Program-made: the position numbers and the translations under genes | In this document: one piece after another, positions 1 to 64,000 of the stretch | Layout: every line of letters starts with the position of its first letter | Position numbering within the stretch: position 1 is the first letter of the stretch | Notes under the pieces: generated by a model | What the model saw: only the letters and a program-made list of their open reading frames with translations | The model's database searches: none | What the model was told of the DNA's origin: nothing | Assembly (NCBI GenBank): GCA_040755755.1 | Contig: JBFLZW010000072.1 | Coordinates: forward strand, 1 to 64,000 | From: a bacterium | GTDB taxonomy: Bacteria > SZUA-182 > DTGQ01 | Length of the DNA stretch: 64,000 nt | Direction of reading: 5' to 3'

Positions 1-66
1 CTGCCTCCGGTATCATGGTCTTTAGTTTTTTTCTGCCCATATAATACCGGAAACTTCAGTCAGGGG

Positions 67-124
67 TGGGGGAATTTTGCGTTGTCACAAACCCCTAAAA
101 TGGGGGAATTTTAGATTATCACAA
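67..124. repeat. Two 24-bp direct repeats, possible IS21-family end
   Basis: Two copies of a 24-base sequence starting TGGGGGAATTTT and ending TCACAA lie at 67-90 and 101-124, matching at 20 of 24 positions with a 34-base period. Multiple terminal repeats of this general kind are known at the ends of IS21-family insertion sequences. No transposase is visible, because the element would extend beyond the left edge or is only a relic. The family assignment is inference. Confidence 0.35.
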
Positions 125-143
125 TCATTTACTCATGGTTCTG

Positions 144-218
144 TTAATATTTAACGCCTTTTCGGGTAGACATCAGAAAATACAGCAGCGTTCCAAAAGC
201 TCCAAGAAATATTCCCAT
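144..218 (-). CDS. 24-residue membrane micro-protein
   Basis: This short frame encodes 24 residues, starting MGIFLGAF and ending KGVKY. It has a hydrophobic core of about 15 residues followed by a basic tail (STRKGVK), the layout of a single-pass membrane peptide. Its start is preceded at 222-232 by a near-perfect Shine-Dalgarno sequence (AAGGAGGTGAT) at good spacing, the strongest reason to think it is translated. Neighbours give no clue: a possible IS end lies downstream and the polysaccharide locus upstream. It could be a chance frame, but so strong a ribosome site ahead of a hydrophobic peptide is uncommon by chance. Confidence 0.45.
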   Translation of the reverse strand: MGIFLGAFGTLLYFLMSTRKGVKY

Positions 219-559
219 GATAATCACCTCCTTTCAATATTTACTGGTATTGATTTCATATTATGAGAATGATGCAACTGATGTGCCAAGTGCTGGGCAA
301 TTGCATTGCAATTATTTTTCAACTAGTTGCCAATAATACATCAAGGGAGGGATCAGGCAAATTAAGGAGTGTTTATTGCAAATTTGCAAGTAAGCGAGAT
401 TTCCTATTGCATTACTGCACTTATTCTGCAATTTTGCAATTAATAGCCACAAAGATTTTTCGCTCAGGGATATGGCCGGTCCGTGGTTCCGAAGGGTTTG
501 TTGGCGGTGGATATAACTGACAGCAAAGATGCAATTCAAAACCATCATCCTGCTTATGC
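219..559. other. Intergenic gap, no gene seen
   Basis: Apart from the Shine-Dalgarno site of the micro-ORF at its left end, this stretch is AT-rich with repeated TTGCAA-like words. Open frames here (for example 263-520 on the plus strand) have atypical composition and no recognisable motifs. Nothing else is supported. Confidence 0.5.
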
Positions 560-1753
560 CTATAATTTTACTTCTCTTAAAGCTTTCTTCCGCGATCTTA
601 ACTGGAGGGCAAAATATATCATAGCTAATAAGGTTAATAGATTGGATTGAAAGCAAAGTCTGCCCATTGAGCACAGAGCGATTATTAAAATTGATGAAGA
701 ATTATAGTTTCTTCTCAAAAAATTAATAGCAGGTTGATTATCCATAGTACTCCAGACCATAAGGACAGCCTTTACAAGCAAAAGTAACGTAATATTGCAG
801 AGAAATGAACCAAGCAGGTAAAAAAACATATAATTATCATGCGTAATCAAGGACAGGAAAATTAGCAGCAACTTTTTAAATAAAAATACCGGTATGTAGT
901 GCAGCACTGTCGCCAATAGTAAATTTTCAGATAGAAAATTTACTACCTTTAAGATAATCGGGATGCTGCTAAACAAGTTATTAAAACTATTAATCAGATT
1001 GAGAAGAAGGATATTTGCACCCCAAAATAGTAAAAAGTATGGCGCAGATAATGGCTCCTTTATAATCTCAAGGCCAGGCCATTCTATCCTTTTTGACAAG
1101 TAATAACATGCCCAGGATATCAGGATCAAACATAGGGAAATGAGATAGTCTCCTCTCCAAATAAAGCCGTTTCGCATACGGCGTGAATATAATAGTCCCG
1201 CAATTACGAATAATCCCCAGGGAAGCAAAGGGAATGGTCCTGGTATCAGAACACTAAAGATGTTTGACAATAGGTCGTTTGATATAATAAGCATTAAAAC
1301 GGATAGTATCAAGAAAATGAAAAGGTAAAGGTCTTTTGTCGCTTGTTTTTCTCTTTCAATAGCTAAAAAAATTACTTGCCAGGATAAAAGAAAGAAGAAG
1401 AATTCTGTCACGAAGAATGCGGGAGTATACATAAAGAGGTTGTGTGCGATAGCCAGGTAAAAAAAAAGTTGTAATACTGCAAGTTGATTACCAAAAGGTT
1501 TTGATAGGAACTTATCCATAGTTAAACCAAAAGCAAAAAAGAAGAACGCAGGAGCTGATTCCCCTATAAAGCTCAGACAGGAAGTTGAACTGCCTGGAAT
1601 TGATCGTGCAAAGTGAATCGAGGTCATAAGGATTAAAGCTATTGCCCGCAAATAGTCTAATCCCAAGTTACGGTTAGCGGCAATATCAGTATTGTTGATT
1701 CCCAATGGAGATGCACTGTTAATCGGTATCGCTTTTTTGCCTTGATTTCTCAT
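560..1753 (-). CDS. Multi-pass membrane acyltransferase-like protein
   Basis: 397 residues with about ten hydrophobic segments. Near the N-terminus is the sequence GLDYLRAIALILMTSIHFAR, which resembles the first helix of acyltransferase-3 and HGSNAT/DUF1624-type membrane acetyltransferases, where an Arg and a His at this position are conserved. Such enzymes usually O-acetylate surface sugars. The start at 1753 has an AAGGA site six bases upstream. It is the last gene of the polysaccharide locus on this strand, 60 bases after the O-antigen ligase. The exact acyl group and acceptor cannot be read. The C-terminal half is weakly conserved, so the family call is moderate. Confidence 0.6.
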   Translation of the reverse strand: MRNQGKKAIPINSASPLGINNTDIAANRNLGLDYLRAIALILMTSIHFARSIPGSSTSCLSFIGESAPAFFFFAFGLTMDKFLSKPFGNQLAVLQLFFYLAIAHNLFMYTPAFFVTEFFFFLLSWQVIFLAIEREKQATKDLYLFIFLILSVLMLIISNDLLSNIFSVLIPGPFPLLPWGLFVIAGLLYSRRMRNGFIWRGDYLISLCLILISWACYYLSKRIEWPGLEIIKEPLSAPYFLLFWGANILLLNLINSFNNLFSSIPIILKVVNFLSENLLLATVLHYIPVFLFKKLLLIFLSLITHDNYMFFYLLGSFLCNITLLLLVKAVLMVWSTMDNQPAINFLRRNYNSSSILIIALCSMGRLCFQSNLLTLLAMIYFALQLRSRKKALREVKL

Positions 1754-1815
1754 TTATCATCCTTGATATTATTGACATGAGTCCAGTTACTATACCACCA
1801 ATTTGATAGATTTAC

Positions 1816-2997
1816 TTAAAGGTTTTGTTGCCGGCAAAGGTAATTAATAGCCAAGGGGACAGCGAGCAGTATGTATGGGAAAAAGCTCATACTATTGGCA
1901 GTAAAATAGACTAAAACCCCTGAAGACTCTGTCAGGTTGTACACTATATGGCCACAAAAGGTAGCTGTAGTTCCCAGTAAAATGGCTTTCAGTTGAGGAT
2001 CTTTAATTCTTTTTTCGGTTTGAAGTGCACTATAGAGGATGAGGATATAAAAGGCCAATACCAGAAAGGCTGAAAATACCCCCATTTGGACGGCATTGGA
2101 CAGATAGACGTTATGCCCGTGGATCATGTTTGGAGGATTCACTCCCCAACCTATTCCAAAGAGTGGATTTTCTACTGCGGCCTCCCAATATTCATCCCAA
2201 ACCGGTCGGTCCTCATATACCTTTTGCCATGTGGTTTGATAGATTCTCCCCCCTATCAGTACAAAAGTTGACAGATTTACTATGATAGCCAAAAGTAAAA
2301 TTCCTACACCCAAGGCCTTGTTTTTCCGAAAGAGCAGAAAAAACAGGGCAAAGATGAATCCGTTCCAGGAAGAGCGGGCAGAGGCCAATATAAGGGCGTA
2401 ACCTGCCAAAATGATAAGCAGAAATCGCCAGACTCTGTATCTGCCTTGAAAATGAGAATTGATACCATAGTATGACAGTATCAGCGGGAAGAAGAGAAAG
2501 AGAAAGTGCCCCAGGAAATTTGGATTGCAAAAACCAGCATAAATATTTTTAAAGAGTTTTTCTCCTCTGGACAGTTTCTGAAAAGATTCTAAGGTGGACC
2601 AGCAGGAAACAAAGATAACGAAAAAGGTGATTACTTTGCGGAAAAACTGTACATTCTCTTCGCTTCGAGCAAAAAAGTCATAGAAAATATAAGAATCGAG
2701 CAAAGCAATCAAGAGGTGGCCCATTCGCTTTACTCCAATGGCTGGATCTTGAGAAAAAAAGATCGATACACACGCCCAGAATAAAAAAAGATAAAGAACG
2801 ATCAGAAGCCCTCTCTCCTGAAAGGGTATAAATCCCCTTTTCCGGCTGATATTTTTCGTAATCCAGACAATAAAGAATAATCCGTTCATCCCCCACAGCA
2901 ACAGCCGGGATTGCCAGGTAGGAAGGGCAAAATAGTCCATGGAACACATAATCAATAACCAGACAATGATAATTGTTTTTAATGCCTTATCTTCCAT
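1816..2997 (-). CDS. O-antigen ligase / polymerase family membrane protein
   Basis: 393 residues and about eleven membrane segments. The C-terminal periplasmic loop carries NPLFGIGWGVN followed by GHNVYLSNAVQMG, the Wzy_C/WaaL pattern (PF04932) in which the His of the H-N pair is catalytic. An ASARSSW segment matches the conserved Arg-bearing periplasmic loop. Such proteins transfer undecaprenyl-linked glycan to lipid A core or polymerise repeat units at the periplasmic face of the inner membrane. WaaL ligase and Wzy polymerase cannot be separated by sequence alone. It sits between an acyltransferase gene and a divergent GT-C transferase. The Shine-Dalgarno site is weak. Confidence 0.8.
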   Translation of the reverse strand: MEDKALKTIIIVWLLIMCSMDYFALPTWQSRLLLWGMNGLFFIVWITKNISRKRGFIPFQERGLLIVLYLFLFWACVSIFFSQDPAIGVKRMGHLLIALLDSYIFYDFFARSEENVQFFRKVITFFVIFVSCWSTLESFQKLSRGEKLFKNIYAGFCNPNFLGHFLFLFFPLILSYYGINSHFQGRYRVWRFLLIILAGYALILASARSSWNGFIFALFFLLFRKNKALGVGILLLAIIVNLSTFVLIGGRIYQTTWQKVYEDRPVWDEYWEAAVENPLFGIGWGVNPPNMIHGHNVYLSNAVQMGVFSAFLVLAFYILILYSALQTEKRIKDPQLKAILLGTTATFCGHIVYNLTESSGVLVYFTANSMSFFPYILLAVPLAINYLCRQQNL

Positions 2998-3209
2998 CAG
3001 GTATAATTTATCCCCATTGAAGGTGATATGGAATTATGTTATTTTATAAAGCAGATGGTTTAAGCATTGGCAGCCTTCTCTCCACGCCCAGTCGAAGTAT
3101 CGCAACACTGATTACAAGGGGGGCATAGCTCTCAAACTGCCCTCCAGTGTCCAGTAGCCTGATAATCACCATGGCCTTTAACCTGACTATGATCTGCAAA
3201 GGGGGCGGA

Positions 3210-4703
3210 ATGAAAAGAACAGGTGGTTTAAAATTTATATCCAGCTTGATGAAATATGTCTTGTTGATAGGTGCAATTTCATATTTCATTGTCTTTATTA
3301 TTGTTGCTCTTTGCCGAATTCGATATCCGTTTGAGCTGGAATGGCTCGAAGGAGGTGCGCTGGACCAGGTTAGAAGGATACTTTCTGGACAAAAACTCTA
3401 CGTTGCACCATCACTGGAATTCGTGCCGTTTATTTATACTCCTCTTTACTTTTATCTTTCGGCTGCTGTATCAAAAGTCAGCGGAATAGGATTCACCCCT
3501 TTGAGGCTCGTATCCCTGGCTGCCTCTCTGAGTTGCTTCTTGATCATATTCCTTATCGTTAAACGAGAAACAGGGGATACTTTCGCAGGTATTCTTGCCT
3601 CTTGTTTATTCGCAGCTACATTCCGAATATCTGGTGCATGGTTTGACATCGCTCGAGTAGACTCATTATTCCTTGTCCTTCTCTTAGCAGCGCTTTATGA
3701 GGTCAAATTTAAAGATTCATCGAAATCATGCATAGCAGCCGGAATACTTATATCTTTCTCTTTTTTAACGAAGCAGATAGCACTCCTGACCTCCTTGCCG
3801 ATAATGATCTATTGTCTCCTGGTGGGGAAGCGACGGTTCCTCTATCTTCTGGGCACAGTAGCAGTAATTATAGGGGCAAGCACTTTCCTTCTTGATTACT
3901 TTCATAACGGATGGTACAACTATTATGTTTTTCACTTGCCAAGGCAGCACGGTATTCTTAGATCCGCATTTTTTTACTTCTGGTCTTATGATTTAAGGCC
4001 AATTTCTATTGCTATGGCTCTGTCCATCCTCTATCTGTTTATCCAGTTTTGGTATAAAGCAAAAAAAAATTATCTGTTCTACTTTTTATCAGCCGCTGGT
4101 ATGATAGGCGGAGCATGGCTTTCAAGGCTTCATTCTGGATCTTACGATAATGTTTTACTTCCCGCCTGCGCTATCATATCAGTCCTTTTTGGACTAGCTG
4201 TGCACTCGATTTTTCAACTTGTTCAAGCTGCACCCGCCAATAGCCGGAGCATAATGGAAATTTACGTTTATCTTGTTTGTATCATACAATTTGCCTGCCT
4301 TATCTACAACCCGTTTGACCAGATTCCCAGTCAATGGGATTTAGAAGCAGGCAAAAAGTTTATTACCCAAATAACCCAGATAAAAGGTGATGTTTTTATT
4401 CCTTATCACCCGTACCTGGCAACGCTGGCCAATAAAAGCGGTTTTGCCCATGCTATGGCCATGGCTGATATTATCAGAGGAGATAAGGGAGAAGTCAAGG
4501 CAGAATTGGCTAATCAAGTGAGGGATGCCTTGAGGAGAAAAATCTTTAGTACCATTTTCCTTGACTCAAAGCAGGATTGGTTTCAAGAAGACGTTGATCA
4601 CAATTACCGGGCAATCCAGTGTTCAATTTTTGATACTGAAACCGCATTCCGACCGGTAACGGGTGGGGACACAAGGCCTGAATTCGTCTATGTTCCCAGG
4701 TGA
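3210..4703 (+). CDS. GT-C family membrane glycosyltransferase
   Basis: 497 residues from the chosen ATG, preceded by a G-rich site. The frame is open upstream to 3147, but the extra residues look non-coding. An N-terminal membrane helix is followed by a periplasmic loop with ELEWLEGGALDQV, acidic residues at the position of the GT-C catalytic carboxylate, then about ten more helices and a soluble tail. This is the layout of GT39/ArnT-like enzymes, which use polyprenyl-phosphate sugars in the periplasm to decorate glycans or lipids. It is divergent from the O-antigen ligase and followed after 44 bases by an acyltransferase, so both probably act on surface polysaccharide. Donor and acceptor are unknown. 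Confidence 0.7.
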   Translation: MKRTGGLKFISSLMKYVLLIGAISYFIVFIIVALCRIRYPFELEWLEGGALDQVRRILSGQKLYVAPSLEFVPFIYTPLYFYLSAAVSKVSGIGFTPLRLVSLAASLSCFLIIFLIVKRETGDTFAGILASCLFAATFRISGAWFDIARVDSLFLVLLLAALYEVKFKDSSKSCIAAGILISFSFLTKQIALLTSLPIMIYCLLVGKRRFLYLLGTVAVIIGASTFLLDYFHNGWYNYYVFHLPRQHGILRSAFFYFWSYDLRPISIAMALSILYLFIQFWYKAKKNYLFYFLSAAGMIGGAWLSRLHSGSYDNVLLPACAIISVLFGLAVHSIFQLVQAAPANSRSIMEIYVYLVCIIQFACLIYNPFDQIPSQWDLEAGKKFITQITQIKGDVFIPYHPYLATLANKSGFAHAMAMADIIRGDKGEVKAELANQVRDALRRKIFSTIFLDSKQDWFQEDVDHNYRAIQCSIFDTETAFRPVTGGDTRPEFVYVPR

Positions 4704-4747
4704 TGGCAGGTATTTAATGCACAATTCACAGCAAGCGGTTCGGATTC

Positions 4748-5797
4748 ATGGAAGAAAAAAGAAAAAAAGCACGAATTGCCAGTATTGATTCAATGAGAGT
4801 GCTGGCCATCATGTCGGTAGTCTATCTTCATAGCATATCATTAAATATCTTCGATTACCAGGAAGGACTGCCCAGGTTGTTGGTTATTATTACCAATCAG
4901 AGTGCACGTTTTGCCGTACCCTTCTTTTTTCTCGCCGCCGGGTATTTCTTTGGGAAAAAAGTGCAATCCGGGATCAAAGTAAGGCAGCTCTTTATTCAGT
5001 ATACTAAAAGATTACTCAATATTTTAGGCTTTTGGTCGATCATTTATTTCTTTATCCCCATAAGTATTCAAGAACTTTCGCACAAGGGTTTATCAGGCAT
5101 ATTGCATAGCCGAGCTTATTTCTGGATAGTCGAGCATCCCGGCAAGCTTTTATTAGAGGGGACCTATGACCACCTTTGGTTTCTCATATCGTTAATCATG
5201 GCTCTAGGGATCTTAACAGTTATGATCTCTTACGGGTTGGACAAAGCGATCCTTTGGGTATCGCTTTTCCTGTATGTTTTCGGCCTTTTAGGCGGCCCTT
5301 ATGCCCTCACTCCCCTGGGATTCCATTTTCCCTTCAATACACGAAACGGTCCCTTTTTCAGTACAATCTTTCTAGCCGTGGGGTGGTGGTTGTCGCAAAA
5401 CAACAAGCTTTCAGTAAAAGTATCGACTGCCTGCATAATTTCAACAGCAGGGTTTTTATTGCATACCACCGAAGTCTTCTTGCTGTATAATATTTATGGC
5501 ATCTCTCCCATGTGCCATGACAATCTGATTGGAACGCCGCTGTTTGGTATTGGCGTTATGCTTTTCGTTCTGGCCCAACAAGACTTCCTGCAATCTTTGA
5601 ATCTCCCCGCGTTGGGAAGATATACCCTGGGAGTTTATGTAACGCATATTTTATTCATATTCTTATTTAAACCCCTTAAGCCCCTATTTTCTGGTGCAGT
5701 TTGGATCGTCCTCTATCCATCTGTCACCTTTATCTGTTCACTTTTATTGACCATATTAATGTCAAAAAATCAATATCTTAAGAAGGTTGTTATGTAA
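4748..5797 (+). CDS. Acyltransferase family 3 protein
   Basis: 349 residues with about ten membrane helices. The N-terminal IDSMRVLAIMSVVYLHSI carries the paired Arg and His typical of acyltransferase-3 proteins (PF01757), and VPFFFLAAGYFFGKK matches the second conserved segment. These integral membrane proteins acetylate sugars of O-antigen or capsule. The length fits the stand-alone type without a periplasmic SGNH domain. It is on the plus strand after the GT-C transferase and converges on a second GT-C gene 27 bases away, with no terminator hairpin seen between them. The specific sugar modified is unknown. Confidence 0.85.
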   Translation: MEEKRKKARIASIDSMRVLAIMSVVYLHSISLNIFDYQEGLPRLLVIITNQSARFAVPFFFLAAGYFFGKKVQSGIKVRQLFIQYTKRLLNILGFWSIIYFFIPISIQELSHKGLSGILHSRAYFWIVEHPGKLLLEGTYDHLWFLISLIMALGILTVMISYGLDKAILWVSLFLYVFGLLGGPYALTPLGFHFPFNTRNGPFFSTIFLAVGWWLSQNNKLSVKVSTACIISTAGFLLHTTEVFLLYNIYGISPMCHDNLIGTPLFGIGVMLFVLAQQDFLQSLNLPALGRYTLGVYVTHILFIFLFKPLKPLFSGAVWIVLYPSVTFICSLLLTILMSKNQYLKKVVM

Positions 5798-5824
5798 TCT
5801 GCAGTACTTGTCACTCAGATGCTG

Positions 5825-7249
5825 TCAGTAATTGACTGGATAAGAATCAATACCCGGTATTTGCTGTCCGTACTTTGAAAGGTCCACTCCTGTCATGGAC
5901 ATGGCTCCCTGTGCTGCATCCAGGTAATAAAGCCTGAATTGCCGTGCCTTAAGGAAACGGATATCTTCCCTGGTTACACTTTCCAGATAGAACAGGTCTC
6001 TTCCTCTGGATTTGAGGGCTGGAATCCGGCCATCGATGTTCACTTCATCGAGGGTATTTTGGTTGAAAAATTGAAAGACCGGCTGATACCACCCGATTAC
6101 GACAGCTATATTATCCCCTCCGGGCAAAGCTTCAGCAAGAATCGGAAGTTTTTGTGCATTCTGATAGACTCTTCTTTTTCTTATCTCATTTTTGATCACC
6201 GTCCCGTAGTCACAGGCAAGCAACCGTATCTGCCCATTTCTCCGGTAAGCCCTTTTATCAATGACGGCAATGGAAATGATGCCATTCAGGACGAAAAAAA
6301 GGCAAAACAGGATGAGAAATCGTCGAGAGAGAATTTTATCCAGAAAAATCAAGCCGAAGGGAATGATAGGCAGTAAATAGGCAGTTTCTGCGGGAAGCTT
6401 TAAAAAGAGGAAGGTATAACTTACGATGACCAGAAGCAGGACCAGGGCATTGGGGTCTGATTTTCCTTTTGCCCGGTTATGGATAGCAGCAAAGATCCCC
6501 AGAATCAGGAAAAGAAGTGCGGGGAATCCTAAAAGCTCGGACAGGGTTCTATAGCCCCAGATATAAAAAGGAGCATTGTTTGGAACGTATTGCCAGAAGG
6601 AAAATCCATAGCTCAAAAATACCGGAGTGTATGTCAGAAGAGAAACCAGCCCGAAGAGGAAAAAGGGGATAATGAATTTCCTGATGCTTTTCTCCTGAAA
6701 GAGGAATTGCAGGCTCAAGGGGAGGATCATGAGTCCGGAGGTGATCCGAAAGCCCACGGCAATCCCGAGAAAAAAAGCGCCCCGCAAGTATTTCCGATCA
6801 AGAAAAAAATAGTAAGCCATCATGACGAAAAAGAGTGCCCACTGATAATCCATGGTGCAGGTACTGGTGATCCATAAGATAGGCGCAAAGCAGAAGGTAA
6901 ATAAAAGCCAGCCTTGATTTTTAACGGACAAAAGCTTCATGATTCCCATGAAGGGAAAGAGTGAAAGGAGCGAGATCAAAGCGGTCATTCCAGTGGTTGC
7001 CACAGGGCCTCCCGGTGAAAGAAGGGCACAGATTATTTCAAAGAGCGGGTATCCGGGCGGCCGGGACATAAAGTACCTGCCTGTGGCTAAAATTTTTTGC
7101 GCACTCAAGAGGACATAATAGGCATCAGGGTCAAGCCCGTATCCTGATCCTGAAAAAATAAACGGTACTCTGGAAACCAGAAACAAGCCTCCCCATATGA
7201 GCAGGACAAAATCTGATGATAATCTGCTTTTGGGCAGGCTGAACGACAC
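5825..7249 (-). CDS. GT-C (GT39/PMT_2-like) membrane glycosyltransferase
   Basis: 474 residues from a GTG at 7249. The open frame continues to 7327, but that start would overlap the methyltransferase by 79 bases. The GTG shares the G of that gene's TAG and has an AGGAAG site upstream, so translational coupling is likely. The first periplasmic loop has GYGLDPDAYYVL, with an Asp pair at the GT-C acidic position, followed by RPPGYPLFE, a motif common in PMT_2/ArnT-like proteins. About eleven helices precede a soluble C-terminal region. It probably transfers a sugar from a polyprenyl carrier in the periplasm. Substrates are unknown. Confidence 0.72.
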   Translation of the reverse strand: MSFSLPKSRLSSDFVLLIWGGLFLVSRVPFIFSGSGYGLDPDAYYVLLSAQKILATGRYFMSRPPGYPLFEIICALLSPGGPVATTGMTALISLLSLFPFMGIMKLLSVKNQGWLLFTFCFAPILWITSTCTMDYQWALFFVMMAYYFFLDRKYLRGAFFLGIAVGFRITSGLMILPLSLQFLFQEKSIRKFIIPFFLFGLVSLLTYTPVFLSYGFSFWQYVPNNAPFYIWGYRTLSELLGFPALLFLILGIFAAIHNRAKGKSDPNALVLLLVIVSYTFLFLKLPAETAYLLPIIPFGLIFLDKILSRRFLILFCLFFVLNGIISIAVIDKRAYRRNGQIRLLACDYGTVIKNEIRKRRVYQNAQKLPILAEALPGGDNIAVVIGWYQPVFQFFNQNTLDEVNIDGRIPALKSRGRDLFYLESVTREDIRFLKARQFRLYYLDAAQGAMSMTGVDLSKYGQQIPGIDSYPVNY

Positions 7250-8184
7250 TAACCTGACTTCCTTTCCAGCATGAGAGCAAAGCTTATAAGCCTGGTGATG
7301 GGAAGCCAAGGCACTTCCCGGATCCAAAATACAGTCGCCTGCAAACCCGCAGCAACGGAAATAACCCTCTTGACCAATTCTTCAGGAGAATAAATCCGTC
7401 CGAATCTATTCAGAAATCCAAACCTGCGAACGATCGCTGCCCCCTGGTCAAGCTCAAGCCGCTGAAGGGAAAACAGGGACGGATCAGTCAGGTTAATAAA
7501 ATCTCTATCGAGGTAGAGAGGAACAATGAAACACTTACCCCCTGGCTTCAGCAGTCTCTGGGCCTCTCTGATAAAGAGGGTATCAGTATTCTTCTCAAAA
7601 TGCTCGAATGTACAATGGAGAGTCATACTATCGACCGATTGGTCCGGCAAGGGGATATGCGCCGCACTGCAGCCGATTTGATCCTGATAAAAGCCCTGCC
7701 GGTAAGCCAGATCCTGACAATACACTTTTTCTACCCTGCTTCTTATCAACTCGGGAAAAGGGGAAAACCAGCTCCCGATATCGATATACGTATCAGTTTC
7801 CCGAAAATCGATGAGTTCGAGAGTAAGGAAATATTCCAGGGATTTTTTATAATTTGGATCATCATATGATCCCCATTGACCGAGGGCTTTTTCCCGGCTT
7901 TCTAAAAATCTTCTGAACTTGTCCTGCTCAATGGTCAGGGAAGGACATTCTGCCCCCATTAATTTTTCTATATGCTCCCTGACCTCCGCCTGTTCTGCCT
8001 TGCTATGGCTCATAAATCCCATTTTGTGCGGCTCCCAGGGGAAGGTTTTAAAGACATGATACCAGTACCTTTTCCCTGACGACCCGGCTTTGTTGATTAC
8101 TTTTTTCATGAACCAGACCAAATAGGGATAGCACCCCTGCGGTGAAAAAACCCTTCGAGAAATATGCCTGTTGTCAGCTTTCAC
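7249..8184 (-). CDS. Class I SAM-dependent methyltransferase
   Basis: 311 residues from a GTG start with an AAGGAG site eight bases upstream. The middle carries DTYIDIGSWFSPFPELI, a degenerate motif I of Rossmann methyltransferases, then SVDSMTLHCTFEHF, and LLKPGGKCFIVPLY, the typical post-motif III segment. The N-terminal 100 residues are family-specific and unrecognised. Position between a GT4 transferase (29 bases upstream) and a coupled GT-C gene suggests O-methylation of a sugar in the surface glycan. A regulatory or metabolic methyltransferase is less likely given the context. Confidence 0.75.
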   Translation of the reverse strand: MKADNRHISRRVFSPQGCYPYLVWFMKKVINKAGSSGKRYWYHVFKTFPWEPHKMGFMSHSKAEQAEVREHIEKLMGAECPSLTIEQDKFRRFLESREKALGQWGSYDDPNYKKSLEYFLTLELIDFRETDTYIDIGSWFSPFPELIRSRVEKVYCQDLAYRQGFYQDQIGCSAAHIPLPDQSVDSMTLHCTFEHFEKNTDTLFIREAQRLLKPGGKCFIVPLYLDRDFINLTDPSLFSLQRLELDQGAAIVRRFGFLNRFGRIYSPEELVKRVISVAAGLQATVFWIREVPWLPITRLISFALMLERKSG

Positions 8185-8212
8185 ACCAATGGCTCCTTGT
8201 GATCTTCAGCTT

Positions 8213-9427
8213 TTACTGCTGACTTTCTCTGCCAGCGATCGTCCGATATATAGTGAACAACTCCCTGCCGAGGGCCTCGAAGGAGTAGTGAGTATGGTAA
8301 TATTCCCTGGCAGCCTCACCCATTTCTTTCATCACCTGCGGATGTTCTACAAAATACCCGATTTTCTCCTCCAGGGCTCCCGGCTCTTCTTTCTGAACAA
8401 GAAAACCGGTTTTCCCATCTTCAATCAATTCGGGAATGCCCCCGACCCTGGTTCCGATAACGGGTTTGGCATGAAAGTAAGCCAGCGATATGACTCCGGT
8501 CTGGGTAGCGTTCGTGTACGGCAGGACTACAAAATCCGAGGCGGTAAAAATCGGACTGACCTCAGAATTGCCGATATATCGATTGATCAGCACCAGCTTG
8601 TCCTTAACAGAAGAGTAGTCGAAATACAGCCGCCCTTCTCCAGCTAAAATGAGCTGTATCCGGTCAGGAAACCTGGCTGATAGCATTTCCACCGCCCGGA
8701 TCAGATATTCTACTCCCTTGTAGGGCCGGATGCGGCCAAAAAACAGTATCCTGATTGTACCGCTTTTCAGACTGTCCAGTTCCGCCGGGCGGGTCGGGTG
8801 GCTGAAAAAGTCCTCCACGATATTCGATACCATATGGGTTGCGAAGATACGGGATTCGGAGATATTGAATGCAGCCTGGGCTTCAGCGATATGGGACCCG
8901 GCATTGACATGGAAATAAGGCACCCGTCTCAGGCACGATTTTCTGATGAGAAAATAAATCAGGTTATTGATTCTTTTCAACGGCGGCTGATTGGCCTCGT
9001 TATGTGGCGAAGGGTCATGAATGGTCAGGATTTTCGCCTTGATATCCAGATTGAAAAAGGCCGCCGTCATGACCTCAATGATGCATCCTGTGCTGTAATG
9101 GATAAGGTGAGGATGTATCTTTCTGATCAGCCGGGCGACTCGAAAGTAATATAAGGGATTATAGACATAAAATAATAACCTGCGAATCTTTCTGTCGAGG
9201 TCGGTTTCATACTTGAGAAAGAATATCCTTATCCTGCCTGATGGAAAGAGTGAGCGGTGATAGATTTTTTCCGTCTCCGGGGACCGCAGGGTAATAAAAA
9301 AGATATCAATTTCCCCGGGGATGAGCTCCAGGCCTTTGAGGACCGCATAGGGAATTTGAGCCAGGCCGCCCCATGCCTCCATGCCCAGGATGCAGATTCT
9401 CAGTCGGTTATGGCCGGAGAGTTTCAT
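8213..9427 (-). CDS. Glycosyltransferase family 4
   Basis: 404 residues in a GT-B fold arrangement. The C-terminal half contains ILFFGRIRPYKGVEYLIRA (start of the second Rossmann domain), ILAGEGR, and ASDFVVLPYTNATQTGVISLAY followed by GTRVGGIPELIEDGKTGFLV, the glycogen-phosphorylase/GPGTF motif region of GT4 retaining enzymes. The N-terminal Rossmann domain carries GGLAQIPYAVLKGLE, the acceptor-side glycine loop. It is cytoplasmic or peripheral and uses a nucleotide sugar to extend the lipid-linked glycan. It lies upstream of the methyltransferase in the same direction, probably in one operon. Sugar specificity cannot be read. Confidence 0.88.
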   Translation of the reverse strand: MKLSGHNRLRICILGMEAWGGLAQIPYAVLKGLELIPGEIDIFFITLRSPETEKIYHRSLFPSGRIRIFFLKYETDLDRKIRRLLFYVYNPLYYFRVARLIRKIHPHLIHYSTGCIIEVMTAAFFNLDIKAKILTIHDPSPHNEANQPPLKRINNLIYFLIRKSCLRRVPYFHVNAGSHIAEAQAAFNISESRIFATHMVSNIVEDFFSHPTRPAELDSLKSGTIRILFFGRIRPYKGVEYLIRAVEMLSARFPDRIQLILAGEGRLYFDYSSVKDKLVLINRYIGNSEVSPIFTASDFVVLPYTNATQTGVISLAYFHAKPVIGTRVGGIPELIEDGKTGFLVQKEEPGALEEKIGYFVEHPQVMKEMGEAAREYYHTHYSFEALGRELFTIYRTIAGRESQQ

Positions 9428-9555
9428 AATCTCTCCATCCTTGCACCAGGCAAAAACAAAGGACGAAGCAGCCGGTGTTTCATGTCAGATGTCCTTACTT
9501 TATCGAAGCTCATCCAAAGATACGTGGAAGCGATCCCACCAGGAGTGCCTTCAAT

Positions 9556-10368
9556 TTACCTCTTGATATTCATATAAACTAAGGAGGTACCATCAATATG
9601 CTTCAAGCTGCTGAATCTCCTATCACCCCGGTAGAGCTCATTCAAGGCCCTGGTAACTCCATTCCACTCACCATAATCATGCCATAAGATTATGCTTTGA
9701 TTTGTCTCGTTCATCAACTTAAGTACTTCTTCGGTATCATGCAGTACATAATCATAGGCATGGGAGCCGTCGACAAAGGCAAAATCGATCTTTCCGTAAA
9801 ACGGAGAAAAATCAAATTTGGCAGAGTCTCCATAAAACTGGGTTATTTTTTTCTCGAATTCTGTCCCCCAGTACCTTGACCCGGACGTTTCCTTATTGAT
9901 ATATGCTTTATCCCCGACATCCAGTGCAAGTGCTGTATCATTCAAACCATTCTTCGGTAAGTCAAGGGTATAAACTTTTGATTCTGCCGAACAATTTGCA
10001 GCCATATTCAAAGTGGTTTTCCCATCGAATGTTCCGATCTCGAACAGCATCTTGGGCTGGTACTGCTGAACAAGCTTGGTAATTACCAGCAATTCGACAG
10101 GGGAAATATTTCCATCCACCTGAGTGAGCGAGTGAAGATGGACAGACAGATCATCTGATAAAACATCAGATAGCCTTACTCTGGGGATTAATGTCTTAAC
10201 TCCTCCTTTACAACCAAAATGATAGCAAATAGTTGATATAAAACAACGGTGCCTTGATGAGAAAATTCCAATTGTAAACAGATACAGACACGATATCGAA
10301 GCACGAAGATACTGCCGAGCGAATACCGTTATTTTTTTCATCTTGCCTTTTGCCTGTTTGAAATCCAT
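9556..10368 (-). CDS. Class I SAM-dependent methyltransferase (Methyltransf_24 type)
   Basis: 270 residues. MLFEIGTFDGKTTLNMAAN is motif I, KVYTLDLP is motif II with its acidic end, KIDFAFVDGSHAYDYVLHD matches the Methyltransf_24 signature with the Asp-Gly-Ser-His core, and SIILWHDYGEWNGVTRAL follows. Such enzymes are common in polysaccharide and natural-product loci as sugar O-methyltransferases. A second in-frame ATG 27 bases into the gene (MKKITVF) is an equally possible start. A hydrophobic stretch near residues 20-45 may anchor it. It lies between GT4 and the split GT2 in the same direction. Confidence 0.78.
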   Translation of the reverse strand: MDFKQAKGKMKKITVFARQYLRASISCLYLFTIGIFSSRHRCFISTICYHFGCKGGVKTLIPRVRLSDVLSDDLSVHLHSLTQVDGNISPVELLVITKLVQQYQPKMLFEIGTFDGKTTLNMAANCSAESKVYTLDLPKNGLNDTALALDVGDKAYINKETSGSRYWGTEFEKKITQFYGDSAKFDFSPFYGKIDFAFVDGSHAYDYVLHDTEEVLKLMNETNQSIILWHDYGEWNGVTRALNELYRGDRRFSSLKHIDGTSLVYMNIKR

Positions 10369-10392
10369 TTGCCTAAATATTACTCTGGAGTC

Positions 10393-10608
10393 CTATCTTC
10401 CCCTGCCGGATGAGGCCTTTGGATATTCCATACCTTCATCCCCATATTGTCTTTCCTCTGCTTCCACGGCAACCCGGGCAGCTTTCTTCCAACTGGGGGG
10501 CTGGCTGCCCTGAACGAACCTGACGAAACTCATAAATCCGGCTACATTTAAGGATACGAAATAAAACGGAAAATAGAAAATCTCCCATAACCCCTGCACT
10601 AACCTCAT
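10393..10608 (-). CDS. Separated C-terminal tail of the upstream GT2 transferase
   Basis: 71 residues starting MRLVQGLWEIFYFPFYF and containing SFVRFVQGSQPPSWKKAAR. The hydrophobic helix followed by F-x-G and W-K-K-A-x-R is what normally closes membrane GT2 transferases of the poly-GlcNAc-synthase-like type. It lies 39 bases after the GT2 gene in the same reading frame, separated by two stops (TAA and TGA), and has its own Shine-Dalgarno site (AAAGGAG, eight bases from ATG). It may be translated separately and rejoin as a helix, or be debris of a nonsense-interrupted gene. A sequencing error is unlikely, since two in-frame stops would need to be wrong. Confidence 0.55.
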   Translation of the reverse strand: MRLVQGLWEIFYFPFYFVSLNVAGFMSFVRFVQGSQPPSWKKAARVAVEAEERQYGDEGMEYPKASSGRGR

Positions 10609-10647
10609 ACCATCTGCTCCTTTTGTTCTTCAGGCAGAAAGCCGCTC

Positions 10648-11718
10648 TTAGCAGACCGGGTCTTCAACCTTATGCTTTTTCTTATTCCCCAGGTAACACA
10701 GAAAACCCAAAAAAGCCACCAGGTAGAAAGAAACCTGGCTTCCAATCAAATATTGGTATATCCGCCCCTGATGGACCAGGAATATATTGCTGATCAGGGC
10801 AGCCATCAGGCAAAAAGGAAGAAACCAGCGGATAATCTTATGAGACCACAAAATGTAAGCAATCAATCCCCGGGTAGGGGACAGAAGAGGATAAATATAT
10901 TTCAATCCATGAAAGTTCCCGGCCCCGATCCGGATCTTTTGCTCGAATGAATCCACGACCCTGATGCAGGTATCTTCCAGGGCCTTGACTTGCGGGTCAC
11001 TGATGGCCCGGTATCCCATACCGATGATGCGCAGGGTAATAATAAAATCATCCATGATAGCCCGGTCGATCGGCAGCGGTCTGAACAACAGCCTGCGGAT
11101 GGCGTAGATGCCGCCGTTCGCTCCCGGAAGGGAAGCGATGTTTCCCTCCTTGATCTTTACCCAGGTTTCGTAGTTCCAGAACCGGCTCTCGATCATTCCC
11201 AGGGGATTTCCCTTCACCGGTCGAAACTGCAGCCTGCCGGATACACAGCCGATGTCCGGATCCGCAAAGTGGCGGATCAGCTTGCGGACCGCATCTTTCT
11301 GAACAAAGGTATTGGCATCGGAAAAGACAACGATTTCTCCCCGTACATGAGGCATGGCGATATTCAGCGCGTTGCTCTTCCCTCCCCTTGGCCGGACAGG
11401 GAGAAATCGCACAGCACCCTTCTTCTGATATTGAGCGATAATCTCATCGGTGCCGTCCGTAGATGCGTCCGAGGCGAAGAAAATCTCAAGCTTCTCTTTC
11501 GGATAATCCAGTGAGAGACAATTCTCGATTTTCTCCTGAATGACATCCTTTTCGTTGTGAGCAACCACCACGACAGAGACAGAAGGCAGAAAGCTCTCAT
11601 CGATCAGGTGGTCTTTTTTCTGTCTGAGAATAATATTAAGACAGAAAATGACCAGCGGATACAGAAGATACGTATAGAAGATTAAAAACAGGCTGAAAAA
11701 AAACAGAATCTTGATCAT
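10648..11718 (-). CDS. Glycosyltransferase family 2, membrane, shortened C-terminus
   Basis: 356 residues. An N-terminal helix precedes the GT-A domain: PSVSVVVVAHNEKDVI, FFASDASTDGTDEII (nucleotide-binding Asp), VVFSDANTFVQKDAV (DxD-like SDA), GANGGIYAIRR, and AIMDDFIITLRIIGMGYR (the catalytic ED-like D-D). Two to three helices follow. It adds a sugar processively or singly on the cytoplasmic side of the membrane. The protein stops at VEDPVC, before the last helix and W-K-K motif expected in this family, which are found in the next frame segment at 10393-10608. It is 36 bases downstream of the sugar-phosphate transferase. Confidence 0.82.
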   Translation of the reverse strand: MIKILFFFSLFLIFYTYLLYPLVIFCLNIILRQKKDHLIDESFLPSVSVVVVAHNEKDVIQEKIENCLSLDYPKEKLEIFFASDASTDGTDEIIAQYQKKGAVRFLPVRPRGGKSNALNIAMPHVRGEIVVFSDANTFVQKDAVRKLIRHFADPDIGCVSGRLQFRPVKGNPLGMIESRFWNYETWVKIKEGNIASLPGANGGIYAIRRLLFRPLPIDRAIMDDFIITLRIIGMGYRAISDPQVKALEDTCIRVVDSFEQKIRIGAGNFHGLKYIYPLLSPTRGLIAYILWSHKIIRWFLPFCLMAALISNIFLVHQGRIYQYLIGSQVSFYLVAFLGFLCYLGNKKKHKVEDPVC

Positions 11719-11754
11719 CAGAATACGGTTCCCTATTATACGGGTAAAACACCT

Positions 11755-13164
11755 CTACCGCGCTCCCTGGGCAGTAATCACAGCCCAGATAGTTTTTATG
11801 ACAATAACGATATCCAGGTAAAGAGAGTAATTATGAATATAGAAGATATCATGCTGCAGCTTGTCATTCAGGTCAGCATCATAGCGGCCATTAATCTGGG
11901 CCAAACCGGTCAATCCCGGCTTGATGCAAAGCCTCAGTCCCTGAAAACCCTCATATTGATTTACAAAATGCGGTCTTTCCGGCCGCGGACCGACAATACT
12001 TAATTTTCCCCAGAGTACTAAAAAAAGCTGAGGAAGTTCATCCAGGCTGGTTTTGCGCAGGAATCGTCCAACGGGCGTGACCCGCGGGTCATTATCTTCT
12101 GCCCAGATCGGTCCTGAAAGCTGTTCAGCATTATTGACCATAGAGCGGAACTTATAGATCACGAAAGGCCGGTTATCTTTCCCGATGCGGATCTGTTTGA
12201 AAAAGACCGGGCCTTTGGAGCTCAGTTTAACCGCCAGCGCAACAATAACCATGATGGGGAAGAAAAAAACGATTGCCGCCAGTGAAAAAAGGATATCGAA
12301 CATGCGTTTGGCAGCCCGGTTAAAGCCGTCGATAGGCTCCAGAATCAGCTCATACAGGGGCATGGATTCCAGAGACTGGAGTTTTACCTTTCCGGCAAAC
12401 AGCCCATACTGGCTGGGAAGAACGAAAAACCGGATCCCCAGGGCATCACACTGCCCAACCAGCTTATCGATCAGGTCCGGAGGAAACTTGTTACCGGCCA
12501 GAATGACATTTTTAATCTCATACTGGTTCACAACCTCTAAAAAGTTGCTGATATCGTCCAGGCATCTCAGTGAGGAATTCCGCTCCGTGGATACTTCGCT
12601 CTGCCCTGCTGAAGTCAGATATCCCACCACATTCCAGTGCTGGTACGGGATATTCTTCAATTCCTCAAATTGAGCGGCCCCTTCAACACCCTCACCAAGG
12701 ATCAGGGTATTTTTCCCTGCCGGTATTTTCCGTGAAATTTTGGGTTCAAGGCAGGAGTAAACAAATCGCCAGCCAAACAGAAAGAGGATGTTCAGAATCC
12801 ATTCAAAGAAACAGATATACCGGGACAGGCTGACATTCACCTGGTAATAGCTTCGCAATCCGTGGATGGAGGCGAAAATAATGATCGTACTTAAGGTTGC
12901 AGCCTTAAAAACCTTTTCAATAATCTCGTAGGCAGGACTCTCTTCATTCAGGTCATAGGCTCCGAAAAAGAACAGGAAAAACAATCTGATGCAGGTGGCA
13001 GCCAAGGCAAAGGTCCGGTAGAAAATCCACAGAGAGCCATGAAAATAGATTTCCTCTCCTGGATACAGGAGATATCCGCCGATTATGGCCAGGTTGATAA
13101 ACAGGATATCAACCAGGACCGATACGGCTTTTCTCTGATTATTCTTCGGTGACAGACCTTTCAT
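11755..13164 (-). CDS. Undecaprenyl-phosphate sugar-1-phosphate transferase (WbaP/polyprenyl glycosylphosphotransferase)
   Basis: 469 residues. Four to five N-terminal helices are followed by a CoA-binding-like Rossmann domain (NTLILGEGVEGA) and then the catalytic domain (PF02397): KRMFDILFSLAAIVFF membrane re-entrant helix, FKQIRIGKDNRPFVIYKFRSM, RKTSLDELPQLFLVLWG with the catalytic Asp-Glu, LSIVGPRPERPHFV and KPGLTGLAQINGRY. It starts glycan assembly by moving hexose-1-phosphate from a nucleotide sugar to undecaprenyl phosphate on the cytoplasmic membrane face. It is the first gene of the minus-strand polysaccharide run. Galactose and glucose specificity cannot be separated. Confidence 0.92.
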   Translation of the reverse strand: MKGLSPKNNQRKAVSVLVDILFINLAIIGGYLLYPGEEIYFHGSLWIFYRTFALAATCIRLFFLFFFGAYDLNEESPAYEIIEKVFKAATLSTIIIFASIHGLRSYYQVNVSLSRYICFFEWILNILFLFGWRFVYSCLEPKISRKIPAGKNTLILGEGVEGAAQFEELKNIPYQHWNVVGYLTSAGQSEVSTERNSSLRCLDDISNFLEVVNQYEIKNVILAGNKFPPDLIDKLVGQCDALGIRFFVLPSQYGLFAGKVKLQSLESMPLYELILEPIDGFNRAAKRMFDILFSLAAIVFFFPIMVIVALAVKLSSKGPVFFKQIRIGKDNRPFVIYKFRSMVNNAEQLSGPIWAEDNDPRVTPVGRFLRKTSLDELPQLFLVLWGKLSIVGPRPERPHFVNQYEGFQGLRLCIKPGLTGLAQINGRYDADLNDKLQHDIFYIHNYSLYLDIVIVIKTIWAVITAQGAR

Positions 13165-13186
13165 TACCTTATTCCACCTGTTGTAA

Positions 13187-13224
13187 CAGTGATCAGTGAT
13201 CAGTGGTCAGTGATCAGTGGTCAG
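13187..13224. repeat. Heptamer array (CAGTGRT)x5
   Basis: Five tandem copies of the seven-base unit CAGTGRT fill 13187-13224. Two inverted units follow at 13318-13331. The same heptamer array occurs at 20879-20909 and, inverted, at 21690-21724. All three lie in intergenic gaps of the neighbouring sulfur/selenium-type gene cluster. Function unknown; such arrays may be relics of small repeats or protein-binding sites. Confidence 0.8.
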
Positions 13225-13342
13225 GAGCGCAAGGCGTTATCCTGCGCAGTGGCCAAAACACAGCTCCCTGAACTCGGGTGATCAGTTTATAGCGATTAGT
13301 GATCGTTACTGCTTTACTGGCCACTGATCACTTTTCTACTCT

Positions 13343-14269
13343 TTAATGAACCACCGTATTTTCCACCGCAGGCTCCGGCAGTATCTTCATGGCCGCAACC
13401 TCCGGCTCCATCAGCCATTTTTCTGATAAGGTCAGGGCTTGGGGAATGCACTCGATAATCTTATTGACCTGGGTGGCCGGGGTCGGCCTGGCCAGTCTTC
13501 CTGCCTCACGGTTGGCCCGGGCCGCAATCAGACAGGCATCGATCAGGTCGATGCCCCGGTAAGCCAGGGCGGATAAAATGCCGGTTATGGTATCTCCGGT
13601 GCCGCCAATAGCTTCCAGTTCCGGGATGGAGGGTTCGCTCATGCTGTGGTAAATTTGCCCGCCACGGCAGATATGATCGGTGCTTCCTTTCACGAAGAGG
13701 ATATCGGCTGCATTTTTCCAGTGATAAGCCCGCTGGACCAGTTCGCTGGCCTGCTCGTTCATATGCCAGATGAACCCCCGGGTGTAAGCCGGATGGGCCG
13801 CTTTCTCATCCGCCAGAAAAGCCAGCTCTCCCATATCGGGAGTAAAAATGTCGTAATAGGGTGCATGGCCGCCTGCCTTGGCCACATACATGGAGCCTGC
13901 ATCGGCAATGAGCAGCGGTTTTTGCCTCACCAGTTTGATGGCTTTAATCAACCGGTTATTTTTCAGGATATCCGGCATGATATAGTGGAAAACCATAACC
14001 TGCGGATTCAATTCTGAAACGTGTTCGGTAAGGTAGTTATACACCTTGCTGCTGCCGTCCCGCTTGCCAATGTCCCCGGCCACGACGCACAGCGGAGCGT
14101 CCAGGCCGTATTGCTGACAGACCACGGCCACCGTGGTCATCATGGCCGCAGTCCCCCGGTTCTGATCCAGCAGATGGCCATTGATCACCAGTCCTTCGGA
14201 AGTGAGAATTCCCTGTCCGGCCAGGAGCGGTAATCCCTGCACGGGTATAGTGCCTGCCAAAACTAACAT
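13343..14269 (-). CDS. NnrD-like / ribokinase-fold sugar kinase family protein
   Basis: 308 residues resembling the NAD(P)H-hydrate dehydratase and carbohydrate kinase superfamily. DIFTPDMGELAFLADE recalls the TPHxGE segment, ILFVKGSTDHI matches the KG strand, and AIGGTGDTITGILSAL is the C-terminal anion hole with the catalytic Asp in GTGD. No YjeF epimerase domain is present. In this setting it may not repair NADHX but act on a cluster-specific metabolite. The start overlaps the DUF3343 gene stop by seven bases with a GGAGG site, so the two are coupled. It is the last gene of the ten-gene minus-strand cluster. Confidence 0.65.
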   Translation of the reverse strand: MLVLAGTIPVQGLPLLAGQGILTSEGLVINGHLLDQNRGTAAMMTTVAVVCQQYGLDAPLCVVAGDIGKRDGSSKVYNYLTEHVSELNPQVMVFHYIMPDILKNNRLIKAIKLVRQKPLLIADAGSMYVAKAGGHAPYYDIFTPDMGELAFLADEKAAHPAYTRGFIWHMNEQASELVQRAYHWKNAADILFVKGSTDHICRGGQIYHSMSEPSIPELEAIGGTGDTITGILSALAYRGIDLIDACLIAARANREAGRLARPTPATQVNKIIECIPQALTLSEKWLMEPEVAAMKILPEPAVENTVVH

Positions 14270-14829
14270 CGTTGTTCCTCCATAATTTTCAAAGCCTCTT
14301 CATAGGCCACGCTCAGGGAGTAAGCGCACAGGGTATAGCCGAGCTTGCGCGGATTGGGAGCATCGGAAAGGCGCTTGCCGATCATCTCCGAAGCCAGGTA
14401 TGGGACGTCGGGACATCCTCCGCCGGAAATGTTGACGATTTTCCAGCTCAACTTATGAACCGTAATCTTCATATTGGCCGCTTTGATCATCAGATAATCC
14501 CCAAAGTCGGTTATCCGGCAGAGCTTCAGCGGCTCCAGACGGTCTCCGGAAAGCGGCAGAACATCAAGAGGGGCAATACCTTCCTCTTTCAGGCGTCGGA
14601 CTATTCCCAACTGCTCCACCAGGGGAAAATCGATAGCCAGATCACAGCCGGTTCGATACTGCGCCGGCGGGCTTACGACCCCGATCTGATAACCACTGGA
14701 TTTTAAAACCTCTTCGGCTTTTATGACCTCAGTGGTATTGGAAAATATCAAAAGTCCCCTGGCCTGCTGTGAATCGGCATCGCTTGGGGTCTTTTTATTA
14801 TCAAAAATCCTGTTTAACAGATTCTTCAT
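14263..14829 (-). CDS. DUF3343-type (putative Se/S carrier-like) protein with extra C-terminal domain
   Basis: 188 residues. The N-terminal 70 residues (LLIFSNTTEVIKAEEVL, then YQIGVVSPPAQYRTGCDLAI) match the DUF3343 pattern, a small fold noted near selenium-metabolism genes and suggested to carry Se or S on the Cys of the G-C pair. The other 110 residues include NISGGGCPDVPYLASEMIG and an Ala/Tyr-rich helix, unrecognised here but with a further Gly-Gly-Cys that could be redox active. Standard DUF3343 proteins are about 80-100 residues, so this is a two-domain version. It is coupled to the kinase-like gene and 30 bases after YggS. Confidence 0.6.
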   Translation of the reverse strand: MKNLLNRIFDNKKTPSDADSQQARGLLIFSNTTEVIKAEEVLKSSGYQIGVVSPPAQYRTGCDLAIDFPLVEQLGIVRRLKEEGIAPLDVLPLSGDRLEPLKLCRITDFGDYLMIKAANMKITVHKLSWKIVNISGGGCPDVPYLASEMIGKRLSDAPNPRKLGYTLCAYSLSVAYEEALKIMEEQRC

Positions 14830-14859
14830 GACTCTCTCGTTCCTTCATTCACCAGGAGC

Positions 14860-15558
14860 TCAATCTCTGGGACCAAAGATGGCACTCCCCACCCGGACCA
14901 GGGTAGCTCCTTCCTCGATAGCTACCTCGAAATCGTGAGACATGCCCATGGATAGAGTTTTCAGAGGAGATGGCAAATACCGGTTGAGCTGATCGCGCAC
15001 ATCCCGCAAACCGGCAAAATATGGCCTCACCTTTTCAGGATCATCGACCTCGGGCGGTATGGTCATCAGCCCTTCCAGAGAAAGATGGGGCAGCTTGATG
15101 ATCTGCCCTGCCATCTCCCCTGCCTCCTGCGGCGCGATACCGGATTTTGATTCCTCCCCGGCCATATTTATCTGGATAAGGATCGACTGTATCTTTCCTT
15201 CTCTTTGTGCCCGCTGACTGATCAGCCGGGCCAGTTCCAGAGAATCCACCGTATGAATCAGGGTAAAGAGGGGAACAGCCAGCTTGACTTTATTGCTCTG
15301 CAGATGACCGATCAGATGCCACTCGATCGGATATCCGGTCAGCAGGGGAATTTTCTCCTGAGCCTCCTGAACATAATTTTCACCCAAAACCCTGGCCCCG
15401 GCATCGACAGCCTGGCGGATCTTTTCCATGCTCTGCTTCTTGCTGACCGCAACCAGGGTAATTTCCTCCGGTGAGCGGCCAGCCCGAAGCGCTGCCCGGT
15501 CAATGCGCTCTTTGATCCTTTGCCAGTTTTCCTTTATGCTTACGGTATTCTGGACCAT
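14860..15558 (-). CDS. yggS: YggS/PLPBP family pyridoxal phosphate-binding protein
   Basis: 232 residues, the normal size for the family. ITLVAVSKKQSMEKIRQAVDAG contains the PLP-binding Lys, GARVLGENYVQEAQEK the GENY signature, EWHLIGHLQSNKVK the conserved HxxGxLQxNK, and LSMGMSHDFEVAIEEGATLVRVGSAIFG the phosphate-binding end. It is a cytosolic PLP carrier that keeps vitamin B6 and amino-acid pools balanced and is not known to catalyse a reaction. Its position right after two PLP-dependent enzymes suggests it serves them here. The start has a GGGGAGAGA site. Confidence 0.95.
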   Translation of the reverse strand: MVQNTVSIKENWQRIKERIDRAALRAGRSPEEITLVAVSKKQSMEKIRQAVDAGARVLGENYVQEAQEKIPLLTGYPIEWHLIGHLQSNKVKLAVPLFTLIHTVDSLELARLISQRAQREGKIQSILIQINMAGEESKSGIAPQEAGEMAGQIIKLPHLSLEGLMTIPPEVDDPEKVRPYFAGLRDVRDQLNRYLPSPLKTLSMGMSHDFEVAIEEGATLVRVGSAIFGPRD

Positions 15559-15580
15559 CTCAATCTCTCCCCAGGGCCTG

Positions 15581-16978
15581 TTATTTCAAAACCGCCTCTT
15601 CCAGGCAGGGTGCATCACACCTGCCCTGGCTGCATTGATCTTCCGCCATATCCTGCGCTACCTCTTCCACTTTCTCCAGGAACATCATAAGATCGGCAGG
15701 AGTATGGGCCGTGGAAATCGCCCCGCCGCCGTGCATTACAAATACCCCTTTGTTTAACAGCCGCATCCTCAACTCCTTTTCCCGCTTTTCCAGATCACAG
15801 TCTACAGCCAGGGCATGGGAATCTTTCAGCTCTTCCAGCCTGACCTTGGGGAAATGAGTCATAAACAGGGAACCGATACCCGTACACCTGGCCGCAATCC
15901 CATGCCGGGCAAAAGCCCTCTCGATACCGCCCCTGACTTGAATTCCGGCAGCTTCAAGAGAGGGATAAATTTCCCGGGCATTTTCTTCGAGATGCCGCAG
16001 CATGGCTATGCCTGCCGTCATGCACAGGGGTGCACAGGAGAACGTCCCTCCGCCGATGAGTGTTTTCCGGTATTCAGGCAGATTAGCCGTCGGACTGCAC
16101 AGCTCCATGATATCCGCCCGGCCGGCGACTGCACCGATGGGCATCCCGCCGCCCAGGATCTTGCCCAGGGTGGTAAGATCGGGAGTAATATTATAGAGCC
16201 CCTGGGCTCCTCCCAGACCCACCCGAAAGCCGGTGATGATCTCGTCGAAGATGAGCAAAGCTCCGGCTTTCTGCGTCTCCTCACGGATGACTTTCAGGAA
16301 TTCCCGGTCTCCGGGGATAAAACCGCCCTCGCCCAGGATCGGTTCCATGATGACCGCAGCCAGATCATCGGCATGTTCTCTGATCCGGTCAAAAGCCTCC
16401 TGGGTATCGTTGAACCGGACCAGAACGGTATTCTGGATGGCATCCTCACAGGCACCGCCCCGCTTTCCCTGATTCAGGTCCGGGTTGTCGATCGTGGCTG
16501 AATGCGTGCCCGCACCATGCCATGATCCTTCCATTTTGATAAACTTCTGCCGGTCAGTAAAGGCCCGGGCCAGCCTGCGGGCATAAATGACCGCTTCGGT
16601 GCCGGAGCAGCAGAAGCGGACCTTTTCCGCCGAAGGGATGAGCCTGCTTACGATTTCGGCCAGTTCGATCTGAAGCTCATGAACAATGCCCCACTGGACA
16701 CCCTCCCGCACCTGCCTCTCCAGGGCGGAGGTGACCTGCCACGGCGTGTGCCCCAGAATGTTCAGGTAATGCCCCATCCAAAAATCCAGATACTCGTTGC
16801 CGTCAACGTCCCAGAACCGGGGCCCCTCGGCCCTGGCCAGATAACAGGGGTAGGGAGCGAAATAGCGCAAATTGTGGCTCACCCCGCCAGCCATGACCCG
16901 CGAGGCGCGGGTGTACAGATCGAGAGATTTCCCGGTCCGGGATCGATACTTTTGGTATTCCTGATTCAGAGAACTCAT
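15581..16978 (-). CDS. Class III PLP aminotransferase, glutamate-1-semialdehyde aminomutase-like
   Basis: 465 residues. Family marks are RVMAGGVSHNLRYF near the N-terminus, FWDVDGNEYLDF, VRFCCSGTEAVIYARRLAR, LLIFDEIITGFRVGLGGAQG (PLP-pyridine Asp) and TTLGKILGGGMPIGAVAG with the Schiff-base Lys. These are the HemL-like signatures, but the protein is longer than HemL (about 430 residues) and ends in a Cys-rich tail (DQCSQGRCDAPCLEE). HemL-like paralogues act as amino-group-shifting or transferring enzymes in secondary pathways. The gene starts five bases after the threonine-synthase-like gene. A role in haem synthesis is less likely because no hem genes are nearby. Confidence 0.8.
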   Translation of the reverse strand: MSSLNQEYQKYRSRTGKSLDLYTRASRVMAGGVSHNLRYFAPYPCYLARAEGPRFWDVDGNEYLDFWMGHYLNILGHTPWQVTSALERQVREGVQWGIVHELQIELAEIVSRLIPSAEKVRFCCSGTEAVIYARRLARAFTDRQKFIKMEGSWHGAGTHSATIDNPDLNQGKRGGACEDAIQNTVLVRFNDTQEAFDRIREHADDLAAVIMEPILGEGGFIPGDREFLKVIREETQKAGALLIFDEIITGFRVGLGGAQGLYNITPDLTTLGKILGGGMPIGAVAGRADIMELCSPTANLPEYRKTLIGGGTFSCAPLCMTAGIAMLRHLEENAREIYPSLEAAGIQVRGGIERAFARHGIAARCTGIGSLFMTHFPKVRLEELKDSHALAVDCDLEKREKELRMRLLNKGVFVMHGGGAISTAHTPADLMMFLEKVEEVAQDMAEDQCSQGRCDAPCLEEAVLK

Positions 16979-16983
16979 GTTGA

Positions 16984-18192
16984 CTACCCTTCCATTTCTG
17001 CCTGCAGCTCCGGAACATCAAGGCGCAGCCTGCCGGTGCAGCCGATAACTACGGTCTGGTCCGGCCGGATCATTCCCTTTTTGGCCAGCTTCTCCACTCC
17101 GGCCAGAGCAGCCAGAGATTCAAGACCTGCCTTCCCTTTGGGAATGCCATCGGCATGGAACAGCTCCAAAAGCCGCGGAAATTCTTTCAGTTCAGTTTTC
17201 TTTCCACCTTCAAAAACATCTTCAAACGTCACGCCGATCCTGCACAGATGAGGATAGGATTCAAAAATTTTCGGAATACCGATGCCGATTACATAGGTAT
17301 CGAGAACCGGTACCACCCGCTTGCCAACCGTACCTTCAACCAGACCGCGGGAGGCCAGAACCATCGGAGCGCATCCTGCGGGCTGAATGCCGCCAAAGTT
17401 CGGGCTCTTTTTGAAAACCTCCGTGCATCCCTTCCAGAAGGAAAAGATGCCCGTACCACTGCCCAGTCCCTGAACATACCAGTCAGGGATCCGGCCCAGG
17501 TCCTCCAGAACCTCAAGACCCAGGGTTTTCATCCCCTCGATTCTCATCTGGTTGTAAAACCAGTATTCTATGGGCAGATTCATCTTGTCGGCAAAGGCAT
17601 AGGCATTGGCAATGGCCTCATCGAAGGTAGTGCCGCTGTAGTGGATCTGGACATAGCTGTAATCATATGCGCCGTCGCCGGACATCATCCGGTTATACAA
17701 CTCCTCCCACCGCTCACGGGCATTATTCGGGACAAACATGTGCAGGCCCATCCTGCTGATGGCTGCTCCCCGGCAGTGAGAGATACCGCTGTCTCCGGTG
17801 CTGGCACCCACCAGTTCCCGGTAGCCCATCTCCTTCAGCCGGGAGAGGGTCATGAAGGCTTCCCGGTCCTTGAAGGTCTCGGTAGGCTGCATGGAATCCA
17901 GCTTGACATAGACCTCGGATAATCCAAACTGCCGGGCAATGTTGTGGCAGCGAATGAGCGGAATCTTTTTGATACCCAGCTCGATTGCGTTTTCCATATT
18001 GAAGAGGGGGAGAATTTCATGAAAACGCCATACCGAATCACCATACCGGGGATCGGGATAATTATCCCAGTTAACCTCCGGATAGTAGAATGGCAACAGT
18101 CCCTCCGGCGAGCAGTCGCAGTTTCTGACATGTTTATTAACATCATGGATTTTGCCGCACTTGACACACTGGCGATAAAATTGGCGGGCCAT
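16984..18192 (-). CDS. Threonine synthase-like PLP enzyme with N-terminal Cys motif
   Basis: 402 residues from the ATG at 18192, chosen because AAGGAGGA lies nine bases upstream. The frame is open for seven more codons. The N-terminus has a zinc-ribbon-like CVKCGKIH followed by CDCSPEG. QPTETFKDREAFMTL carries the PLP Lys in the FKD context of threonine and cysteate synthases, and VGASTGDSGISHCRGAA, VQGLGSGTGIFSFW and VVIGCTGRLRLD complete the fold type II domain. Expected chemistry is a beta- or gamma-replacement on a phosphorylated amino acid. Normal threonine synthase has SGNTG instead of STGDSG, so the substrate probably differs. It is downstream of the YedE-like gene. Confidence 0.75.
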   Translation of the reverse strand: MARQFYRQCVKCGKIHDVNKHVRNCDCSPEGLLPFYYPEVNWDNYPDPRYGDSVWRFHEILPLFNMENAIELGIKKIPLIRCHNIARQFGLSEVYVKLDSMQPTETFKDREAFMTLSRLKEMGYRELVGASTGDSGISHCRGAAISRMGLHMFVPNNARERWEELYNRMMSGDGAYDYSYVQIHYSGTTFDEAIANAYAFADKMNLPIEYWFYNQMRIEGMKTLGLEVLEDLGRIPDWYVQGLGSGTGIFSFWKGCTEVFKKSPNFGGIQPAGCAPMVLASRGLVEGTVGKRVVPVLDTYVIGIGIPKIFESYPHLCRIGVTFEDVFEGGKKTELKEFPRLLELFHADGIPKGKAGLESLAALAGVEKLAKKGMIRPDQTVVIGCTGRLRLDVPELQAEMEG

Positions 18193-18227
18193 AAAAAGGA
18201 TCCTCCTTTCCACATGCGGCCCTCTTC

Positions 18228-18289
18228 AGAGGGCGGTTTTCTTACAACGAAATACTTAAGAGGGCGGTTTTCTTACAACGAAATACTTA
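18228..18289. repeat. Perfect 31-bp tandem duplication at a stop codon
   Basis: The 31-base unit beginning AGAGGGCGG and ending AATACTTA occurs twice back to back (18228-18258 and 18259-18289), identical. The right copy ends exactly on the TAA of the YedE-like gene. It lies in the gap before the threonine-synthase-like gene, so it may lengthen the intercistronic leader. It looks like a recent slippage or recombination duplication. Confidence 0.9.
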
Positions 18290-19450
18290 CATTCCGGATG
18301 AACGATAATGCTTCCTCTGGTATTCTTCCGGAACTTCCCATTGCTCTTCCTGAGCAACCGATATCTTCCGGGCTTTAATCTTCCGGGTCCGAAAAGCGAT
18401 ACCGACCGCCAGAAGAAAAACCAAGCCGGTCAGTACGGCGACTTTACCGGCAAAGGTAGCGCCGGCAATGGTAGCGCGAATCTCCCAGCTTTGAACGATC
18501 CCTCCTCCGATCAGCATGCCCAGGAGAGTCAGACCTGCATCCGTATTCCCCTCACCGGCCATGATAACCTGCCGAAAAGGGCATCCGTTGGCCAGGACCG
18601 AGATCCCGCCCACCAGAAACATTCCCAGAAAGGACCAGCCATGAGCCAGATGAGATCCCGGCTGGCCGTTGATGCCAAGCCGGAAATGTCCGGTCAGAAG
18701 GGCCAGCCCCAGGGCTGTCAGGAACATGGCCAGAATGCCCTTGAGCAGAAAGCCGTTTCTGGCGATAAAAAAGTTCCGGAATCCGGCCATCATGCAAAAA
18801 GTCGACCGCTGCGCAAACCCGCCGATCAGGATGCCAGCCAGCAGGGAAATCCAAAGCGGGGCATGCATGGCTGCCGGGCCTTTGGCACCCAGGACGATGA
18901 AAGCAGGCTTTATCAGGATGAACAGAAGCAGGATGCTAAAAAAGACCGGCATAACCAGACCGTTGACCTTGCCAATTTCCTGCTCCCTCTCCAGGGCAAA
19001 ACCTCCCCGCAGGTACTGTAAGCCAAACCATACACCCGCCACAAATCCCAGAATAGCGGGAGCAGCCGTCAGGTCACCGGCAGAAAGGCGGAGCACCGAT
19101 TTTACCGGACAACCGATAAACATGGCTGCCCCGACCATAAGGAAAAATCCCATCAGGAACCGGATCAGGGCGGATGAGCCTCCCCGGACCCGAAACCGTC
19201 CGCTCATGAGGGCCATGAGAAATGAACCGATTACCAGGCCGATGATCTCTGGCCGCAGGTAGCTCATTCTCGCATTCTGGTGCAGATGGAGGGACCCGGC
19301 AATATTTTCCAGAAAGCAGGAGATGCAGATCCCCGAATTTTCAGGATTTCCCATGATAGCCAAAAAGATGCCAAGTCCTCCCAGGAGCACTCCGGTAATA
19401 ATTGCACTGCTCAGCGGTATCTTTTCTGCCTTATGGATAAGTGTTCTCAT
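18287..19450 (-). CDS. yedE: YedE-type selenium/sulfur metabolism membrane transporter
   Basis: 387 residues from the ATG at 19450, four bases after the TPR gene stop. The frame is open to 19528. About ten helices with internal duplication. Hallmarks of YeeE/YedE (PF04143), particularly the selenium-associated branch, are GNPENSGICISCFLENIAGS, followed by YLRPEIIGLVIG, AMFIGCPVKSVLRL, FAQRSTFCMMAGFRNFF and LANGCPFRQVIMAGEG. Conserved Cys in these repeats move thiosulfate- or selenium-type compounds across the membrane in studied relatives. No TusA-like or SelD gene is present in the window. Location among PLP enzymes and a DUF3343 protein supports a Se/S role. Confidence 0.85.
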   Translation of the reverse strand: MRTLIHKAEKIPLSSAIITGVLLGGLGIFLAIMGNPENSGICISCFLENIAGSLHLHQNARMSYLRPEIIGLVIGSFLMALMSGRFRVRGGSSALIRFLMGFFLMVGAAMFIGCPVKSVLRLSAGDLTAAPAILGFVAGVWFGLQYLRGGFALEREQEIGKVNGLVMPVFFSILLLFILIKPAFIVLGAKGPAAMHAPLWISLLAGILIGGFAQRSTFCMMAGFRNFFIARNGFLLKGILAMFLTALGLALLTGHFRLGINGQPGSHLAHGWSFLGMFLVGGISVLANGCPFRQVIMAGEGNTDAGLTLLGMLIGGGIVQSWEIRATIAGATFAGKVAVLTGLVFLLAVGIAFRTRKIKARKISVAQEEQWEVPEEYQRKHYRSSGM

Positions 19451-19454
19451 GATT

Positions 19455-19946
19455 TCACTCACACCCCTGGCCAAGCTTTCGCTGGCAGAAATACAGATTT
19501 TGCAGAAGGTTTGCAACCTGTGCGTCATTTGGCTTCAGTTCCCTGGCACGCTTGAGCTTGGGAATGTTTTTCTGGACCATGTCCTTGAGATTGGCCGATG
19601 CCAGCTCCACAAGGTCCGGATTATTTTCGATGCTCGTGCGGCATAAGGAGATGGCCTTTTCCATGTCTCCCTGCTGGTTATAAATTGCAGCCAGAAAGAC
19701 CTGCGACTCAGGTTTTTGAGGATATCTGTTCATAATGTTCTTCAATACCTTCAGGGCTTCCTCGTATTGTGCCGATTTTATAAGCCTCTCCACCTCTCCA
19801 TAGAGATTCTGATCAACAGATTTTGCCTGTTGCGGCTGAGCGGAGCCTGCAACCGGAAGCGGCTCCTGATGCAGGGCAACCATACCCGTAATCAGGGCAC
19901 TCAAGAGAATAATCAAGCCGATACTCAGGATATCCAGCCGGTCCAT
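19455..19946 (-). CDS. Membrane-anchored TPR protein
   Basis: 163 residues from the ATG at 19946. A TTG two codons earlier is possible but too close to the GAGGA site. An N-terminal hydrophobic helix (ILSIGLIILLSALITGMVAL) anchors it, with the rest probably periplasmic. VERLIKSAQYEEALKVLKNIMNRYP and AAIYNQQGDMEKAISLCRTSIENNP are two TPR-like helix pairs, followed by a less regular third. A protein-protein contact role is likely, perhaps docking the substrate-binding protein next to the permease. It begins two bases after the PhnD-like gene and ends four bases before yedE. Confidence 0.7.
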   Translation of the reverse strand: MDRLDILSIGLIILLSALITGMVALHQEPLPVAGSAQPQQAKSVDQNLYGEVERLIKSAQYEEALKVLKNIMNRYPQKPESQVFLAAIYNQQGDMEKAISLCRTSIENNPDLVELASANLKDMVQKNIPKLKRARELKPNDAQVANLLQNLYFCQRKLGQGCE

Positions 19947-19948
19947 GA

Positions 19949-20860
19949 TCAATATTCCTCGTAAGGAGACATCTTGCAGCGCCTGAGCATCTCCCTGAGA
20001 GGATCATAGTCGCTGTCTTTTACCTCGACGAAGCGCTCAAGCCCGGCACTTTTCAGAATCTTCACAACCTCTCCTCCCACCAGGGAGCTGTCTTCCTGGG
20101 TAATGCCGACGAGAAGGCTCTTGACTTTCTGAACAAGCTGAGGATCCACATGGGACAGGGCTGCAAAGGTGCAATATGCAATTGGCTCGCTTTCAGCCAC
20201 GATAGTAAAGTCATTCAGATCGATTTTCCCCTCTTCAGCCATCTGATCAAGGTCGATCCGCGGCGCTGCTCCTGCGTCATAAGCACCGAACAGGACCCCG
20301 TAGATAACCTTTTCATGCTTCCACGATCCCCCCGGAATATTATAGAAAGCCAGATCTTCATCCGGATTAATGCCGGCTTTCAGCATGAGATCATACTGGG
20401 CCAGAAAGCCCATGGGGGCCAGAGACGGTCCGAAAATCATGCTCTTGCCTTTCAGATCCTGAATGGTTTTGATACCGCTCTTGCGGCTGGCAATGATCGT
20501 GCCTGCATCCTTGTTGCCATACCTTCCCCGGATCTCTCCGGTCAGGGGGACGGCCTGATACCTTTCCTTAAAGATCACATACAGGATGGAATTGGTATGG
20601 GTAAAGTCGATCTCTTTTTTCTGGACCGCAGCCTCGACATCCTGGGTGTTCAGATAAATCGATTCCACCGGCCGCTTCAACTGCTCCGCCAGATAGGCGG
20701 TGATCGGCTCGAAACGGGCTCTCGATTCAGGCAGGCTGTTGCAGATCATATAACAGATTTTCAATGGCTTTTGAGAAGAGGCCGCTGGTTTCCGGCAGCC
20801 GAAGGCCAGGGTACACCACAGCACCAGCAGGCTTAAGATGACCGCTCCCTTTTTTAACAT
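19949..20860 (-). CDS. PhnD-like periplasmic substrate-binding lipoprotein
   Basis: 303 residues. The signal peptide ends in LAFGC, a lipobox with Cys at about residue 22, so it is a lipoprotein. The mature part has KPLKICYMICNSLPESRARFEPITAYLAEQL in place of the usual N-terminal strand, then EIDFTHTNSILYVI, IKTIQDLKGKSMIFGPSLAPMG and LFGAYDAGAAPRID, a layout matching PhnD/SsuA-type phosphonate-oxyanion binding proteins (PF12974). No ABC permease or ATPase lies beside it, so it may deliver a ligand to YedE or act as a sensor. GGAGG lies four bases from ATG. Confidence 0.8.
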   Translation of the reverse strand: MLKKGAVILSLLVLWCTLAFGCRKPAASSQKPLKICYMICNSLPESRARFEPITAYLAEQLKRPVESIYLNTQDVEAAVQKKEIDFTHTNSILYVIFKERYQAVPLTGEIRGRYGNKDAGTIIASRKSGIKTIQDLKGKSMIFGPSLAPMGFLAQYDLMLKAGINPDEDLAFYNIPGGSWKHEKVIYGVLFGAYDAGAAPRIDLDQMAEEGKIDLNDFTIVAESEPIAYCTFAALSHVDPQLVQKVKSLLVGITQEDSSLVGGEVVKILKSAGLERFVEVKDSDYDPLREMLRRCKMSPYEEY

Positions 20861-20878
20861 CGTATCCTCCGTTTGAAA

Positions 20879-20909
20879 AGTGGTCAGTGGTCAGTGACCA
20901 GTGGTCAGT
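20879..20909. repeat. Heptamer array (AGTGGTC)x4
   Basis: Four tandem units of AGTGRYC-type heptamers plus a partial unit, between the PhnD-like and OpuAC-like genes. The unit is the CAGTGRT sequence of 13187-13224 in another phase, same strand orientation. Confidence 0.75.
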
Positions 20910-20950
20910 AAATTTTTGTCTGGCCACCGGGCACTTTTTTTCCTGACTCA

Positions 20951-21589
20951 CTAGATTGCCCATCGAATCAGTTTTCTTTCCTCTAAGAATGCCTTGACCG
21001 CAACTTTCAGTTCTTTCTTCTGTTTTAACTCCCCGATGGCCTCATTGGAGACCTTGCCGCCAAGCTTATTGATCAGCCTGGGAAGGACCGGGAAGCGGTT
21101 CAGGACATCGCGTCGCGCTACACAAACCGCCTGATTCGGAATACCCTTCAGCTCTTCGGGGACATGAGGAAGGATAGCCGGATTGTCGTAACCGAAGGGT
21201 TTCAGCCAGATCAGAGAAAACCGCTTGTCAGACAGGTGCTTAACTGTGGAGTAAGCCTTATCGGGAGTTTCGATCCGGGCTTTTTCACCACCGAGAACAG
21301 TCAGCAGGCCAGAGCAGACATAATCCACATAGAGATCCAGCTCCTGCTTTTTGATAGCCTCCCGGCACTCATCCAGGGTTTTGAACTGGACAATATTTAC
21401 CTTTGTGCCCGTGCTCTCGCCGATCATCGTGGCCAGCATTTCAGCCATAACCTTCTGATCTTCGATATTCGCAACTCCCAGAGAAAGAATACGGCCAACG
21501 CACGGGATTGCCTTTGGCGGCAGAAAGCCGGCCAGGAACATCATCAATACAGTGACACTCAAGATCCTTCTTCTCATTTCTCCCCTCAT
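20951..21589 (-). CDS. OpuAC-like periplasmic substrate-binding protein
   Basis: 212 residues with an N-terminal signal peptide (VTVLMMFLAGFLPPKAIPC). The mature part contains LGVANIEDQKVMAEMLATMI, then VNIVQFKTLDECREAIKKQELDLYVDY and IPNQAVCVARRDVL, resembling the glycine-betaine/choline-binding family (PF04069), where the D-x-Y-x-D/E segment is typical. It is shorter than the usual 270-300 residues. No cognate ABC components are present. It lies between the ArsP-like permease and the PhnD-like protein, so it may be a second ligand-binding component of the cluster. Ligand unknown. Confidence 0.65.
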   Translation of the reverse strand: MRGEMRRRILSVTVLMMFLAGFLPPKAIPCVGRILSLGVANIEDQKVMAEMLATMIGESTGTKVNIVQFKTLDECREAIKKQELDLYVDYVCSGLLTVLGGEKARIETPDKAYSTVKHLSDKRFSLIWLKPFGYDNPAILPHVPEELKGIPNQAVCVARRDVLNRFPVLPRLINKLGGKVSNEAIGELKQKKELKVAVKAFLEERKLIRWAI

Positions 21590-21689
21590 CTCATTCTTCC
21601 TTTGATCATACGCTACGCAACCATCACTTCCTCAGACTCTCCCTTTGGATGCTGGAGGCAGTATTCAGTTGTCAGTTCTCAGTATTTAC

Positions 21690-21724
21690 TGACCACTGAC
21701 CACTGATCACTGGCCACTGGCCAC
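21690..21724. repeat. Inverted heptamer array (TGRCCAC)x5
   Basis: Five tandem TGACCAC/TGATCAC/TGGCCAC units, the reverse complement of the heptamer arrays at 13187 and 20879, in the gap between the OpuAC-like gene and the permease gene. Confidence 0.75.
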
Positions 21725-21739
21725 TTGCTTCTCCCTCTC

Positions 21740-23608
21740 CTAACCTCTGAGCTGCTTCAGCCAGTCAAAGTAACTCACTAAGCCCTGGGAAATCCTGTCG
21801 CCAAAATGAGCAGTAATGGAGATAGGTATTTCCCTCTGAAATTTGACAGCTTCGCCAAACCGGACACCGTAGTGCTCTGCCACCTGGTTGGCCGCTGTCG
21901 TCCAATCTCCGGTTGAGCCATCGTGAGGCCCGGCCACAACGAGCAGGCTGTACCCGTCATCGCGGAAGGCATAAATGTCCTCGATCTCCTGGCTGGAAAA
22001 GGGACGGCTGTCTGCCTGCCCCGACAGTATCCACAGTTGCCCGTAGCCTTCCAGGGCTGATCTATCCAGGTTCGGCAGATCCTTGCGGGCAGCGAAGGTG
22101 ACCTGAAATTCCCCCTCTTCAGTAAGAATCGCCTCCAGTCCTTCCCGGAAAGAATCGTTGGTCAGGCCACGATCCACATAGGTGTTGTAAATCAGGATGC
22201 GGTTATTGTCCGGATGGATTGCAGTCTGTTTCAGCCAGCGGGCAATGTTTCTGATATACTGCTGATTTCCCTTCATGTGAAGAGACCCGTTGCGGAAACG
22301 GTTCCAACTGGCATCAAACACAATGCCGCTTCCTCCTTCCATATCCTCATACCAGGCAATAATAGGCTTTCGGTCCGGATCAACCGCCACCCGGACAGCT
22401 TCACCAGATTTGGAAATTATGGCCGACTCTCCACCGGCCAGAGCCGAGACTTTGGCCAGAATCGGACTGTTGGTATCGACATGGTTGATAAACAGCAGAT
22501 TACCAAAGGTGTAGGCGAAAAATATCGTGCCCAGGATACTGATGCCCATATACAGGACAAAGACTCTCTTTCTAAACATGCTCCACAGCAGCGTCATGGC
22601 AGGAATGGCGGTTACCGGCCCGCCGATAAGGAAAGCCAGGGCGGCGCTGTTATCCATCGTTCCGGGCAAGGATGCCTTGATATGATAGAGAATGCTCGAA
22701 GCACTGATCTGGTGTAAGAAAAGCGGTATACTGCCTACGGTTACCCAGATAACGCTTAAAGTTCCCCCGTGGCCGAACAGACTTTGAATGTAGGTATGAG
22801 GGATATACCTTTCCACCACGCAGCCGACGGCAATGCCCACCAGAACATATTTTCCGATCAGCCAGAACATCTCCGTAGTTTTGGCCAGAAAGATGATCAG
22901 CTTGTTTTTCGTTTTCCGGGCTATCCGGTTGCTCATCTTCTCATTGCAGGTGCAGCGAAGCCGCTCGTCAGGATAGTCCGGATCATGAAAATCACCTTCC
23001 GGAATACCTCCGTCAAGGAATAAATCAGAGGCCTCAAATCCCAGTCTGCTGACGAGCAGGGTGACAACTCCAGCCAATACCCCCATCAGAAAGGCCACCA
23101 GGGTCCGGACAAGAGCCCAGTGCATTCCCAGGTCATTCAGCGTCAGGAAAAAGGTCGTCGGGCTCATCAGGGGTGATGAAATGAGAAGCGCCATGGCCGG
23201 TGCCAGAGGAAGACCGGCAGCGAGGAGAGCAACCACTGTGGTCAGGATGCCGCAGGAACATAAGGGGCTGAAGACGCCAATAAAGGCAGCCAGAAAAATC
23301 CCGCTGTATTTATACCGGATCAGCACTTTCCGAAGCCGGATGTGGAATTTGTAAGTCCTGATATAGCCGGCAATGATAATACCGATGAGAAAGTAAATAA
23401 ATACTTCCTTAAGCTCCATCAATATTCCATGCCGGTCGATAATGAGAGACCAGAGCTCTTTTCCGAAGGAAAGAACCATCGACTGCCGGTGGTGAACCCA
23501 GACATGCCAGGTAACCAAAAGGAGTCCCATCAGGATCAGCGAGCCGAGTGTCCAGTTCACCGTTCTCTTTGTTTTGCCATGGAGCTCACAACTTTCCCTT
23601 TTGCTCAT
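21740..23608 (-). CDS. ArsP-like (DUF318/PF03773) permease with fused C-terminal soluble domain
   Basis: 622 residues. Helices fill about residues 20-360. GVFSPLCSCGILTTVVALLA followed by GLPLAPAMALLISSPLMSPTTFF is the first permease repeat with the Cys-Ser-Cys pair, and the second half carries GSIPLFLHQISASSILYH and IGGPVTAIPAMTLLW. Members export organoarsenicals or unknown small species; Cys-Ser-Cys may bind soft anions or metals. Residues after about 400 form a soluble domain (IIAWYEDMEGGSGIVFDASW, ILIYNTYVDRGLTNDSF, YSLLVVAGPHDGS) like GATase/DUF4350-type alpha/beta folds, unusual in this family. It is the first gene of the Se/S-type cluster. A cytosolic loop includes a CTCNEK motif. Confidence 0.8.
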   Translation of the reverse strand: MSKRESCELHGKTKRTVNWTLGSLILMGLLLVTWHVWVHHRQSMVLSFGKELWSLIIDRHGILMELKEVFIYFLIGIIIAGYIRTYKFHIRLRKVLIRYKYSGIFLAAFIGVFSPLCSCGILTTVVALLAAGLPLAPAMALLISSPLMSPTTFFLTLNDLGMHWALVRTLVAFLMGVLAGVVTLLVSRLGFEASDLFLDGGIPEGDFHDPDYPDERLRCTCNEKMSNRIARKTKNKLIIFLAKTTEMFWLIGKYVLVGIAVGCVVERYIPHTYIQSLFGHGGTLSVIWVTVGSIPLFLHQISASSILYHIKASLPGTMDNSAALAFLIGGPVTAIPAMTLLWSMFRKRVFVLYMGISILGTIFFAYTFGNLLFINHVDTNSPILAKVSALAGGESAIISKSGEAVRVAVDPDRKPIIAWYEDMEGGSGIVFDASWNRFRNGSLHMKGNQQYIRNIARWLKQTAIHPDNNRILIYNTYVDRGLTNDSFREGLEAILTEEGEFQVTFAARKDLPNLDRSALEGYGQLWILSGQADSRPFSSQEIEDIYAFRDDGYSLLVVAGPHDGSTGDWTTAANQVAEHYGVRFGEAVKFQREIPISITAHFGDRISQGLVSYFDWLKQLRG

Positions 23609-24601
23609 CTTGCCATCCTTACCATAAGTCCTGCTGAAGAATTAAAATGGTTATTAACCGCCCGAAGCCTGGACGGTTGTCGATATTTCAAAGTTGAAGG
23701 TTTCATGGATAATAGACAAAGGAAAATCATTTTTCTTGCACTCTCACTCCCTAGCCATTAAATTAATCAGGATATGTACCAAGATAACCTTTGCTCAGAA
23801 TCCACGGCAAATACAATCTTGGCTCTGTTTCCAGCAATTTTGGTGCCTGGTTCATGCTGCCGTAAAATCCTTGGAGCAGCAAGCCCGGGGATATACTACC
23901 CGGGGATATAGGGGATATACTATATGACAATATGAGGAAGCAATATGATCTACCGGCTTATTGTCATGTAAGGAGCCCCTTTCCTGGCATCCTGATTTCA
24001 GGTTATCAGCTTTTCCCTTCACTATTTTAAATTATTGCAACACTGATGCCAAGAGGATAAGTTAATTTTTAGCCAATTTTATTCCGATGTATTTTTTGTC
24101 CCTTTTGTACTGATTATAACTGAATGTTTTAGGATAATTAAGCACCTGATACCCATATCTTCAAGATCATGGTTCTTAAAAATATTTATGGCCATAAAGT
24201 CACCATTGACGATTCCCTCCAGGCGGTAATTTTTTTGATCCCTGGGAGGAGTGGCTTATGAGTTATATTTTCCAGGTCATCAATTTTATGTTCTTTTCGA
24301 CGTAGATACTACATAAATTTAGTACCTGCAAAGAATATTGATTTTTATATCTATCTTACCATATTTTATACTATGGTATATATATCATTTATACGAGCGA
24401 TTGAAGCCGACCTTTCCCTTGTAGTCAATTATCAATATATTTTATATAATATAAAAAATGGTTCAATAATTTCATGGAAAAAATAAAGTTGATACAATGC
24501 ATCATCATATGTAAAAATTTGCATAGTACGCAATTCCATCTGCCTCTGGCGCAAGACCTGGCAGCAGCAGTAAAAAAATGCCATTCCGGAAAACAAAATT
24601 C
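23609..24601. other. AT-rich intergenic gap upstream of tRNA-Glu
   Basis: About 1 kb without a convincing gene. The left end must hold the promoter of the ArsP-to-kinase run. Around 23883-23925 the word GGGGATATA occurs three times. From about 24040 to 24500 the DNA is clearly more AT-rich than the coding DNA on both sides. No RNA family, CRISPR or attachment site could be recognised. It may be a decayed insertion next to a tRNA gene. Confidence 0.5.
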
Positions 24602-24630
24602 TTTACAAAGAAGGGGAGAGTGTGTATAAT
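24602..24630 (+). promoter_or_regulatory. Sigma70-type promoter of tRNA-Glu
   Basis: TTTACA at 24602-24607 and TATAAT at 24625-24630 are separated by 17 bases, nearly the consensus spacing and sequence. Transcription would start near 24637, about 22 bases before the tRNA 5' end. Confidence 0.8.
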
Positions 24631-24658
24631 CTGCTCTTACATTTACTCAATAAGAAAA

Positions 24659-24733
24659 GTCCCCATCGTCTAGCCCGGTCAAGGACATCGCCCTTTCACG
24701 GCGGTAACGGGGGTTCGAATCCCCCTGGGGACG
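24659..24733 (+). tRNA. tRNA-Glu (anticodon TTC)
   Basis: 75 bases fold as a standard cloverleaf. The acceptor stem pairs GTCCCCA with TGGGGAC and the discriminator is G. The anticodon stem CGCC/GGCG encloses loop CTTTCAC with anticodon TTC, and the T arm is GGGGG-TTCGAAT-CCCCC. CCA is not encoded. A strong promoter lies just upstream and no poly-T terminator follows closely. Confidence 0.96.
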
Positions 24734-25000
24734 CCTTTGTGATATTTTTCAGATACCTCTTTTCTTTAACCTTTCCATCTCATTTCAACTCATTCGATAC
24801 CAGGCAGGATTGTGCAGGGTGCTTCTCATGTGTGTAGAAATTTGCACACTGCCTTGAGATTTCCCCGGCGGTGAGATACGCAAGAGAAACCTCTGGATAA
24901 ATTCCTCCCTTCCTGATAAAATGATCTTCTCCGGGAAAGTATTCCACAAGGCGACTTTCACCACAGAACCAGACACAAGCTCAGGGACAAGACGACCATC

Positions 25001-26200
25001 ATGCCGATGAGAGCAAAAGCGCTTACTCCACAAGGGAAAAAACTTATTGCAGGAATTTTCTTCCTGGCATTTTCCCTCGCAGCCCGTGCGGGCACCAGCA
25101 GGGATATCTTTGTGCCGGAAGATTTTCCTACCATTCAGGAGGCCATTGAGGCTTCGGAATTCGGAGATTCAGTCCGGGTCAGGCCCGGCATTTACTATGA
25201 ACGGGTTATTATCCGGGAAGGCATCTCACTGGTAAGCGACAGCGGACCTGAGGGCGAAAGACTGATCAAGGGCCCCGGTGAGAAGCAGGTCCTTCAGCGG
25301 GCACTCAAGACCATTATCGATGGATCCAAACTCGATCCTCCGGATTATCTGGTGAGCTTTCAAAAGGAAAGCACCTCTCCGATGAAACTCGATGGCTTTA
25401 CCATCCGCAACCTTCCGACCAGGACTATCGATAAGCTGTACCTCGTGGAGGTACGGGGCTGCTCTGCGGAGGTTATCAACAATATCGTCTGTCAGAACCA
25501 CTCGAAGGGGAAGGGAGGGGGCATGCTTCTGACAGGATTAGGCCCTTCCATGGGTTCCCCTTTGGAAACTGTGGCCAAACCGACTGTTCGTAACAACGTT
25601 ATCTATGATAACTTCGGTGCAGGTATTGCCAATGGACCAAACTCGATGGCTCTTATCGAGGATAATGAGATTTTCAACAATCATTTCCAGCAGGCCAAAG
25701 ATACAGAACAGGATGCGCCTGGTATTGGTATCAGGGAATATGCCAGGCCCCGGATCATCCATAATCTCTGCTATCAGAATGGGAGCGGGATTGGCGGGCT
25801 CGATCTGGTCACTCACGATCGGCCGATCGTGATCCAGGACAATATTATCCGCCACAACTGGCGGGCCGGGATCGGCCTGACCGGAATCAACGATCGGCAG
25901 AAAAATATTACCGTCTCAATAGAGGGAAATGAAGTGTACGGGAACCTCAAGGCTGGAGTACGGCTTGAAAGTATTACCGAGTCTAACCTGAAAGCCAATC
26001 AGATTCACCATAACCTGAGAGCGGGCATAGCCGTGCATGGGGGAGGAATCACCCGGATCATCCAAAATACTATCTCCGGAAATCTTTCCGCCGGCTTAGT
26101 CATAGATACCCGTGAAGCCCTGGTCAGGCACAATATGATTTACCATAACCTGACCACGGGCATTACGGTCCTGCCTCCGTCCGAGACCGTGGAGAAATAG
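25001..26200 (+). CDS. Secreted right-handed parallel beta-helix protein
   Basis: 399 residues with a signal peptide ending near SLAARAG. The mature part opens with FVPEDFPTIQEAIEASEFGD and VRVRPGIYYERVIIREG, the pectin-lyase-fold start seen in NosD/DUF1565-like proteins. Then come many coils with N-N and G-I pattern, such as IVCQNHSKGKGGG, VIYDNFGAGIANG, IIRHNWRAGIGL and IHHNLRAGIAV. Such repeats bind or cleave surface polysaccharides, but no catalytic residues are certain. It is four bases from a second beta-helix gene, so the two are one operon and probably arose by duplication. Confidence 0.82.
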   Translation: MPMRAKALTPQGKKLIAGIFFLAFSLAARAGTSRDIFVPEDFPTIQEAIEASEFGDSVRVRPGIYYERVIIREGISLVSDSGPEGERLIKGPGEKQVLQRALKTIIDGSKLDPPDYLVSFQKESTSPMKLDGFTIRNLPTRTIDKLYLVEVRGCSAEVINNIVCQNHSKGKGGGMLLTGLGPSMGSPLETVAKPTVRNNVIYDNFGAGIANGPNSMALIEDNEIFNNHFQQAKDTEQDAPGIGIREYARPRIIHNLCYQNGSGIGGLDLVTHDRPIVIQDNIIRHNWRAGIGLTGINDRQKNITVSIEGNEVYGNLKAGVRLESITESNLKANQIHHNLRAGIAVHGGGITRIIQNTISGNLSAGLVIDTREALVRHNMIYHNLTTGITVLPPSETVEK

Positions 26201-26203
26201 CCG

Positions 26204-27289
26204 ATGCTCATGAACAGAAGAGGGCTCATCTTCCTGCTTCCGGTCTGGCTCTGCTGGCTACTTTTCTCCTGTCAGAAAGCCCTGTTCAGGCAGCGGAACC
26301 TGTTCGTTCCGGATGAATTTCCCACCATCGAGAAGGCGGTGAAAAATTCAACCTCCGGAGATACCATTGTCGTCAGCCCGGGAAAGTATTCCATTTCCCC
26401 GGCAGGCATCCATATTACCCAAAAAAATCTGACTCTTCGTGCTGCTTCAGGTGCCCAGGAAACGGTTTTGACAGGAACGGGAGACAGACCGCTCATCTCA
26501 TTCGGAAAGGAAAGTCAGGCCATCCTGGATGGTTTCACTCTCACCGTTTCAGCACCTGATCCCAATAAGCCCTGTCCACTCCACGGAGGGGGAATTTATT
26601 GTGCCCCTTACTCATCTCCCACCATTATCAATAATATCATCGTTAATCAAAAGGCTCAATTCGGAGGGGGAATTTATTGTGCCCACTCCTCAGCTCCGAA
26701 AATCCTTCACAACACCATCGCCAATAATCAGGCCGGAGTCTGCGGGGGAGGAATATTTTCTTTCCATGCCTCTGCCAGGATCGTACAGAACCGGTTTTTC
26801 CGAAACACTGCCTGCTTTGGAGGAGCGATATTCTGTGATACCGACAGCTCGCTTATTCAAAACAACATCCTGGCCGAAAACAGAGCCTCGCATTCCGGCG
26901 GAGGATGCAGCCTGATCGATTCTGCGGCGGCTGTGATTAATAACACCTTATCCCGCAATACTGCCCTGTTCGGGGGAGGCATCTTCGGATCAGCCGGGGA
27001 ATTTCAGCAGATCAATAATATCCTCTGGGCAAACCAGGACGACCTTTGCCTCGTCGATTTCAAGATGACATCCCGGCCCAGATTTTCCAACATTGCCGAT
27101 GCCGATTATCTGGGGGTCAATGGGAACATTGCCCAGGACCCATTGTTCATCGACCCCAATCAGGGAGATTACCGGCTGAAAGCCCAATCCCCCTGCCGCC
27201 ACAGCGGTGATCCGCAAAGTATATACCATGATCCCGATGGTTCCCGAAATACCATAGGCGCGTATGGCGGGCCGGAAGCTTTTCAATAA
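26204..27289 (+). CDS. Beta-helix repeat lipoprotein
   Basis: 361 residues. The signal peptide ends in LLFSC, a lipobox, so it is probably an outer-membrane lipoprotein. The mature N-terminus (NLFVPDEFPTIEKAVKNSTSGD) is similar to the preceding gene, and the coils repeat GGGIYCA, NNIIVNQKAQFGGGIYC and NNTLSRNTALFGGGIFG. The C-terminal DYRLKAQSPCRHSGDP and IGAYGGPEAF are typical of polymorphic outer-membrane and choice-of-anchor beta-helix proteins. No enzyme active site is obvious. It likely partners with the secreted protein encoded four bases upstream. Confidence 0.8.
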   Translation: MLMNRRGLIFLLPVWLCWLLFSCQKALFRQRNLFVPDEFPTIEKAVKNSTSGDTIVVSPGKYSISPAGIHITQKNLTLRAASGAQETVLTGTGDRPLISFGKESQAILDGFTLTVSAPDPNKPCPLHGGGIYCAPYSSPTIINNIIVNQKAQFGGGIYCAHSSAPKILHNTIANNQAGVCGGGIFSFHASARIVQNRFFRNTACFGGAIFCDTDSSLIQNNILAENRASHSGGGCSLIDSAAAVINNTLSRNTALFGGGIFGSAGEFQQINNILWANQDDLCLVDFKMTSRPRFSNIADADYLGVNGNIAQDPLFIDPNQGDYRLKAQSPCRHSGDPQSIYHDPDGSRNTIGAYGGPEAFQ

Positions 27290-27492
27290 GGTAATCCTGG
27301 CCAGGTGAACCTGAAAGCCCGATTCGGGCAAAGAAGTCAGAAGGCAGAAGTCAGAATGGATCGACAATGGGCTTCCAGATGTCACCGATACAACAGCCCG
27401 TCGTAGTTGTGAAGTTAACCCCTCGACTTCCTCTTTGGGGAAATTATTACTCTAGCGGTAAACAGAACCCTACCCCTGTGGTTATAAGAGAG

Positions 27493-27522
27493 AACAGGCG
27501 GGGTCGGCGAACCCCGCCTGTT
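27493..27522. terminator. 12-bp stem hairpin between convergent genes
   Basis: AACAGGCGGGGT (27493-27504) pairs perfectly with ACCCCGCCTGTT (27511-27522) around a six-base loop. It lies between the beta-helix operon and the convergent phosphofructokinase gene. The following T-tract is poor on both strands, so intrinsic termination is likely but not certain. Confidence 0.6.
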
Positions 27523-27548
27523 GAAATCTTCATTCTTCGCATATACTC

Positions 27549-28763
27549 TCAATAAAGCCGGTCGATAGGCCCGGTTAATTCCATGCCTCTGCCTTCGTAG
27601 CGGGCGGGTTTGCGGCCGAAGCAAAAGCCCATGGTTTCATAGAGGGCTACCATGTCCAGGTTAACATGCCGCTGCTTGATGACCTCCTCGGTTTTTTGAT
27701 AAAGGATGGTCCTCCCTTTAACCCCGCAAATCGTCACTCCGGAGATTCCCTGCTTCAGCAGCAGCACCGCACCGGCCCCTGCTTCCTTGCCAAAGTTGAC
27801 ATCGTAGGATGAGGATTCACCGGACCGCACCAGGTGGCCGGGAGTGACGCTGCGGACTTCGGGTATCTCGTAAACTCCCTCTACATACTGGCCGCTGTCC
27901 TGCATAAACTTTTTGATCCTGGGGTCAGTTTTCAGCCTTTTTTCCAGTTCCTGGCAGACGTATTTTGCCGCTCCGGCCAGTTTCTTGTGTCCGAAAGCGT
28001 CAACTCCGGCACTCTCGTCAACGATTTCTTTACCCGAAGCATCGGCCAGCCCCTCGGCCACGACAACGGTATAGGTTCCGGCCCTTACGTCATTTTCCAG
28101 GATGCGCCGGGTAAAGGTGGAAAACATATGCTGGTAGAGAATGTCAAAGTCTACCGGGATCTCCGGAATCAGGATGGCGTCAGCTTCTGCAGCCACTCCG
28201 CCCCGGAAGGCGGTATGACCGGCATATCTGCCGAAAACCTCGGTGACGACAACCCGGTTATGGGTTCTGCCCGTGGTTTTGAGATCCTGCACAAACCGGC
28301 TGATCCGGTTGATAGTCGAATCTCCCCCCACGGAGTAACTCTGCAAGTCCAGGTCCATGGTCTTTGGCGCATGGATGCAGGAGATACCCTTTCCCGCCAG
28401 GTCCACCAGCACGCTGCCGGTATCATCTCCTCCACTGATAACCAGAGCGTCGATTCCAAAGCGCTGCAGCCCCTGTTTTATCCGGTCATATTTGTCAGGA
28501 TCCTTGATTTTTTTTATTTTTACCCGTGAATGGCCTGCCTCTGATCCGGCGGGATAGGCTTCGAATCGGTCCAGGCGGTTTGGGGTGAGCGTAACCAGGC
28601 TTTCGAAATTCACCAGGTTATAGAGTCCCGCATACCCATTCGGAACAATTACCGCCTCGATTCCCAGGGAATTAGCCATCTGGGCAGCACCTTTGACTAC
28701 CGCGTTCAGGCCGCCACAATCACCACCACTCGTCAGAATGCCGATTTTCCTGATTTCAGCCAT
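27549..28763 (-). CDS. 6-phosphofructokinase, PPi-type signature
   Basis: 404 residues. ILTSGGDCGGLNAVVKGA is the phosphate-binding N-terminus. ISGGDDTGS (residues 110-117) and HAPKTMDLD (131-139) have Asp where ATP enzymes have Gly (GGDGS) and Lys where they have Gly (PGTID), the two classical marks of the PPi-dependent group. MDLDL replaces the usual IDNDI: the catalytic Asp and second Asp are kept, the Asn between them is Leu. GRYAGHTAFRGG and ILIPEIPVD follow. It phosphorylates fructose 6-phosphate in glycolysis, reversibly if PPi is used. GGAG lies before ATG. Donor specificity is inference. Confidence 0.85.
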   Translation of the reverse strand: MAEIRKIGILTSGGDCGGLNAVVKGAAQMANSLGIEAVIVPNGYAGLYNLVNFESLVTLTPNRLDRFEAYPAGSEAGHSRVKIKKIKDPDKYDRIKQGLQRFGIDALVISGGDDTGSVLVDLAGKGISCIHAPKTMDLDLQSYSVGGDSTINRISRFVQDLKTTGRTHNRVVVTEVFGRYAGHTAFRGGVAAEADAILIPEIPVDFDILYQHMFSTFTRRILENDVRAGTYTVVVAEGLADASGKEIVDESAGVDAFGHKKLAGAAKYVCQELEKRLKTDPRIKKFMQDSGQYVEGVYEIPEVRSVTPGHLVRSGESSSYDVNFGKEAGAGAVLLLKQGISGVTICGVKGRTILYQKTEEVIKQRHVNLDMVALYETMGFCFGRKPARYEGRGMELTGPIDRLY

Positions 28764-28863
28764 GCTTTTTCTCCTTTTTTGCCAACGATAAAATAATAAC
28801 TGCCGGGAAATACCGACTATGAAATTGGGTGATTAGGGTAAAAGTTTGACGATCAGCGAATAA

Positions 28864-28914
28864 ATACTGTGCTGCTGTTACAGCACAATACATACTGTGC
28901 CGTTGCTAAAGCAC
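28864..28914. repeat. Imperfect tandem repeat overlapping the rseC-like stop
   Basis: Two 23-base units beginning ATACTGTGC and ending AGCAC at 28864-28886 and 28892-28914 match at 19 of 23 positions. The second unit covers the TAG of the RseC-like gene. Each unit can partly self-pair (GTGCTG with CAGCAC in the first). Confidence 0.7.
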
Positions 28915-29337
28915 CTGGATAATCTGTGGCATAAAACGTTCTGTTGATTTTCGGCGGCGGTCGAAAAACCGGATGCCGAAAAAAATTCCAGCCATGACAC
29001 TCAGCCCGGCCACGGCAGCGAAAAGCTCCGATGCCCGGTCGGACACAACAGGGGTCACAAGCGCCTTTCCGGCGATGGATCCCAAAATAAGCCCTGCCAG
29101 GGGGAGGAGATAGAGCAAAAACGATGCAGCCAGGACCGACCCAGGGGCGACAGACAATTGCACGCGCTGGCCGACCCTGGCCCCGGCACTGTTGCGGGCT
29201 TTGACGATTATCGTCTGATCAGGCCCGATGTGACAGAATCCCGCCGACGGGCAGTGCGCACAACCAGCGCTGCGTACAACCCTGACCAGGGCATAGGGTC
29301 CCTCAACTGATGTTACCATTCCTTCCTCGGCAGACAT
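28906..29337 (-). CDS. RseC/MucC family membrane protein
   Basis: 143 residues. The N-terminal domain holds four Cys in VVRSAGCAHCPSAGFCHIG plus CG-like spacing typical of RseC (PF04246), followed by GQRVQLSVAPGSVLAASFLLYLLP and a second helix (AAVAGLSVMAGIFFG). RseC relatives act with the SoxR-reducing/Rnf system or modulate sigma-E. No rnf or rse genes are nearby. The Cys cluster may bind Fe-S. It lies downstream of the deacetylase gene in the same direction. Codon start at 29337 is likely from fit to the family length. Confidence 0.82.
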   Translation of the reverse strand: MSAEEGMVTSVEGPYALVRVVRSAGCAHCPSAGFCHIGPDQTIIVKARNSAGARVGQRVQLSVAPGSVLAASFLLYLLPLAGLILGSIAGKALVTPVVSDRASELFAAVAGLSVMAGIFFGIRFFDRRRKSTERFMPQIIQVL

Positions 29338-29373
29338 CTTTTACTCCTGAGAACCTGCCCACCCATGAGCTTT

Positions 29374-29440
29374 TCTCTGTGCCTCTGTGTCTTGAGTGGT
29401 GTCCTTTGTATTTGTTTTTGTTTTTATTTTTGTTTTTGAG
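29374..29440. repeat. Two-part repeat: CTCTGTG-rich core plus hexamer tail, short version
   Basis: TCTCTGTGCCTCTGTGTCT at 29374-29392 and GTGGTGTCCTTTG at 29396-29408 recur at 52651-52669 and 52672-52684. Here the core runs into six TTTGTW-like hexamers (29405-29440). It lies between the deacetylase and RseC-like genes. Confidence 0.75.
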
Positions 29441-29450
29441 GACATCCTCC

Positions 29451-31070
29451 TTATCTCCAGCGAGAGTTTCCCTCAGGCGACTTACTGAAGCTCTCATCTT
29501 TGGCATGGCGGACCCGGCTTTTTTTCGCTGCTCTCTGCGAATCAGTCATCCCCTGCACCAGTTGAGAGATCGTTACGATCTCATAGCCCTTGGCGCGTAA
29601 TCCGTCGATTATCCCCGGCAATTGGAGGTAAACCTTGTCCTGATGGGGACGGTTTGTACTGAAATGCATCAACACGATCCCCCCATTGGCTCCGGATTCC
29701 GTACCCTTGCCGAAGTTGACAATCTGGTTGCGAATCTCCTCTGCCGTATGATACCTGCCTGAATTCGTATCCGCTACCCAGTCCATACTGTCCAGCCCAT
29801 TCTCCCAATCCCGTCCGCAGGTCCATGAGACATGAACGTATCCCAGCTCTTCAGCCCACTTGCGGATATCCAGATTGGTCTCTCCATAGGGAGCACGCCA
29901 ATAGGGGCTCATATGCCTGCCGGTCAGGTGGTAAAAGGCCTCCTCTGCCCTTTTCAGCTCATGGTGGAGAAATTCCCGATTGACTCCGGGAAGGCAGGTG
30001 GTGGACCGGCGATTCTCGATCCTGGTGAGGTGAGGATGGGTATCGGTATGATTTGCGACCTCATGGCCTTCCTCGACTATTCTCCTGACAATTTTCGGGT
30101 TTCGTCGAATAAATTCGCCGGTCAAAAAAATGGTTGTCCGGATACGCTTTTCTTTCAGGATATCCAGGATAACCGGGGCGGCATCCGCATTCTCCCCACT
30201 GTCAAAGCTCAGGCAAATCCTGGCCTGGTCCATGTTTCCCCGATTGATATCGAGGCCCTTTTCCATAACCTGCGAGGTCGCCGTATCGACAACCAGCTCC
30301 AGGGTATTGGAATAGCACCAGCCTCCATCCGCAGTAATCAGCTTGGCCTGCAAAACGTTCCTGTTCCTCTCCAGGCCAATCCGAGGGAAGAAAAACCGAT
30401 CTCCCCTGCACGGTACAGTATCACACAATCGATCATTTTTGTAAAGAGCAATGATACTGTTTGGTGGAGCATTGCCGTAAATATCAACAATATAGACAGG
30501 TTGCTTGATACGATTAGGCGCAAGACCGATATGAAAATTGGAACATATTTCATCCATAACAGCATCGTCTTGCGTTGATTTGCCGGCAGCCTTTGCCGGA
30601 GAGCTCATCTTTGCCTTTCCCTTGGACGGGCGAGTTGCCGCAGGCTCTTTCTCTTTTGAATCCAAAGTTGTATTCTGGCCGCTGGCGGGAATTGCCGCAG
30701 GCTGAGAAGCTGCCCTGGGCAGAGGAGTATGCTTTTCCTCGGTCGATGCGGAATGCAGGAGGAGTGCGCCTGCGCCAACGATAAGCATGAACAGGAGGAA
30801 GGTTGAGTATTTATTGAGATGTTCAACTTTTGTGCGCAGGTAAAGATTGTGCCTGAAAAAAACCCGCTGGCTGTGCAGCCGGATATTCTTGAGCTGGAAG
30901 AGAGTATGACATTTCCGGCTGCAAAACGATTGATCTTTCACCCTGATTTGACAATCCTGGCACAGGGATTTCCAGCAATACTGGCACCGCCCCTTTGCTT
31001 GTCTTTCCGGATGATTTTCGCAATGCATGGATGTTATGTGCTTTTTACTCTCATCATAAAAATAGGTCAA
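29451..31070 (-). CDS. Polysaccharide deacetylase with N-terminal zinc-binding domain
   Basis: 539 residues. Residues 16-56 carry CENHPERQAKGRCQYCWKSL, CQDC and CSRKCH, a B-box-like zinc site, followed by a membrane helix at about 85-105 and a Pro/Ala/Lys-rich linker. From about residue 285 the NodB domain (PF01522) begins: ARICLSFDSGENADAAPVIL (catalytic base region, SFDSG where TFDDG is usual), TTIFLTGEFIRRNP, HEVANHTDTHPHLTR (metal-binding His pair) and YWRAPYGETN. It probably removes acetyl groups from GlcNAc of peptidoglycan or surface glycan outside the membrane. The second Asp of TFDD is Ser here. It is 18 bases from the coiled-coil gene. Confidence 0.85.
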   Translation of the reverse strand: MTYFYDESKKHITSMHCENHPERQAKGRCQYCWKSLCQDCQIRVKDQSFCSRKCHTLFQLKNIRLHSQRVFFRHNLYLRTKVEHLNKYSTFLLFMLIVGAGALLLHSASTEEKHTPLPRAASQPAAIPASGQNTTLDSKEKEPAATRPSKGKAKMSSPAKAAGKSTQDDAVMDEICSNFHIGLAPNRIKQPVYIVDIYGNAPPNSIIALYKNDRLCDTVPCRGDRFFFPRIGLERNRNVLQAKLITADGGWCYSNTLELVVDTATSQVMEKGLDINRGNMDQARICLSFDSGENADAAPVILDILKEKRIRTTIFLTGEFIRRNPKIVRRIVEEGHEVANHTDTHPHLTRIENRRSTTCLPGVNREFLHHELKRAEEAFYHLTGRHMSPYWRAPYGETNLDIRKWAEELGYVHVSWTCGRDWENGLDSMDWVADTNSGRYHTAEEIRNQIVNFGKGTESGANGGIVLMHFSTNRPHQDKVYLQLPGIIDGLRAKGYEIVTISQLVQGMTDSQRAAKKSRVRHAKDESFSKSPEGNSRWR

Positions 31071-31088
31071 AATTCCCGGCTACTACAA

Positions 31089-33752
31089 TTATGGTTCCTG
31101 CAATTTTCGTGCCTTCACTTCAGCCTCTCCTAACAAAAATTGCAGTTGAGCGACCTGCTGATTGGCATTCTCGACCAAAGACTGCTGCTGTGCCAGGGTG
31201 TCAAGTTTTACCTTGAGATCCTCCGCCATCAGATCCAGGTTTCTCATCCGATAATCAGCATCGTCAATCAATTGAACATTCTTCAGAATAGTTCCCATCT
31301 TCTCGTGAGTATCGGCAATCAAATCGTGAAGACTCTTCAGCTTGGCACCGACCTCATCCACCTTCTCGCTTTCGGAAAGCAGATTTTGCATCCTTGCCCG
31401 GATGTCCTGTGCCAGCAGCCGTACTTCCTGAATTTCACGGTTGGTCCTCTCGATCACATCTTTTCCGCCTGATATTTTTGCCAGGTTTTCATCAATTCCC
31501 TGGGATAGCTCCTCCAGAGTTCCGATCTTTCTCTCCAGCTCGGAGAGGGCGGCTTTGCGGCTGGTAAGCGTATCGATTTTATGCTCGATATCCCGGTGCA
31601 GTTGAGAGAGATTTTGCAATTTATTTTCCATCTTGTCAATATCTATCATTCCATTCAAAACCCGGCCCACCCCTTCTTCCATCTGCCGCAGCAGATCCCG
31701 GAACTGCCCCCGGTGGCCCTCCGCTATTCCCTGGGCCTGGGTGCGCCAGTGTTCGAGGTCATTGATTTTATGGTCAATCGCCCCAAAGAGACTGGATATC
31801 CTGGTCTCATTTTCCACCATCTCAACATGAATCCGCTGGACTGCATCCTTATTCCGGTTGATTTGACTCACCATCTGCCGTATCTCTTCAGCCTGGGTCT
31901 TCAGCTCTGCCAGTTGAGCAGCCTGTTCCTGAATCTGCTCTCTCTCGGCCTGCAATTCGGTGTTCCTGATCTGAACATCCTCGATAATGACTTTCAGGGC
32001 ATTCAACCCCTCTTCGGCCTTCTCGACTTCGGATTTATTCTGAAGAACAACCCCGATCCGGGTTTCCAGCTCGTTACTGAGCTGGCTCAGCCGCAGAATC
32101 CGGTTCTCCAGATTCTGCACCAGGGCCTGCCGGTGTTCCAGCCGCCCCATCTTTTCATTCAGCTCGCCGGAGAGGGTGACCAATTTCTCCATTTGCTTGC
32201 GGGCATCTTCAATGTAATCGATCTGCTCGATGATTTCATCTTCCGTCCTGGACAGGTCTTCGGCCAGCTTTTTAATGTCCTGGATCTGGGATTCCAACTG
32301 GCCCAGCTCGGACCGTTTGTTTTCCAGATCGTTCATTCGATCCTCGATATCCATAAGGCTGGACGTCAGGGTTTCCACTTTGCTTTCAATCCGCTCGATC
32401 AGCTTGCTTTTCTCCTGGATCTTCTCTGCCTCGGATTGCATGTTGTGAGCCAAAAGGTCTATTTCCAGTAACTGGTTTTTCACCTCTTTAATGATACCCT
32501 TCTGATTGAGCACCTCTTCAAATTCCCGCTGCAGGTCCTGCAGTTCCTGATTCACCTGCTGAATCTGATCGTTCACCCGCTGAATGTCAGTCTGGAGGGC
32601 AAGAATTTCATCTCCTTTGCGTTCCGCATCTTCCAGCCGGGAATGCAGGTAGTCGATCCTCCCGCTCAGGTTGTTCATAACAGCCCGTGTCTCATTGAGC
32701 TCCCGGGTTTTATTGCTGATTTCCGTTGACAGGTTCTGGAGCTCCTCCATCCGTCCGGTAACAGCGGCCAGAAATTCCTTGGCCTCGATAACCTGCCTGG
32801 TCTTGAGGTCTATCTCGTTGAACATGGATTCGAGCCGCCAGATATTCTTTTCCGTCTTTTTAATTAATTTATTCTCTTCGGCCAGTTTGTTGATCTTGGC
32901 TTCCATGTCCCAGAACAGGACATTGAGTCTTCCCGCTTCCTCATTGGCCTTTTCCACAATCAGCCGCTGCTGGGAAAGGGTATTCATTTTGGTTTTAATG
33001 TACTCGCCCAGGGAATTCAAACTGTCGAGTTTTTGCCGGGTGGATTCGTAAAGCTTTCGATCTCTGTCCAGCTCTTCGGCCTTTTGCCGCATATCGAAAG
33101 CCAGAGATTCATATTTGGCGACCTGCTCGGTAAAATTCTTCATTTTAGTGAGAGCATCCAGCCGCTCCTGCTCCATGCCCTGAAATTCACTGCGTAACTT
33201 TTTCGTCAGGGAGGAAAACTGGTTGGCCTCTTCCACTGCCAGGTCAATATCGACCTTGCGGTCGGAAATCTGAGCCATTTTCTCCCCCAGATCACGGGTT
33301 TGGGTCTGTAAAACATCAACCGTCCGGCCAATATGCTCGGCAGCCTGCTGAAACTGTCCGACCTCTTCCTTCATCTGGTTGAAGACCTGGGCCTGGCCGC
33401 TCAGCTCATCGAATTTTTCAGACAACTCGAGAGCCAGGGTAGTAAAACTGTCCAGTTTCCGATTGACCTCGTCGATATTTTCCCGAAACCGCAGGACCTC
33501 GGTAATTTTCTTCTCCGTGGATTGAGACAAAAACTGCAGGGTCTCGACCCGCTTTTCAACCCGCAGGATCATCTCACTGTTTTCACAAAGGCTGGCTATC
33601 TGCATCCGGATCTGATTCAGCAAGGCCTCCAGACCTTCCCGCTCTTTCCTGGACTCCTCCAGCATATGACCCAGAATAGCCATGTTCTCGGCAAGGATTG
33701 ATTCTTTGTTATCGCTTCGAAGCATAGACTGGCTTTGTATATCCTTATGCAT
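31089..33752 (-). CDS. Long coiled-coil protein of unknown function
   Basis: 887 residues, almost wholly alpha-helical coiled coil with repeated blocks of about 60 residues, each holding a hydrophobic heptad plus patterns such as LSQLSNELETRIGVVLQNKS and LEHRQALVQNLENRILRLS. No signal peptide, Walker motif or catalytic domain is seen, so it is not an SMC ATPase. Block duplication built it. It may be a cytoskeletal or scaffold filament like other large bacterial coiled-coil proteins. It starts after a GGGAGAAGGA site and runs into the deacetylase gene, which suggests a cell-envelope or surface-glycan link, but this is weak evidence. Confidence 0.75.
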   Translation of the reverse strand: MHKDIQSQSMLRSDNKESILAENMAILGHMLEESRKEREGLEALLNQIRMQIASLCENSEMILRVEKRVETLQFLSQSTEKKITEVLRFRENIDEVNRKLDSFTTLALELSEKFDELSGQAQVFNQMKEEVGQFQQAAEHIGRTVDVLQTQTRDLGEKMAQISDRKVDIDLAVEEANQFSSLTKKLRSEFQGMEQERLDALTKMKNFTEQVAKYESLAFDMRQKAEELDRDRKLYESTRQKLDSLNSLGEYIKTKMNTLSQQRLIVEKANEEAGRLNVLFWDMEAKINKLAEENKLIKKTEKNIWRLESMFNEIDLKTRQVIEAKEFLAAVTGRMEELQNLSTEISNKTRELNETRAVMNNLSGRIDYLHSRLEDAERKGDEILALQTDIQRVNDQIQQVNQELQDLQREFEEVLNQKGIIKEVKNQLLEIDLLAHNMQSEAEKIQEKSKLIERIESKVETLTSSLMDIEDRMNDLENKRSELGQLESQIQDIKKLAEDLSRTEDEIIEQIDYIEDARKQMEKLVTLSGELNEKMGRLEHRQALVQNLENRILRLSQLSNELETRIGVVLQNKSEVEKAEEGLNALKVIIEDVQIRNTELQAEREQIQEQAAQLAELKTQAEEIRQMVSQINRNKDAVQRIHVEMVENETRISSLFGAIDHKINDLEHWRTQAQGIAEGHRGQFRDLLRQMEEGVGRVLNGMIDIDKMENKLQNLSQLHRDIEHKIDTLTSRKAALSELERKIGTLEELSQGIDENLAKISGGKDVIERTNREIQEVRLLAQDIRARMQNLLSESEKVDEVGAKLKSLHDLIADTHEKMGTILKNVQLIDDADYRMRNLDLMAEDLKVKLDTLAQQQSLVENANQQVAQLQFLLGEAEVKARKLQEP

Positions 33753-33913
33753 TTCCTTCTCCCAAAAATGGTAAAATCGTCCAGGAACACTCGACCTGGC
33801 AGTAATTCCTGCAAACTACTCTGGCAGCCTGTCGAAAGACCCCGTGGAATCCCTGGGATCGTGCTTTTCATCCTGCCGTGAATGAGAGCTAGAGTAATAG
33901 GAATAATAAGTGA

Positions 33914-36754
33914 TCAATCGTCTATCTTTATATTATCATCTAAGCCCAATTCACGTAAAGCGATTTTGGTCTCTTCGATCTTTTGCTCTGAGATGCCCTC
34001 ATCAGGAGCGACCTCTACTTTTAAGGTTAACTTTAGACCTTTGCCCACAGCAAACTTAGAAAGAACTTTGGTGTAAAAGTTCATCCATTTCTGTGGCTGG
34101 ACATCTCCGGTCCAGGCCAATCTTGCGGCACCAGCTCTTGGCAAAGGCGAAGGTGTAACGGTAGCATTTCCTCCCCTCGGTTGTACCCCGGTGAAATCTG
34201 ATAAATTGCCGGGCTCAGGCGGGACTGGAGGTCCCGGAGGCCATGCATAATTAGGAGTAGGTGTATCAGGTGAAGAGGATGTTTTTTTCGTGCTTAAGCA
34301 GGTTTCTGCAACCTCCTTGGTGATGATGAACATATCATCTGATATCTCCACTTCGTGAGCAGTCAAGCTTTTATTGTAAATAAATGGATTATAATCACCC
34401 ATCCCTGTCTTACCAACATAAGCCAGCAAACCGTTACTTACCCCCCTGGCGATGGTGTCTTTAATTATCTCAGGCTTAAGAAGCCTTGGGAATTGTGGTG
34501 AAGCGTAGAACATATCCCGAACGGACTTCGTGCTCCACTCCGTGAAAGCGGGAGGCCAGTTTGCTATCAATTTAAGGGGGCTATACCCTTCTGTTATCTC
34601 ATCTTCCTGCCGTAGCCGGTTCAGGATAAAGGTAACTATGGTATCGGCTGCACTGGAATGAACCAACCCGAGGTCTATGGGGCGCATGGTGTTATCTTTG
34701 CCCAAAAATAATATGTTCTTATAGGTTCGCCAGACGCATTCCCTGAGGTCTCTTTGCGCTTTCTGGTGGCTTTCAAACAATTGGCGTCTTTGCCCCTCAT
34801 CAAGACGATGGGACTCTTCCTCATCCCGAATGTCCTCCCAGGCAAGAGCTTTTCTCGCCTCATCGCGGATGGTACTGGCTCCGTCCGGAATACACCAAAT
34901 CAAGGCGCTTTTATAGGTTCTGGCTGAAGTACCATACTCTCTGGTCATGGTATCCACCCAATCGGTAGTCTTCCTTTCATCCTGCATTACCTGGTCAGGG
35001 GCAACAATTATTAACGTCAAGGCAGGCCGGTCAGGGATCTGGATGCTTTTTTCTGGGAAAAAGACTTGCTCTACGATATTTGATCCGCAGGTGAATACCT
35101 TCTGTATCTCATTGCGTACCCGCTCATCGATCTTCGACGACTGGATGCTGGCCCTCCGGTCAGCCAAGATTTTATTCAGGTTCTTTAAAAAGCTAAAGCG
35201 GTACTTATTTCGCTCCACACAGAGAAAATAACAGGTGTTGCTCAAGGCTTCAAGAACAGTCTCCACATTGCCGATATCCAGTCCTGGTTCAGCTACAGCA
35301 ATACGGATCTCAGGTACAGTGGCTTCAGCCTTCATTTGTCCTCCATTCGATTCGAAAAAAATGGCTGTAGCTGCTTTCTTATGAAGGCAGGCTTTTTTTA
35401 TGGTATCCACTGCTTCCTTATCAAGACGGACAGCATGAGAATCCTGCTTGCCGCAAATGTCTGTGGTGACAGCAGTTTCAAACTGCTTGAGGTCACCACC
35501 CAATTGCTCGAGTAGGGCTGGACGAAACAGCATTGAATCATCGAGCGGGGCTGAACCAAGGCCAATGAGGGAATCCCCATATGTTCTCTTATACCCTTCC
35601 TGGTAAGCCCTGGAAACCCATATGGCTAAAAGCCTCAAGATTCCCCGTGTCTGTTGAAAACGGGGTAATGCCTGCCACTTCCGCTCAAAGACTGAGAGCA
35701 ATACCGGGTGGAACGGGTAGGTAGCTTCGAATGCTTCCCTGGCATGGTCAACAGGAAACCAGCTTGGAATCTGCAATCGATGGTCAACAATCCACTCTGC
35801 ATATTCGCTGCAGGTTTGCTTCGCATCCCTGCTGAGTAAAACTTTCCCATCGCTGCCTACCGCTTGTAGTTCCCACTCAAATAACCGGCGACGAATAATC
35901 TCCGATGTTTCGCTCTCCGCAGACATAATTACCGCCTTGCCAAGACGGTCCAGCATCTTCTTGATACGCTCATAATCCAGCTTGTCTTCAACGGTCATCT
36001 CCAATTCTTCAGATGCAGGTACAGACACTACCAGGACAATAGTTTTTTCACCACGAGCAGTCTCTGACAAATTATGAAGAAAATCATAAAACTGTACTGA
36101 CAGGCCGCTTTTGCGATTCCGGCTGACATAGTTCATCAACTCGTCCATAAGGATTAAGCAGGGCCGATCCTGGGGAAGTATTCTGCGGATTACATCTCCT
36201 GCCGGAGCAATCATCTGTTTTTCGTGCTCAGCCACAAGAGCAAAGGCTTCCTCGCCACCAAGCTGATAGGCAATTTCACCCCAGGGAGTTTTCCGAATTG
36301 GTCTTCCGTCATGGCCGCCGCGGCCGGTTAAGGAATCGAATTCCGTACCGACAAATACGGCCGTAGCTGCCCTGGGCACACTGTTTATCCCTGCCTTGGA
36401 CAGTATTTTATTCACCCCGGGCCAGCTATTGGCATCTGGTCCGCTCTGGGCCAGATGATAGAGCAAAGTCAATGCGTGGGTTTTCCCGCCTCCAAATTGG
36501 GTAGCCATATTAAAAACAGCCGAGGCTTCAGTTCTCTCACCGGATAATCGTCGAAGAGCTTCAGAAGCAAGGGCTGTTAAATTTTGGGTCAGATAGGTAC
36601 GTTCAAAAAACTGTCTGGGATTTTGATATACACCCGGCGCTCTTCCATCCCGAACCTGGTCGAGATGAACGGCAAACTCAGCAGCATCGAGAGGCTTGCC
36701 TTCACATAAATCTTCGCGCGGTGTAACAACCTTATACCAGGGTCTCAGGTTCAT
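33914..36754 (-). CDS. DUF499 P-loop ATPase of a helicase-methyltransferase defence locus
   Basis: 946 residues of COG1483/DUF499 type. FNMATQFGGGKTHALTLLYH at about residues 81-100 is the Walker A, and RPCLILMDELMNYVSRN near 196-212 the Walker B. VVSVPASEELEM and IIRRRLFEW follow. A long middle part is helical and the C-terminus after a Pro-rich linker (PPGPPVPPEPG) ends in a basic-acidic domain. DUF499 ATPases are found with DUF1156 methyltransferases and SNF2 helicases in defence islands; their exact part is not settled. The gene starts 13 bases after the methyltransferase gene with a GGAGAATG site. It is the last gene of the operon. Confidence 0.8.
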   Translation of the reverse strand: MNLRPWYKVVTPREDLCEGKPLDAAEFAVHLDQVRDGRAPGVYQNPRQFFERTYLTQNLTALASEALRRLSGERTEASAVFNMATQFGGGKTHALTLLYHLAQSGPDANSWPGVNKILSKAGINSVPRAATAVFVGTEFDSLTGRGGHDGRPIRKTPWGEIAYQLGGEEAFALVAEHEKQMIAPAGDVIRRILPQDRPCLILMDELMNYVSRNRKSGLSVQFYDFLHNLSETARGEKTIVLVVSVPASEELEMTVEDKLDYERIKKMLDRLGKAVIMSAESETSEIIRRRLFEWELQAVGSDGKVLLSRDAKQTCSEYAEWIVDHRLQIPSWFPVDHAREAFEATYPFHPVLLSVFERKWQALPRFQQTRGILRLLAIWVSRAYQEGYKRTYGDSLIGLGSAPLDDSMLFRPALLEQLGGDLKQFETAVTTDICGKQDSHAVRLDKEAVDTIKKACLHKKAATAIFFESNGGQMKAEATVPEIRIAVAEPGLDIGNVETVLEALSNTCYFLCVERNKYRFSFLKNLNKILADRRASIQSSKIDERVRNEIQKVFTCGSNIVEQVFFPEKSIQIPDRPALTLIIVAPDQVMQDERKTTDWVDTMTREYGTSARTYKSALIWCIPDGASTIRDEARKALAWEDIRDEEESHRLDEGQRRQLFESHQKAQRDLRECVWRTYKNILFLGKDNTMRPIDLGLVHSSAADTIVTFILNRLRQEDEITEGYSPLKLIANWPPAFTEWSTKSVRDMFYASPQFPRLLKPEIIKDTIARGVSNGLLAYVGKTGMGDYNPFIYNKSLTAHEVEISDDMFIITKEVAETCLSTKKTSSSPDTPTPNYAWPPGPPVPPEPGNLSDFTGVQPRGGNATVTPSPLPRAGAARLAWTGDVQPQKWMNFYTKVLSKFAVGKGLKLTLKVEVAPDEGISEQKIEETKIALRELGLDDNIKIDD

Positions 36755-36767
36755 ATTTCATTCTCCG

Positions 36768-39700
36768 TTAAAATCCTAGCCCTTTTTTGCGAGCCAAGAC
36801 ACCGTCTACCCACCGCTTTTCATCACAATGAGCCGGGTAAAGAGCTGACAGTGCCTGGGCCAATCGCCAGAAGCGTTGATCGCGGCCTACACCCTTTTCC
36901 ACTAAAAACCGTTTAAGGGCTTCACCCCGCCCTGCGGCAAAAAGGATCATGCTTTGATGAATGCGGTCGAGGATGGTGATGCCGAGTTTTGGTACATTCT
37001 TTTCCCCCCAGCCTCCACTTTCCTCTTCAACCTCATCAAGGGTGACAAAAAGAGCAAGTTGTCTCGTTTTTTTCTTCTGCTTTTTTGCCTGGGGAGCCTT
37101 ATCTTCATCCTTGCCAAAAAGATGCCTTGTCCGTTCCGATACCGGCATGAGTCGAGCCTTATCCCCTTTTACTTCCACTATGCTTGTCAAATGCTCCAGG
37201 TGGGCTCCAAGACCCTGGGCGATTTTTCGAGCCGCGTCATACTCAAGGACAAAGCCGCTTACTTTAATTCCAGTGGCAGGTGATTCTTCATCCTCGGTGT
37301 CGTCTTCTTGTCTTTCATTAGGGACAGATTTAGCCTTACCATTGCCATTTCCGTTTCCGTTCCCGTTTACACCGGTCGAGAGGGTCCACAGCCACATGGC
37401 CGTGAGCCGGGCATCTTCTTCAAATCCGGTGGCATCTGCTCCCTTAAAGATCATATTCAAGGCTTCCCTGGAAACAGTAGCCCAGACGTGTTCGAGATAT
37501 TCTCTGAGTGTCACTTGTTCACCGCTGGCCTTCTCTACCCTTGAATATCGAGAGAAGATTTCCAGGGCTGGACCAAGACAAGCGAAAATGGCGTCGGCAC
37601 CGACGACACCTTCGGCGGATAGACGGGGCATCCATTCATGGATGCGGGTGGGAAGTTCTGCGAGGATGTCACGCCAATCGCCGATGTCGGCGGGGTGGAG
37701 GAGATCGTTGAGTTTTTGGCGGGGACGGCAGACGAGATGAACTGAAGACATCAAACGAGACTGCCCGATACCAGCAACTTTTGTGGCCATTTCAGTATCG
37801 ATTGGCCACGAGCCTGTAATTATCCAGCCAGCATCCATCATTGCCTGTAGTTGAGCCTCCCATCCAGATGTAGACTTATGAGCGAAGACAACTACGCCAA
37901 TGCCGCCTGGGGATAGTATTCGCTGCCCTTCCGACATTGCCTGTGTCATCTTTTTAAGGTAGAAATTTACATCCTTGATACCAACACTCTCGACAGGTGT
38001 TGGCTCAACAATTATCTCTTCGGCTTTTGGAGTTAGTGGGGATTCCCACTGTTTTCCATTTAAGGTTCTTCTTAACCAAACATAAAAGAAGTCACTTAAA
38101 TCTGCATAGCTGATCATGTCGTAGTAGGGTGGATCTGTAAAAAAACATTGAGCTGCACTATCGGGTAAAGGGTGCGCGGTTGCAGAAGAGCATTCAATTT
38201 GGCCAACCGACCAGTTACAGCCAATATTGGAAAGTGTCTTTACCAATGTATCAAAAAAAACTTTGAATGAACCACTCGAAATGCTTAAAGGCACTCCTTC
38301 TGCAAAGTCCCATACCATTGGGATTGCTTGTCTTCCAAAAAGATGTCGAGGACATTGCGCAATAGGTTCCCATGCATTTAAAGAATTTCCCAAGTCAGCC
38401 TGTTTATCCAATACTAAAGCTAATAATGACTGTATTGCTGAAGCTAATCCTTTTTCATGGTTGGTTGCTACCTTTTCCCCTGCTTTATGTACTAGCCGCG
38501 AAAAGGTTGATAGCATAAGTGCTTGACGGGGCGTAAAAACATCTCCCCATGTTTCCATCCCATAGAGTGGAACCCGGTTAACAGAATGAGGTAATGGATT
38601 AACCGGCTCATTGGGCAAAAGTGATAATTGGCCTACATGCGCTTTATCACGCTGTTTTAGTTCTTGAGCTGCATTCTTAAGAATTTTTATATCATAATCA
38701 TTAGGTAGACGGTAAAATCGTCCCTGCTGACCCACTCGAGTTGTTACTATACAAAGTAGCACTGCATCTGCTGTCCCACCCTTTCTCTCTTTCAATTGCC
38801 GCCGCACCGAATCCACTTGAGTAGTAAATCCACAGCAAGGACAAGTAGCAGACCCACGACGAACCGTCCCATCTTTTATATCCTGGGCTTTAGCGTTCTG
38901 GATTATCTCGAAATCCACACGTTTTTCTCTTTGATTTGGAACCATCCGCAGCGCTACAGACCTGCTCCCCTTCTTAGCCAACCACAGGGACCTTATCAAT
39001 GGCACCTCCGCTCCACACCCTGGCCCTTCACACCTAATAGTCCTCGCCCAAAGGTAGGCAATAGGCGTAGCGCCATCCGGATCTTTGGGGTAAAACTCGG
39101 CCAATTCTTTTTCCGCTTCCTTTTTTATCCACTCACCCCATTTGCGAACTTCATTAGCTAACTGCTGGCCATACTTTGGGATGTATTCCAGCACTACCTT
39201 ATTGAGAAGCACAGCAACAGGATTTAGATCACTGGCAAAAGCATCCGCTCCTACTCTCAATGCTTCCAGGGGAATAGACCCGCCCCCGGCAAAAGGGTCC
39301 ACCACAAGAGGCTTTGTTCCCGGCATGCCGCCCAATGCCTCATGAGCGGTTTGGGTTAAGGCCCTGCTGGTTTCCAGATATTCTCCTCTGGTTGAATTGT
39401 CCCAGTTGGAAAAATCGGCTATGAAATCAAGCAGTGCATATCGCAGCTCCAAGTTATCGTTAAATTTATCAGGGTTTTTCTGAAAGCCTATAAATCGCTT
39501 GAGACTTTCGGGGCTCAATAATGCGCGGTAATTATTGGCCCATTTTCGTATCCACTCCTTTGCTGCTTCCCGGAACGAATCAGGACAAAGAGGGTCTGCC
39601 GGATCTGGCCACAGGGCTGCACATATCACCGCACGGCAGGCTGCGAGTGGCCGTCGCGCCCACCAGATATGGAGGGTGGAGATATGCCCATGCCTTATGC

Positions 39701-39779
39701 TTTTTTCCCTGCGGGCATTTTCAGAAATCCGCTTGATGGGAAGATCCACTTCGATTAATCGCTTGGGGTATCGATTCAA
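36768..39779 (-). CDS. DUF1156 adenine-specific DNA methyltransferase with zinc ribbons
   Basis: 1003 residues, COG1743-like. It starts at a TTG (39779) with GGGAG upstream. IEVDLPIKRISENARREKSI is the DUF1156 start. VVDPFAGGGSIPLEALRVGA near residue 160 is the SAM motif, and FTDPPYYDMISYADLSDFFY near 547 holds the DPPY catalytic motif of N6-adenine (or N4-cytosine) enzymes. Zinc-type Cys lie in CEGPGCGAE and CPCCGF. A Gly-Asn repeat (about residue 800) is low complexity. It should mark host DNA so the helicase and ATPase act on unmodified phage DNA. Its first codons are duplicated at 40583-40684. Confidence 0.88.
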   Translation of the reverse strand: MNRYPKRLIEVDLPIKRISENARREKSIRHGHISTLHIWWARRPLAACRAVICAALWPDPADPLCPDSFREAAKEWIRKWANNYRALLSPESLKRFIGFQKNPDKFNDNLELRYALLDFIADFSNWDNSTRGEYLETSRALTQTAHEALGGMPGTKPLVVDPFAGGGSIPLEALRVGADAFASDLNPVAVLLNKVVLEYIPKYGQQLANEVRKWGEWIKKEAEKELAEFYPKDPDGATPIAYLWARTIRCEGPGCGAEVPLIRSLWLAKKGSRSVALRMVPNQREKRVDFEIIQNAKAQDIKDGTVRRGSATCPCCGFTTQVDSVRRQLKERKGGTADAVLLCIVTTRVGQQGRFYRLPNDYDIKILKNAAQELKQRDKAHVGQLSLLPNEPVNPLPHSVNRVPLYGMETWGDVFTPRQALMLSTFSRLVHKAGEKVATNHEKGLASAIQSLLALVLDKQADLGNSLNAWEPIAQCPRHLFGRQAIPMVWDFAEGVPLSISSGSFKVFFDTLVKTLSNIGCNWSVGQIECSSATAHPLPDSAAQCFFTDPPYYDMISYADLSDFFYVWLRRTLNGKQWESPLTPKAEEIIVEPTPVESVGIKDVNFYLKKMTQAMSEGQRILSPGGIGVVVFAHKSTSGWEAQLQAMMDAGWIITGSWPIDTEMATKVAGIGQSRLMSSVHLVCRPRQKLNDLLHPADIGDWRDILAELPTRIHEWMPRLSAEGVVGADAIFACLGPALEIFSRYSRVEKASGEQVTLREYLEHVWATVSREALNMIFKGADATGFEEDARLTAMWLWTLSTGVNGNGNGNGNGKAKSVPNERQEDDTEDEESPATGIKVSGFVLEYDAARKIAQGLGAHLEHLTSIVEVKGDKARLMPVSERTRHLFGKDEDKAPQAKKQKKKTRQLALFVTLDEVEEESGGWGEKNVPKLGITILDRIHQSMILFAAGRGEALKRFLVEKGVGRDQRFWRLAQALSALYPAHCDEKRWVDGVLARKKGLGF
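39720..39767. repeat. Direct repeat copy 1 flanking the HepT/MntA module
   Basis: 48 bases (start TTCAGAAATCC, end CGCTTGGG) inside the methyltransferase 5' end. Matches 40625-40672 at 46 of 48 bases. The similarity of the encoded starts (MNRYPKRL and MTQFPKRL) extends a little further. The HepT/MntA pair lies between the copies. Confidence 0.9.
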
Positions 39780-39803
39780 ACCGCATGCTCCCTGAGAATT
39801 TAC

Positions 39804-40151
39804 TTATTTTTCTAGTTCTTCAATAATTTTTTCTATTTTTTCTTTTAACTCAGGAATCTTGTCCTGTATAGCATCCCATACAATATCCCAGTTCACTCCA
39901 AAATAATAATGGATAATTTTATCTCTCATCCCAGCGATTTTTTTCCATTGAATGTCTGTGTATCTTTTTTTGAAATCATGAGAAAGACTTTTTACTGCTT
40001 CACCAATAATTTCAAGGCTTCTGGTGCAACCTCTTTTCAGTAATTCATGAGAGATAAAATCTTCATAGGTAAATCCGCTGGTTTCATGTAAGAGAAATTT
40101 TGTTTCATCCAGGATATGTTTAAGATACGGTAAGTTCTGCTTCATAACCAC
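39804..40151 (-). CDS. hepT: HepT-like HEPN toxin
   Basis: 115 residues (DUF86/PF01934). The HEPN active site is GMRDKIIHYYF, giving R76-x4-H81-x-Y83, the exact RX4HXY motif. In studied HepT toxins the Arg and His form an RNase site and the Tyr is AMPylated by the MntA partner to silence the toxin. It overlaps the mntA frame by ten bases, the usual arrangement. The module is set between two direct repeats of the methyltransferase gene start (39720-39767 and 40625-40672), so it appears inserted in the defence operon. The C-terminus is a Glu/Lys-rich helix. Confidence 0.92.
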   Translation of the reverse strand: MVMKQNLPYLKHILDETKFLLHETSGFTYEDFISHELLKRGCTRSLEIIGEAVKSLSHDFKKRYTDIQWKKIAGMRDKIIHYYFGVNWDIVWDAIQDKIPELKEKIEKIIEELEK

Positions 40152-40441
40152 TTGATCTCTTTTTCTACGTGTGGTTGAATATAGGGACTCAAACTGCCTT
40201 TCGTTATAAGTTCTATCTTTCTACCAAATAAATCTTCAAGATAAAAAGCGAGATCCATAAAATTATCAAAACTGGGAGTTTCAAACTCGATAAGAAAATC
40301 TATGTCACTATTTTCTTTTTGTTCTCCTCTGGCATAAGAACCAAATAATCCTATCCTTTTAACTTTATACTTTCTCAAAATATCACTGTGCTCTCTCAGT
40401 GCTATGAGTATCCCTTCCTCTGTAAGTTCCTTGCTCTTCAT
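40142..40441 (-). CDS. mntA: MntA-like nucleotidyltransferase antitoxin
   Basis: 99 residues. RIGLFGSYARGEQKENSDID gives G34-S35-x10-D46-x-D48, the complete GSX10DXD motif of minimal nucleotidyltransferases, then FLIEFETPSFDNFMDLAFYL and a third strand (KIELITKG). The two Asp bind metal and support AMP transfer to the HepT tyrosine. It starts with a GGGAG site and overlaps hepT by ten bases. Base composition of this pair is more AT-rich than the methyltransferase gene. Both point to later acquisition. Confidence 0.92.
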   Translation of the reverse strand: MKSKELTEEGILIALREHSDILRKYKVKRIGLFGSYARGEQKENSDIDFLIEFETPSFDNFMDLAFYLEDLFGRKIELITKGSLSPYIQPHVEKEIKWL

Positions 40442-40582
40442 TGTAAACTCCCAAAATGCTCAGTTCTCCCTTTGGGAGGGGAGCATTACCAGTTTGTCAA
40501 AATCGAATTTCTCGTTCTCCATCCAGATCACCTCTCGCACCCTGTTGAGATGGCATGATTGACGGTTACGGTGCATTGGTTT
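40442..40582. other. Gap upstream of mntA with a weak 38-codon frame
   Basis: A minus-strand frame from 40576 to 40460 would encode 38 residues ending KLVMLPSQREN, with an internal ATG (MENEKFDFDK). No Shine-Dalgarno or family match is convincing. The stretch probably came in with the HepT/MntA module and may hold its promoter. Confidence 0.3.
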
Positions 40583-40684
40583 CTATACTCTTAACGAATG
40601 GGTAATCCTCCCTCGGCAGTCATGTTCAGAAATCCGCTTGATGGGAAGATCTACTTCGATTAACCGCTTGGGAAACTGAGTCAA
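40583..40684 (-). pseudogene. Truncated duplicate of the DUF1156 methyltransferase start
   Basis: From a TTG at 40684, which overlaps the TGA of the upstream small gene, the frame reads MTQFPKRLIEVDLPIKRISE and then unrelated residues to TAG at 40583. The first 20 residues match the real methyltransferase (MNRYPKRLIEVDLP...), both using TTG. It therefore marks where the methyltransferase gene originally joined the small gene before the HepT/MntA module separated them. Confidence 0.85.
40625..40672. repeat. Direct repeat copy 2 flanking the HepT/MntA module
   Basis: Second copy of the 48-base repeat (see 39720-39767), two mismatches, same orientation. It lies in the methyltransferase-start pseudogene. 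Confidence 0.9.
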
Positions 40685-41235
40685 GTTGCTCTCTCTTCTG
40701 GAATTTGCTGGGATTCTTTAATGATTTGATCGACTTTATGAGCTGCTGATCGAGCCTCATCCACACTGATATGCGGTTTCAGTTCATTAATCTTGCGAGC
40801 CCTGGTCTCGACATCTCCATCAAACTCATAAGTCACATAGAGTGCTGTAGCCAGACATTCAAGTTCAGTTACTTTCTTACTACCAAGTTTTTCTGCAATG
40901 AATTTTACCTGATTATCATATCTTTTCAAGGTCTTGGGAAAGCGATCCTTTAACAGTTCGCTTCCTTCATCCGGGAGGAGACTAGGGCCATAAGGGTAGG
41001 GCTGAGGCTGCAACCTAATTAGCGCGTCTGCCCTCATAGCTGTAATTTCATCATTCAGATCAAATGAAAACGGCCCATGTTTGTATAAGGTGAACTCAAA
41101 ACCTAGCGGAACTCCTAGCATTTGTTGAAGGAAATAGGCTGCCTTTTGGATGTGTGTCTCCCCACACCAACTCCCATGATCCTTAAGGTTTTTGGCCAAT
41201 GACAGGAGTATAGCAGCACGTTGTAATCTTTTCAT
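40681..41235 (-). CDS. Small Panacea/YwgA-like protein in the defence operon
   Basis: 184 residues, helical. GETHIQKAAYFLQQMLGVPL followed by FEFTLYKHGPFSFDLNDEI resembles the xLQKxxYfxQ...YxxGPfs pattern of YwgA/SocA (Panacea, DUF4065) proteins, often antitoxins or defence-associated. KKVTELECLATALYVTYE continues the helical part. The ATG overlaps the stop of the disrupted gene upstream by an ATGA, and its TGA overlaps the TTG of the duplicated methyltransferase start, so it was translationally coupled on both sides in the ancestral operon. No catalytic residues are recognised. The family call is tentative. Confidence 0.5.
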   Translation of the reverse strand: MKRLQRAAILLSLAKNLKDHGSWCGETHIQKAAYFLQQMLGVPLGFEFTLYKHGPFSFDLNDEITAMRADALIRLQPQPYPYGPSLLPDEGSELLKDRFPKTLKRYDNQVKFIAEKLGSKKVTELECLATALYVTYEFDGDVETRARKINELKPHISVDEARSAAHKVDQIIKESQQIPEERAT

Positions 41236-41590
41236 GATTCTTCCTCCTCTTTCGGAGCGATTATAGTTTCACGATTTTCTTTTAACCAGTTCTCGGCCTT
41301 ATCTCTATGTTCCGGAGAAATAAAAACATTCGCTACCGGACACTTTTTTTTCAATTCCTGTAATCAACCGCGAATGCACACGAATAGACGCTAATAAATT
41401 CTTTTGATTTGCCTTCATTATCGAGTCCTCTTTGTTCAGTTCGCGTTCATTCGCGTTCATTCGCGGTTGTTACCTCAAAAGTGTCCGGTAGAGAGTAAAA
41501 ACATAGTCTATAGCGGCAACCGGTACATTCTTTAATGAATTCGATAGAGCCAATGACGAAATGATGCGCTCGTCTTTGGCTTGTATAGGG
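41232..41590 (-). pseudogene. Small gene disrupted by a MITE-like insertion
   Basis: Reading the minus strand, one segment encodes AKDERIISSLALSNSL and NVPVAAIDYVF up to the insertion at about 41496, and the segment after it encodes VFISPEHRDKAENWLKENRE to TGA at 41232. Removing the element plus one copy of the nine-base direct repeat joins them in frame as AAIDYVFISPEH. The 3' end overlaps the following gene's ATG. The N-terminus is lost or broken near the palindrome at 41591. The product is not recognised; the DxxI-x-S-L-A-L layout recalls PIN-like proteins but this is weak. Confidence 0.75.
41330..41494. mobile_element. MITE-like element with terminal inverted repeats and 9-bp flanking duplication
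   Basis: Ends are 18-base inverted repeats with one mismatch (TACCGGACACTTTT core at 41334-41347, its complement at 41477-41490). A second, inner inverted pair is CAACCGCGAATG at 41365-41376 and CATTCGCGGTTG at 41458-41469. TAAAAACAT occurs just outside each end (41321-41329 and 41496-41504), one base off symmetry on the right, as expected for a target duplication. It codes for nothing, so it must have moved with a transposase supplied elsewhere. Confidence 0.75.
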
Positions 41591-41631
41591 GTAATTACTC
41601 AGGCACAGAGCTTCTGTGCCTGAGTAGTTAC
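41591..41631. repeat. 19-bp palindrome (hairpin) downstream of the helicase gene
   Basis: GTAATTACTCAGGCACAGA at 41591-41609 pairs with TCTGTGCCTGAGTAGTTAC at 41613-41631, one mismatch and a three-base loop. It follows the helicase stop and abuts the disrupted gene. It could be a terminator, though no T-run follows on the minus strand, or the remnant of a palindromic mobile unit. Confidence 0.85.
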
Positions 41632-41691
41632 TACTATTTTATGTATTCACATTCATGTGAGGGGATACACTTGTAGTCGATAGAGATTGCA

Positions 41692-44600
41692 CTATTCATT
41701 CTTGCAGTTTTTCTCACCAAGTATCGCCTTGGCCCCCACATGGTAATGCTCAATCTTTACCAGAGGTTGCCAGCCTAAACGTACCGGGTCCTGAATGGTA
41801 TGTACCTCTGGCATATCAGCGCAATTAAACACAACATAGAGCCAGTAATCTTCCCTGAGCCTCTGGGCAGTCTTATATTCGTTGGTTGTCATGGCCACAT
41901 CACCTACTGCAGCCCGTCCCTTTACTTCAATGAATCGAACCTCGGTGGCTGTTTTCGGGTCTTCAGGGTGCAGTTTCCGGGAGATAAGATCAAAGCCCCT
42001 ATCCTCATTTTCGACACTTTCAACAACCCAGCCACGGGCTTCTTCATGAGCGATAGCCTTTTGTACTGCGATCCTCTCGATTTCCTCATCGCGAACCATA
42101 GGAGCAATATCGGGTGTTGAACGCTCCGGATGAGGCAATACCCAGGCTCGTCCCTGGTGCTGAATATCAGAAATGGTGCAATGGCGCTCCTGCTGTAATT
42201 CCTCCCTGCGCCGCTCTAAGCGAGCGTTCAATATATCGATACGATCCTCGGTAGTTTTGATATTGGCAGACAGCAGGGGATTAGTCTCGCCGGATTGCTG
42301 GCTTTCCAGCAATTCCGCCATCCTTAAATTTTGACGATGGATCAATTCATTCAGGCTGATCTCCATATGGCGGGTTATGGTTTCGATTTCCTTCTCCCTT
42401 TGGGCGCTGATTTCATCGAGAAAAGGATGCAGGGCCTTCTCAATAAGAAATTGTTCGACCCGGCCACGGTCAGGCATGGCATCATCGTCTAAAGTTTTAG
42501 TACCGACAGGTGCCGGGGTTAAATCTAAAAAAATGGTGGGTTGCCGAACGGCCATCGTGCCGTCAAGATTGGTTTGAACTACAAAAAGACGCCGGTGAAG
42601 AATATTCCCACACCCATCACGGATCGCTGCTGAGAAAACATCCAATCGACTGGGCTCTTTATGGTGAAGATCAAAGAACACCGCACCCCGTCGAAGGTCA
42701 TTCTGCACCTGATCCAGGACATCTTCTCTGACGCACTCAAATAAGGGGTGTCCCGGTGTTATCCACTCCAGGGTAGGATCATCGGTGAGGAGATTCTTAT
42801 CAAAGACAATTTGTTTGTATTCTCGTCCCAGTTTGCCGAAACGTGCCTCAATCCGCTCGCCCACTGGCCAGAGCGTCCGGGGAATACGGCCGATTCGATA
42901 AATGTGTGAGTCTTTCTTTCCCATCTCTTTTCCCTTAGGGGAAGCAGCCTGGGATGTAAGGACCTTGGGATGTACGCCGACCAAAGGACCGGATTGAACA
43001 AAAAAATCCTCAATTACCTCGGGGACCAGCCGCCGCTCTTTCGCTTCTGCGGATTTTCCTACTATAGCTGAGAGATTCAGCTCTCGCTTGGCCAGTCCTT
43101 CCAGGGTGGAATGAGTGATCCTCCGGAACCGCTCAATATCTACCTGCTCAACAATACGATCCTTAATGACTTCCTCGGTAAGGTTATGAGCATACATATC
43201 ACGGAGCATACGCTCAAGCTGATTCGAAGGAAAGACATCGCCGAGAACATTAAATATCTTGCCGGTACGCTTCGGATCAAGATCATCCTCAATACTTTTA
43301 ATACGCTCAAACAGTTTGTGTAAAACACGGCCCTCGCGGGTATTGGTTGAAACGAAGTTAAAAATCAGGCAATCTTTTTCCTGACCGTAGCGGTGAATAC
43401 GGCCCATGCGCTGCTCAAGGCGTACTGGATTCCAGGGGATATCGTAATTGATCATAAACCAGCAAAATTGCAGGTTTATACCTTCGCCTGCCGCTTCGGT
43501 GGCGACCATAATCTGGCTTTCCTCACGGAATTCACGCTCTGCATAGATACGGGTCCCCGGGGTATCCCGGTCGCCGATTTTCATGCCGCCATGAATCTGC
43601 GTGACCTCAAGTCCCCATTCACGCAGCTTTCCCAACGGGCGGTTATCTTTACCGTCACCAACCAGATAGTCGAGTGTATCTTTATGTTCAGTAAAGATGA
43701 GAAGTTTCATCTTCGGGTCATGAAATATCCCCTGTTTGGTAATGACTTCCTTGAGCTTTACCAGTTTGGATTCAATTTCCCTTTGCTCTAAAAGATATGC
43801 CTGGTCAATGAGTTTGGCGAGCTGCAAAATCTCTTCCTTGAGCGCAGGAGGATCGACCGATGCAACCACATTCTCTAATTGGGTAATGATTTCCTGTTGT
43901 TCATCTTCCGGAAGGTCATCGAAATCATCAGGAACTTTTTTGAGGATTTGTTCTTTTCGGTAGCCATCAGGATCAGCCAGGATCTTTTCTCGCTTGGCTT
44001 TCATACGCTCAAGGCTTCGGCGAACGGCATAAATGCTGGAAGCAAACCGGCGTTGCAGCATAGCCATAGTAAAGCCAAGTGCACGGCCGCGGGCTGAGTC
44101 ATCTGCCGCAGCTTTGATGGATTGATCCTCTACATACCGGGTCAGGTTGTCATAGAAATCCCATTCTTTCTCACAAATCTGAAATTCTGTAGTCTGAACC
44201 TTGCGTTTTGAAAAAAGAGCTTTCACTTGTTTTGTATCAGGATCGGGAAAGGTTACTAACGCTTCCTTAACACGGCGGAGATAAAAAGGAGCTTCACGCC
44301 GCTTCATGGCCTCTTCCAGGCTTTTAACGTCACCATAGACATCATTATCCAGGAGTTCGAGAAACAGGCAGAAGTTCTTGGGATCGCCCTTGTGCGGTGT
44401 GGCTGTCATAAGGAGATAATGGTCGGTCATGTGCGATAGGGACTCACCGAGTTGATAAGCCAGCGTTTTTTTATCCGAACTATATGCACTCATCTTATGG
44501 GCTTCATCGACGATAATCAAATCCCAGTGGCTGCGAAGAAGGCTTTCTTTGGCATCTTCAATCCGTGAAACCCAGGATACTGAGGTGATAACCTGATTTC

Positions 44601-45192
44601 TCTCCTGCCAGGGATTAGAGCCATAATTTGCCCGCAGGATTTCTCCCCGGATGATTTCAAATTGCTCGCGAAATTTGTCTTTCATCTCACGCTGCCACTG
44701 AAACGATAAATTGGCAGGCGTGACAATCAAGGTGCGCTTAATCAATCCCCGAATTTTCAGCTCCTTAATTAAGAGGCCCGCCATGATTGTCTTCCCTGCT
44801 CCCGGATCATCGGCCAGCAGAAAACGGATGCGTGGCAGCTTCAGGAAATAGTCATAGACTGCCTCCAACTGATGTGGCAATGGATCAACCCGGGCAATGG
44901 ATAAGGTAAAGTAAGGATCATATTCATAGGCCAGGGCGAGTCGTATGGCCTCAATCCCAAGGCGGAACCGCGAGGCATCTCCATCGAATGGCTCCTTTTC
45001 CGGCGTAGTTTCCAGGGTGGCTAACTGCTCAGGCGATAAGACAGGCTCATACACCTGGCCGCTTTTCATACCCTTACCAATGAGCTTGATGCATTCGCCC
45101 ATAGGGATAGTCGTAATCACCTGGACCGGTTCGGGAAGTATCGGCCCTTGGATAATCATATTTGGTTTAGGTATTATTCCATCATCTTTCAA
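41692..45192 (-). CDS. SNF2-family helicase with C-terminal DUF3883
   Basis: 1166 residues. RFLLADDPGAGKTIMAGLLI (about 122-141) is Walker A, WDLIIVDEAHKMSA (about 226-239) the DEAH box, HYLLMTATPHKGDP motif III, and LLIFTEHKDTLDYL plus VATEAAGEGINLQFC and RLEQRMGRIHRYGQEKD motifs IV-VI. The C-terminus (EEARGWVVESVENEDRGFDL, FIEVKGRAAVGDVAMTTNEY) is DUF3883, a fold related to restriction endonucleases, where E-V-K-G could be a nuclease core. It resembles DISARM-like DrmD/HepA helicases. It is the first gene of the operon with the methyltransferase and DUF499 ATPase, so it should translocate on or unwind invading DNA. Confidence 0.9.
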   Translation of the reverse strand: MKDDGIIPKPNMIIQGPILPEPVQVITTIPMGECIKLIGKGMKSGQVYEPVLSPEQLATLETTPEKEPFDGDASRFRLGIEAIRLALAYEYDPYFTLSIARVDPLPHQLEAVYDYFLKLPRIRFLLADDPGAGKTIMAGLLIKELKIRGLIKRTLIVTPANLSFQWQREMKDKFREQFEIIRGEILRANYGSNPWQERNQVITSVSWVSRIEDAKESLLRSHWDLIIVDEAHKMSAYSSDKKTLAYQLGESLSHMTDHYLLMTATPHKGDPKNFCLFLELLDNDVYGDVKSLEEAMKRREAPFYLRRVKEALVTFPDPDTKQVKALFSKRKVQTTEFQICEKEWDFYDNLTRYVEDQSIKAAADDSARGRALGFTMAMLQRRFASSIYAVRRSLERMKAKREKILADPDGYRKEQILKKVPDDFDDLPEDEQQEIITQLENVVASVDPPALKEEILQLAKLIDQAYLLEQREIESKLVKLKEVITKQGIFHDPKMKLLIFTEHKDTLDYLVGDGKDNRPLGKLREWGLEVTQIHGGMKIGDRDTPGTRIYAEREFREESQIMVATEAAGEGINLQFCWFMINYDIPWNPVRLEQRMGRIHRYGQEKDCLIFNFVSTNTREGRVLHKLFERIKSIEDDLDPKRTGKIFNVLGDVFPSNQLERMLRDMYAHNLTEEVIKDRIVEQVDIERFRRITHSTLEGLAKRELNLSAIVGKSAEAKERRLVPEVIEDFFVQSGPLVGVHPKVLTSQAASPKGKEMGKKDSHIYRIGRIPRTLWPVGERIEARFGKLGREYKQIVFDKNLLTDDPTLEWITPGHPLFECVREDVLDQVQNDLRRGAVFFDLHHKEPSRLDVFSAAIRDGCGNILHRRLFVVQTNLDGTMAVRQPTIFLDLTPAPVGTKTLDDDAMPDRGRVEQFLIEKALHPFLDEISAQREKEIETITRHMEISLNELIHRQNLRMAELLESQQSGETNPLLSANIKTTEDRIDILNARLERRREELQQERHCTISDIQHQGRAWVLPHPERSTPDIAPMVRDEEIERIAVQKAIAHEEARGWVVESVENEDRGFDLISRKLHPEDPKTATEVRFIEVKGRAAVGDVAMTTNEYKTAQRLREDYWLYVVFNCADMPEVHTIQDPVRLGWQPLVKIEHYHVGAKAILGEKNCKNE

Positions 45193-45267
45193 ATTAGAAT
45201 AATTCGCCTCTTTTTTCTAATGGATTCCCATTTTTAAGAGGATTACAAGGAATCTCCGACAAGGCTG

Positions 45268-46233
45268 CTAGGAATACTTTTCCGCAGCTTTGGCCTGAAT
45301 ATCCTTGGGAAGCTGGATGCCCAACCTATAGGAAGTAGAGAGGTTGATAAAGATATCCGGTCGAGGAAGAAGAATGGGAATCTGAGCAGGAGTTTTATTC
45401 TGCTTGATGATCTGATAAATAATATTATCCGCTACCTGCCTGCCTAACCGCTTTTGGTCATATTCCAGGGCAGCCAGGGCTCCCATTTGCGCTCCTATTT
45501 TTCCGCCTCCGATGAAGGGGAGCCTGCGATTCAGGCAGCTCGAAGTAATGACCGGCAAGGCTGCCTCGACATTTTTATCCTGAACAACTCCCAGGAGAGC
45601 ATCTATCTTATCTAACAGGAAATCCAGCTTCTCCGGTAACTCCCTCCCGTTTTCAGGAATCGGGAGGGGCTTTATCTCAAGGCCCTGACTGGTGCGGGCG
45701 AAATTTTGCAGGGCCTCAACCTGCTCTCTGGATCCGGGGATGCTTTCTGAATAGAGAACTCCAATCGTCTTCAGCCCCGGCAAAATACTGGTGTACAGCT
45801 TCATGCTCTCGGACCAGTCAAATCCGGAAAAGACTCCCGTGTAATTGGCAGCAGGTTTTTCCTGAAATTGAGCATAGCCGATGATCGTACGTCCGGGAAG
45901 CTTTTCAAGAACCCGTTTCACTTTCTCCGTCCCGATGACATAAACGGGATCCTCTTTAATTTCTCCTAGGCTTGACTCCTGATAGAAGATGGTATGAATC
46001 CCCTTGAACAATAGTCCCTCCCGCAGCCCCTGGATATGCGCTTTATATTCCGCGTAACCATCGACAATGGCCACCATGCCCCGTGCTCCGGGCGGAACCG
46101 GATCCTGAAAAGGTTTCCTCCTCACGAAGTAAATGATGATGACTATAATAACCAATAAGCTTAAATAAGTAAAGCTCCTAACCAAAATAACCTGCAATGC
46201 CTCACCGATATCTTCTTTTTCCTTCGACTGCAT
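45268..46233 (-). CDS. Membrane-anchored ABC substrate-binding protein (PF04392-like)
   Basis: 321 residues. A short cytoplasmic start is followed by a helix (TYLSLLVIIVIIIYFV) and then a type I periplasmic-binding domain: TIIGYAQFQEKPAANYTGV, LPGLKTIGVLYSESIPGS, ALLGVVQDKNVEAALPVITS, PFIGGGKIGAQMGALAALEY and a C-terminal LPRPDIFINLSTSYRLGIQL, the TrpX-like/ABC_sub_bind pattern. Unusually it is tethered by an N-terminal helix and no permease or ATPase is adjacent. It follows the antiporter operon by 21 bases, so may sense a ligand that regulates or is coupled to it. Ligand unknown. Confidence 0.78.
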   Translation of the reverse strand: MQSKEKEDIGEALQVILVRSFTYLSLLVIIVIIIYFVRRKPFQDPVPPGARGMVAIVDGYAEYKAHIQGLREGLLFKGIHTIFYQESSLGEIKEDPVYVIGTEKVKRVLEKLPGRTIIGYAQFQEKPAANYTGVFSGFDWSESMKLYTSILPGLKTIGVLYSESIPGSREQVEALQNFARTSQGLEIKPLPIPENGRELPEKLDFLLDKIDALLGVVQDKNVEAALPVITSSCLNRRLPFIGGGKIGAQMGALAALEYDQKRLGRQVADNIIYQIIKQNKTPAQIPILLPRPDIFINLSTSYRLGIQLPKDIQAKAAEKYS

Positions 46234-46254
46234 TGGCTCTCACTTCCTTCATCC

Positions 46255-49170
46255 CTATCGTTTGAAAAAAAAGGTTATAACAGCGGCCAGTACCCCAAAA
46301 AAGGTAACGATGGTCGATAAAGCTATGATCATGGCGAAAAATGTTTTAATGTATAAAAAGCCGACCAGGGTGGCGACGATGATTGTCAGGGTTATGGTAA
46401 TCCAGGTAATATAACTGCTGATATCCCCGCTATGGATTTCACTCGCCCTTTTACACATGCGCAAAAACCGTGATTGAGCAAAATCGTTTCCTCCCAGTTG
46501 GATTTTCGACAAATCTTCAGAGCCGATAATATCAAAGAGCGCTCGCTCGATGAACCTGTCATACCAGACCTCAACGATATTAAAATACTTCCAGAGCCCG
46601 GCCTTGAATTCATCGCGTCTGGTTAACATGCCCCAGAAAAAGCGGCTGAAAATAACCCGGTCATACGCTCCACTCAACTGGCCATCCGCTCTGGTGGCGT
46701 TATCGAAAATGCTGCGCTTGTCCGCTGCCAGGTCAAAAGAGTCTGAAAATTTTTCATCAGCATGTGAAATTCTGTCAAACAGCCTTCTCTCGGCAACAGC
46801 CCTGGCCTTATCAAAAACCATATCGTACATCGCATCTACCCGGGAAAAATGACCAAACATACGCCTGGTCCGGGCAGTCCGGTCGATAACCTGGGTATAG
46901 CTCTCATCGACCTGGGAAATGTGGCCGAATATTCCCTTGGCCCGAACGGTCTGATCAACGGACCGGGCATAGTGCTCGTCAACATGGGAAATCAGCCGGA
47001 ACATGCCTTTTTCAGCATGCTGAACCGGATCAGGCACAATCAGTTCCCGTTTGATTCCCGGAATCCACAGATACACCATCAGCACGGAAATAATTTTCTC
47101 GGCCACCCCGACAACTCTCTGGTAGGTTACCCGGCACACAGTGCGAAAGCCGGTAAATGCTTTCTGGTAATAGGGAGTCAATCCCCAGGCAGGCGACAGG
47201 ACTTTTTCGGAAAGCCCGGAAGCCAGAAAGATGAGGAAAATCGTTCCTCCAGCCAAAATAGCCGTGCTGCCGCCGGAAAGGTTGTGAATTGCCTCCGTAC
47301 TGGCCAGCAGGGTCCGGTGAACCGGATCATACCACAGCGGCAGGGTGGAGTGGGGCAGAGCGGCAGCATGGATATTATAGATCAGATGATAGGCATGAGA
47401 ATGGGCGTCAAATCCAAAGTAGGGCAGCATGGGACCGATACAATGCTCCAGCAGCCAGTTGGGAAACAATCCAAAGAGCACAATACCTGCTGAAAAAAGA
47501 AGCAGTGAGATATTCATGCCCAGAGGCGAGGGAGAAGAAACCGGTTTACTCGTCGCCTCCTTTTTCGGTCCCAGAAAGACCATGCTGAAAAGTTTCATGG
47601 TATAGGCGAAGGTGCCGCCAGCCGTAATGATGAAAATGATTTCAGCTATCCGAAGCCCGAAATCGGGAGTGTGTGTGGGGGAGAAATGGACCGAGTGCTG
47701 ATAGGCCTCCAGGATGGCATGGTGCAGCATGGTCTTGCTGGCAAAACCGTTCAGCAAAGGGAAGCCGGCAATAGCCAGGACACTGATCAGCAGCGTCAGG
47801 GCGGCAATCGGCAAATCCCGCCACAATCCGCCGAGTTTTCGGATATCAAGCTCCCTGGTGTGAAAGTAGACCGCTCCGACGCTCAGGAATAAGCCCACCT
47901 TGAACAGGGCGTGATTGACGATATGGTAGAGGGCTCCTGCAAGGCCCATCGCCCCGCTCCTGCCCATATAGGCAGCGCAGCCGATGCCCATGACAATGTA
48001 GCCCATCTGACTGACACTGGAATAGGCTAAAAGCCGCAGCGCCTGGGTGGAAAGCAGGGCATTGACAGCCCCCAGCAGCATGGTCATGATCCCCACAAAG
48101 ATCAGCACATAGCCTAATTGCGCACAGGTCATCCAGGCCGCGGAGTTTTCCAGGTGGCTGGAAGGAGCAAAAATCAGGTTGACGGTCCGGAATATCCCAT
48201 AAGCGCCAACCTCGATCATGACCCCCGACGAGAGGGCAGCGGTGAGGCAGGGGGCTGAACCATAGGATGAAGGCATCCAGATATGCTCAAGAAAGACACC
48301 GGCTTTGCCGCCAAATCCTATGAGAAAGAGCGCGGCCACCCCATACTTGAGAGCCGGATATGCCATCCGGTCAAGGGCACCCGCCGCACTCTGCATGTCA
48401 ACCGTACCGGCAAAATACGAGAACAGGAAAATTCCGAACAGCAGCAAAAGGCCGGTAAATACCCCAAAGTAAAGATAAACCCTGGCAGACTGCAGGGCTT
48501 CCTCATCCTCGCGATGAATAACCATCAGGTAGAGAAAGAGAAGGATCGATTCATAAAATATGTATAGAGTAAAGAGGTCCCCGGCCAGGAAAGCCCCCAG
48601 GGTTACACTCAGGCAGCACAGATTGGCGAAATTGTACCGCAGGCGGTGCTGCTCAACGGCTAAATACCCCTGCGAGAACATGGCAACCAAAAACCATACC
48701 AGGCAGGTAAAAACCGCCAGCGTAAAGGCCGCAGGATCGACCCTGAAGGTCAAATTCAGTGAGAACGAGGGCAAAAAGGGAAGAGCATAGTAGATTCCCT
48801 GGCGCAGAGCGCCTGCAAACCTTTGCCCCTGGATCACCGGCGAGTACATCAGCAGGGAAGTGGCCAGGGTCAGACCGCTGAACAGGGTGACAATGATCCC
48901 CTGCCCCTGACTGTCCCGCAGCCACAGGAGCATCAGAGCCCCGATCAGGGGGATGAGGATAACCACCAGCGGGAGGGGGGAAGGAATGGACGTTTCCGGA
49001 GCCACTCTTTGGGTGACTTCCCCTGCTGCATGAGAACTATGCTCCGCGGGCTGTGAGGCCCAAACTTCAGACACCAGGGAGGGAGGAGAAAAAGCAGGGG
49101 AAGGAAGAGAACAAAAAAGGAAAAATACCAAAACCACGCCGACGCCGACCGATGCTGTTATCTTGTTCAT
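46255..49170 (-). CDS. NuoL/MrpA-like antiporter subunit with C-terminal repeat domain
   Basis: 971 residues. A signal-like N-terminal helix is followed by about 16 helices of the proton-translocating module (LYIFYESILLFLYLM with the conserved Glu, FLIGFGGKAGVFLEHIWMPS, AYSSVSQMGYIVMGIG, HIVNHALFKVGLFL with Lys). After about residue 680 comes a soluble region in which a 24-residue unit recurs five times, for example GMFRLISHVDEHYARSVD and GIFGHISQVDESYTQVID, then RMFGHFSRVD. Two terminal helices end it. Ordinary NuoL lacks the repeats. It is the last antiporter gene of the operon and would carry H+ or Na+ across the membrane. Confidence 0.85.
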   Translation of the reverse strand: MNKITASVGVGVVLVFFLFCSLPSPAFSPPSLVSEVWASQPAEHSSHAAGEVTQRVAPETSIPSPLPLVVILIPLIGALMLLWLRDSQGQGIIVTLFSGLTLATSLLMYSPVIQGQRFAGALRQGIYYALPFLPSFSLNLTFRVDPAAFTLAVFTCLVWFLVAMFSQGYLAVEQHRLRYNFANLCCLSVTLGAFLAGDLFTLYIFYESILLFLYLMVIHREDEEALQSARVYLYFGVFTGLLLLFGIFLFSYFAGTVDMQSAAGALDRMAYPALKYGVAALFLIGFGGKAGVFLEHIWMPSSYGSAPCLTAALSSGVMIEVGAYGIFRTVNLIFAPSSHLENSAAWMTCAQLGYVLIFVGIMTMLLGAVNALLSTQALRLLAYSSVSQMGYIVMGIGCAAYMGRSGAMGLAGALYHIVNHALFKVGLFLSVGAVYFHTRELDIRKLGGLWRDLPIAALTLLISVLAIAGFPLLNGFASKTMLHHAILEAYQHSVHFSPTHTPDFGLRIAEIIFIITAGGTFAYTMKLFSMVFLGPKKEATSKPVSSPSPLGMNISLLLFSAGIVLFGLFPNWLLEHCIGPMLPYFGFDAHSHAYHLIYNIHAAALPHSTLPLWYDPVHRTLLASTEAIHNLSGGSTAILAGGTIFLIFLASGLSEKVLSPAWGLTPYYQKAFTGFRTVCRVTYQRVVGVAEKIISVLMVYLWIPGIKRELIVPDPVQHAEKGMFRLISHVDEHYARSVDQTVRAKGIFGHISQVDESYTQVIDRTARTRRMFGHFSRVDAMYDMVFDKARAVAERRLFDRISHADEKFSDSFDLAADKRSIFDNATRADGQLSGAYDRVIFSRFFWGMLTRRDEFKAGLWKYFNIVEVWYDRFIERALFDIIGSEDLSKIQLGGNDFAQSRFLRMCKRASEIHSGDISSYITWITITLTIIVATLVGFLYIKTFFAMIIALSTIVTFFGVLAAVITFFFKR

Positions 49171-49211
49171 GGCACAACTCTTCTCTCTGATGCTGAAAAA
49201 ATCTCATACTG

Positions 49212-50726
49212 CTAATGAAAATAAAATTGGCTGATCCGCTGGGCCAGAGCCAGCGGGAAGCCAGGGAAAATCCCGAAAATCACCGTTCCCAGAGCCAGCA
49301 GGAAGACCGGAATCATCATCACCGGCCTGGGGTCCTGCCGATTCGCTCCCCTGTTACCCTCCTCCTGGATTCCAAACCAGGCGTTATAGACAATCGGGCC
49401 ATAGTAGATCAGGTTCATGAAGCTGCTGACAATCAGGGTGCCGACGGCCAGAATGCCCACCCCCAGATTATAGGAGCCCACCTTGACCGCATCCAGTGCT
49501 CCGGCAGCCAGAAACCACTTGCTGATAAACCCGTTGAAGGGCGGAAGGCCGATCATCGACAGTGCTGCTGCCGTAAAGCAGGCGGTTACCAGCGGCATGC
49601 TCCTTCCGATTCCTTTCAGATCATTCAGACACCCTTTGCCGGTCTGATGGATAAATGCACCAGCGCACAAAAACAGGGCGGCTTTAATGATCGCATGATT
49701 GAAAATGTGCAGAATCCCGGCGGTCAGCCCCAGAGGAGAAAGCAGGGTCAGGCCGAGAATGATGTAGCCGATTTGCGATACACTGGAGTAACCCAGAAGC
49801 CTTTTGATATCTTTTTGATTAATGGCCGCCGCAGAGCCGATGAAAATGGACACCAGAGCCATTCCCAGCAGGATAGGCACCAGAACACCTGTCCGCAGGG
49901 ATTCAAGACCGATGATACTGTAGATGGTCCGGATAATCCCGTAAGCCCCGGCCTTGATCATGACACCGGACGAGAGGGCCACAGCGCAGGTCGGAGTCTC
50001 GGGATAAGCCGAAGGCATCCAGAAATGCAGGGGAAAGATGCCTGCCTTCACCCCAAAGCCGAGGATGTAGCCCCAGAAAATCAGCGGCAGCCATTTACTT
50101 CCCTTTAATCCAAGGCCCACCACGGCAAGGTCGATCGAGCCGGTCAGGGAGCAGGTCAGTAAAATGGACATCAGGAGGATGAGCCCTCCGCAGATTCCCA
50201 TGAAGATATAGATAACGCCCCCCCGCATGGCCGCCGGGGTCTGTTCGTGAAGCACCAGCACCAGCGAGGCTACGCTCAGAAGCTCAAAGAAGACATACAG
50301 GCTGAACAGGTCCCCGGTAAAGACCACGCCAAGCATGCCCACCAGGGTGAGGAGCGAAAAAACATCATACCGGATCCGGGCATGTTTTTTCCGCATGAAT
50401 TCAATGGCAAAAAAGCTGGACAGCATCCAGACCCCCACTGCGATAAGCCCGATGAAGAATCCCAGGGCATCGACTCTGAACGAGAAAACCAGCGGGGGAA
50501 ATCCTCCTTGAGGAGGGGTGAACATGGCAAAGGTCCTGGTGATGACCTTTCCCGCCCTGATGTCCGGGTACATGGCGGCAACGGTCAGAAAGGTCAGGAG
50601 CGTGGTGAGCGCGGTAAACAGGTTGACCTTTTCCGGAAATCGCCGGTTGATCCGCAGAATCACGGCAATTCCGAGAAGGGGAATGGATAATGCTAACAAG
50701 GGTAACATGCTGCTCATCTGGTTCAT
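49212..50726 (-). CDS. NuoN/MrpD-like proton-conducting membrane subunit
   Basis: 504 residues, about 14 helices. Characteristic segments are FSLYVFFELLSVASLVLVLH (the Glu channel residue), ILGFGVKAGIFPLHFWMPSAYPETPT (Lys and His), LLGYSSVSQIGYIILGL and ILHIFNHAIIKAALFL (Lys) of the Proton_antipo_M family (PF00361). It probably forms one ion path of the antiporter. It resembles the 519- and 525-residue proteins upstream in the same operon, evidence of duplication. It starts nine bases after the histidine kinase gene. MrpD and NuoN cannot be told apart with certainty. Confidence 0.85.
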   Translation of the reverse strand: MNQMSSMLPLLALSIPLLGIAVILRINRRFPEKVNLFTALTTLLTFLTVAAMYPDIRAGKVITRTFAMFTPPQGGFPPLVFSFRVDALGFFIGLIAVGVWMLSSFFAIEFMRKKHARIRYDVFSLLTLVGMLGVVFTGDLFSLYVFFELLSVASLVLVLHEQTPAAMRGGVIYIFMGICGGLILLMSILLTCSLTGSIDLAVVGLGLKGSKWLPLIFWGYILGFGVKAGIFPLHFWMPSAYPETPTCAVALSSGVMIKAGAYGIIRTIYSIIGLESLRTGVLVPILLGMALVSIFIGSAAAINQKDIKRLLGYSSVSQIGYIILGLTLLSPLGLTAGILHIFNHAIIKAALFLCAGAFIHQTGKGCLNDLKGIGRSMPLVTACFTAAALSMIGLPPFNGFISKWFLAAGALDAVKVGSYNLGVGILAVGTLIVSSFMNLIYYGPIVYNAWFGIQEEGNRGANRQDPRPVMMIPVFLLALGTVIFGIFPGFPLALAQRISQFYFH

Positions 50727-50735
50727 AGGTCTCTC

Positions 50736-52514
50736 TTACACAACATTCATCAGATTGTGAATCCTTCTTACTACATCCTCCGGCACAAAGGGATGGGTGA
50801 TATAGTCATTCGCTCCCATCTGGAACCCTCGTTCAATCTCGGACCGCTGGGCAGAGGCCGAGAGGATGATTACCGGAATGTTCCGGGTTTTCTCGTTTAT
50901 CTTGATGATCTGGCATAAATCATAGCCGCTTAGTTTTGGAAGACTGATATCGAGCAGTATCAAATCCACAGGGTCCTGGAAGATCTTTTCCAGGGCTTCG
51001 ATTCCGTCACCGGCAGTGGCGATTTTCCAATTTTGCCTGCTGATGCAGGTTATGATCAAATCCCGGATAACCGGATTATCGTCAACCACCAAGATATGAC
51101 GCTTCCTGGCATCCTGCTGTCTGTCTGGGGCATCCTCAGCCGTCAGGCTGTTGCAGGGCATCTTTTTATCCGAAGGCTCTACTCTGGTCCCGGCGGCCTC
51201 AGTCAAGGCTCTTCCGGCTCTGGGCAAGGTGAAGGAAAAGGTGCTGCCCTCTCCCTTCCTGCTCTTGACCCACATCCGTCCATGATGCAGGTCCACGATA
51301 TTTCTGGCAATGCACAGCCCCAGTCCGGTCCCTCCGTGTTCACGGGTAGCCGAATTGTCTACCTGGTAAAATTTATCGAAAATCTTATGGATTTCCTCTT
51401 CGTCCAGGCCGATGCCCGTATCACTGACATTGATCTGCACAAAGTCCTGAGCAGGCCAGTTTTCACCCTGTGCCCCTTCCTCAACTTCGGGAAAAGCTTC
51501 CAGGACGACCTCTCCCCGGGCCGGAGTAAATTTCATGGCATTGCTCAAAAGGTTGGTGAGTACCTGGGAAACTTTCTGCTTATCTGCATAAACCTGGGGA
51601 AGCCCATCCGGGATACGGGTTGTGAAGCGGATTCCCTTTTTCTCGAACAGAGGCCGCATGGAATCGATGGTGACTCCTGCCATTCTGGCAAAATCCGAAA
51701 CCTCCTGCCGGATTTCATATTTGTCCAGCTCGATCCGGGACAGATCGAGCAGGTCACTGATCAGACTATTCAAGTGATCCGCCCGCTCATCGGCGATAGT
51801 CAGCCCCTTGAGCTGCTGCTCATTGACCGGCCCCAGCCGCTGGTTTTTAATTAACGAGATATATCCCTTGATTACTGTAAGCGGCGTTCGCAGCTCATGC
51901 GACACGATTGAGAGAAAATCCGATTTTATGGCATTCAGCCTTTCCAGTTTCGCATTGGCTTCACACAATACCCGGTCCCGCCTTTCCAGTTCCTGATTAA
52001 CCCTCTCGATTTCAACCCGCCGGTCCTGCAAAGATGCAGCCATGCGGTTAAACGCTCCGGCCAGCTCTCCGATCTCGTCATGGCTGCTGATGGCAATCCG
52101 CTCATTCAACTGCCCCTGGCCGATCGATTCCGCCTTTTTGGCCAGAGAAATGACCGGATCGGCAAATCTGTTCGCCAAAAATAACGATACGCCCAAGGTG
52201 GCGATAAAACTCAGCATCGTACCTGCAAAGAGGATGACTCTATCCCGTGCAGCTATCCTGTTTAACCGGTCCGTGCTTCGGATAACCTCCCGGTCCTTCG
52301 GACTGGAAGGGTCCAGCTTACCGCTCATTTCCCGAAGCTCATAACTAACCCGCAGCAGGGAAACATAGGCAAAGGTTCCCACCGTGATCGTACAAAAGAT
52401 GACCACCAGAAACCCGATCATCAATTTCTGAGTAATCGAAAGATTCGTTATTCCTGAAAACATAAAAAATACCAGCGACCACAGAGGAAGGATGGTAACA
52501 ACCATCACCCCCAC
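50736..52514 (-). CDS. Hybrid sensor histidine kinase / response regulator
   Basis: 592 residues, ORF start at 52514 (GTG); an ATG at 52505 is possible. Two helices enclose a short periplasmic part, then HAMP (about 95-150: ANRFADPVISLAKKAESIGQ). SIVSHELRTPLTVIKGYISL near residue 204 has the phosphorylated His. NLLSNAMKFTPARGEV, VSDTGIGLDEEEIHKIFDKF and GGTGLGLCIARNIVDLH are N, G1 and G2 boxes. HILVVDDNPVIRDLI to LILLDISLPKLSGYDL is a C-terminal receiver with the phospho-Asp. It is between antiporter genes and beside a second response regulator, suggesting it senses ions, pH or redox state. Signal unknown. Confidence 0.9.
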   Translation of the reverse strand: MGVMVVTILPLWSLVFFMFSGITNLSITQKLMIGFLVVIFCTITVGTFAYVSLLRVSYELREMSGKLDPSSPKDREVIRSTDRLNRIAARDRVILFAGTMLSFIATLGVSLFLANRFADPVISLAKKAESIGQGQLNERIAISSHDEIGELAGAFNRMAASLQDRRVEIERVNQELERRDRVLCEANAKLERLNAIKSDFLSIVSHELRTPLTVIKGYISLIKNQRLGPVNEQQLKGLTIADERADHLNSLISDLLDLSRIELDKYEIRQEVSDFARMAGVTIDSMRPLFEKKGIRFTTRIPDGLPQVYADKQKVSQVLTNLLSNAMKFTPARGEVVLEAFPEVEEGAQGENWPAQDFVQINVSDTGIGLDEEEIHKIFDKFYQVDNSATREHGGTGLGLCIARNIVDLHHGRMWVKSRKGEGSTFSFTLPRAGRALTEAAGTRVEPSDKKMPCNSLTAEDAPDRQQDARKRHILVVDDNPVIRDLIITCISRQNWKIATAGDGIEALEKIFQDPVDLILLDISLPKLSGYDLCQIIKINEKTRNIPVIILSASAQRSEIERGFQMGANDYITHPFVPEDVVRRIHNLMNVV

Positions 52515-52650
52515 CCAGCCTCCCCTGCCACAGGGTCTCCCTGCCTCAAGGGCAGTGTCATTGCCTTCGTGCTACTAACCCCAAGTCCCTCACCCCAACC
52601 CTCTCTCCAAAGGGACGAGGGAGAAAAACGCTCTGCCTTTTCTCTGTGTT

Positions 52651-52764
52651 TCTCTGTGCCTCTGTGTCTCTGTGGTGTCCTTTGCCTTTGTCTTTGTATT
52701 TGTCTTTGACTTTGCCTTGGTGTTGGTATTTGCCTTAATCTTGGTCTTTGCCTTCGTCTTTTTC
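52651..52764. repeat. Two-part repeat: CTCTGTG-rich core plus 14 hexamers
   Basis: TCTCTGTGCCTCTGTGTCT (52651-52669) and GTGGTGTCCTTTG (52672-52684) match the element at 29374. From 52681 a run of 14 degenerate hexamers of the type TTTGYC follows to 52764, ending against the stop of the regulator gene. The variable hexamer number (6 versus 14) suggests slippage. Confidence 0.8.
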
Positions 52765-52765
52765 C

Positions 52766-53758
52766 TTACCCGTCCAGGGTGACCGGAGAGTCGGTCGCCT
52801 CATTTTTGGCCGTTGATTGAGTCTTTCGCCGGTCCTTCTGGTAATTGCTCCCCTCAATCCTCTTGACGTGCTTCTTTAATTCCGCTGCCTTCTCAGCAAC
52901 CTGGAGATGATGAATAAACTGGTTGTTTTCATTCGTAATAACCACAATCGAAATAGTCATCAGCGGGAATTTTTTAACCTCTCCCCTTCGATCCTCGCTG
53001 ATCAGGTATCCTCTGGTTACATCCTCCTCGTTATACTGGATCGGAATGAGACTGTCGAAGATTCTGATAATTTCCTGGCAGATCTGATCCGCTTTATCAG
53101 GAGTGGTCAGGACCACAAAATCGTCGCCGCCGATATGGCCGGTAAAGTCCTGGGGGTTGCCAAAGCGCCTTACGCTGTCTGAAATCGTGTGCGCGCAAAA
53201 TTTGATGATCCTGTTTCCAGCCGCATACCCGTAATTGTCATTATAGACCTTGAAGTTATCGAGATCGATGAACAGGGCTGCAAAGCTTCTCTGCTCATCA
53301 ATGGCCCGCTGGATTTCCTTCTCGATGGGAACATTGCCCGGCAGATGCGTCAGGGGATTCGCATAGAGATCGCGCCTCATTTTCCGGAGCAGGGCCTTGA
53401 TTCTGGCCTCCAGCTCTACCGGGTCGAAGGGCTTGACCAGGTAATCGTCAGCCCCGATATTCAGCCCTTCAACTTTATCGTTTATGGTCTGTTTGGCTGT
53501 CAGCATGATTACCGGAACATGGGCGGTTTTGGTACTTTCCTTCAGTGCCTTGCACACTTCCATGCCTGACTTTTCCGGCAGCATAACGTCAAGCACCACA
53601 ACGTCAGGATCATAGGCATTAACCTTTTCCAGGGCCTCGACGCCTGTTCGGGCCTCTGAGATACGGTAAGCGCGGGAATTCAAACTCAGCCGGATAATAT
53701 CCCGCGTATCCGGATCATCATCGACAATCAATATCTTGGTCTGCTCGGACGAGTTCAT
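52766..53758 (-). CDS. Response regulator with degenerate GGDEF domain
   Basis: 330 residues. Receiver domain: ILIVDDDPDTRDIIRLSL, VVVLDVMLPEKSGMEV with phospho-Asp 57 and VIMLTAKQT, LVKPFDPVELEARI. From about residue 140 a GGDEF-like domain: FAALFIDLDNFKVYNDNYG and TGHIGGDDFVVL, where the usual GGDEF is GGDDF (about residue 209). The inhibitory RxxD site is absent. The second acidic residue is conservatively changed, so activity as a diguanylate cyclase is uncertain; it may be a c-di-GMP or GTP sensor. AAGGAGAAGGAG precedes ATG. It lies in the antiporter operon next to the hybrid kinase. Confidence 0.85.
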   Translation of the reverse strand: MNSSEQTKILIVDDDPDTRDIIRLSLNSRAYRISEARTGVEALEKVNAYDPDVVVLDVMLPEKSGMEVCKALKESTKTAHVPVIMLTAKQTINDKVEGLNIGADDYLVKPFDPVELEARIKALLRKMRRDLYANPLTHLPGNVPIEKEIQRAIDEQRSFAALFIDLDNFKVYNDNYGYAAGNRIIKFCAHTISDSVRRFGNPQDFTGHIGGDDFVVLTTPDKADQICQEIIRIFDSLIPIQYNEEDVTRGYLISEDRRGEVKKFPLMTISIVVITNENNQFIHHLQVAEKAAELKKHVKRIEGSNYQKDRRKTQSTAKNEATDSPVTLDG

Positions 53759-53774
53759 TCTCCTTCTCCTTGCG

Positions 53775-54146
53775 TCATTTTGACTCCCCCCGTAAAGTGC
53801 TGCTTTTTTTATTTTTCAACCTGTCCAGGTAGGTGATAAATCCAAAAGCCCAAAGAGCGATCCCCAGAGTCAGCTTGTAAAAAAACCGTAAAAATCCTAT
53901 CTCATTGACCTCATGATATCCGGGAACAAATACTTTTGCGGCAGAATCAAAATACCCGCTTAAAATCTGTCCCTGCTCCATGAGATAGAGGGAAAGAGCC
54001 AAGAAAATGAAAAGTAAGGTCAATGGCTTGATAAGCCGATGTTTCTCCCTTTGATGGAGGAAGAAAAAATACGACACCATAAGAACCACCATGGCGATTA
54101 ATCCAACCCAATACAATTTATAGAGCAGGGGAATGTTACCAGACAT
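53775..54146 (-). CDS. Small membrane protein of the antiporter operon, unknown
   Basis: 123 residues from the ATG at 54146, which has AAGGAG nine bases upstream. The open frame runs to 54281 but overlaps the upstream gene. Three to four helices: YWVGLIAMVVLMVSYFFFL, LTLLFIFLALSLYLM and FFYKLTLGIALWAFGFITYL. No family is recognised. Placed between NuoN/MrpD-like and regulator genes, it may be an accessory antiporter subunit or a signal-transmitting partner of the kinase. Confidence 0.65.
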   Translation of the reverse strand: MSGNIPLLYKLYWVGLIAMVVLMVSYFFFLHQREKHRLIKPLTLLFIFLALSLYLMEQGQILSGYFDSAAKVFVPGYHEVNEIGFLRFFYKLTLGIALWAFGFITYLDRLKNKKSSTLRGESK

Positions 54147-54166
54147 CCAATAAAACTCCTTCCTGA

Positions 54167-55726
54167 TTACGGGAAGAATATACGGCTGATCTGCCAGGCA
54201 ATGCGCAGCGGTATGCCCGGCGCAATGCCAAAGACCAGAACAGCAGTGGTTAATAGTAAGATCGGCGTCAGCATGACCCAATTGGGATCTTCGCTTTTAT
54301 GCTCTTTCGAGCCTGGATTGGCTGAAGCGGCATGAGCGTGATCCGCCACGGCAGCATGGCTGCCGGCAGGCTGGTGGGCTGCATCGTGCTCCTCTCTTGG
54401 CTGCATCCAGGCACCGATGACTACCGGACCGTAGTAAACCAGGTTCAGCAGACTGCTGAGCAGCAGGGTCAGGAGGGCGATCAAGCCCAATCCCGGCCAG
54501 TAATTACCCATTTTCATCATATCCAGCGCTCCCAGGGCCAAAAACCACTTGCTGATGAACCCGATAAACGGCGGCAGCCCGATCATCGACAGGGCGCAGA
54601 TGCTGAAAGCCAGGGTAATCCACGGCATTCTCCGTCCAATTCCCTTCAGGTCCTCCAGGTTCCGCAGACCGGTTTTATAAATAAATGCCCCGGCGCACAT
54701 GAACAGTGTCCCTTTCATCAGGGCATGGCCAAAGATATGGACCATGCCGCCGACAATGCCCCGCGGAGCCAGCAGGCAAAATCCCATGATGATATACCCG
54801 ATCTGCGAAATACTGGAATAAGCCAGCATCTTCTTGATTTCCGTCTGGGTGATGGCGCAGGCTGACCCCAGAAAGATAGTCACCAGACTGATAATCAGCA
54901 TCGGCAGCAACAGGCCCATGTGATCCTTGACAATGTCCTGATAGCCGATGATATTGTAAATGGTCTTGAAAATTCCATACGCTCCGGCCTTGATCATAAC
55001 GCCCGAAAGAAGTGCACTGGCTCCGGAGGGGGCTACCGGGTGGGCTGACGGGAGCCAGATATGGAGAGGAAACATACCGGCTTTGACTCCGAAACCGATG
55101 ATGTAGCCCCAGAATATCCAGGGCAGCCATTTGCTCCCCTGCAGCCCGAGGCCGATCAGGGTAAGGTCTCCGGTTCCGGTAATGTAATAGGTCATGACAA
55201 TGGAAAAGAGGAGCACCAGTCCTCCGGCGATTCCCAGGAACAGATACTTGAATCCCGCTTTCATGGCCTCAGGGGTTTCCTCGTGAAAGACGAGAATGGC
55301 CGAGGCCACACTCAACAGTTCGAAAAATATGTAGAGCGTGAAAAGGTTTCCGGTAAAGACCACGCCCATCATTCCGCTGAGTGAGAGAAGAGAGAAGATG
55401 TTGAACCGGGCATGTGCATGGGAATGATGCATATATTCGATGCTGTAAATTGAAGACAGGGTCCAGAGGACAACGGAAATGAGGCCGACGAAAAGACCGG
55501 GCAGATCGGCCCGGAAAACGAAATTGAAGCCCAGCCCCGTATCCAGGGTAAGGTCAAGGATATTCCCGTCGACAATCGCCGGATACATGGCGAGAATAAG
55601 GAGCATGGTGACTCCGCTGACAATAGCCGTATAATGATACAGCCGGTGCTTCTGGACAAAGGGGCGAAAGATCATGGCAATGAGAGGGAACATAACCACT
55701 AACAGGGGAAGATAGCTTTTAATCAT
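54167..55726 (-). CDS. NuoN/MrpD-like proton-conducting membrane subunit
   Basis: 519 residues, about 14 helices. FTLYIFFELLSVASAILVFH carries the channel Glu, IIGFGVKAGMFPLHIWLPSA the Lys and His, and AYSSISQIGYIIMGFC the following helix. A His/Ala-rich loop (DAAHQPAGSHAAVADHAH) near residue 470 separates the last helices and could bind metal. AAGGAG precedes ATG. It is more similar to the 504-residue protein than to the 525-residue one by eye. It is the second NuoN-like subunit in the operon. Confidence 0.86.
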   Translation of the reverse strand: MIKSYLPLLVVMFPLIAMIFRPFVQKHRLYHYTAIVSGVTMLLILAMYPAIVDGNILDLTLDTGLGFNFVFRADLPGLFVGLISVVLWTLSSIYSIEYMHHSHAHARFNIFSLLSLSGMMGVVFTGNLFTLYIFFELLSVASAILVFHEETPEAMKAGFKYLFLGIAGGLVLLFSIVMTYYITGTGDLTLIGLGLQGSKWLPWIFWGYIIGFGVKAGMFPLHIWLPSAHPVAPSGASALLSGVMIKAGAYGIFKTIYNIIGYQDIVKDHMGLLLPMLIISLVTIFLGSACAITQTEIKKMLAYSSISQIGYIIMGFCLLAPRGIVGGMVHIFGHALMKGTLFMCAGAFIYKTGLRNLEDLKGIGRRMPWITLAFSICALSMIGLPPFIGFISKWFLALGALDMMKMGNYWPGLGLIALLTLLLSSLLNLVYYGPVVIGAWMQPREEHDAAHQPAGSHAAVADHAHAASANPGSKEHKSEDPNWVMLTPILLLTTAVLVFGIAPGIPLRIAWQISRIFFP

Positions 55727-55794
55727 AATCGTTGTCTCCTTGAGCTACCGAAAATGCGCCAATAGTAAAAGCCAGGGGGGCAGCTTCACCTCTT

Positions 55795-57372
55795 TTACCT
55801 TAACAGCAGCCTGGCCGCAGGCAAGGCAGCACCGTGATAAGGATATTTTACGAGCACTCCCAGGATAATTACTAATACGGCTAAAATGCAGACCGGTATC
55901 AACATTGTTTTAGATGCTTCGTCAACTGTCTCTATCTCTATCTTCGGATTTCCAAAATAGCTGATCGCCACTACCCGAAAATAATAAACCGCATTCAACA
56001 GGCTGCTGACCAGAAGAACAATAAGCAGCCACGGCATACCCGCCTGGATAGTGGCTGTAGCCAGAACCCATTTGCTCATGAAACCGCACATCGGAGGAAT
56101 CCCCACCAGCGAACAGGCTCCGATGGTGAAACAGGCCATGGTGGCAGGCATCCGATATCCCAATTTTCCCATGTCGGTGATATTCCTGATGCCCGTTTTG
56201 TACAGAATGATTCCGGAGCACAGAAACATCAAACTCTTAACAATGGCATGGTTAACGATATGGAGGATAGATCCGGCCAGCCCATAGGGAGTGATCAGAG
56301 CTATCCCGAAAAGAATGTACCCCATCTGGGCAATGGTTGAATAGGCCAGCATTCTTTTTAACTGCGTCTGAACTATTGCAAAAAGTGAGCCACTCAGAAT
56401 GGTGATACTGCTGATAATTAAAAAAAGCGGAGAGATGATTTCTCCATAGTAGCCTTTATGGATGCCAAAAACCGTGAACACAAAGCGAATCAGTAAAAAT
56501 ACCCCGGTAGTTTTGACAATCAGTCCGGATAAAAGAGCACTGATCGATGCCGGGGCCGCGGGATGAGCATCAGCCAGCCAGGCATGGCTGGGGAAAAAGG
56601 CAGCCTTGATACTGAATCCCATGATGAATAATCCCAGTGAAGCATAAACCAGATACCGGTAGGGAGAGAGCGGTGATCCGGGATGAGAGCCGACGATTTT
56701 GGCAATCTGCTGGGAGGCATAATTCATATTGAGCGTTCCGGTGGCATTAAAGAGGAGCCCAATGGCAAAAACGATCAGGATTGAGCTCAAAGCCCCGGTG
56801 AGAATATACTTGAAGGTGGCTTCCAGCGACTCAGGCCGCCCGCTGATAGAGACCAGCGTATAGGAGCTGATGGAAGCGATTTCGAAAAAAACATAGAAAT
56901 TGAAGCAGTCGCCGGTGATGGCAATCCCGGACATTCCTGCCAGCATCAGGAGCAGCAGAGTGTAATAATAGGTGTGCTTTTCCTTCGGTACTTCATGGTG
57001 AATGTATCGGCAGGAATAGAGCGAGGCCAGAAAACCGATGCCGTTGATCAAAATCAGCAGGATGGCCCCGAAAAGATCTGTGCGCAGGGCGATGCCGATC
57101 GGCTGGCCTGTCTGGAGCTGGCTTTTGCCTCCCCAGTGATATCCGGTCAGATACTCGATATATCCGGTGGGGGAGGCCAGGACCTTGGTCAGGATCGCCA
57201 GAGAGGCTGTAAAACCGGCCACGGTGACCAGAAGGACCAGGGGCTCCCGGTATTTCGGGTTGAGCCTGGAAATGATGGGAATTACCAGGGCACTGGCTAT
57301 TAAAATAACCGGGACCAAGATTTGTAAATGAGATGCACCGATGCCAATAGCTGAATCCATACTACCAACCAT
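55795..57372 (-). CDS. NuoN/MrpD-like proton-conducting membrane subunit
   Basis: 525 residues. FNFYVFFEIASISSYTLVSI has the channel Glu, MGFSIKAAFFPSHAWLADAH the Lys and His, AYSTIAQMGYILFGIAL, and HIVNHAIVKSLMFLCSG the fourth conserved part. The start may be the fifth codon (MDSAIGIG at 57360), since the AAGGA site is too close to the first ATG. It is the first of three NuoN/MrpD-like genes and most diverged of the three. It follows the MnhC gene by about 170 bases. Confidence 0.86.
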   Translation of the reverse strand: MVGSMDSAIGIGASHLQILVPVILIASALVIPIISRLNPKYREPLVLLVTVAGFTASLAILTKVLASPTGYIEYLTGYHWGGKSQLQTGQPIGIALRTDLFGAILLILINGIGFLASLYSCRYIHHEVPKEKHTYYYTLLLLMLAGMSGIAITGDCFNFYVFFEIASISSYTLVSISGRPESLEATFKYILTGALSSILIVFAIGLLFNATGTLNMNYASQQIAKIVGSHPGSPLSPYRYLVYASLGLFIMGFSIKAAFFPSHAWLADAHPAAPASISALLSGLIVKTTGVFLLIRFVFTVFGIHKGYYGEIISPLFLIISSITILSGSLFAIVQTQLKRMLAYSTIAQMGYILFGIALITPYGLAGSILHIVNHAIVKSLMFLCSGIILYKTGIRNITDMGKLGYRMPATMACFTIGACSLVGIPPMCGFMSKWVLATATIQAGMPWLLIVLLVSSLLNAVYYFRVVAISYFGNPKIEIETVDEASKTMLIPVCILAVLVIILGVLVKYPYHGAALPAARLLLR

Positions 57373-57538
57373 TCCTTATGAGCTTTTAGATCAACAAGTT
57401 GCTTATACCTGGCTAGCTTTCGCGCTCGAGATTATATCCTTTTGATCGCTCTCATGATCACCCTACACCAGAGAGAGGAGCATTCGTAGCCTTGATGCCG
57501 CCCTGCAAGGATCATCTATTTTTTGAGATCGTTAATCT

Positions 57539-57943
57539 TTACCCTTTTAATCTCATGATCTTCCGAGTATCCAATGTCCCGTAATGTTCGTATATTTTTA
57601 TGGATAAGGCCAAAGAAATGGCCGTTACACTGATGCTGACCACAATGGCCGTTAAAATAAGGGCCGATGGTATTGGATTAACCAAAGCCACCTGCCCGGC
57701 TGCCGCTCTGGCCGCATGCGCGGCATCGGCAATTTCCGGCGGTCCTGCCCACTGCCAGGTGGCAGGTCCAAGCCGGACATCCGCCGAGGCGATGAAGAAC
57801 AGGTAGACCGAAGTTTCGATCACATTCATCCCGATCAGTTTCTTGATCAGATTGGGTTTTACGATCAGCGCATACAGCCCGATGCAAAACAGGATGACGG
57901 TAACAATGTAATCGATTCTACTCAATACCGGTTCGATCCACAT
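57539..57943 (-). CDS. mrpC: MnhC/MrpC (NuoK-like) antiporter subunit
   Basis: 134 residues from the ATG at 57943 with GGAG eight bases upstream; the frame is open to 58210 but those residues overlap the MnhB gene. Three helices: YIVTVILFCIGLYALIV, LIGMNVIETSVYLFFIAS and PSALILTAIVVSISVTAISL, with the family GLNVIE-like and N-P-x-P-x-A-L-x-L-T-A-I-V motifs. It overlaps mnhB by 26 bases. A loop rich in Ala/His (about 70-90) is a little longer than usual. It is a membrane subunit of the antiporter. Confidence 0.9.
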   Translation of the reverse strand: MWIEPVLSRIDYIVTVILFCIGLYALIVKPNLIKKLIGMNVIETSVYLFFIASADVRLGPATWQWAGPPEIADAAHAARAAAGQVALVNPIPSALILTAIVVSISVTAISLALSIKIYEHYGTLDTRKIMRLKG

Positions 57944-58460
57944 CCGACCATCTCCTCGTGTACGGCAGTTCCCGGTGATTTTTCCGATAGGCTTCATCCC
58001 GCCTCTCTTCCAGGAATGCGAAAAATAACCCGGTGAAGATACTGGCCACAGCCAGACCGACACCGATATTAATCCAAAAAAGAGTCCCTCCGCTGAGAAG
58101 CTCTCCCGGCATACCGGACGGATAGATACCAGCCGCCTTATTGGCCAGAAAACGATATCCCAGGAACATACCGGCCAATCCTGCGCCGATATACAGGAAT
58201 ATCCCCGCACTGACCCCCCACATCAATGAAGAAGCGGGGACCATCTTGCGGCCCTTTTTTCTCTGAAAAGCCAGAGTGAAGAGAATGCATGCGGCACTGA
58301 TAATCACCCCGCCCTGAAATCCCCCTCCCGGAGTCAAATGCCCGTGAGTGATCAGGTAGATGCCGAACATGATAACAAAGGGGCACATTATCCGGCTGAC
58401 CTGCTGAATGACAATGCCTGTATGGTATTCCTGTCGATCTTTCCTTCCCTGGTCATTCAT
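57918..58460 (-). CDS. mrpB: MnhB/MrpB antiporter subunit
   Basis: 180 residues from the ATG at 58460, picked because it overlaps the MbhE-like stop by eight bases; the frame is open to 58505. CPFVIMFGIYLITHGHLTPG is the family start, followed by GGFQGGVI and about four helices, then a cytosolic tail (FLEERRDEAYRKNH). It matches the MnhB domain (PF04039). It is a membrane subunit of the antiporter with a conserved H-G-H-L-T-P-G-G-G-F-Q-G loop. Confidence 0.93.
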   Translation of the reverse strand: MNDQGRKDRQEYHTGIVIQQVSRIMCPFVIMFGIYLITHGHLTPGGGFQGGVIISAACILFTLAFQRKKGRKMVPASSLMWGVSAGIFLYIGAGLAGMFLGYRFLANKAAGIYPSGMPGELLSGGTLFWINIGVGLAVASIFTGLFFAFLEERRDEAYRKNHRELPYTRRWSDVDRTGIE

Positions 58461-58794
58461 GGGGGTTGTCACTCTCTCTCGTGCCGATGATGGAAAGTAC
58501 GCCAATCAGGGCTGCAAATAAAACAGTTGTTTCAAAAAGGGTATCATACCCCCGGTAATCGAAAATAATGGCCGCGATAATATCCAGCGCACCCGTCTCC
58601 GCGCAGGCATGACGATTGTAGTGCAGGGCAACGGAATCGGCCTTTTCAACCACCTGAGCTTTGGTCAGGGAAGGATCAACGAAATCTGCATATCCGGGCA
58701 GATGAGGATCCCCGATGGGGTTAAACCTCATGATAACCAGTACCATGCTGAAGGCAAAAACCGTAAACAGTATGGCCGGAAGAAATTTCCTCAC
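58453..58794 (-). CDS. MbhE-like (MrpA/B tail) subunit
   Basis: 113 residues, an N-terminal helix (FLPAILFTVFAFSMVLVIM), a soluble middle and GALDIIAAIIFDYRGYDTLF with ETTVLFAALIGVLSI at the end. The F-D-Y-R-G-x-D-T-x-x-E motif is typical of MbhE and of the C-terminal part of MrpA. Here it is an independent gene. It starts right where the MbhD-like gene ends and overlaps mnhB by eight bases. Confidence 0.88.
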   Translation of the reverse strand: MRKFLPAILFTVFAFSMVLVIMRFNPIGDPHLPGYADFVDPSLTKAQVVEKADSVALHYNRHACAETGALDIIAAIIFDYRGYDTLFETTVLFAALIGVLSIIGTRESDNPHE

Positions 58795-59043
58795 TTAATC
58801 CTCCCTCCTCTTTGTCCTGCAGAGGGCGGCGACGAACAAAATGCTGGAAATTCCAGCTCCCACGGCAGCTTCGGTCATGGCCACATCCACTGCCCTCAAT
58901 ATGCTGTAGGTTACGGTAATAGTAAAGCTGTAAGCACTGTAAATAATGACCGATTCCAGAAGGTCCCTGGACATGATGGCCGCAAGAGCAGTCGCCACCA
59001 GAAAGATCAGGATAATCACATGAGCCAGGATTACAGGATCCAT
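58795..59043 (-). CDS. MbhD-like (DUF4040) subunit
   Basis: 82 residues from the ATG at 59043; the frame is open to 59241 but that part overlaps mnhG. Helices HVIILIFLVATALAAIM and SVIIYSAYSFTITVTYSIL, followed by AVDVAMTEAAVGAGISSILF, the D-V-A-x-T-E-A-x-V-G-A-G motif of MbhD/MrpA. It belongs to the antiporter and would fill the role of the middle MrpA region. Confidence 0.9.
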   Translation of the reverse strand: MDPVILAHVIILIFLVATALAAIMSRDLLESVIIYSAYSFTITVTYSILRAVDVAMTEAAVGAGISSILFVAALCRTKRRED

Positions 59044-59063
59044 ATTTTTTTCTCTTTCCTTAC

Positions 59064-59417
59064 TCAACCTTTCCGGTCCTTCAAAAGATTCACGGTGGTT
59101 CCCTTCACCCACGGCACCCCGGTCTTGTAGCAGAACCGCAGAATGGCATGCACCGCTATCGGGTTGGAAAACAACATGAAAACAAGAATCAGCAGGATTT
59201 TTAAACTCTCCAGGGGGTTGATGGTCAACCAATAGAGCCATACGCCGGTCAGGGAGAGGAGAAACCCCGGGCCATCACCCTTTCCGGCTGCATGGGCCCG
59301 GTTATACGGGTCAGGCATCCGGATGATACCGACCGTGGCTGCAACGAAAAAAAATACACCGCCGGTAATAAAGATTCCGGCTACAATCTGCAGCAATACC
59401 GTCACGTAGATCATCAC
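59064..59417 (-). CDS. mrpG: MnhG/MrpG antiporter subunit
   Basis: 117 residues. Starts at a GTG overlapping the mnhF stop, or at the ATG three bases later (TGATG). FITGGVFFFVAATVGIIRMP with DPYNRAHAAGKGDGPGFL is the MnhG signature (PF03334), followed by two helices. It is a small membrane subunit of the antiporter. Confidence 0.93.
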   Translation of the reverse strand: MMIYVTVLLQIVAGIFITGGVFFFVAATVGIIRMPDPYNRAHAAGKGDGPGFLLSLTGVWLYWLTINPLESLKILLILVFMLFSNPIAVHAILRFCYKTGVPWVKGTTVNLLKDRKG

Positions 59418-59689
59418 TCACCCAGGTCCCGATGTTCCAGATATTTGATAAAAGCGATTGTGGTCACATAGATCAGCATGGCATAGAGCATGGCGATATC
59501 GAGGAACGAGCTTTTTTGAAAAATGGCCGCCAGAAAAACGAACGCCACTACGGCCTTGGTCCCCACTACATTGATGCCAATAATCCGGTCGGCAGTGGTC
59601 GGACCCAGCACAGCCCGGTAGAGGCAGAAAAAAATCGTGCAGGACAGGACCAAAATAGCCAGTTTCAATAAAAAGTCGAGCTCAATCAC
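59414..59689 (-). CDS. mrpF: MnhF/MrpF antiporter subunit
   Basis: 91 residues from the GTG at 59689, which shares a GTGA with the mnhE stop and has GGAGG eight bases upstream; the frame is open to 59776 but those residues would lie inside mnhE. ILVLSCTIFFCLYRAVLGPT followed by TADRIIGINVVGTKAVVAFV and DIAMLYAMLIYVTTIAFIKY match MnhF (PF04066). Three helices. Confidence 0.93.
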   Translation of the reverse strand: MIELDFLLKLAILVLSCTIFFCLYRAVLGPTTADRIIGINVVGTKAVVAFVFLAAIFQKSSFLDIAMLYAMLIYVTTIAFIKYLEHRDLGE

Positions 59690-60249
59690 CTTTGTTTCCT
59701 CCGATAAATAGAGCGGATTTTCTCCACAAATCCCCCGCTCTCCAGTATCCCCTTCACTGCTTCCTGACTGATACAATGAACCCAGAAAATACTTCCTTTA
59801 TCCGTTTTTTCCGCCTCAATAGTAATCGTACCGGGCGTAAGAGTAATCGAGTTGGCGTTCAGGGTAATCTCCCCATCCGTGTGCAGAGGAGTTTCAACCT
59901 GGACAATGCCCGGAGAGATCATCAATTGTCTGCGCAATACTCTCCTGGCCACATCGATTCCGGCCAGGAAAATATCGATCATCAGACGATTGCCGTACAT
60001 GACCAGCCGAAACAGCGTTCCAAGGTCACGGTGCTTCGAGATTTGCCGGGAACTGAAAATACATTCCGGGTACAGGGAAACGATGAGCAGGGAAATGATC
60101 AATCCGACGATACTGTGTTCGAAAAGATTTATCAGACCTAATTTTGACCAGATGCCGTCATGGAGAGAAATAACCATCCAGAACAAAAAAAGACAGACTG
60201 CCGCCACCCCAAATTCATCCCTCTTTTTTCCCCTCAATAACCTTCTCAA
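59686..60249 (-). CDS. mrpE: MnhE/MrpE antiporter subunit
   Basis: 187 residues. Two or three N-terminal helices (FGVAAVCLFLFWMVISL and FEHSIVGLIISLLIVSLY) and a soluble domain with NANSITLTPGTITIEAE, the S-I-T-L-T-P-G-T signature of MnhE (PF01899), then FWVHCISQEAVKGILES. It is the first antiporter gene, coupled to mnhF. A promoter candidate lies about 110 bases upstream. Confidence 0.94.
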   Translation of the reverse strand: MRRLLRGKKRDEFGVAAVCLFLFWMVISLHDGIWSKLGLINLFEHSIVGLIISLLIVSLYPECIFSSRQISKHRDLGTLFRLVMYGNRLMIDIFLAGIDVARRVLRRQLMISPGIVQVETPLHTDGEITLNANSITLTPGTITIEAEKTDKGSIFWVHCISQEAVKGILESGGFVEKIRSIYRRKQR

Positions 60250-60575
60250 AGCTTACTTACCACCACAGCACTTGTGTTAAAGCCACCACCATCCGTGAGG
60301 TGGCCATACTGTATCCCAACCCGCCACCTCGACTTTCAAAACAATCAGCACGTTAAAAATTTACCATACCGGCACTGGCTTTGTCAAAATTATTTTTAGT
60401 GAATTATCTCTGTCTTAAGTCTAAAAAATACAAGCCATTAATACCCTGTGGCTGGGAAAAACCCAGAATGAAAAACTCTCCTTACGCACCATTCATACAT
60501 CATTCTTCGATACAAAATCTACTCAAACCGACTTTTTTTAGGAATAAAACTTGCATGCCCCCCAAAAGCCAGCAT
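60250..60575. other. Gap upstream of the antiporter operon
   Basis: No gene found. It holds the candidate promoter below (60358-60387), leaving a leader of about 100 bases with GGTGGC-rich repeats. A short CTGGG/CCCAG hairpin lies at about 60449-60465, too weak to call a terminator for dapF. Confidence 0.5.
60358..60387 (-). promoter_or_regulatory. Candidate sigma70 promoter of the antiporter operon
   Basis: On the minus strand a perfect TTGACA (60387-60382) is followed after 18 bases by TAAATT (60363-60358). It lies about 110 bases before mnhE. The -10 is imperfect, so this is a candidate only. Confidence 0.45.
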
Positions 60576-61487
60576 TCAACCGCTCATGATAAACTTGCTG
60601 CTCAAGGCATTATGAGCCGGGTAAGCCAAAAGCCCTGAAAAAGGCAAATGCAGCCCGGAACCGGTCAAATAACCATTAATGATCCTTTGCGGAGCGGCCT
60701 TGATAAACCACTCGTTCTGCTCGTAGACGACCGTATGCCGCCCGCCGGGAGAGAAGATATCGAACTCGCTCCCATTCAGTGGCGTGCGGAACAATACCGC
60801 CGCCGCCGATACGGAGCCGGTACCGCAGGAAAAGGTTTGCCGCTGAGATCCTCGCTCATAGGTCCTGATAAGGGCATTCCTGTCCTTTACCTCAAACACC
60901 ATGGTGATATTCACTCCGCCTTTAATGCCGGTAATATCCCGCAAGGGACGACAGTAGTCCTCGAAATCCTTCTGGTTCATACGAACCCCGTTGAATGAAG
61001 CCGGAGTATCTATAACCAAATGGGGCTCCCCGGCCCGCACGAGGCCGAATACCGGTTTGCCCTGAAGCAGGAATCCGGGAATTTTTGTCAATTCCTGGGT
61101 GAGGAGAACTGCCGGGCCAATTTCCACCTTCCATTCCCCGTTAAGTTTAACGGCCATCTTCACCCCGCTTGCACTTTCAACCTTAATCCTGTTGCTGCTC
61201 ATCTCCTCGCCAACCTTGGCAGCCGCATAAATCATGCCGTTTCCGCAAAAATCGGCCTCATGACCATCTCCACCCAGGACCCGCAGACGCACGTCAGCTA
61301 TGGGGGAATCCTGGAGTACGAGCAGATCGTCAGCCAAGGGAGTTGTACAGAGGATTCTTGCCAGCCAGAAGAGATACTCCATCGGAAGACCTTCCATTCC
61401 TCGACAGTCGAGCAATACAAAGTGGTTCAGAAGCGTATGTCCCAGCTCCACCGGTATTTTCCCTGAGTTTAGCGATCGCCTCATCAT
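60576..61487 (-). CDS. dapF: DapF-like diaminopimelate epimerase
   Basis: 303 residues. VLGGDGHEADFCGNGMIYAA holds the first catalytic Cys in the C-G-N-G context and YERGSQRQTFSCGTGSVSAA the second in S-C-G-T-G; VDTPASFNGVRMN lies between. Two similar halves are expected. It interconverts LL- and meso-diaminopimelate in lysine and peptidoglycan synthesis in the cytosol. The N-terminus is unusual (HFVLLDCRGMEGLPMEYLF) compared with the NDFVVID start, so it may be an altered paralogue. It stands alone between antiporter and export operons. It starts at ATGATG after GGAGAAGG. Confidence 0.78.
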   Translation of the reverse strand: MMRRSLNSGKIPVELGHTLLNHFVLLDCRGMEGLPMEYLFWLARILCTTPLADDLLVLQDSPIADVRLRVLGGDGHEADFCGNGMIYAAAKVGEEMSSNRIKVESASGVKMAVKLNGEWKVEIGPAVLLTQELTKIPGFLLQGKPVFGLVRAGEPHLVIDTPASFNGVRMNQKDFEDYCRPLRDITGIKGGVNITMVFEVKDRNALIRTYERGSQRQTFSCGTGSVSAAAVLFRTPLNGSEFDIFSPGGRHTVVYEQNEWFIKAAPQRIINGYLTGSGLHLPFSGLLAYPAHNALSSKFIMSG

Positions 61488-61698
61488 AGTTTACCCTTCT
61501 CCGTTATTATATTTAACCAAATATATAATCAGCCTGTTCGGGATGCTGCTATCATCCCCGGCCTTCTCTCTCCCTCACCCCCAATCGGCATGTTCATTCT
61601 CCGGAAGCTACCAGATGGGGGAGGGGCGAGGATGGAACAAGTGTGCAGGGACTTGACGTGCCTTTACCGAATATTCTTAGAAATAAGGACAACGATGC

Positions 61699-62919
61699 AT
61701 GGCCGACATTGATCTCTCAAAACTCAAGCTGGATAGATCCCCGGTAGCCGAACCTTCGGCCAAAGCCGCACGGCGTGGGTATCGTCGGCTTCTCGCCGTA
61801 TTTATCCTTTTGGGTGCTGCTGCATTCGTTTTCAGAAAAGTGCTGGTCCCAACTCACCAGGTAGAAGTCACCACGGTTTCCCAGATATACCCCGCTCAAA
61901 CCCTTACTGTTTTAAACGCCAGCGGCTATGTGGTTGCGCAGCGCAAAGCTGCTGTATCATCCAAGATCACTGGCCGGCTGGTATCACTGTCGGTTGAAGA
62001 GGGAAGCAGGGTCAGGGAGGGGCAGGTGATTGCCCGGCTTGAGGAAGCTGATGCTGTCTCGGCCCGGAATCAGGCAAAAGCCAATCTGAGGGCGGCGCGG
62101 TATAATCTCGAGCAGGCCAGGGCTGAACTTCGAGAAGCTGAACTGGTGTTAAACCGAAGCAGGCAGATGCTGAGCCGCGGCTTCCTGTCACAGGCAGACT
62201 ACGATAGTGTCGAAGCCCGCTACCAGAAAACCTCGGCCGCGGTTACCGCAGCCGAGGCAGCGGTGGATGCTCAGGCAGCAGCCCTTGAGGGAGCCAGCAT
62301 ATCGGTTGACCACACCTTTATCCGGGCCCCCTTCGATGCTGTGGTGCTGACCAAAAACGCCGATGTCGGCGATGTCGTTACCCCTTTGGGGGCTGCGGCC
62401 AACATCAAGGCTGCCGTAGTCACCATCGCTGATATGAATTCCCTCCAGGTTGAGGTGGATATTTCCGAATCCAATCTGGAAAAGGTGAAAATAGGCCAGC
62501 CATGTGAGATCCAGCTCGACGCTCTGCCCCAGTTCCGTTTCAGCGGGGTCGTTCATATGATCGTACCGACCGTGGACCGGACCAAAGCGGCCATCATGGT
62601 CAAGGTACGGTTTTTGGATAAAGACAGCCGCATCCTGCCTGAGATGAGCGCCAGGGTTGCTTTCCTCTCACGTCCGCTGAGAAACGACGAGAAAACCCTG
62701 CGGCAGGTCGTAAGCTCGACCGCCATCGTGACCCGGCAGGGGAAAAGGGTGGTCTTTATGGTCAAAGGAGACCGGGTGATTGAAACCCCGGTTACGAGCG
62801 GCGACAGGTTCGGCGATATGGTTGAAGTGGTAGGCGGGGTGAAGGTTGGGGACAGGCTCGTGGTAAAGCCGCCGGACGAATTGCGGCACAGGGCCAGGGT
62901 AAGGGTTAATGAAACCTGA
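61699..62919 (+). CDS. MacA/HlyD-like periplasmic adaptor protein
   Basis: 406 residues. An N-terminal helix (LLAVFILLGAAAFVFRKVLV) anchors it. ASGYVVAQRKAAVSSKITGR opens the lipoyl half-motif, followed by a helical hairpin (ARYNLEQARAELREAEL to QADYDSVEARYQKTSAAVTA) and RAPFDAVVLTKNADVGDVVT. Later comes MVKVRFLDKDSRILPEMSAR. It matches membrane-fusion proteins of MacAB/RND efflux. It spans the periplasm between the inner-membrane transporter and an outer-membrane channel (not in the window). AAGGA lies nine bases before ATG. Overlaps the next gene by 11 bases. Confidence 0.92.
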   Translation: MADIDLSKLKLDRSPVAEPSAKAARRGYRRLLAVFILLGAAAFVFRKVLVPTHQVEVTTVSQIYPAQTLTVLNASGYVVAQRKAAVSSKITGRLVSLSVEEGSRVREGQVIARLEEADAVSARNQAKANLRAARYNLEQARAELREAELVLNRSRQMLSRGFLSQADYDSVEARYQKTSAAVTAAEAAVDAQAAALEGASISVDHTFIRAPFDAVVLTKNADVGDVVTPLGAAANIKAAVVTIADMNSLQVEVDISESNLEKVKIGQPCEIQLDALPQFRFSGVVHMIVPTVDRTKAAIMVKVRFLDKDSRILPEMSARVAFLSRPLRNDEKTLRQVVSSTAIVTRQGKRVVFMVKGDRVIETPVTSGDRFGDMVEVVGGVKVGDRLVVKPPDELRHRARVRVNET

Positions 62920-63589
62920 GCAGCCGATTGTCGAAATACGGAATCTGTCCAAATCATATCGCCGGGACAGCCAGAGGGTGTCGGTCCTTGAGGGCATAAC
63001 GCTCGACATCGAGGCAGGGGAATTCCTCGCTCTGATGGGGCCTTCCGGCTCCGGGAAAAGCACCCTCCTGAACCTGGTCGCCGGCATCGATAAGCCGGAC
63101 AGCGGAACTATCAGAGTGGGCGGTATTGATATATCGCTCCTTTCCGAAGCTCAACTGGCCCGGTGGCGGGCCGCTCATGTGGGTTTCATTTTTCAGTTTT
63201 ACAACCTGATCCCTGTGCTCACGGCCTTTGAGAATATCGAATTGCCCCTGCTTCTGACCAGCCTTTCCCGGCAGGAACGGCGGGAGCATGTCGATGTGGC
63301 CCTTCATCTGGTCAATCTCCAGGACCGGCAGGATCACTACCCCGGCCAGCTCTCCGGAGGCGAGCAGCAGCGGGTGGCCATTGCCCGGGCCATTATCACC
63401 GATCCGACCATCGTGGTGGCGGATGAGCCGACAGGCGATCTGGACCGTATCTCTGCCGGGGATGTTCTCGACCTTATGGACCGTCTCAACCGGGAGCTGG
63501 GCAAAACCATCATCATGGTGACCCATGACCCGCGGGCAGCCGAAAAGGCCCGGATTATCAGGCACCTGGAAAAAGGGGTCCTGCAATGA
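62909..63589 (+). CDS. MacB/LolD-type ABC transporter ATPase
   Basis: 226 residues. GPSGSGKSTLLNLVAG is Walker A, then a Q-loop (FQFYNLIPVLTAFEN), LSGGEQQRVAIARAI signature, VVADEPTGDLD Walker B and MVTHDPRAAEKA with the H-loop. The IFQFYNLIP pattern is that of the LolD/MacB group. It powers the downstream permease, and the start overlaps the adaptor gene by 11 bases. ATGA coupling joins it to the permease. Confidence 0.95.
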   Translation: MKPEQPIVEIRNLSKSYRRDSQRVSVLEGITLDIEAGEFLALMGPSGSGKSTLLNLVAGIDKPDSGTIRVGGIDISLLSEAQLARWRAAHVGFIFQFYNLIPVLTAFENIELPLLLTSLSRQERREHVDVALHLVNLQDRQDHYPGQLSGGEQQRVAIARAIITDPTIVVADEPTGDLDRISAGDVLDLMDRLNRELGKTIIMVTHDPRAAEKARIIRHLEKGVLQ

Positions 63590-64000
63590 TGCTTCAACTC
63601 AAGCTGCTGTTCAAAAATGCCTTCCGCCATAAGGTCCGCACGTTTTTAACCATTCTCAGCATCACCATTGCCCTTCTGGCCTTCGGGCTCCTGCAAACGT
63701 TCATCAATGCCTGGTATGCCGGGCCGGAAACCTCTTCCGCCTGCCGGATGGTGACCAGAAACGCCATTTCCCTCACCTTTCCCCTTCCCCTTTCCTATAA
63801 AGATAAAATCCGCCAGATCGAGGGAGTGCGGGAATTGACCTACGGGAACTGGTTTGGCGGCATCTATATCGAAGAAAAAAACTTCTTTGCCAACTTCGCC
63901 ATCGAGCCGCTGGGGTATCTTAAACTCTACGACTACGCGATACCGGACGGGCAAAGGGAAAAATTTCTGCGTGACCGCCGGGCGGCCCTCGCCGGGCGGG
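63586..64000 (+). CDS. MacB/FtsX-like ABC permease, cut by window end
   Basis: Only the first 138 residues are inside the window. The ATG at 63586 overlaps the ATPase TGA (ATGA). MLQLKLLFKNAFRHKVRTFL followed by TILSITIALLAFGLLQTFI is the first helix of MacB/LolC-type permeases and the rest is the start of the periplasmic MacB core (VTRNAISLTFPLPLSYKDKI). Probably a transport or efflux partner of the upstream adaptor and ATPase. The remaining helices lie beyond the edge. Confidence 0.9.
   Translation, partial: MMLQLKLLFKNAFRHKVRTFLTILSITIALLAFGLLQTFINAWYAGPETSSACRMVTRNAISLTFPLPLSYKDKIRQIEGVRELTYGNWFGGIYIEEKNFFANFAIEPLGYLKLYDYAIPDGQREKFLRDRRAALAGR

Follow-up and report, generated by a model that had tools for sequence, protein, structure and literature searches.

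Selenium gene neighbourhoods with YedE (TIGR04112), TusA/YedF, DUF3343 and SelD have been described (Lin et al. 2015, PMC5322559), as has the YTD cluster, in which YeeE and TusA are joined with type II DsrEFH (PMC12998232, PMC13293266). A specific high-affinity system for selenium import has not been identified in prokaryotes so far (PMC13188914), and deletion of YedE in Methanococcus maripaludis had no clear effect (PMC11097638). Here, we analysed a 64,000-nucleotide stretch of DNA from an uncultured bacterium (the window; source genome G000), which carries ten genes on the minus strand at positions 13343-23608 (Table 1). A first-pass annotation had proposed that these genes together import a soft anion or a small Se/S or organic ligand and make or repair a Se/S-containing amino compound, an interpretation that our analysis partly supports. 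We consider it about 40% probable that a chalcogen delivery module of the Desulfobacterota type has here given rise to a specialised branch, comprising the ten genes and feeding a cysteate-synthase-like PLP enzyme; the part played by sulfur or selenium is one that we infer.

All ten open reading frames were recovered in the order and with the couplings first described, and Pfam and NCBIfam profile searches confirmed the names given to all ten proteins. After correction of two starts, the intergenic gaps are 150, 90, -4, ~4, 94, 5, 22, 30 and -7 bp (5' to 3'). The ThrC-like gene was moved to ATG 18192, since the Shine-Dalgarno sequence lies downstream of the listed GTG 18213 and homologues begin at the later methionine; YedE starts near 19450, the listed 19528 being too far upstream. 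Compared with the same-genus copy, dN/dS values of 0.04-0.25 indicate purifying selection on all ten genes, with the minimum, 0.042, in the ThrC-like gene. Within the cluster we found no SelD, SelA or sulfur-assimilation gene, the binding proteins have no ABC permease or ATPase there, and no known riboswitch was found in the upstream region. Stop codons in the window were checked for a hidden selenocysteine, which seems unlikely: the PhnD-like, TPR and YggS genes stop at TGA, but downstream reading is short or overlaps the next gene.

Table 1. Features of the ten-gene cluster, with positions in the window.
Feature	Position	Strand	Profile score or content
ArsP_1-family permease, 622 aa, C-terminal extension	21740..23608	-	ArsP_1 134 bits
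Short OpuAC-like periplasmic binding protein, 212 aa	20951..21589	-	OpuAC 36 bits
PhnD/PtxB-like lipoprotein binding protein, 303 aa	19949..20860	-	Phosphonate-bd 157 bits
Membrane-anchored TPR protein, 165 aa	19455..19952	-	TPR profile
YedE chalcogen transporter (family name)	18287..19450	-	TIGR04112 392.8 bits, cut-off 200
ThrC/cysteate-synthase-like PALP enzyme, 402 aa	16984..18192	-	PALP 124 bits
Class III aminotransferase, GSAM group (HemL-like), 465 aa	15581..16978	-	Aminotran_3 177 bits; hemL 330.8, cut-off 527
YggS/PLPBP-type PLP homeostasis protein, 232 aa	14860..15558	-	YggS 223 bits, cut-off 106
DUF3343x (two-domain DUF3343 protein; Se_S_carrier), 188 aa	14263..14829	-	Se_S_carrier/DUF3343 66 bits, cut-off 25
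NnrD-like protein, ribokinase fold, 308 aa	13343..14269	-	Carb_kinase 42 bits, cut-off 27
Non-coding stretch, ~1 kb, upstream of first gene	23609..24658	.	Promoter-like sites

Is this gene set conserved? The ten genes form a real, conserved cluster. The complete set also occurs elsewhere within the genus and within the family. Linkage extends well beyond close relatives, in line with the first-pass interpretation: it is kept in L006, L008 and L007, the last of which, in a Desulfobacterales genome of apparently another phylum, retains seven genes in the same order at 31-72% identity. The idea of a single ten-gene set stood for the core, PhnD and TPR and failed for YggS and ArsP, which are absent from the Desulfobacterales copy; the contig of that copy ends too early for OpuAC to be compared. 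In the copies from Desulfobacterota, a NicO permease rich in His takes the place of the ArsP permease, and the TPR protein has the lowest protein identity of the set. We refer to this branch as window-type. The gene set is rare, with one carrier among 395 genomes in the group of the Desulfobacterales copy, and copy counts from profile scans with the window-type PhnD, DUF3343x and ThrC-like proteins are those among the matches listed. Judged by gene content, the conserved unit is YedE, DUF3343x and the NnrD-like protein, accompanied in this branch by PhnD, TPR (and OpuAC).

The same three proteins are found together with TusA in 48 of the 49 loci listed, nearly all in Desulfobacterota. SelD lies inside the module locus in 20 of the 49, and within 600 bp in 15; the NnrD-like protein belongs to this YedE-DUF3343-SelD-linked family, in agreement with the earlier association of YedE and DUF3343 with selenium metabolism. 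For the window-type branch itself, selenium as the element is not supported. This branch adjoins SelD in 0 of 7 cases, and across genomes the presence of SelD and DUF3343x is not correlated (59/68 vs 105/126, p = 0.68); the selenium tie is supported by physical linkage only. TusA, present in typical loci, occurs in none of the window-type loci. In the trees of YedE (support 100), the NnrD-like protein (87) and DUF3343x (82), the window-type copies fall into a single clade, and YedE of the branch stands apart from typical-module YedE. By these trees and neighbourhoods, the core is a diverged branch of the widespread YedE-TusA-DUF3343x-NnrD-like module, with TusA and the SelD linkage lost.

It seems very improbable that the cluster is an enlarged YTD-like module of dissimilatory sulfur metabolism, serving sulfur oxidation or disproportionation. 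YedE and TusA also stand first in the YTD clusters of Desulfobacterota, whose abundance rises during disproportionation (PMC9751629, PMC12998232, PMC13293266), but such a module needs TusA and the type II DsrEFH trio. Membership was rejected, as TusA and any DsrE domain are absent among the ten genes; moreover, the kinase fold of the 308-aa NnrD-like protein is unlike DsrF/DsrH, and YedE of the branch is separate. Alternatively, the cluster could be the selenium uptake module of the genome, supplying SelD at another locus, with the PLP enzymes as passengers or engaged in PLP-dependent selenium recycling. Indeed, G000 makes selenoproteins (SelA and a SelD with an in-frame TGA are present) and holds one full DUF3343x-NnrD-like set among the matches listed. 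However, its canonical selenium genes lie elsewhere with their own DUF3343 (L057, L058), the family member G002 has SelD and SelA without the NnrD-like module, G060 carries both a SelD-linked module and a window-type cluster, and the ThrC-like enzyme is the most constrained gene, which together make this alternative quite unlikely.

In three genomes listed, sister clusters carry ThiS/JAMM-type genes in place of the ThrC/HemL pair. ThiS-like and JAMM-like genes directly follow the NnrD-like gene (L041-L043), with ThiF in L041; where the contig permits, an ELFV dehydrogenase, two lyases and ThiF are found as well. This replacement set points to sulfur-carrier chemistry. These clusters also hold a NosD-like beta-helix protein and an MFS exporter. 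A search at E<=1e-70 detected no SelD in the three genomes (G457, G463, G532); SelA is over the cut-off in all of them, and the idea that they are selenium-free was dropped. On this comparison of gene content, the ThrC-like/HemL-like pair is one of two alternative tailoring sets.

The two PLP enzymes are not ordinary ThrC and HemL orthologues, in line with the first-pass interpretation. The ThrC-like enzyme has its PLP lysine in FKDRE, a PLP-phosphate loop GSGTG and an N-terminal CxxC...CxC. It scores 66 bits against threonine synthase (TIGR00260, cut-off 167.1) and falls in a separate clade from the true ThrC of the genome (G000:C63, 196 bits), which excludes that identity. In the tree it joins the Methanosarcina cysteate synthase (PDB 9k3c) with support of 100/99, with long branches at the join; both have the ThrC-family fold, the GSGTG loop and a PDYY-like strand. 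The ThrC-like enzyme differs in having FKDRE instead of FKETE and STGDSG instead of SAGNTA, and reaches only 72.1 bits of the 324.9-bit TIGR03844 cut-off. Both profile scores lie far below cut-off and, with the long branches, count against the preferred reading. The HemL-like enzyme shares with glutamate-1-semialdehyde aminomutase (GSAM) the class III fold, the PLP lysine motif (here LGKILGGG) and the Arg of the substrate-carboxylate site, but has MHGGG and GTFSCAP where GSAM has SQFEA, with its glutamate, and GTLSGNP. Together with a TIGR00713 score of 330.8 bits (cut-off 527.3) and a clade separate from the true HemL (G000:C38, 642 bits), this rules out an ordinary HemL. Since the GSAM glutamate is missing, a mutase reaction would be no more likely than transamination. 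We likewise infer the beta-replacement plus amino-shift chemistry suggested earlier.

The grouping with cysteate synthase, an archaeal coenzyme M enzyme, is also compatible with a sulfonate or organosulfur cofactor akin to coenzyme M and free of selenium. A sulfite-like nucleophile and a phosphoserine-like acceptor would give cysteate or an analogue, followed by class III transamination. The L041 lyases score 440-463 bits to XcbD, a bacterial coenzyme M enzyme, and relatives of the PhnD-like protein bind pyramidal oxyanions (PtxB, phosphite; AioX), a shape shared by sulfite. The XcbD scores are, however, under the cut-off of 600, and an adenylosuccinate-lyase subfamily scores higher (461 and 561 bits). 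ComA, ComDE, XcbE and sulfopyruvate decarboxylase are absent from the cluster, and the core module is selenium-linked elsewhere, so that we hold this route to be unlikely.

DUF3343x has two domains, as first described: PF11823 (66 bits, cut-off 25) covers only residues 25-90, and a conserved second domain follows. Cys62, Cys139 and Cys168 are invariant, Cys62 in 59 sequences. Foldseek gave no match for its fold at E<=0.001. The modelled C-terminal domain bears a weak resemblance to the domain by which persulfide reductase dimerises (6pfz; Z 6.0, rmsd 3.0, 76 aligned), in a range that may reflect only a common arrangement. The NnrD-like protein meets PF01256 (42 bits, cut-off 27) and falls below the NAD(P)HX dehydratase NnrD (TIGR00196, 32.3 bits, cut-off 129.85). 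A sequence search of the PDB gave no match for it; its model (pLDDT 90.9) aligns to TM0922 (Z 19.7, rmsd 3.1, 229 aligned), tied with pyridoxal kinases, and the catalytic motif G222-G223-T224-G225-D226 is invariant in 35 sequences. By predicted fold and GTGD motif, the protein belongs to the ribokinase-like superfamily.

On the transport side, five cysteines of YedE are invariant across window-type and typical copies. YedE passes the TIGR04112 cut-off (392.8 vs 200; typical-module copies ~482); by family assignment, selenium would be a candidate substrate. Conserved cysteines are also present in the OpuAC-like (Cys30, Cys75) and PhnD-like (Cys40, Cys230, Cys295, besides the lipobox Cys) proteins. 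The ArsP-like permease weakly resembles the Cu/Zn exporter SO_0444 and SaoE; its SaoE score (NF040736, 79 bits, cut-off 325) rules out membership in the SAO organometal system. Metal or metalloid handling, in which a thiol or selenol metallophore is made or recycled, or arsenic- or organometal-like compounds are handled, with ArsP/NicO as matching permeases, is similarly improbable to selenium supply. It would account for the ArsP_1 and His-rich NicO permeases, the kinship of the PhnD-like protein to AioX and ArrX of arsenic systems, and the NosD-like protein and MFS exporter of the sister clusters. ThiS/JAMM/ThiF sets, as in those clusters, occur in thiocarboxylate metallophore pathways. Yet an ars regulator, reductase and methyltransferase are absent among the ten genes, as is an outer-membrane receptor, and the SaoE and SO_0444 scores are far under cut-off.

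Taken together, the cluster comprises a chalcogen uptake-and-carrier module, binding proteins and two unusual PLP enzymes that would build a small S/Se amino compound not described before. In the periplasm, the PhnD-like and OpuAC-like proteins may pick up a soft ligand or small anion; YedE would move sulfur or selenium inward, and the invariant cysteines of DUF3343x would serve as its carrier sites. The cysteate-synthase-like enzyme could then put this nucleophile in place of the leaving group of an activated, O-phosphoserine-like amino acid, and the GSAM-group enzyme may perform a transamination or amino-group shift. YggS would keep PLP in order, the NnrD-like protein might phosphorylate or repair an intermediate, and the ArsP-like permease could expel the product or toxic excess. 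More doubtfully, we speculate that this dedicated chain yields a seleno- or thio-amino-acid (cofactor or metallophore) by means of two interchangeable tailoring sets. The lack of TusA, the usual partner of YedE, counts against the preferred reading, as do the missing SelD, SelA, sulfur-assimilation, ABC permease and ATPase genes and the YedE deletion in M. maripaludis.

No pathway with this gene set is described in the literature that could be searched, as had been stated before. With the selenium neighbourhoods (PMC5322559), the cluster shares YedE over the TIGR04112 cut-off, the DUF3343 domain and homologous modules next to SelD; its branch lacks TusA, YedF and SelD, has a second domain in DUF3343 and adds the NnrD-like protein, binding proteins and PLP enzymes. 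It shares with the YTD cluster the pairing, in Desulfobacterota, of a YedE-type transporter and small carrier proteins of the cytoplasm, but it has DUF3343x and a ribokinase-fold protein instead of TusA and DsrE/F/H. Pathways of the CysO/CysM/Mec type and thiocarboxylate siderophore pathways employ a ThiS-like carrier, a JAMM protease and ThiF; the likeness lies in the sister clusters, while the window cluster has none of the three. To the SelD-linked module it is homologous in YedE, DUF3343x and the NnrD-like protein, differing in the absence of TusA. The second domain of DUF3343x and the NnrD-like kinase-fold protein are two candidate parts that accompany YedE, TusA and SelD throughout Desulfobacterota. 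If our reading is true, it would point to a small metabolite with Se or S that is new, and what YedE and DUF3343 carry becomes testable. Set beside these systems, the window cluster appears to be the module redirected from SelD towards PLP chemistry.

The ten minus-strand open reading frames reported in the first-pass annotation were all found in place (see table) and domain searches bore out each of its protein names, with two starts corrected. The ThrC-like gene starts at ATG 18192: the GTG given for it is located 5' of the Shine-Dalgarno sequence, and homologues of the gene begin at the later methionine. YedE starts near 19450, matching the position where its homologues begin. After both corrections, the intergenic gaps are 150, 90, -4, ~4, 94, 5, 22, 30 and -7 bp. 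Measured against the same-genus copy, each of the ten is under purifying selection (dN/dS 0.042-0.253), strongest in the ThrC-like gene. The window's genome, G000, measures 5.26 Mb at 97.6% completeness. Elsewhere in the window lie matches to HmaC, HmaB and HmaA, which are parts of the Hma anti-phage system, and a run of membrane-subunit genes broken up by two-component signalling genes.

Coordinates of the cluster and of other features, in the window and in related loci
Feature	Location	Strand	Remark
Ten-gene cluster	window 13343-23608	-	all ten reading frames found
AAA+ ATPase, DNA-adenine methylase, SNF2 helicase	window 33914-45192	-	match HmaC, HmaB, HmaA: 391, 438, 635 bits
Four proton-pumping/antiporter-type membrane subunits	window 46255-57372	-	NuoL/M/N- or Mrp-like, by eye
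ThiS-like, JAMM-like, ELFV dehydrogenase, two XcbD/ADSL-like lyases, ThiF	L041:472-6440		consecutive after NnrD-like
Pair resembling AbrB-type antitoxin and PIN-domain toxin	L145:8565-9238	opposite	between TusA and DUF3343 gene, by eye
SelB-like, 90-aa DUF3343, 2-hydroxyglutaryl-CoA dehydratase-like, activase-like, YedF-like	L058, G000:C2:70000-87000		by eye

The cluster is real, conserved and rare. The same-genus copy L006 and the same-family copy L008 hold all ten genes in identical order. The ThrC-like enzyme, always accompanied by the cluster where present, occurs in 3 of 60 genomes (G000 included); a pattern scan over 84,980 species genomes, a method that detects close relatives only, returned three loci. 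In the phylum of the Desulfobacterales genome G060 (C00003060), one of 395 genomes carries the enzyme. The G060 locus, L007, comprises PhnD, TPR, YedE, ThrC-like, HemL-like, the two-domain DUF3343 protein (DUF3343x) and NnrD-like genes at 31-72% identity with order kept; it lacks YggS and adds NicO, a second TPR, a beta-helix protein and an MFS transporter. By the kinship table G060 apparently belongs to another phylum than the window, and it is not among the genomes listed for the window's class. Linkage beyond close relatives, on which the first-pass annotation had made the pathway depend, thus exists, by one distant genome. A PhnD profile returned no further window-type loci across 389 genomes.

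Neither PLP enzyme is an ordinary ThrC or HemL orthologue: in trees each falls in a clade apart from the ordinary enzyme, and G000 carries ordinary copies elsewhere (ThrC 196 bits vs 66 for the cluster copy; HemL 642 vs 331). In its tree the ThrC-like enzyme groups, on long branches, with cysteate synthase 9k3c and two further paralogues (100/99). It still has the PLP lysine (FKDRE), and it resembles cysteate synthase in its GSGTG loop and PDWY strand (GSGTG and PDYY there), whereas ThrC has VGNAG in place of GSGTG. Its substrate-loop asparagine is replaced by aspartate (STGDSG), and the NS(I/V)NP stretch, which binds the substrate phosphate in threonine synthase, is altered. In the HemL-like enzyme the PLP lysine is retained, as is the arginine of the substrate site, but the GTLSGNP loop and the SQFEA glutamate are missing; because this glutamate is tied to mutase behaviour, its absence makes a plain transaminase at least as likely as a mutase. 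At L089 (genome G020), a ThrC-like PALP enzyme on the cysteate-synthase side of the tree is, by eye, apparently fused to a C-terminal acyl-carrier-like domain.

DUF3343x has invariant cysteines at 62, 139 and 168, a first domain of ferredoxin-like arrangement and a second with weak likeness to the persulfide reductase dimerisation domain (Z 6.0). The NnrD-like protein, with an invariant GGTGD motif, is confidently a ribokinase fold (pLDDT 90.9, Z 19.7) that matches NAD(P)HX dehydratase and pyridoxal kinase equally well. Relatives of the PhnD-like lipoprotein include phosphite binders and, from arsenic systems, AioX/ArrX; besides the lipobox Cys, it has three cysteines that are conserved. YedE scores above the TIGR04112 cut-off, and five of its cysteines are invariant across both branches of the module.

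The second domain of DUF3343x matched in 70 of 194 G060 relatives (68 strongly), and gene maps of the DNA around many of these matches gave the module loci. Leaving out the window branch and three split-YedE loci, YedE, TusA, DUF3343x and NnrD-like genes stand together in 48 of 49 loci; as far as contig ends permit, SelD lies within the locus in 20 and at ≤600 bp in 15. In the three additional loci, one in G060, YedE is split and SelD is also present. L056, L146 and L147 show a third module form near SelD, with YedE matching as two separate halves and inverted gene order. The module harbouring the AbrB/PIN-like pair, L145, is selenium-type. Among the window's relatives the NnrD-like family is rare (5/193 genomes, four of them from the window's own taxonomic order).

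The window, L006, L007, L008 and the sister clusters L041, L042 and L043 form one clade in the NnrD-like (87) and DUF3343x (82) trees, as do the six with YedE in the YedE tree (100). TusA and SelD lie beside none of the seven. L041 and L043 share OpuAC, NicO, TPR, PhnD, beta-helix, TPR, YedE, DUF3343x and NnrD-like genes, followed by a ThiS-like carrier, a JAMM-like protease and an ELFV dehydrogenase; L041 additionally has two lyases and a ThiF protein, and L042 has ThiS-like and JAMM-like genes. ThrC-like and HemL-like genes are absent from all three, replaced by the ThiS/JAMM-type genes; the branch therefore has two tailoring sets. Absence calls in L042 are unsafe, because N stretches break up genes there in the otherwise long-contig genome G457. 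The L041 lyases score 440-463 bits against the coenzyme M enzyme XcbD, under the cut-off of 600, and higher against the general adenylosuccinate-lyase subfamily. The L041 gene row is possibly an undescribed thiocarboxylate pathway in its own right.

Is the element selenium or sulfur? In favour of selenium, SelD is physically linked to the parent module, SelA occurs in every window-type genome, and the G000 SelD carries an in-frame TGA. Against simple selenium supply, however, G000 has two further loci, L057 and L058 (by eye), where SelD is grouped with FdhD and SelB comes with DUF3343 and YedF-like genes of its own; G002, a member of the window's family, has SelD and SelA and no module; G060 carries both module types; and presence of DUF3343x did not correlate with that of SelD (p = 0.68). 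L058, the canonical selenium neighbourhood of G000, has Pst-like ABC genes and a LysR gene close by (by eye). That SelD was not found in three sister genomes was dropped as an argument against selenium, SelA being present in all three.

We infer, as the best fit, that the cluster may build an amino compound containing Se or S. The NnrD-like protein is not mentioned in the literature searched; YedE, TusA-like (SirA-like) proteins and DUF3343 have already been linked to SelD by Lin et al. (PMC5322559), and the cluster is a variant of an already known kind of Se/S delivery module.
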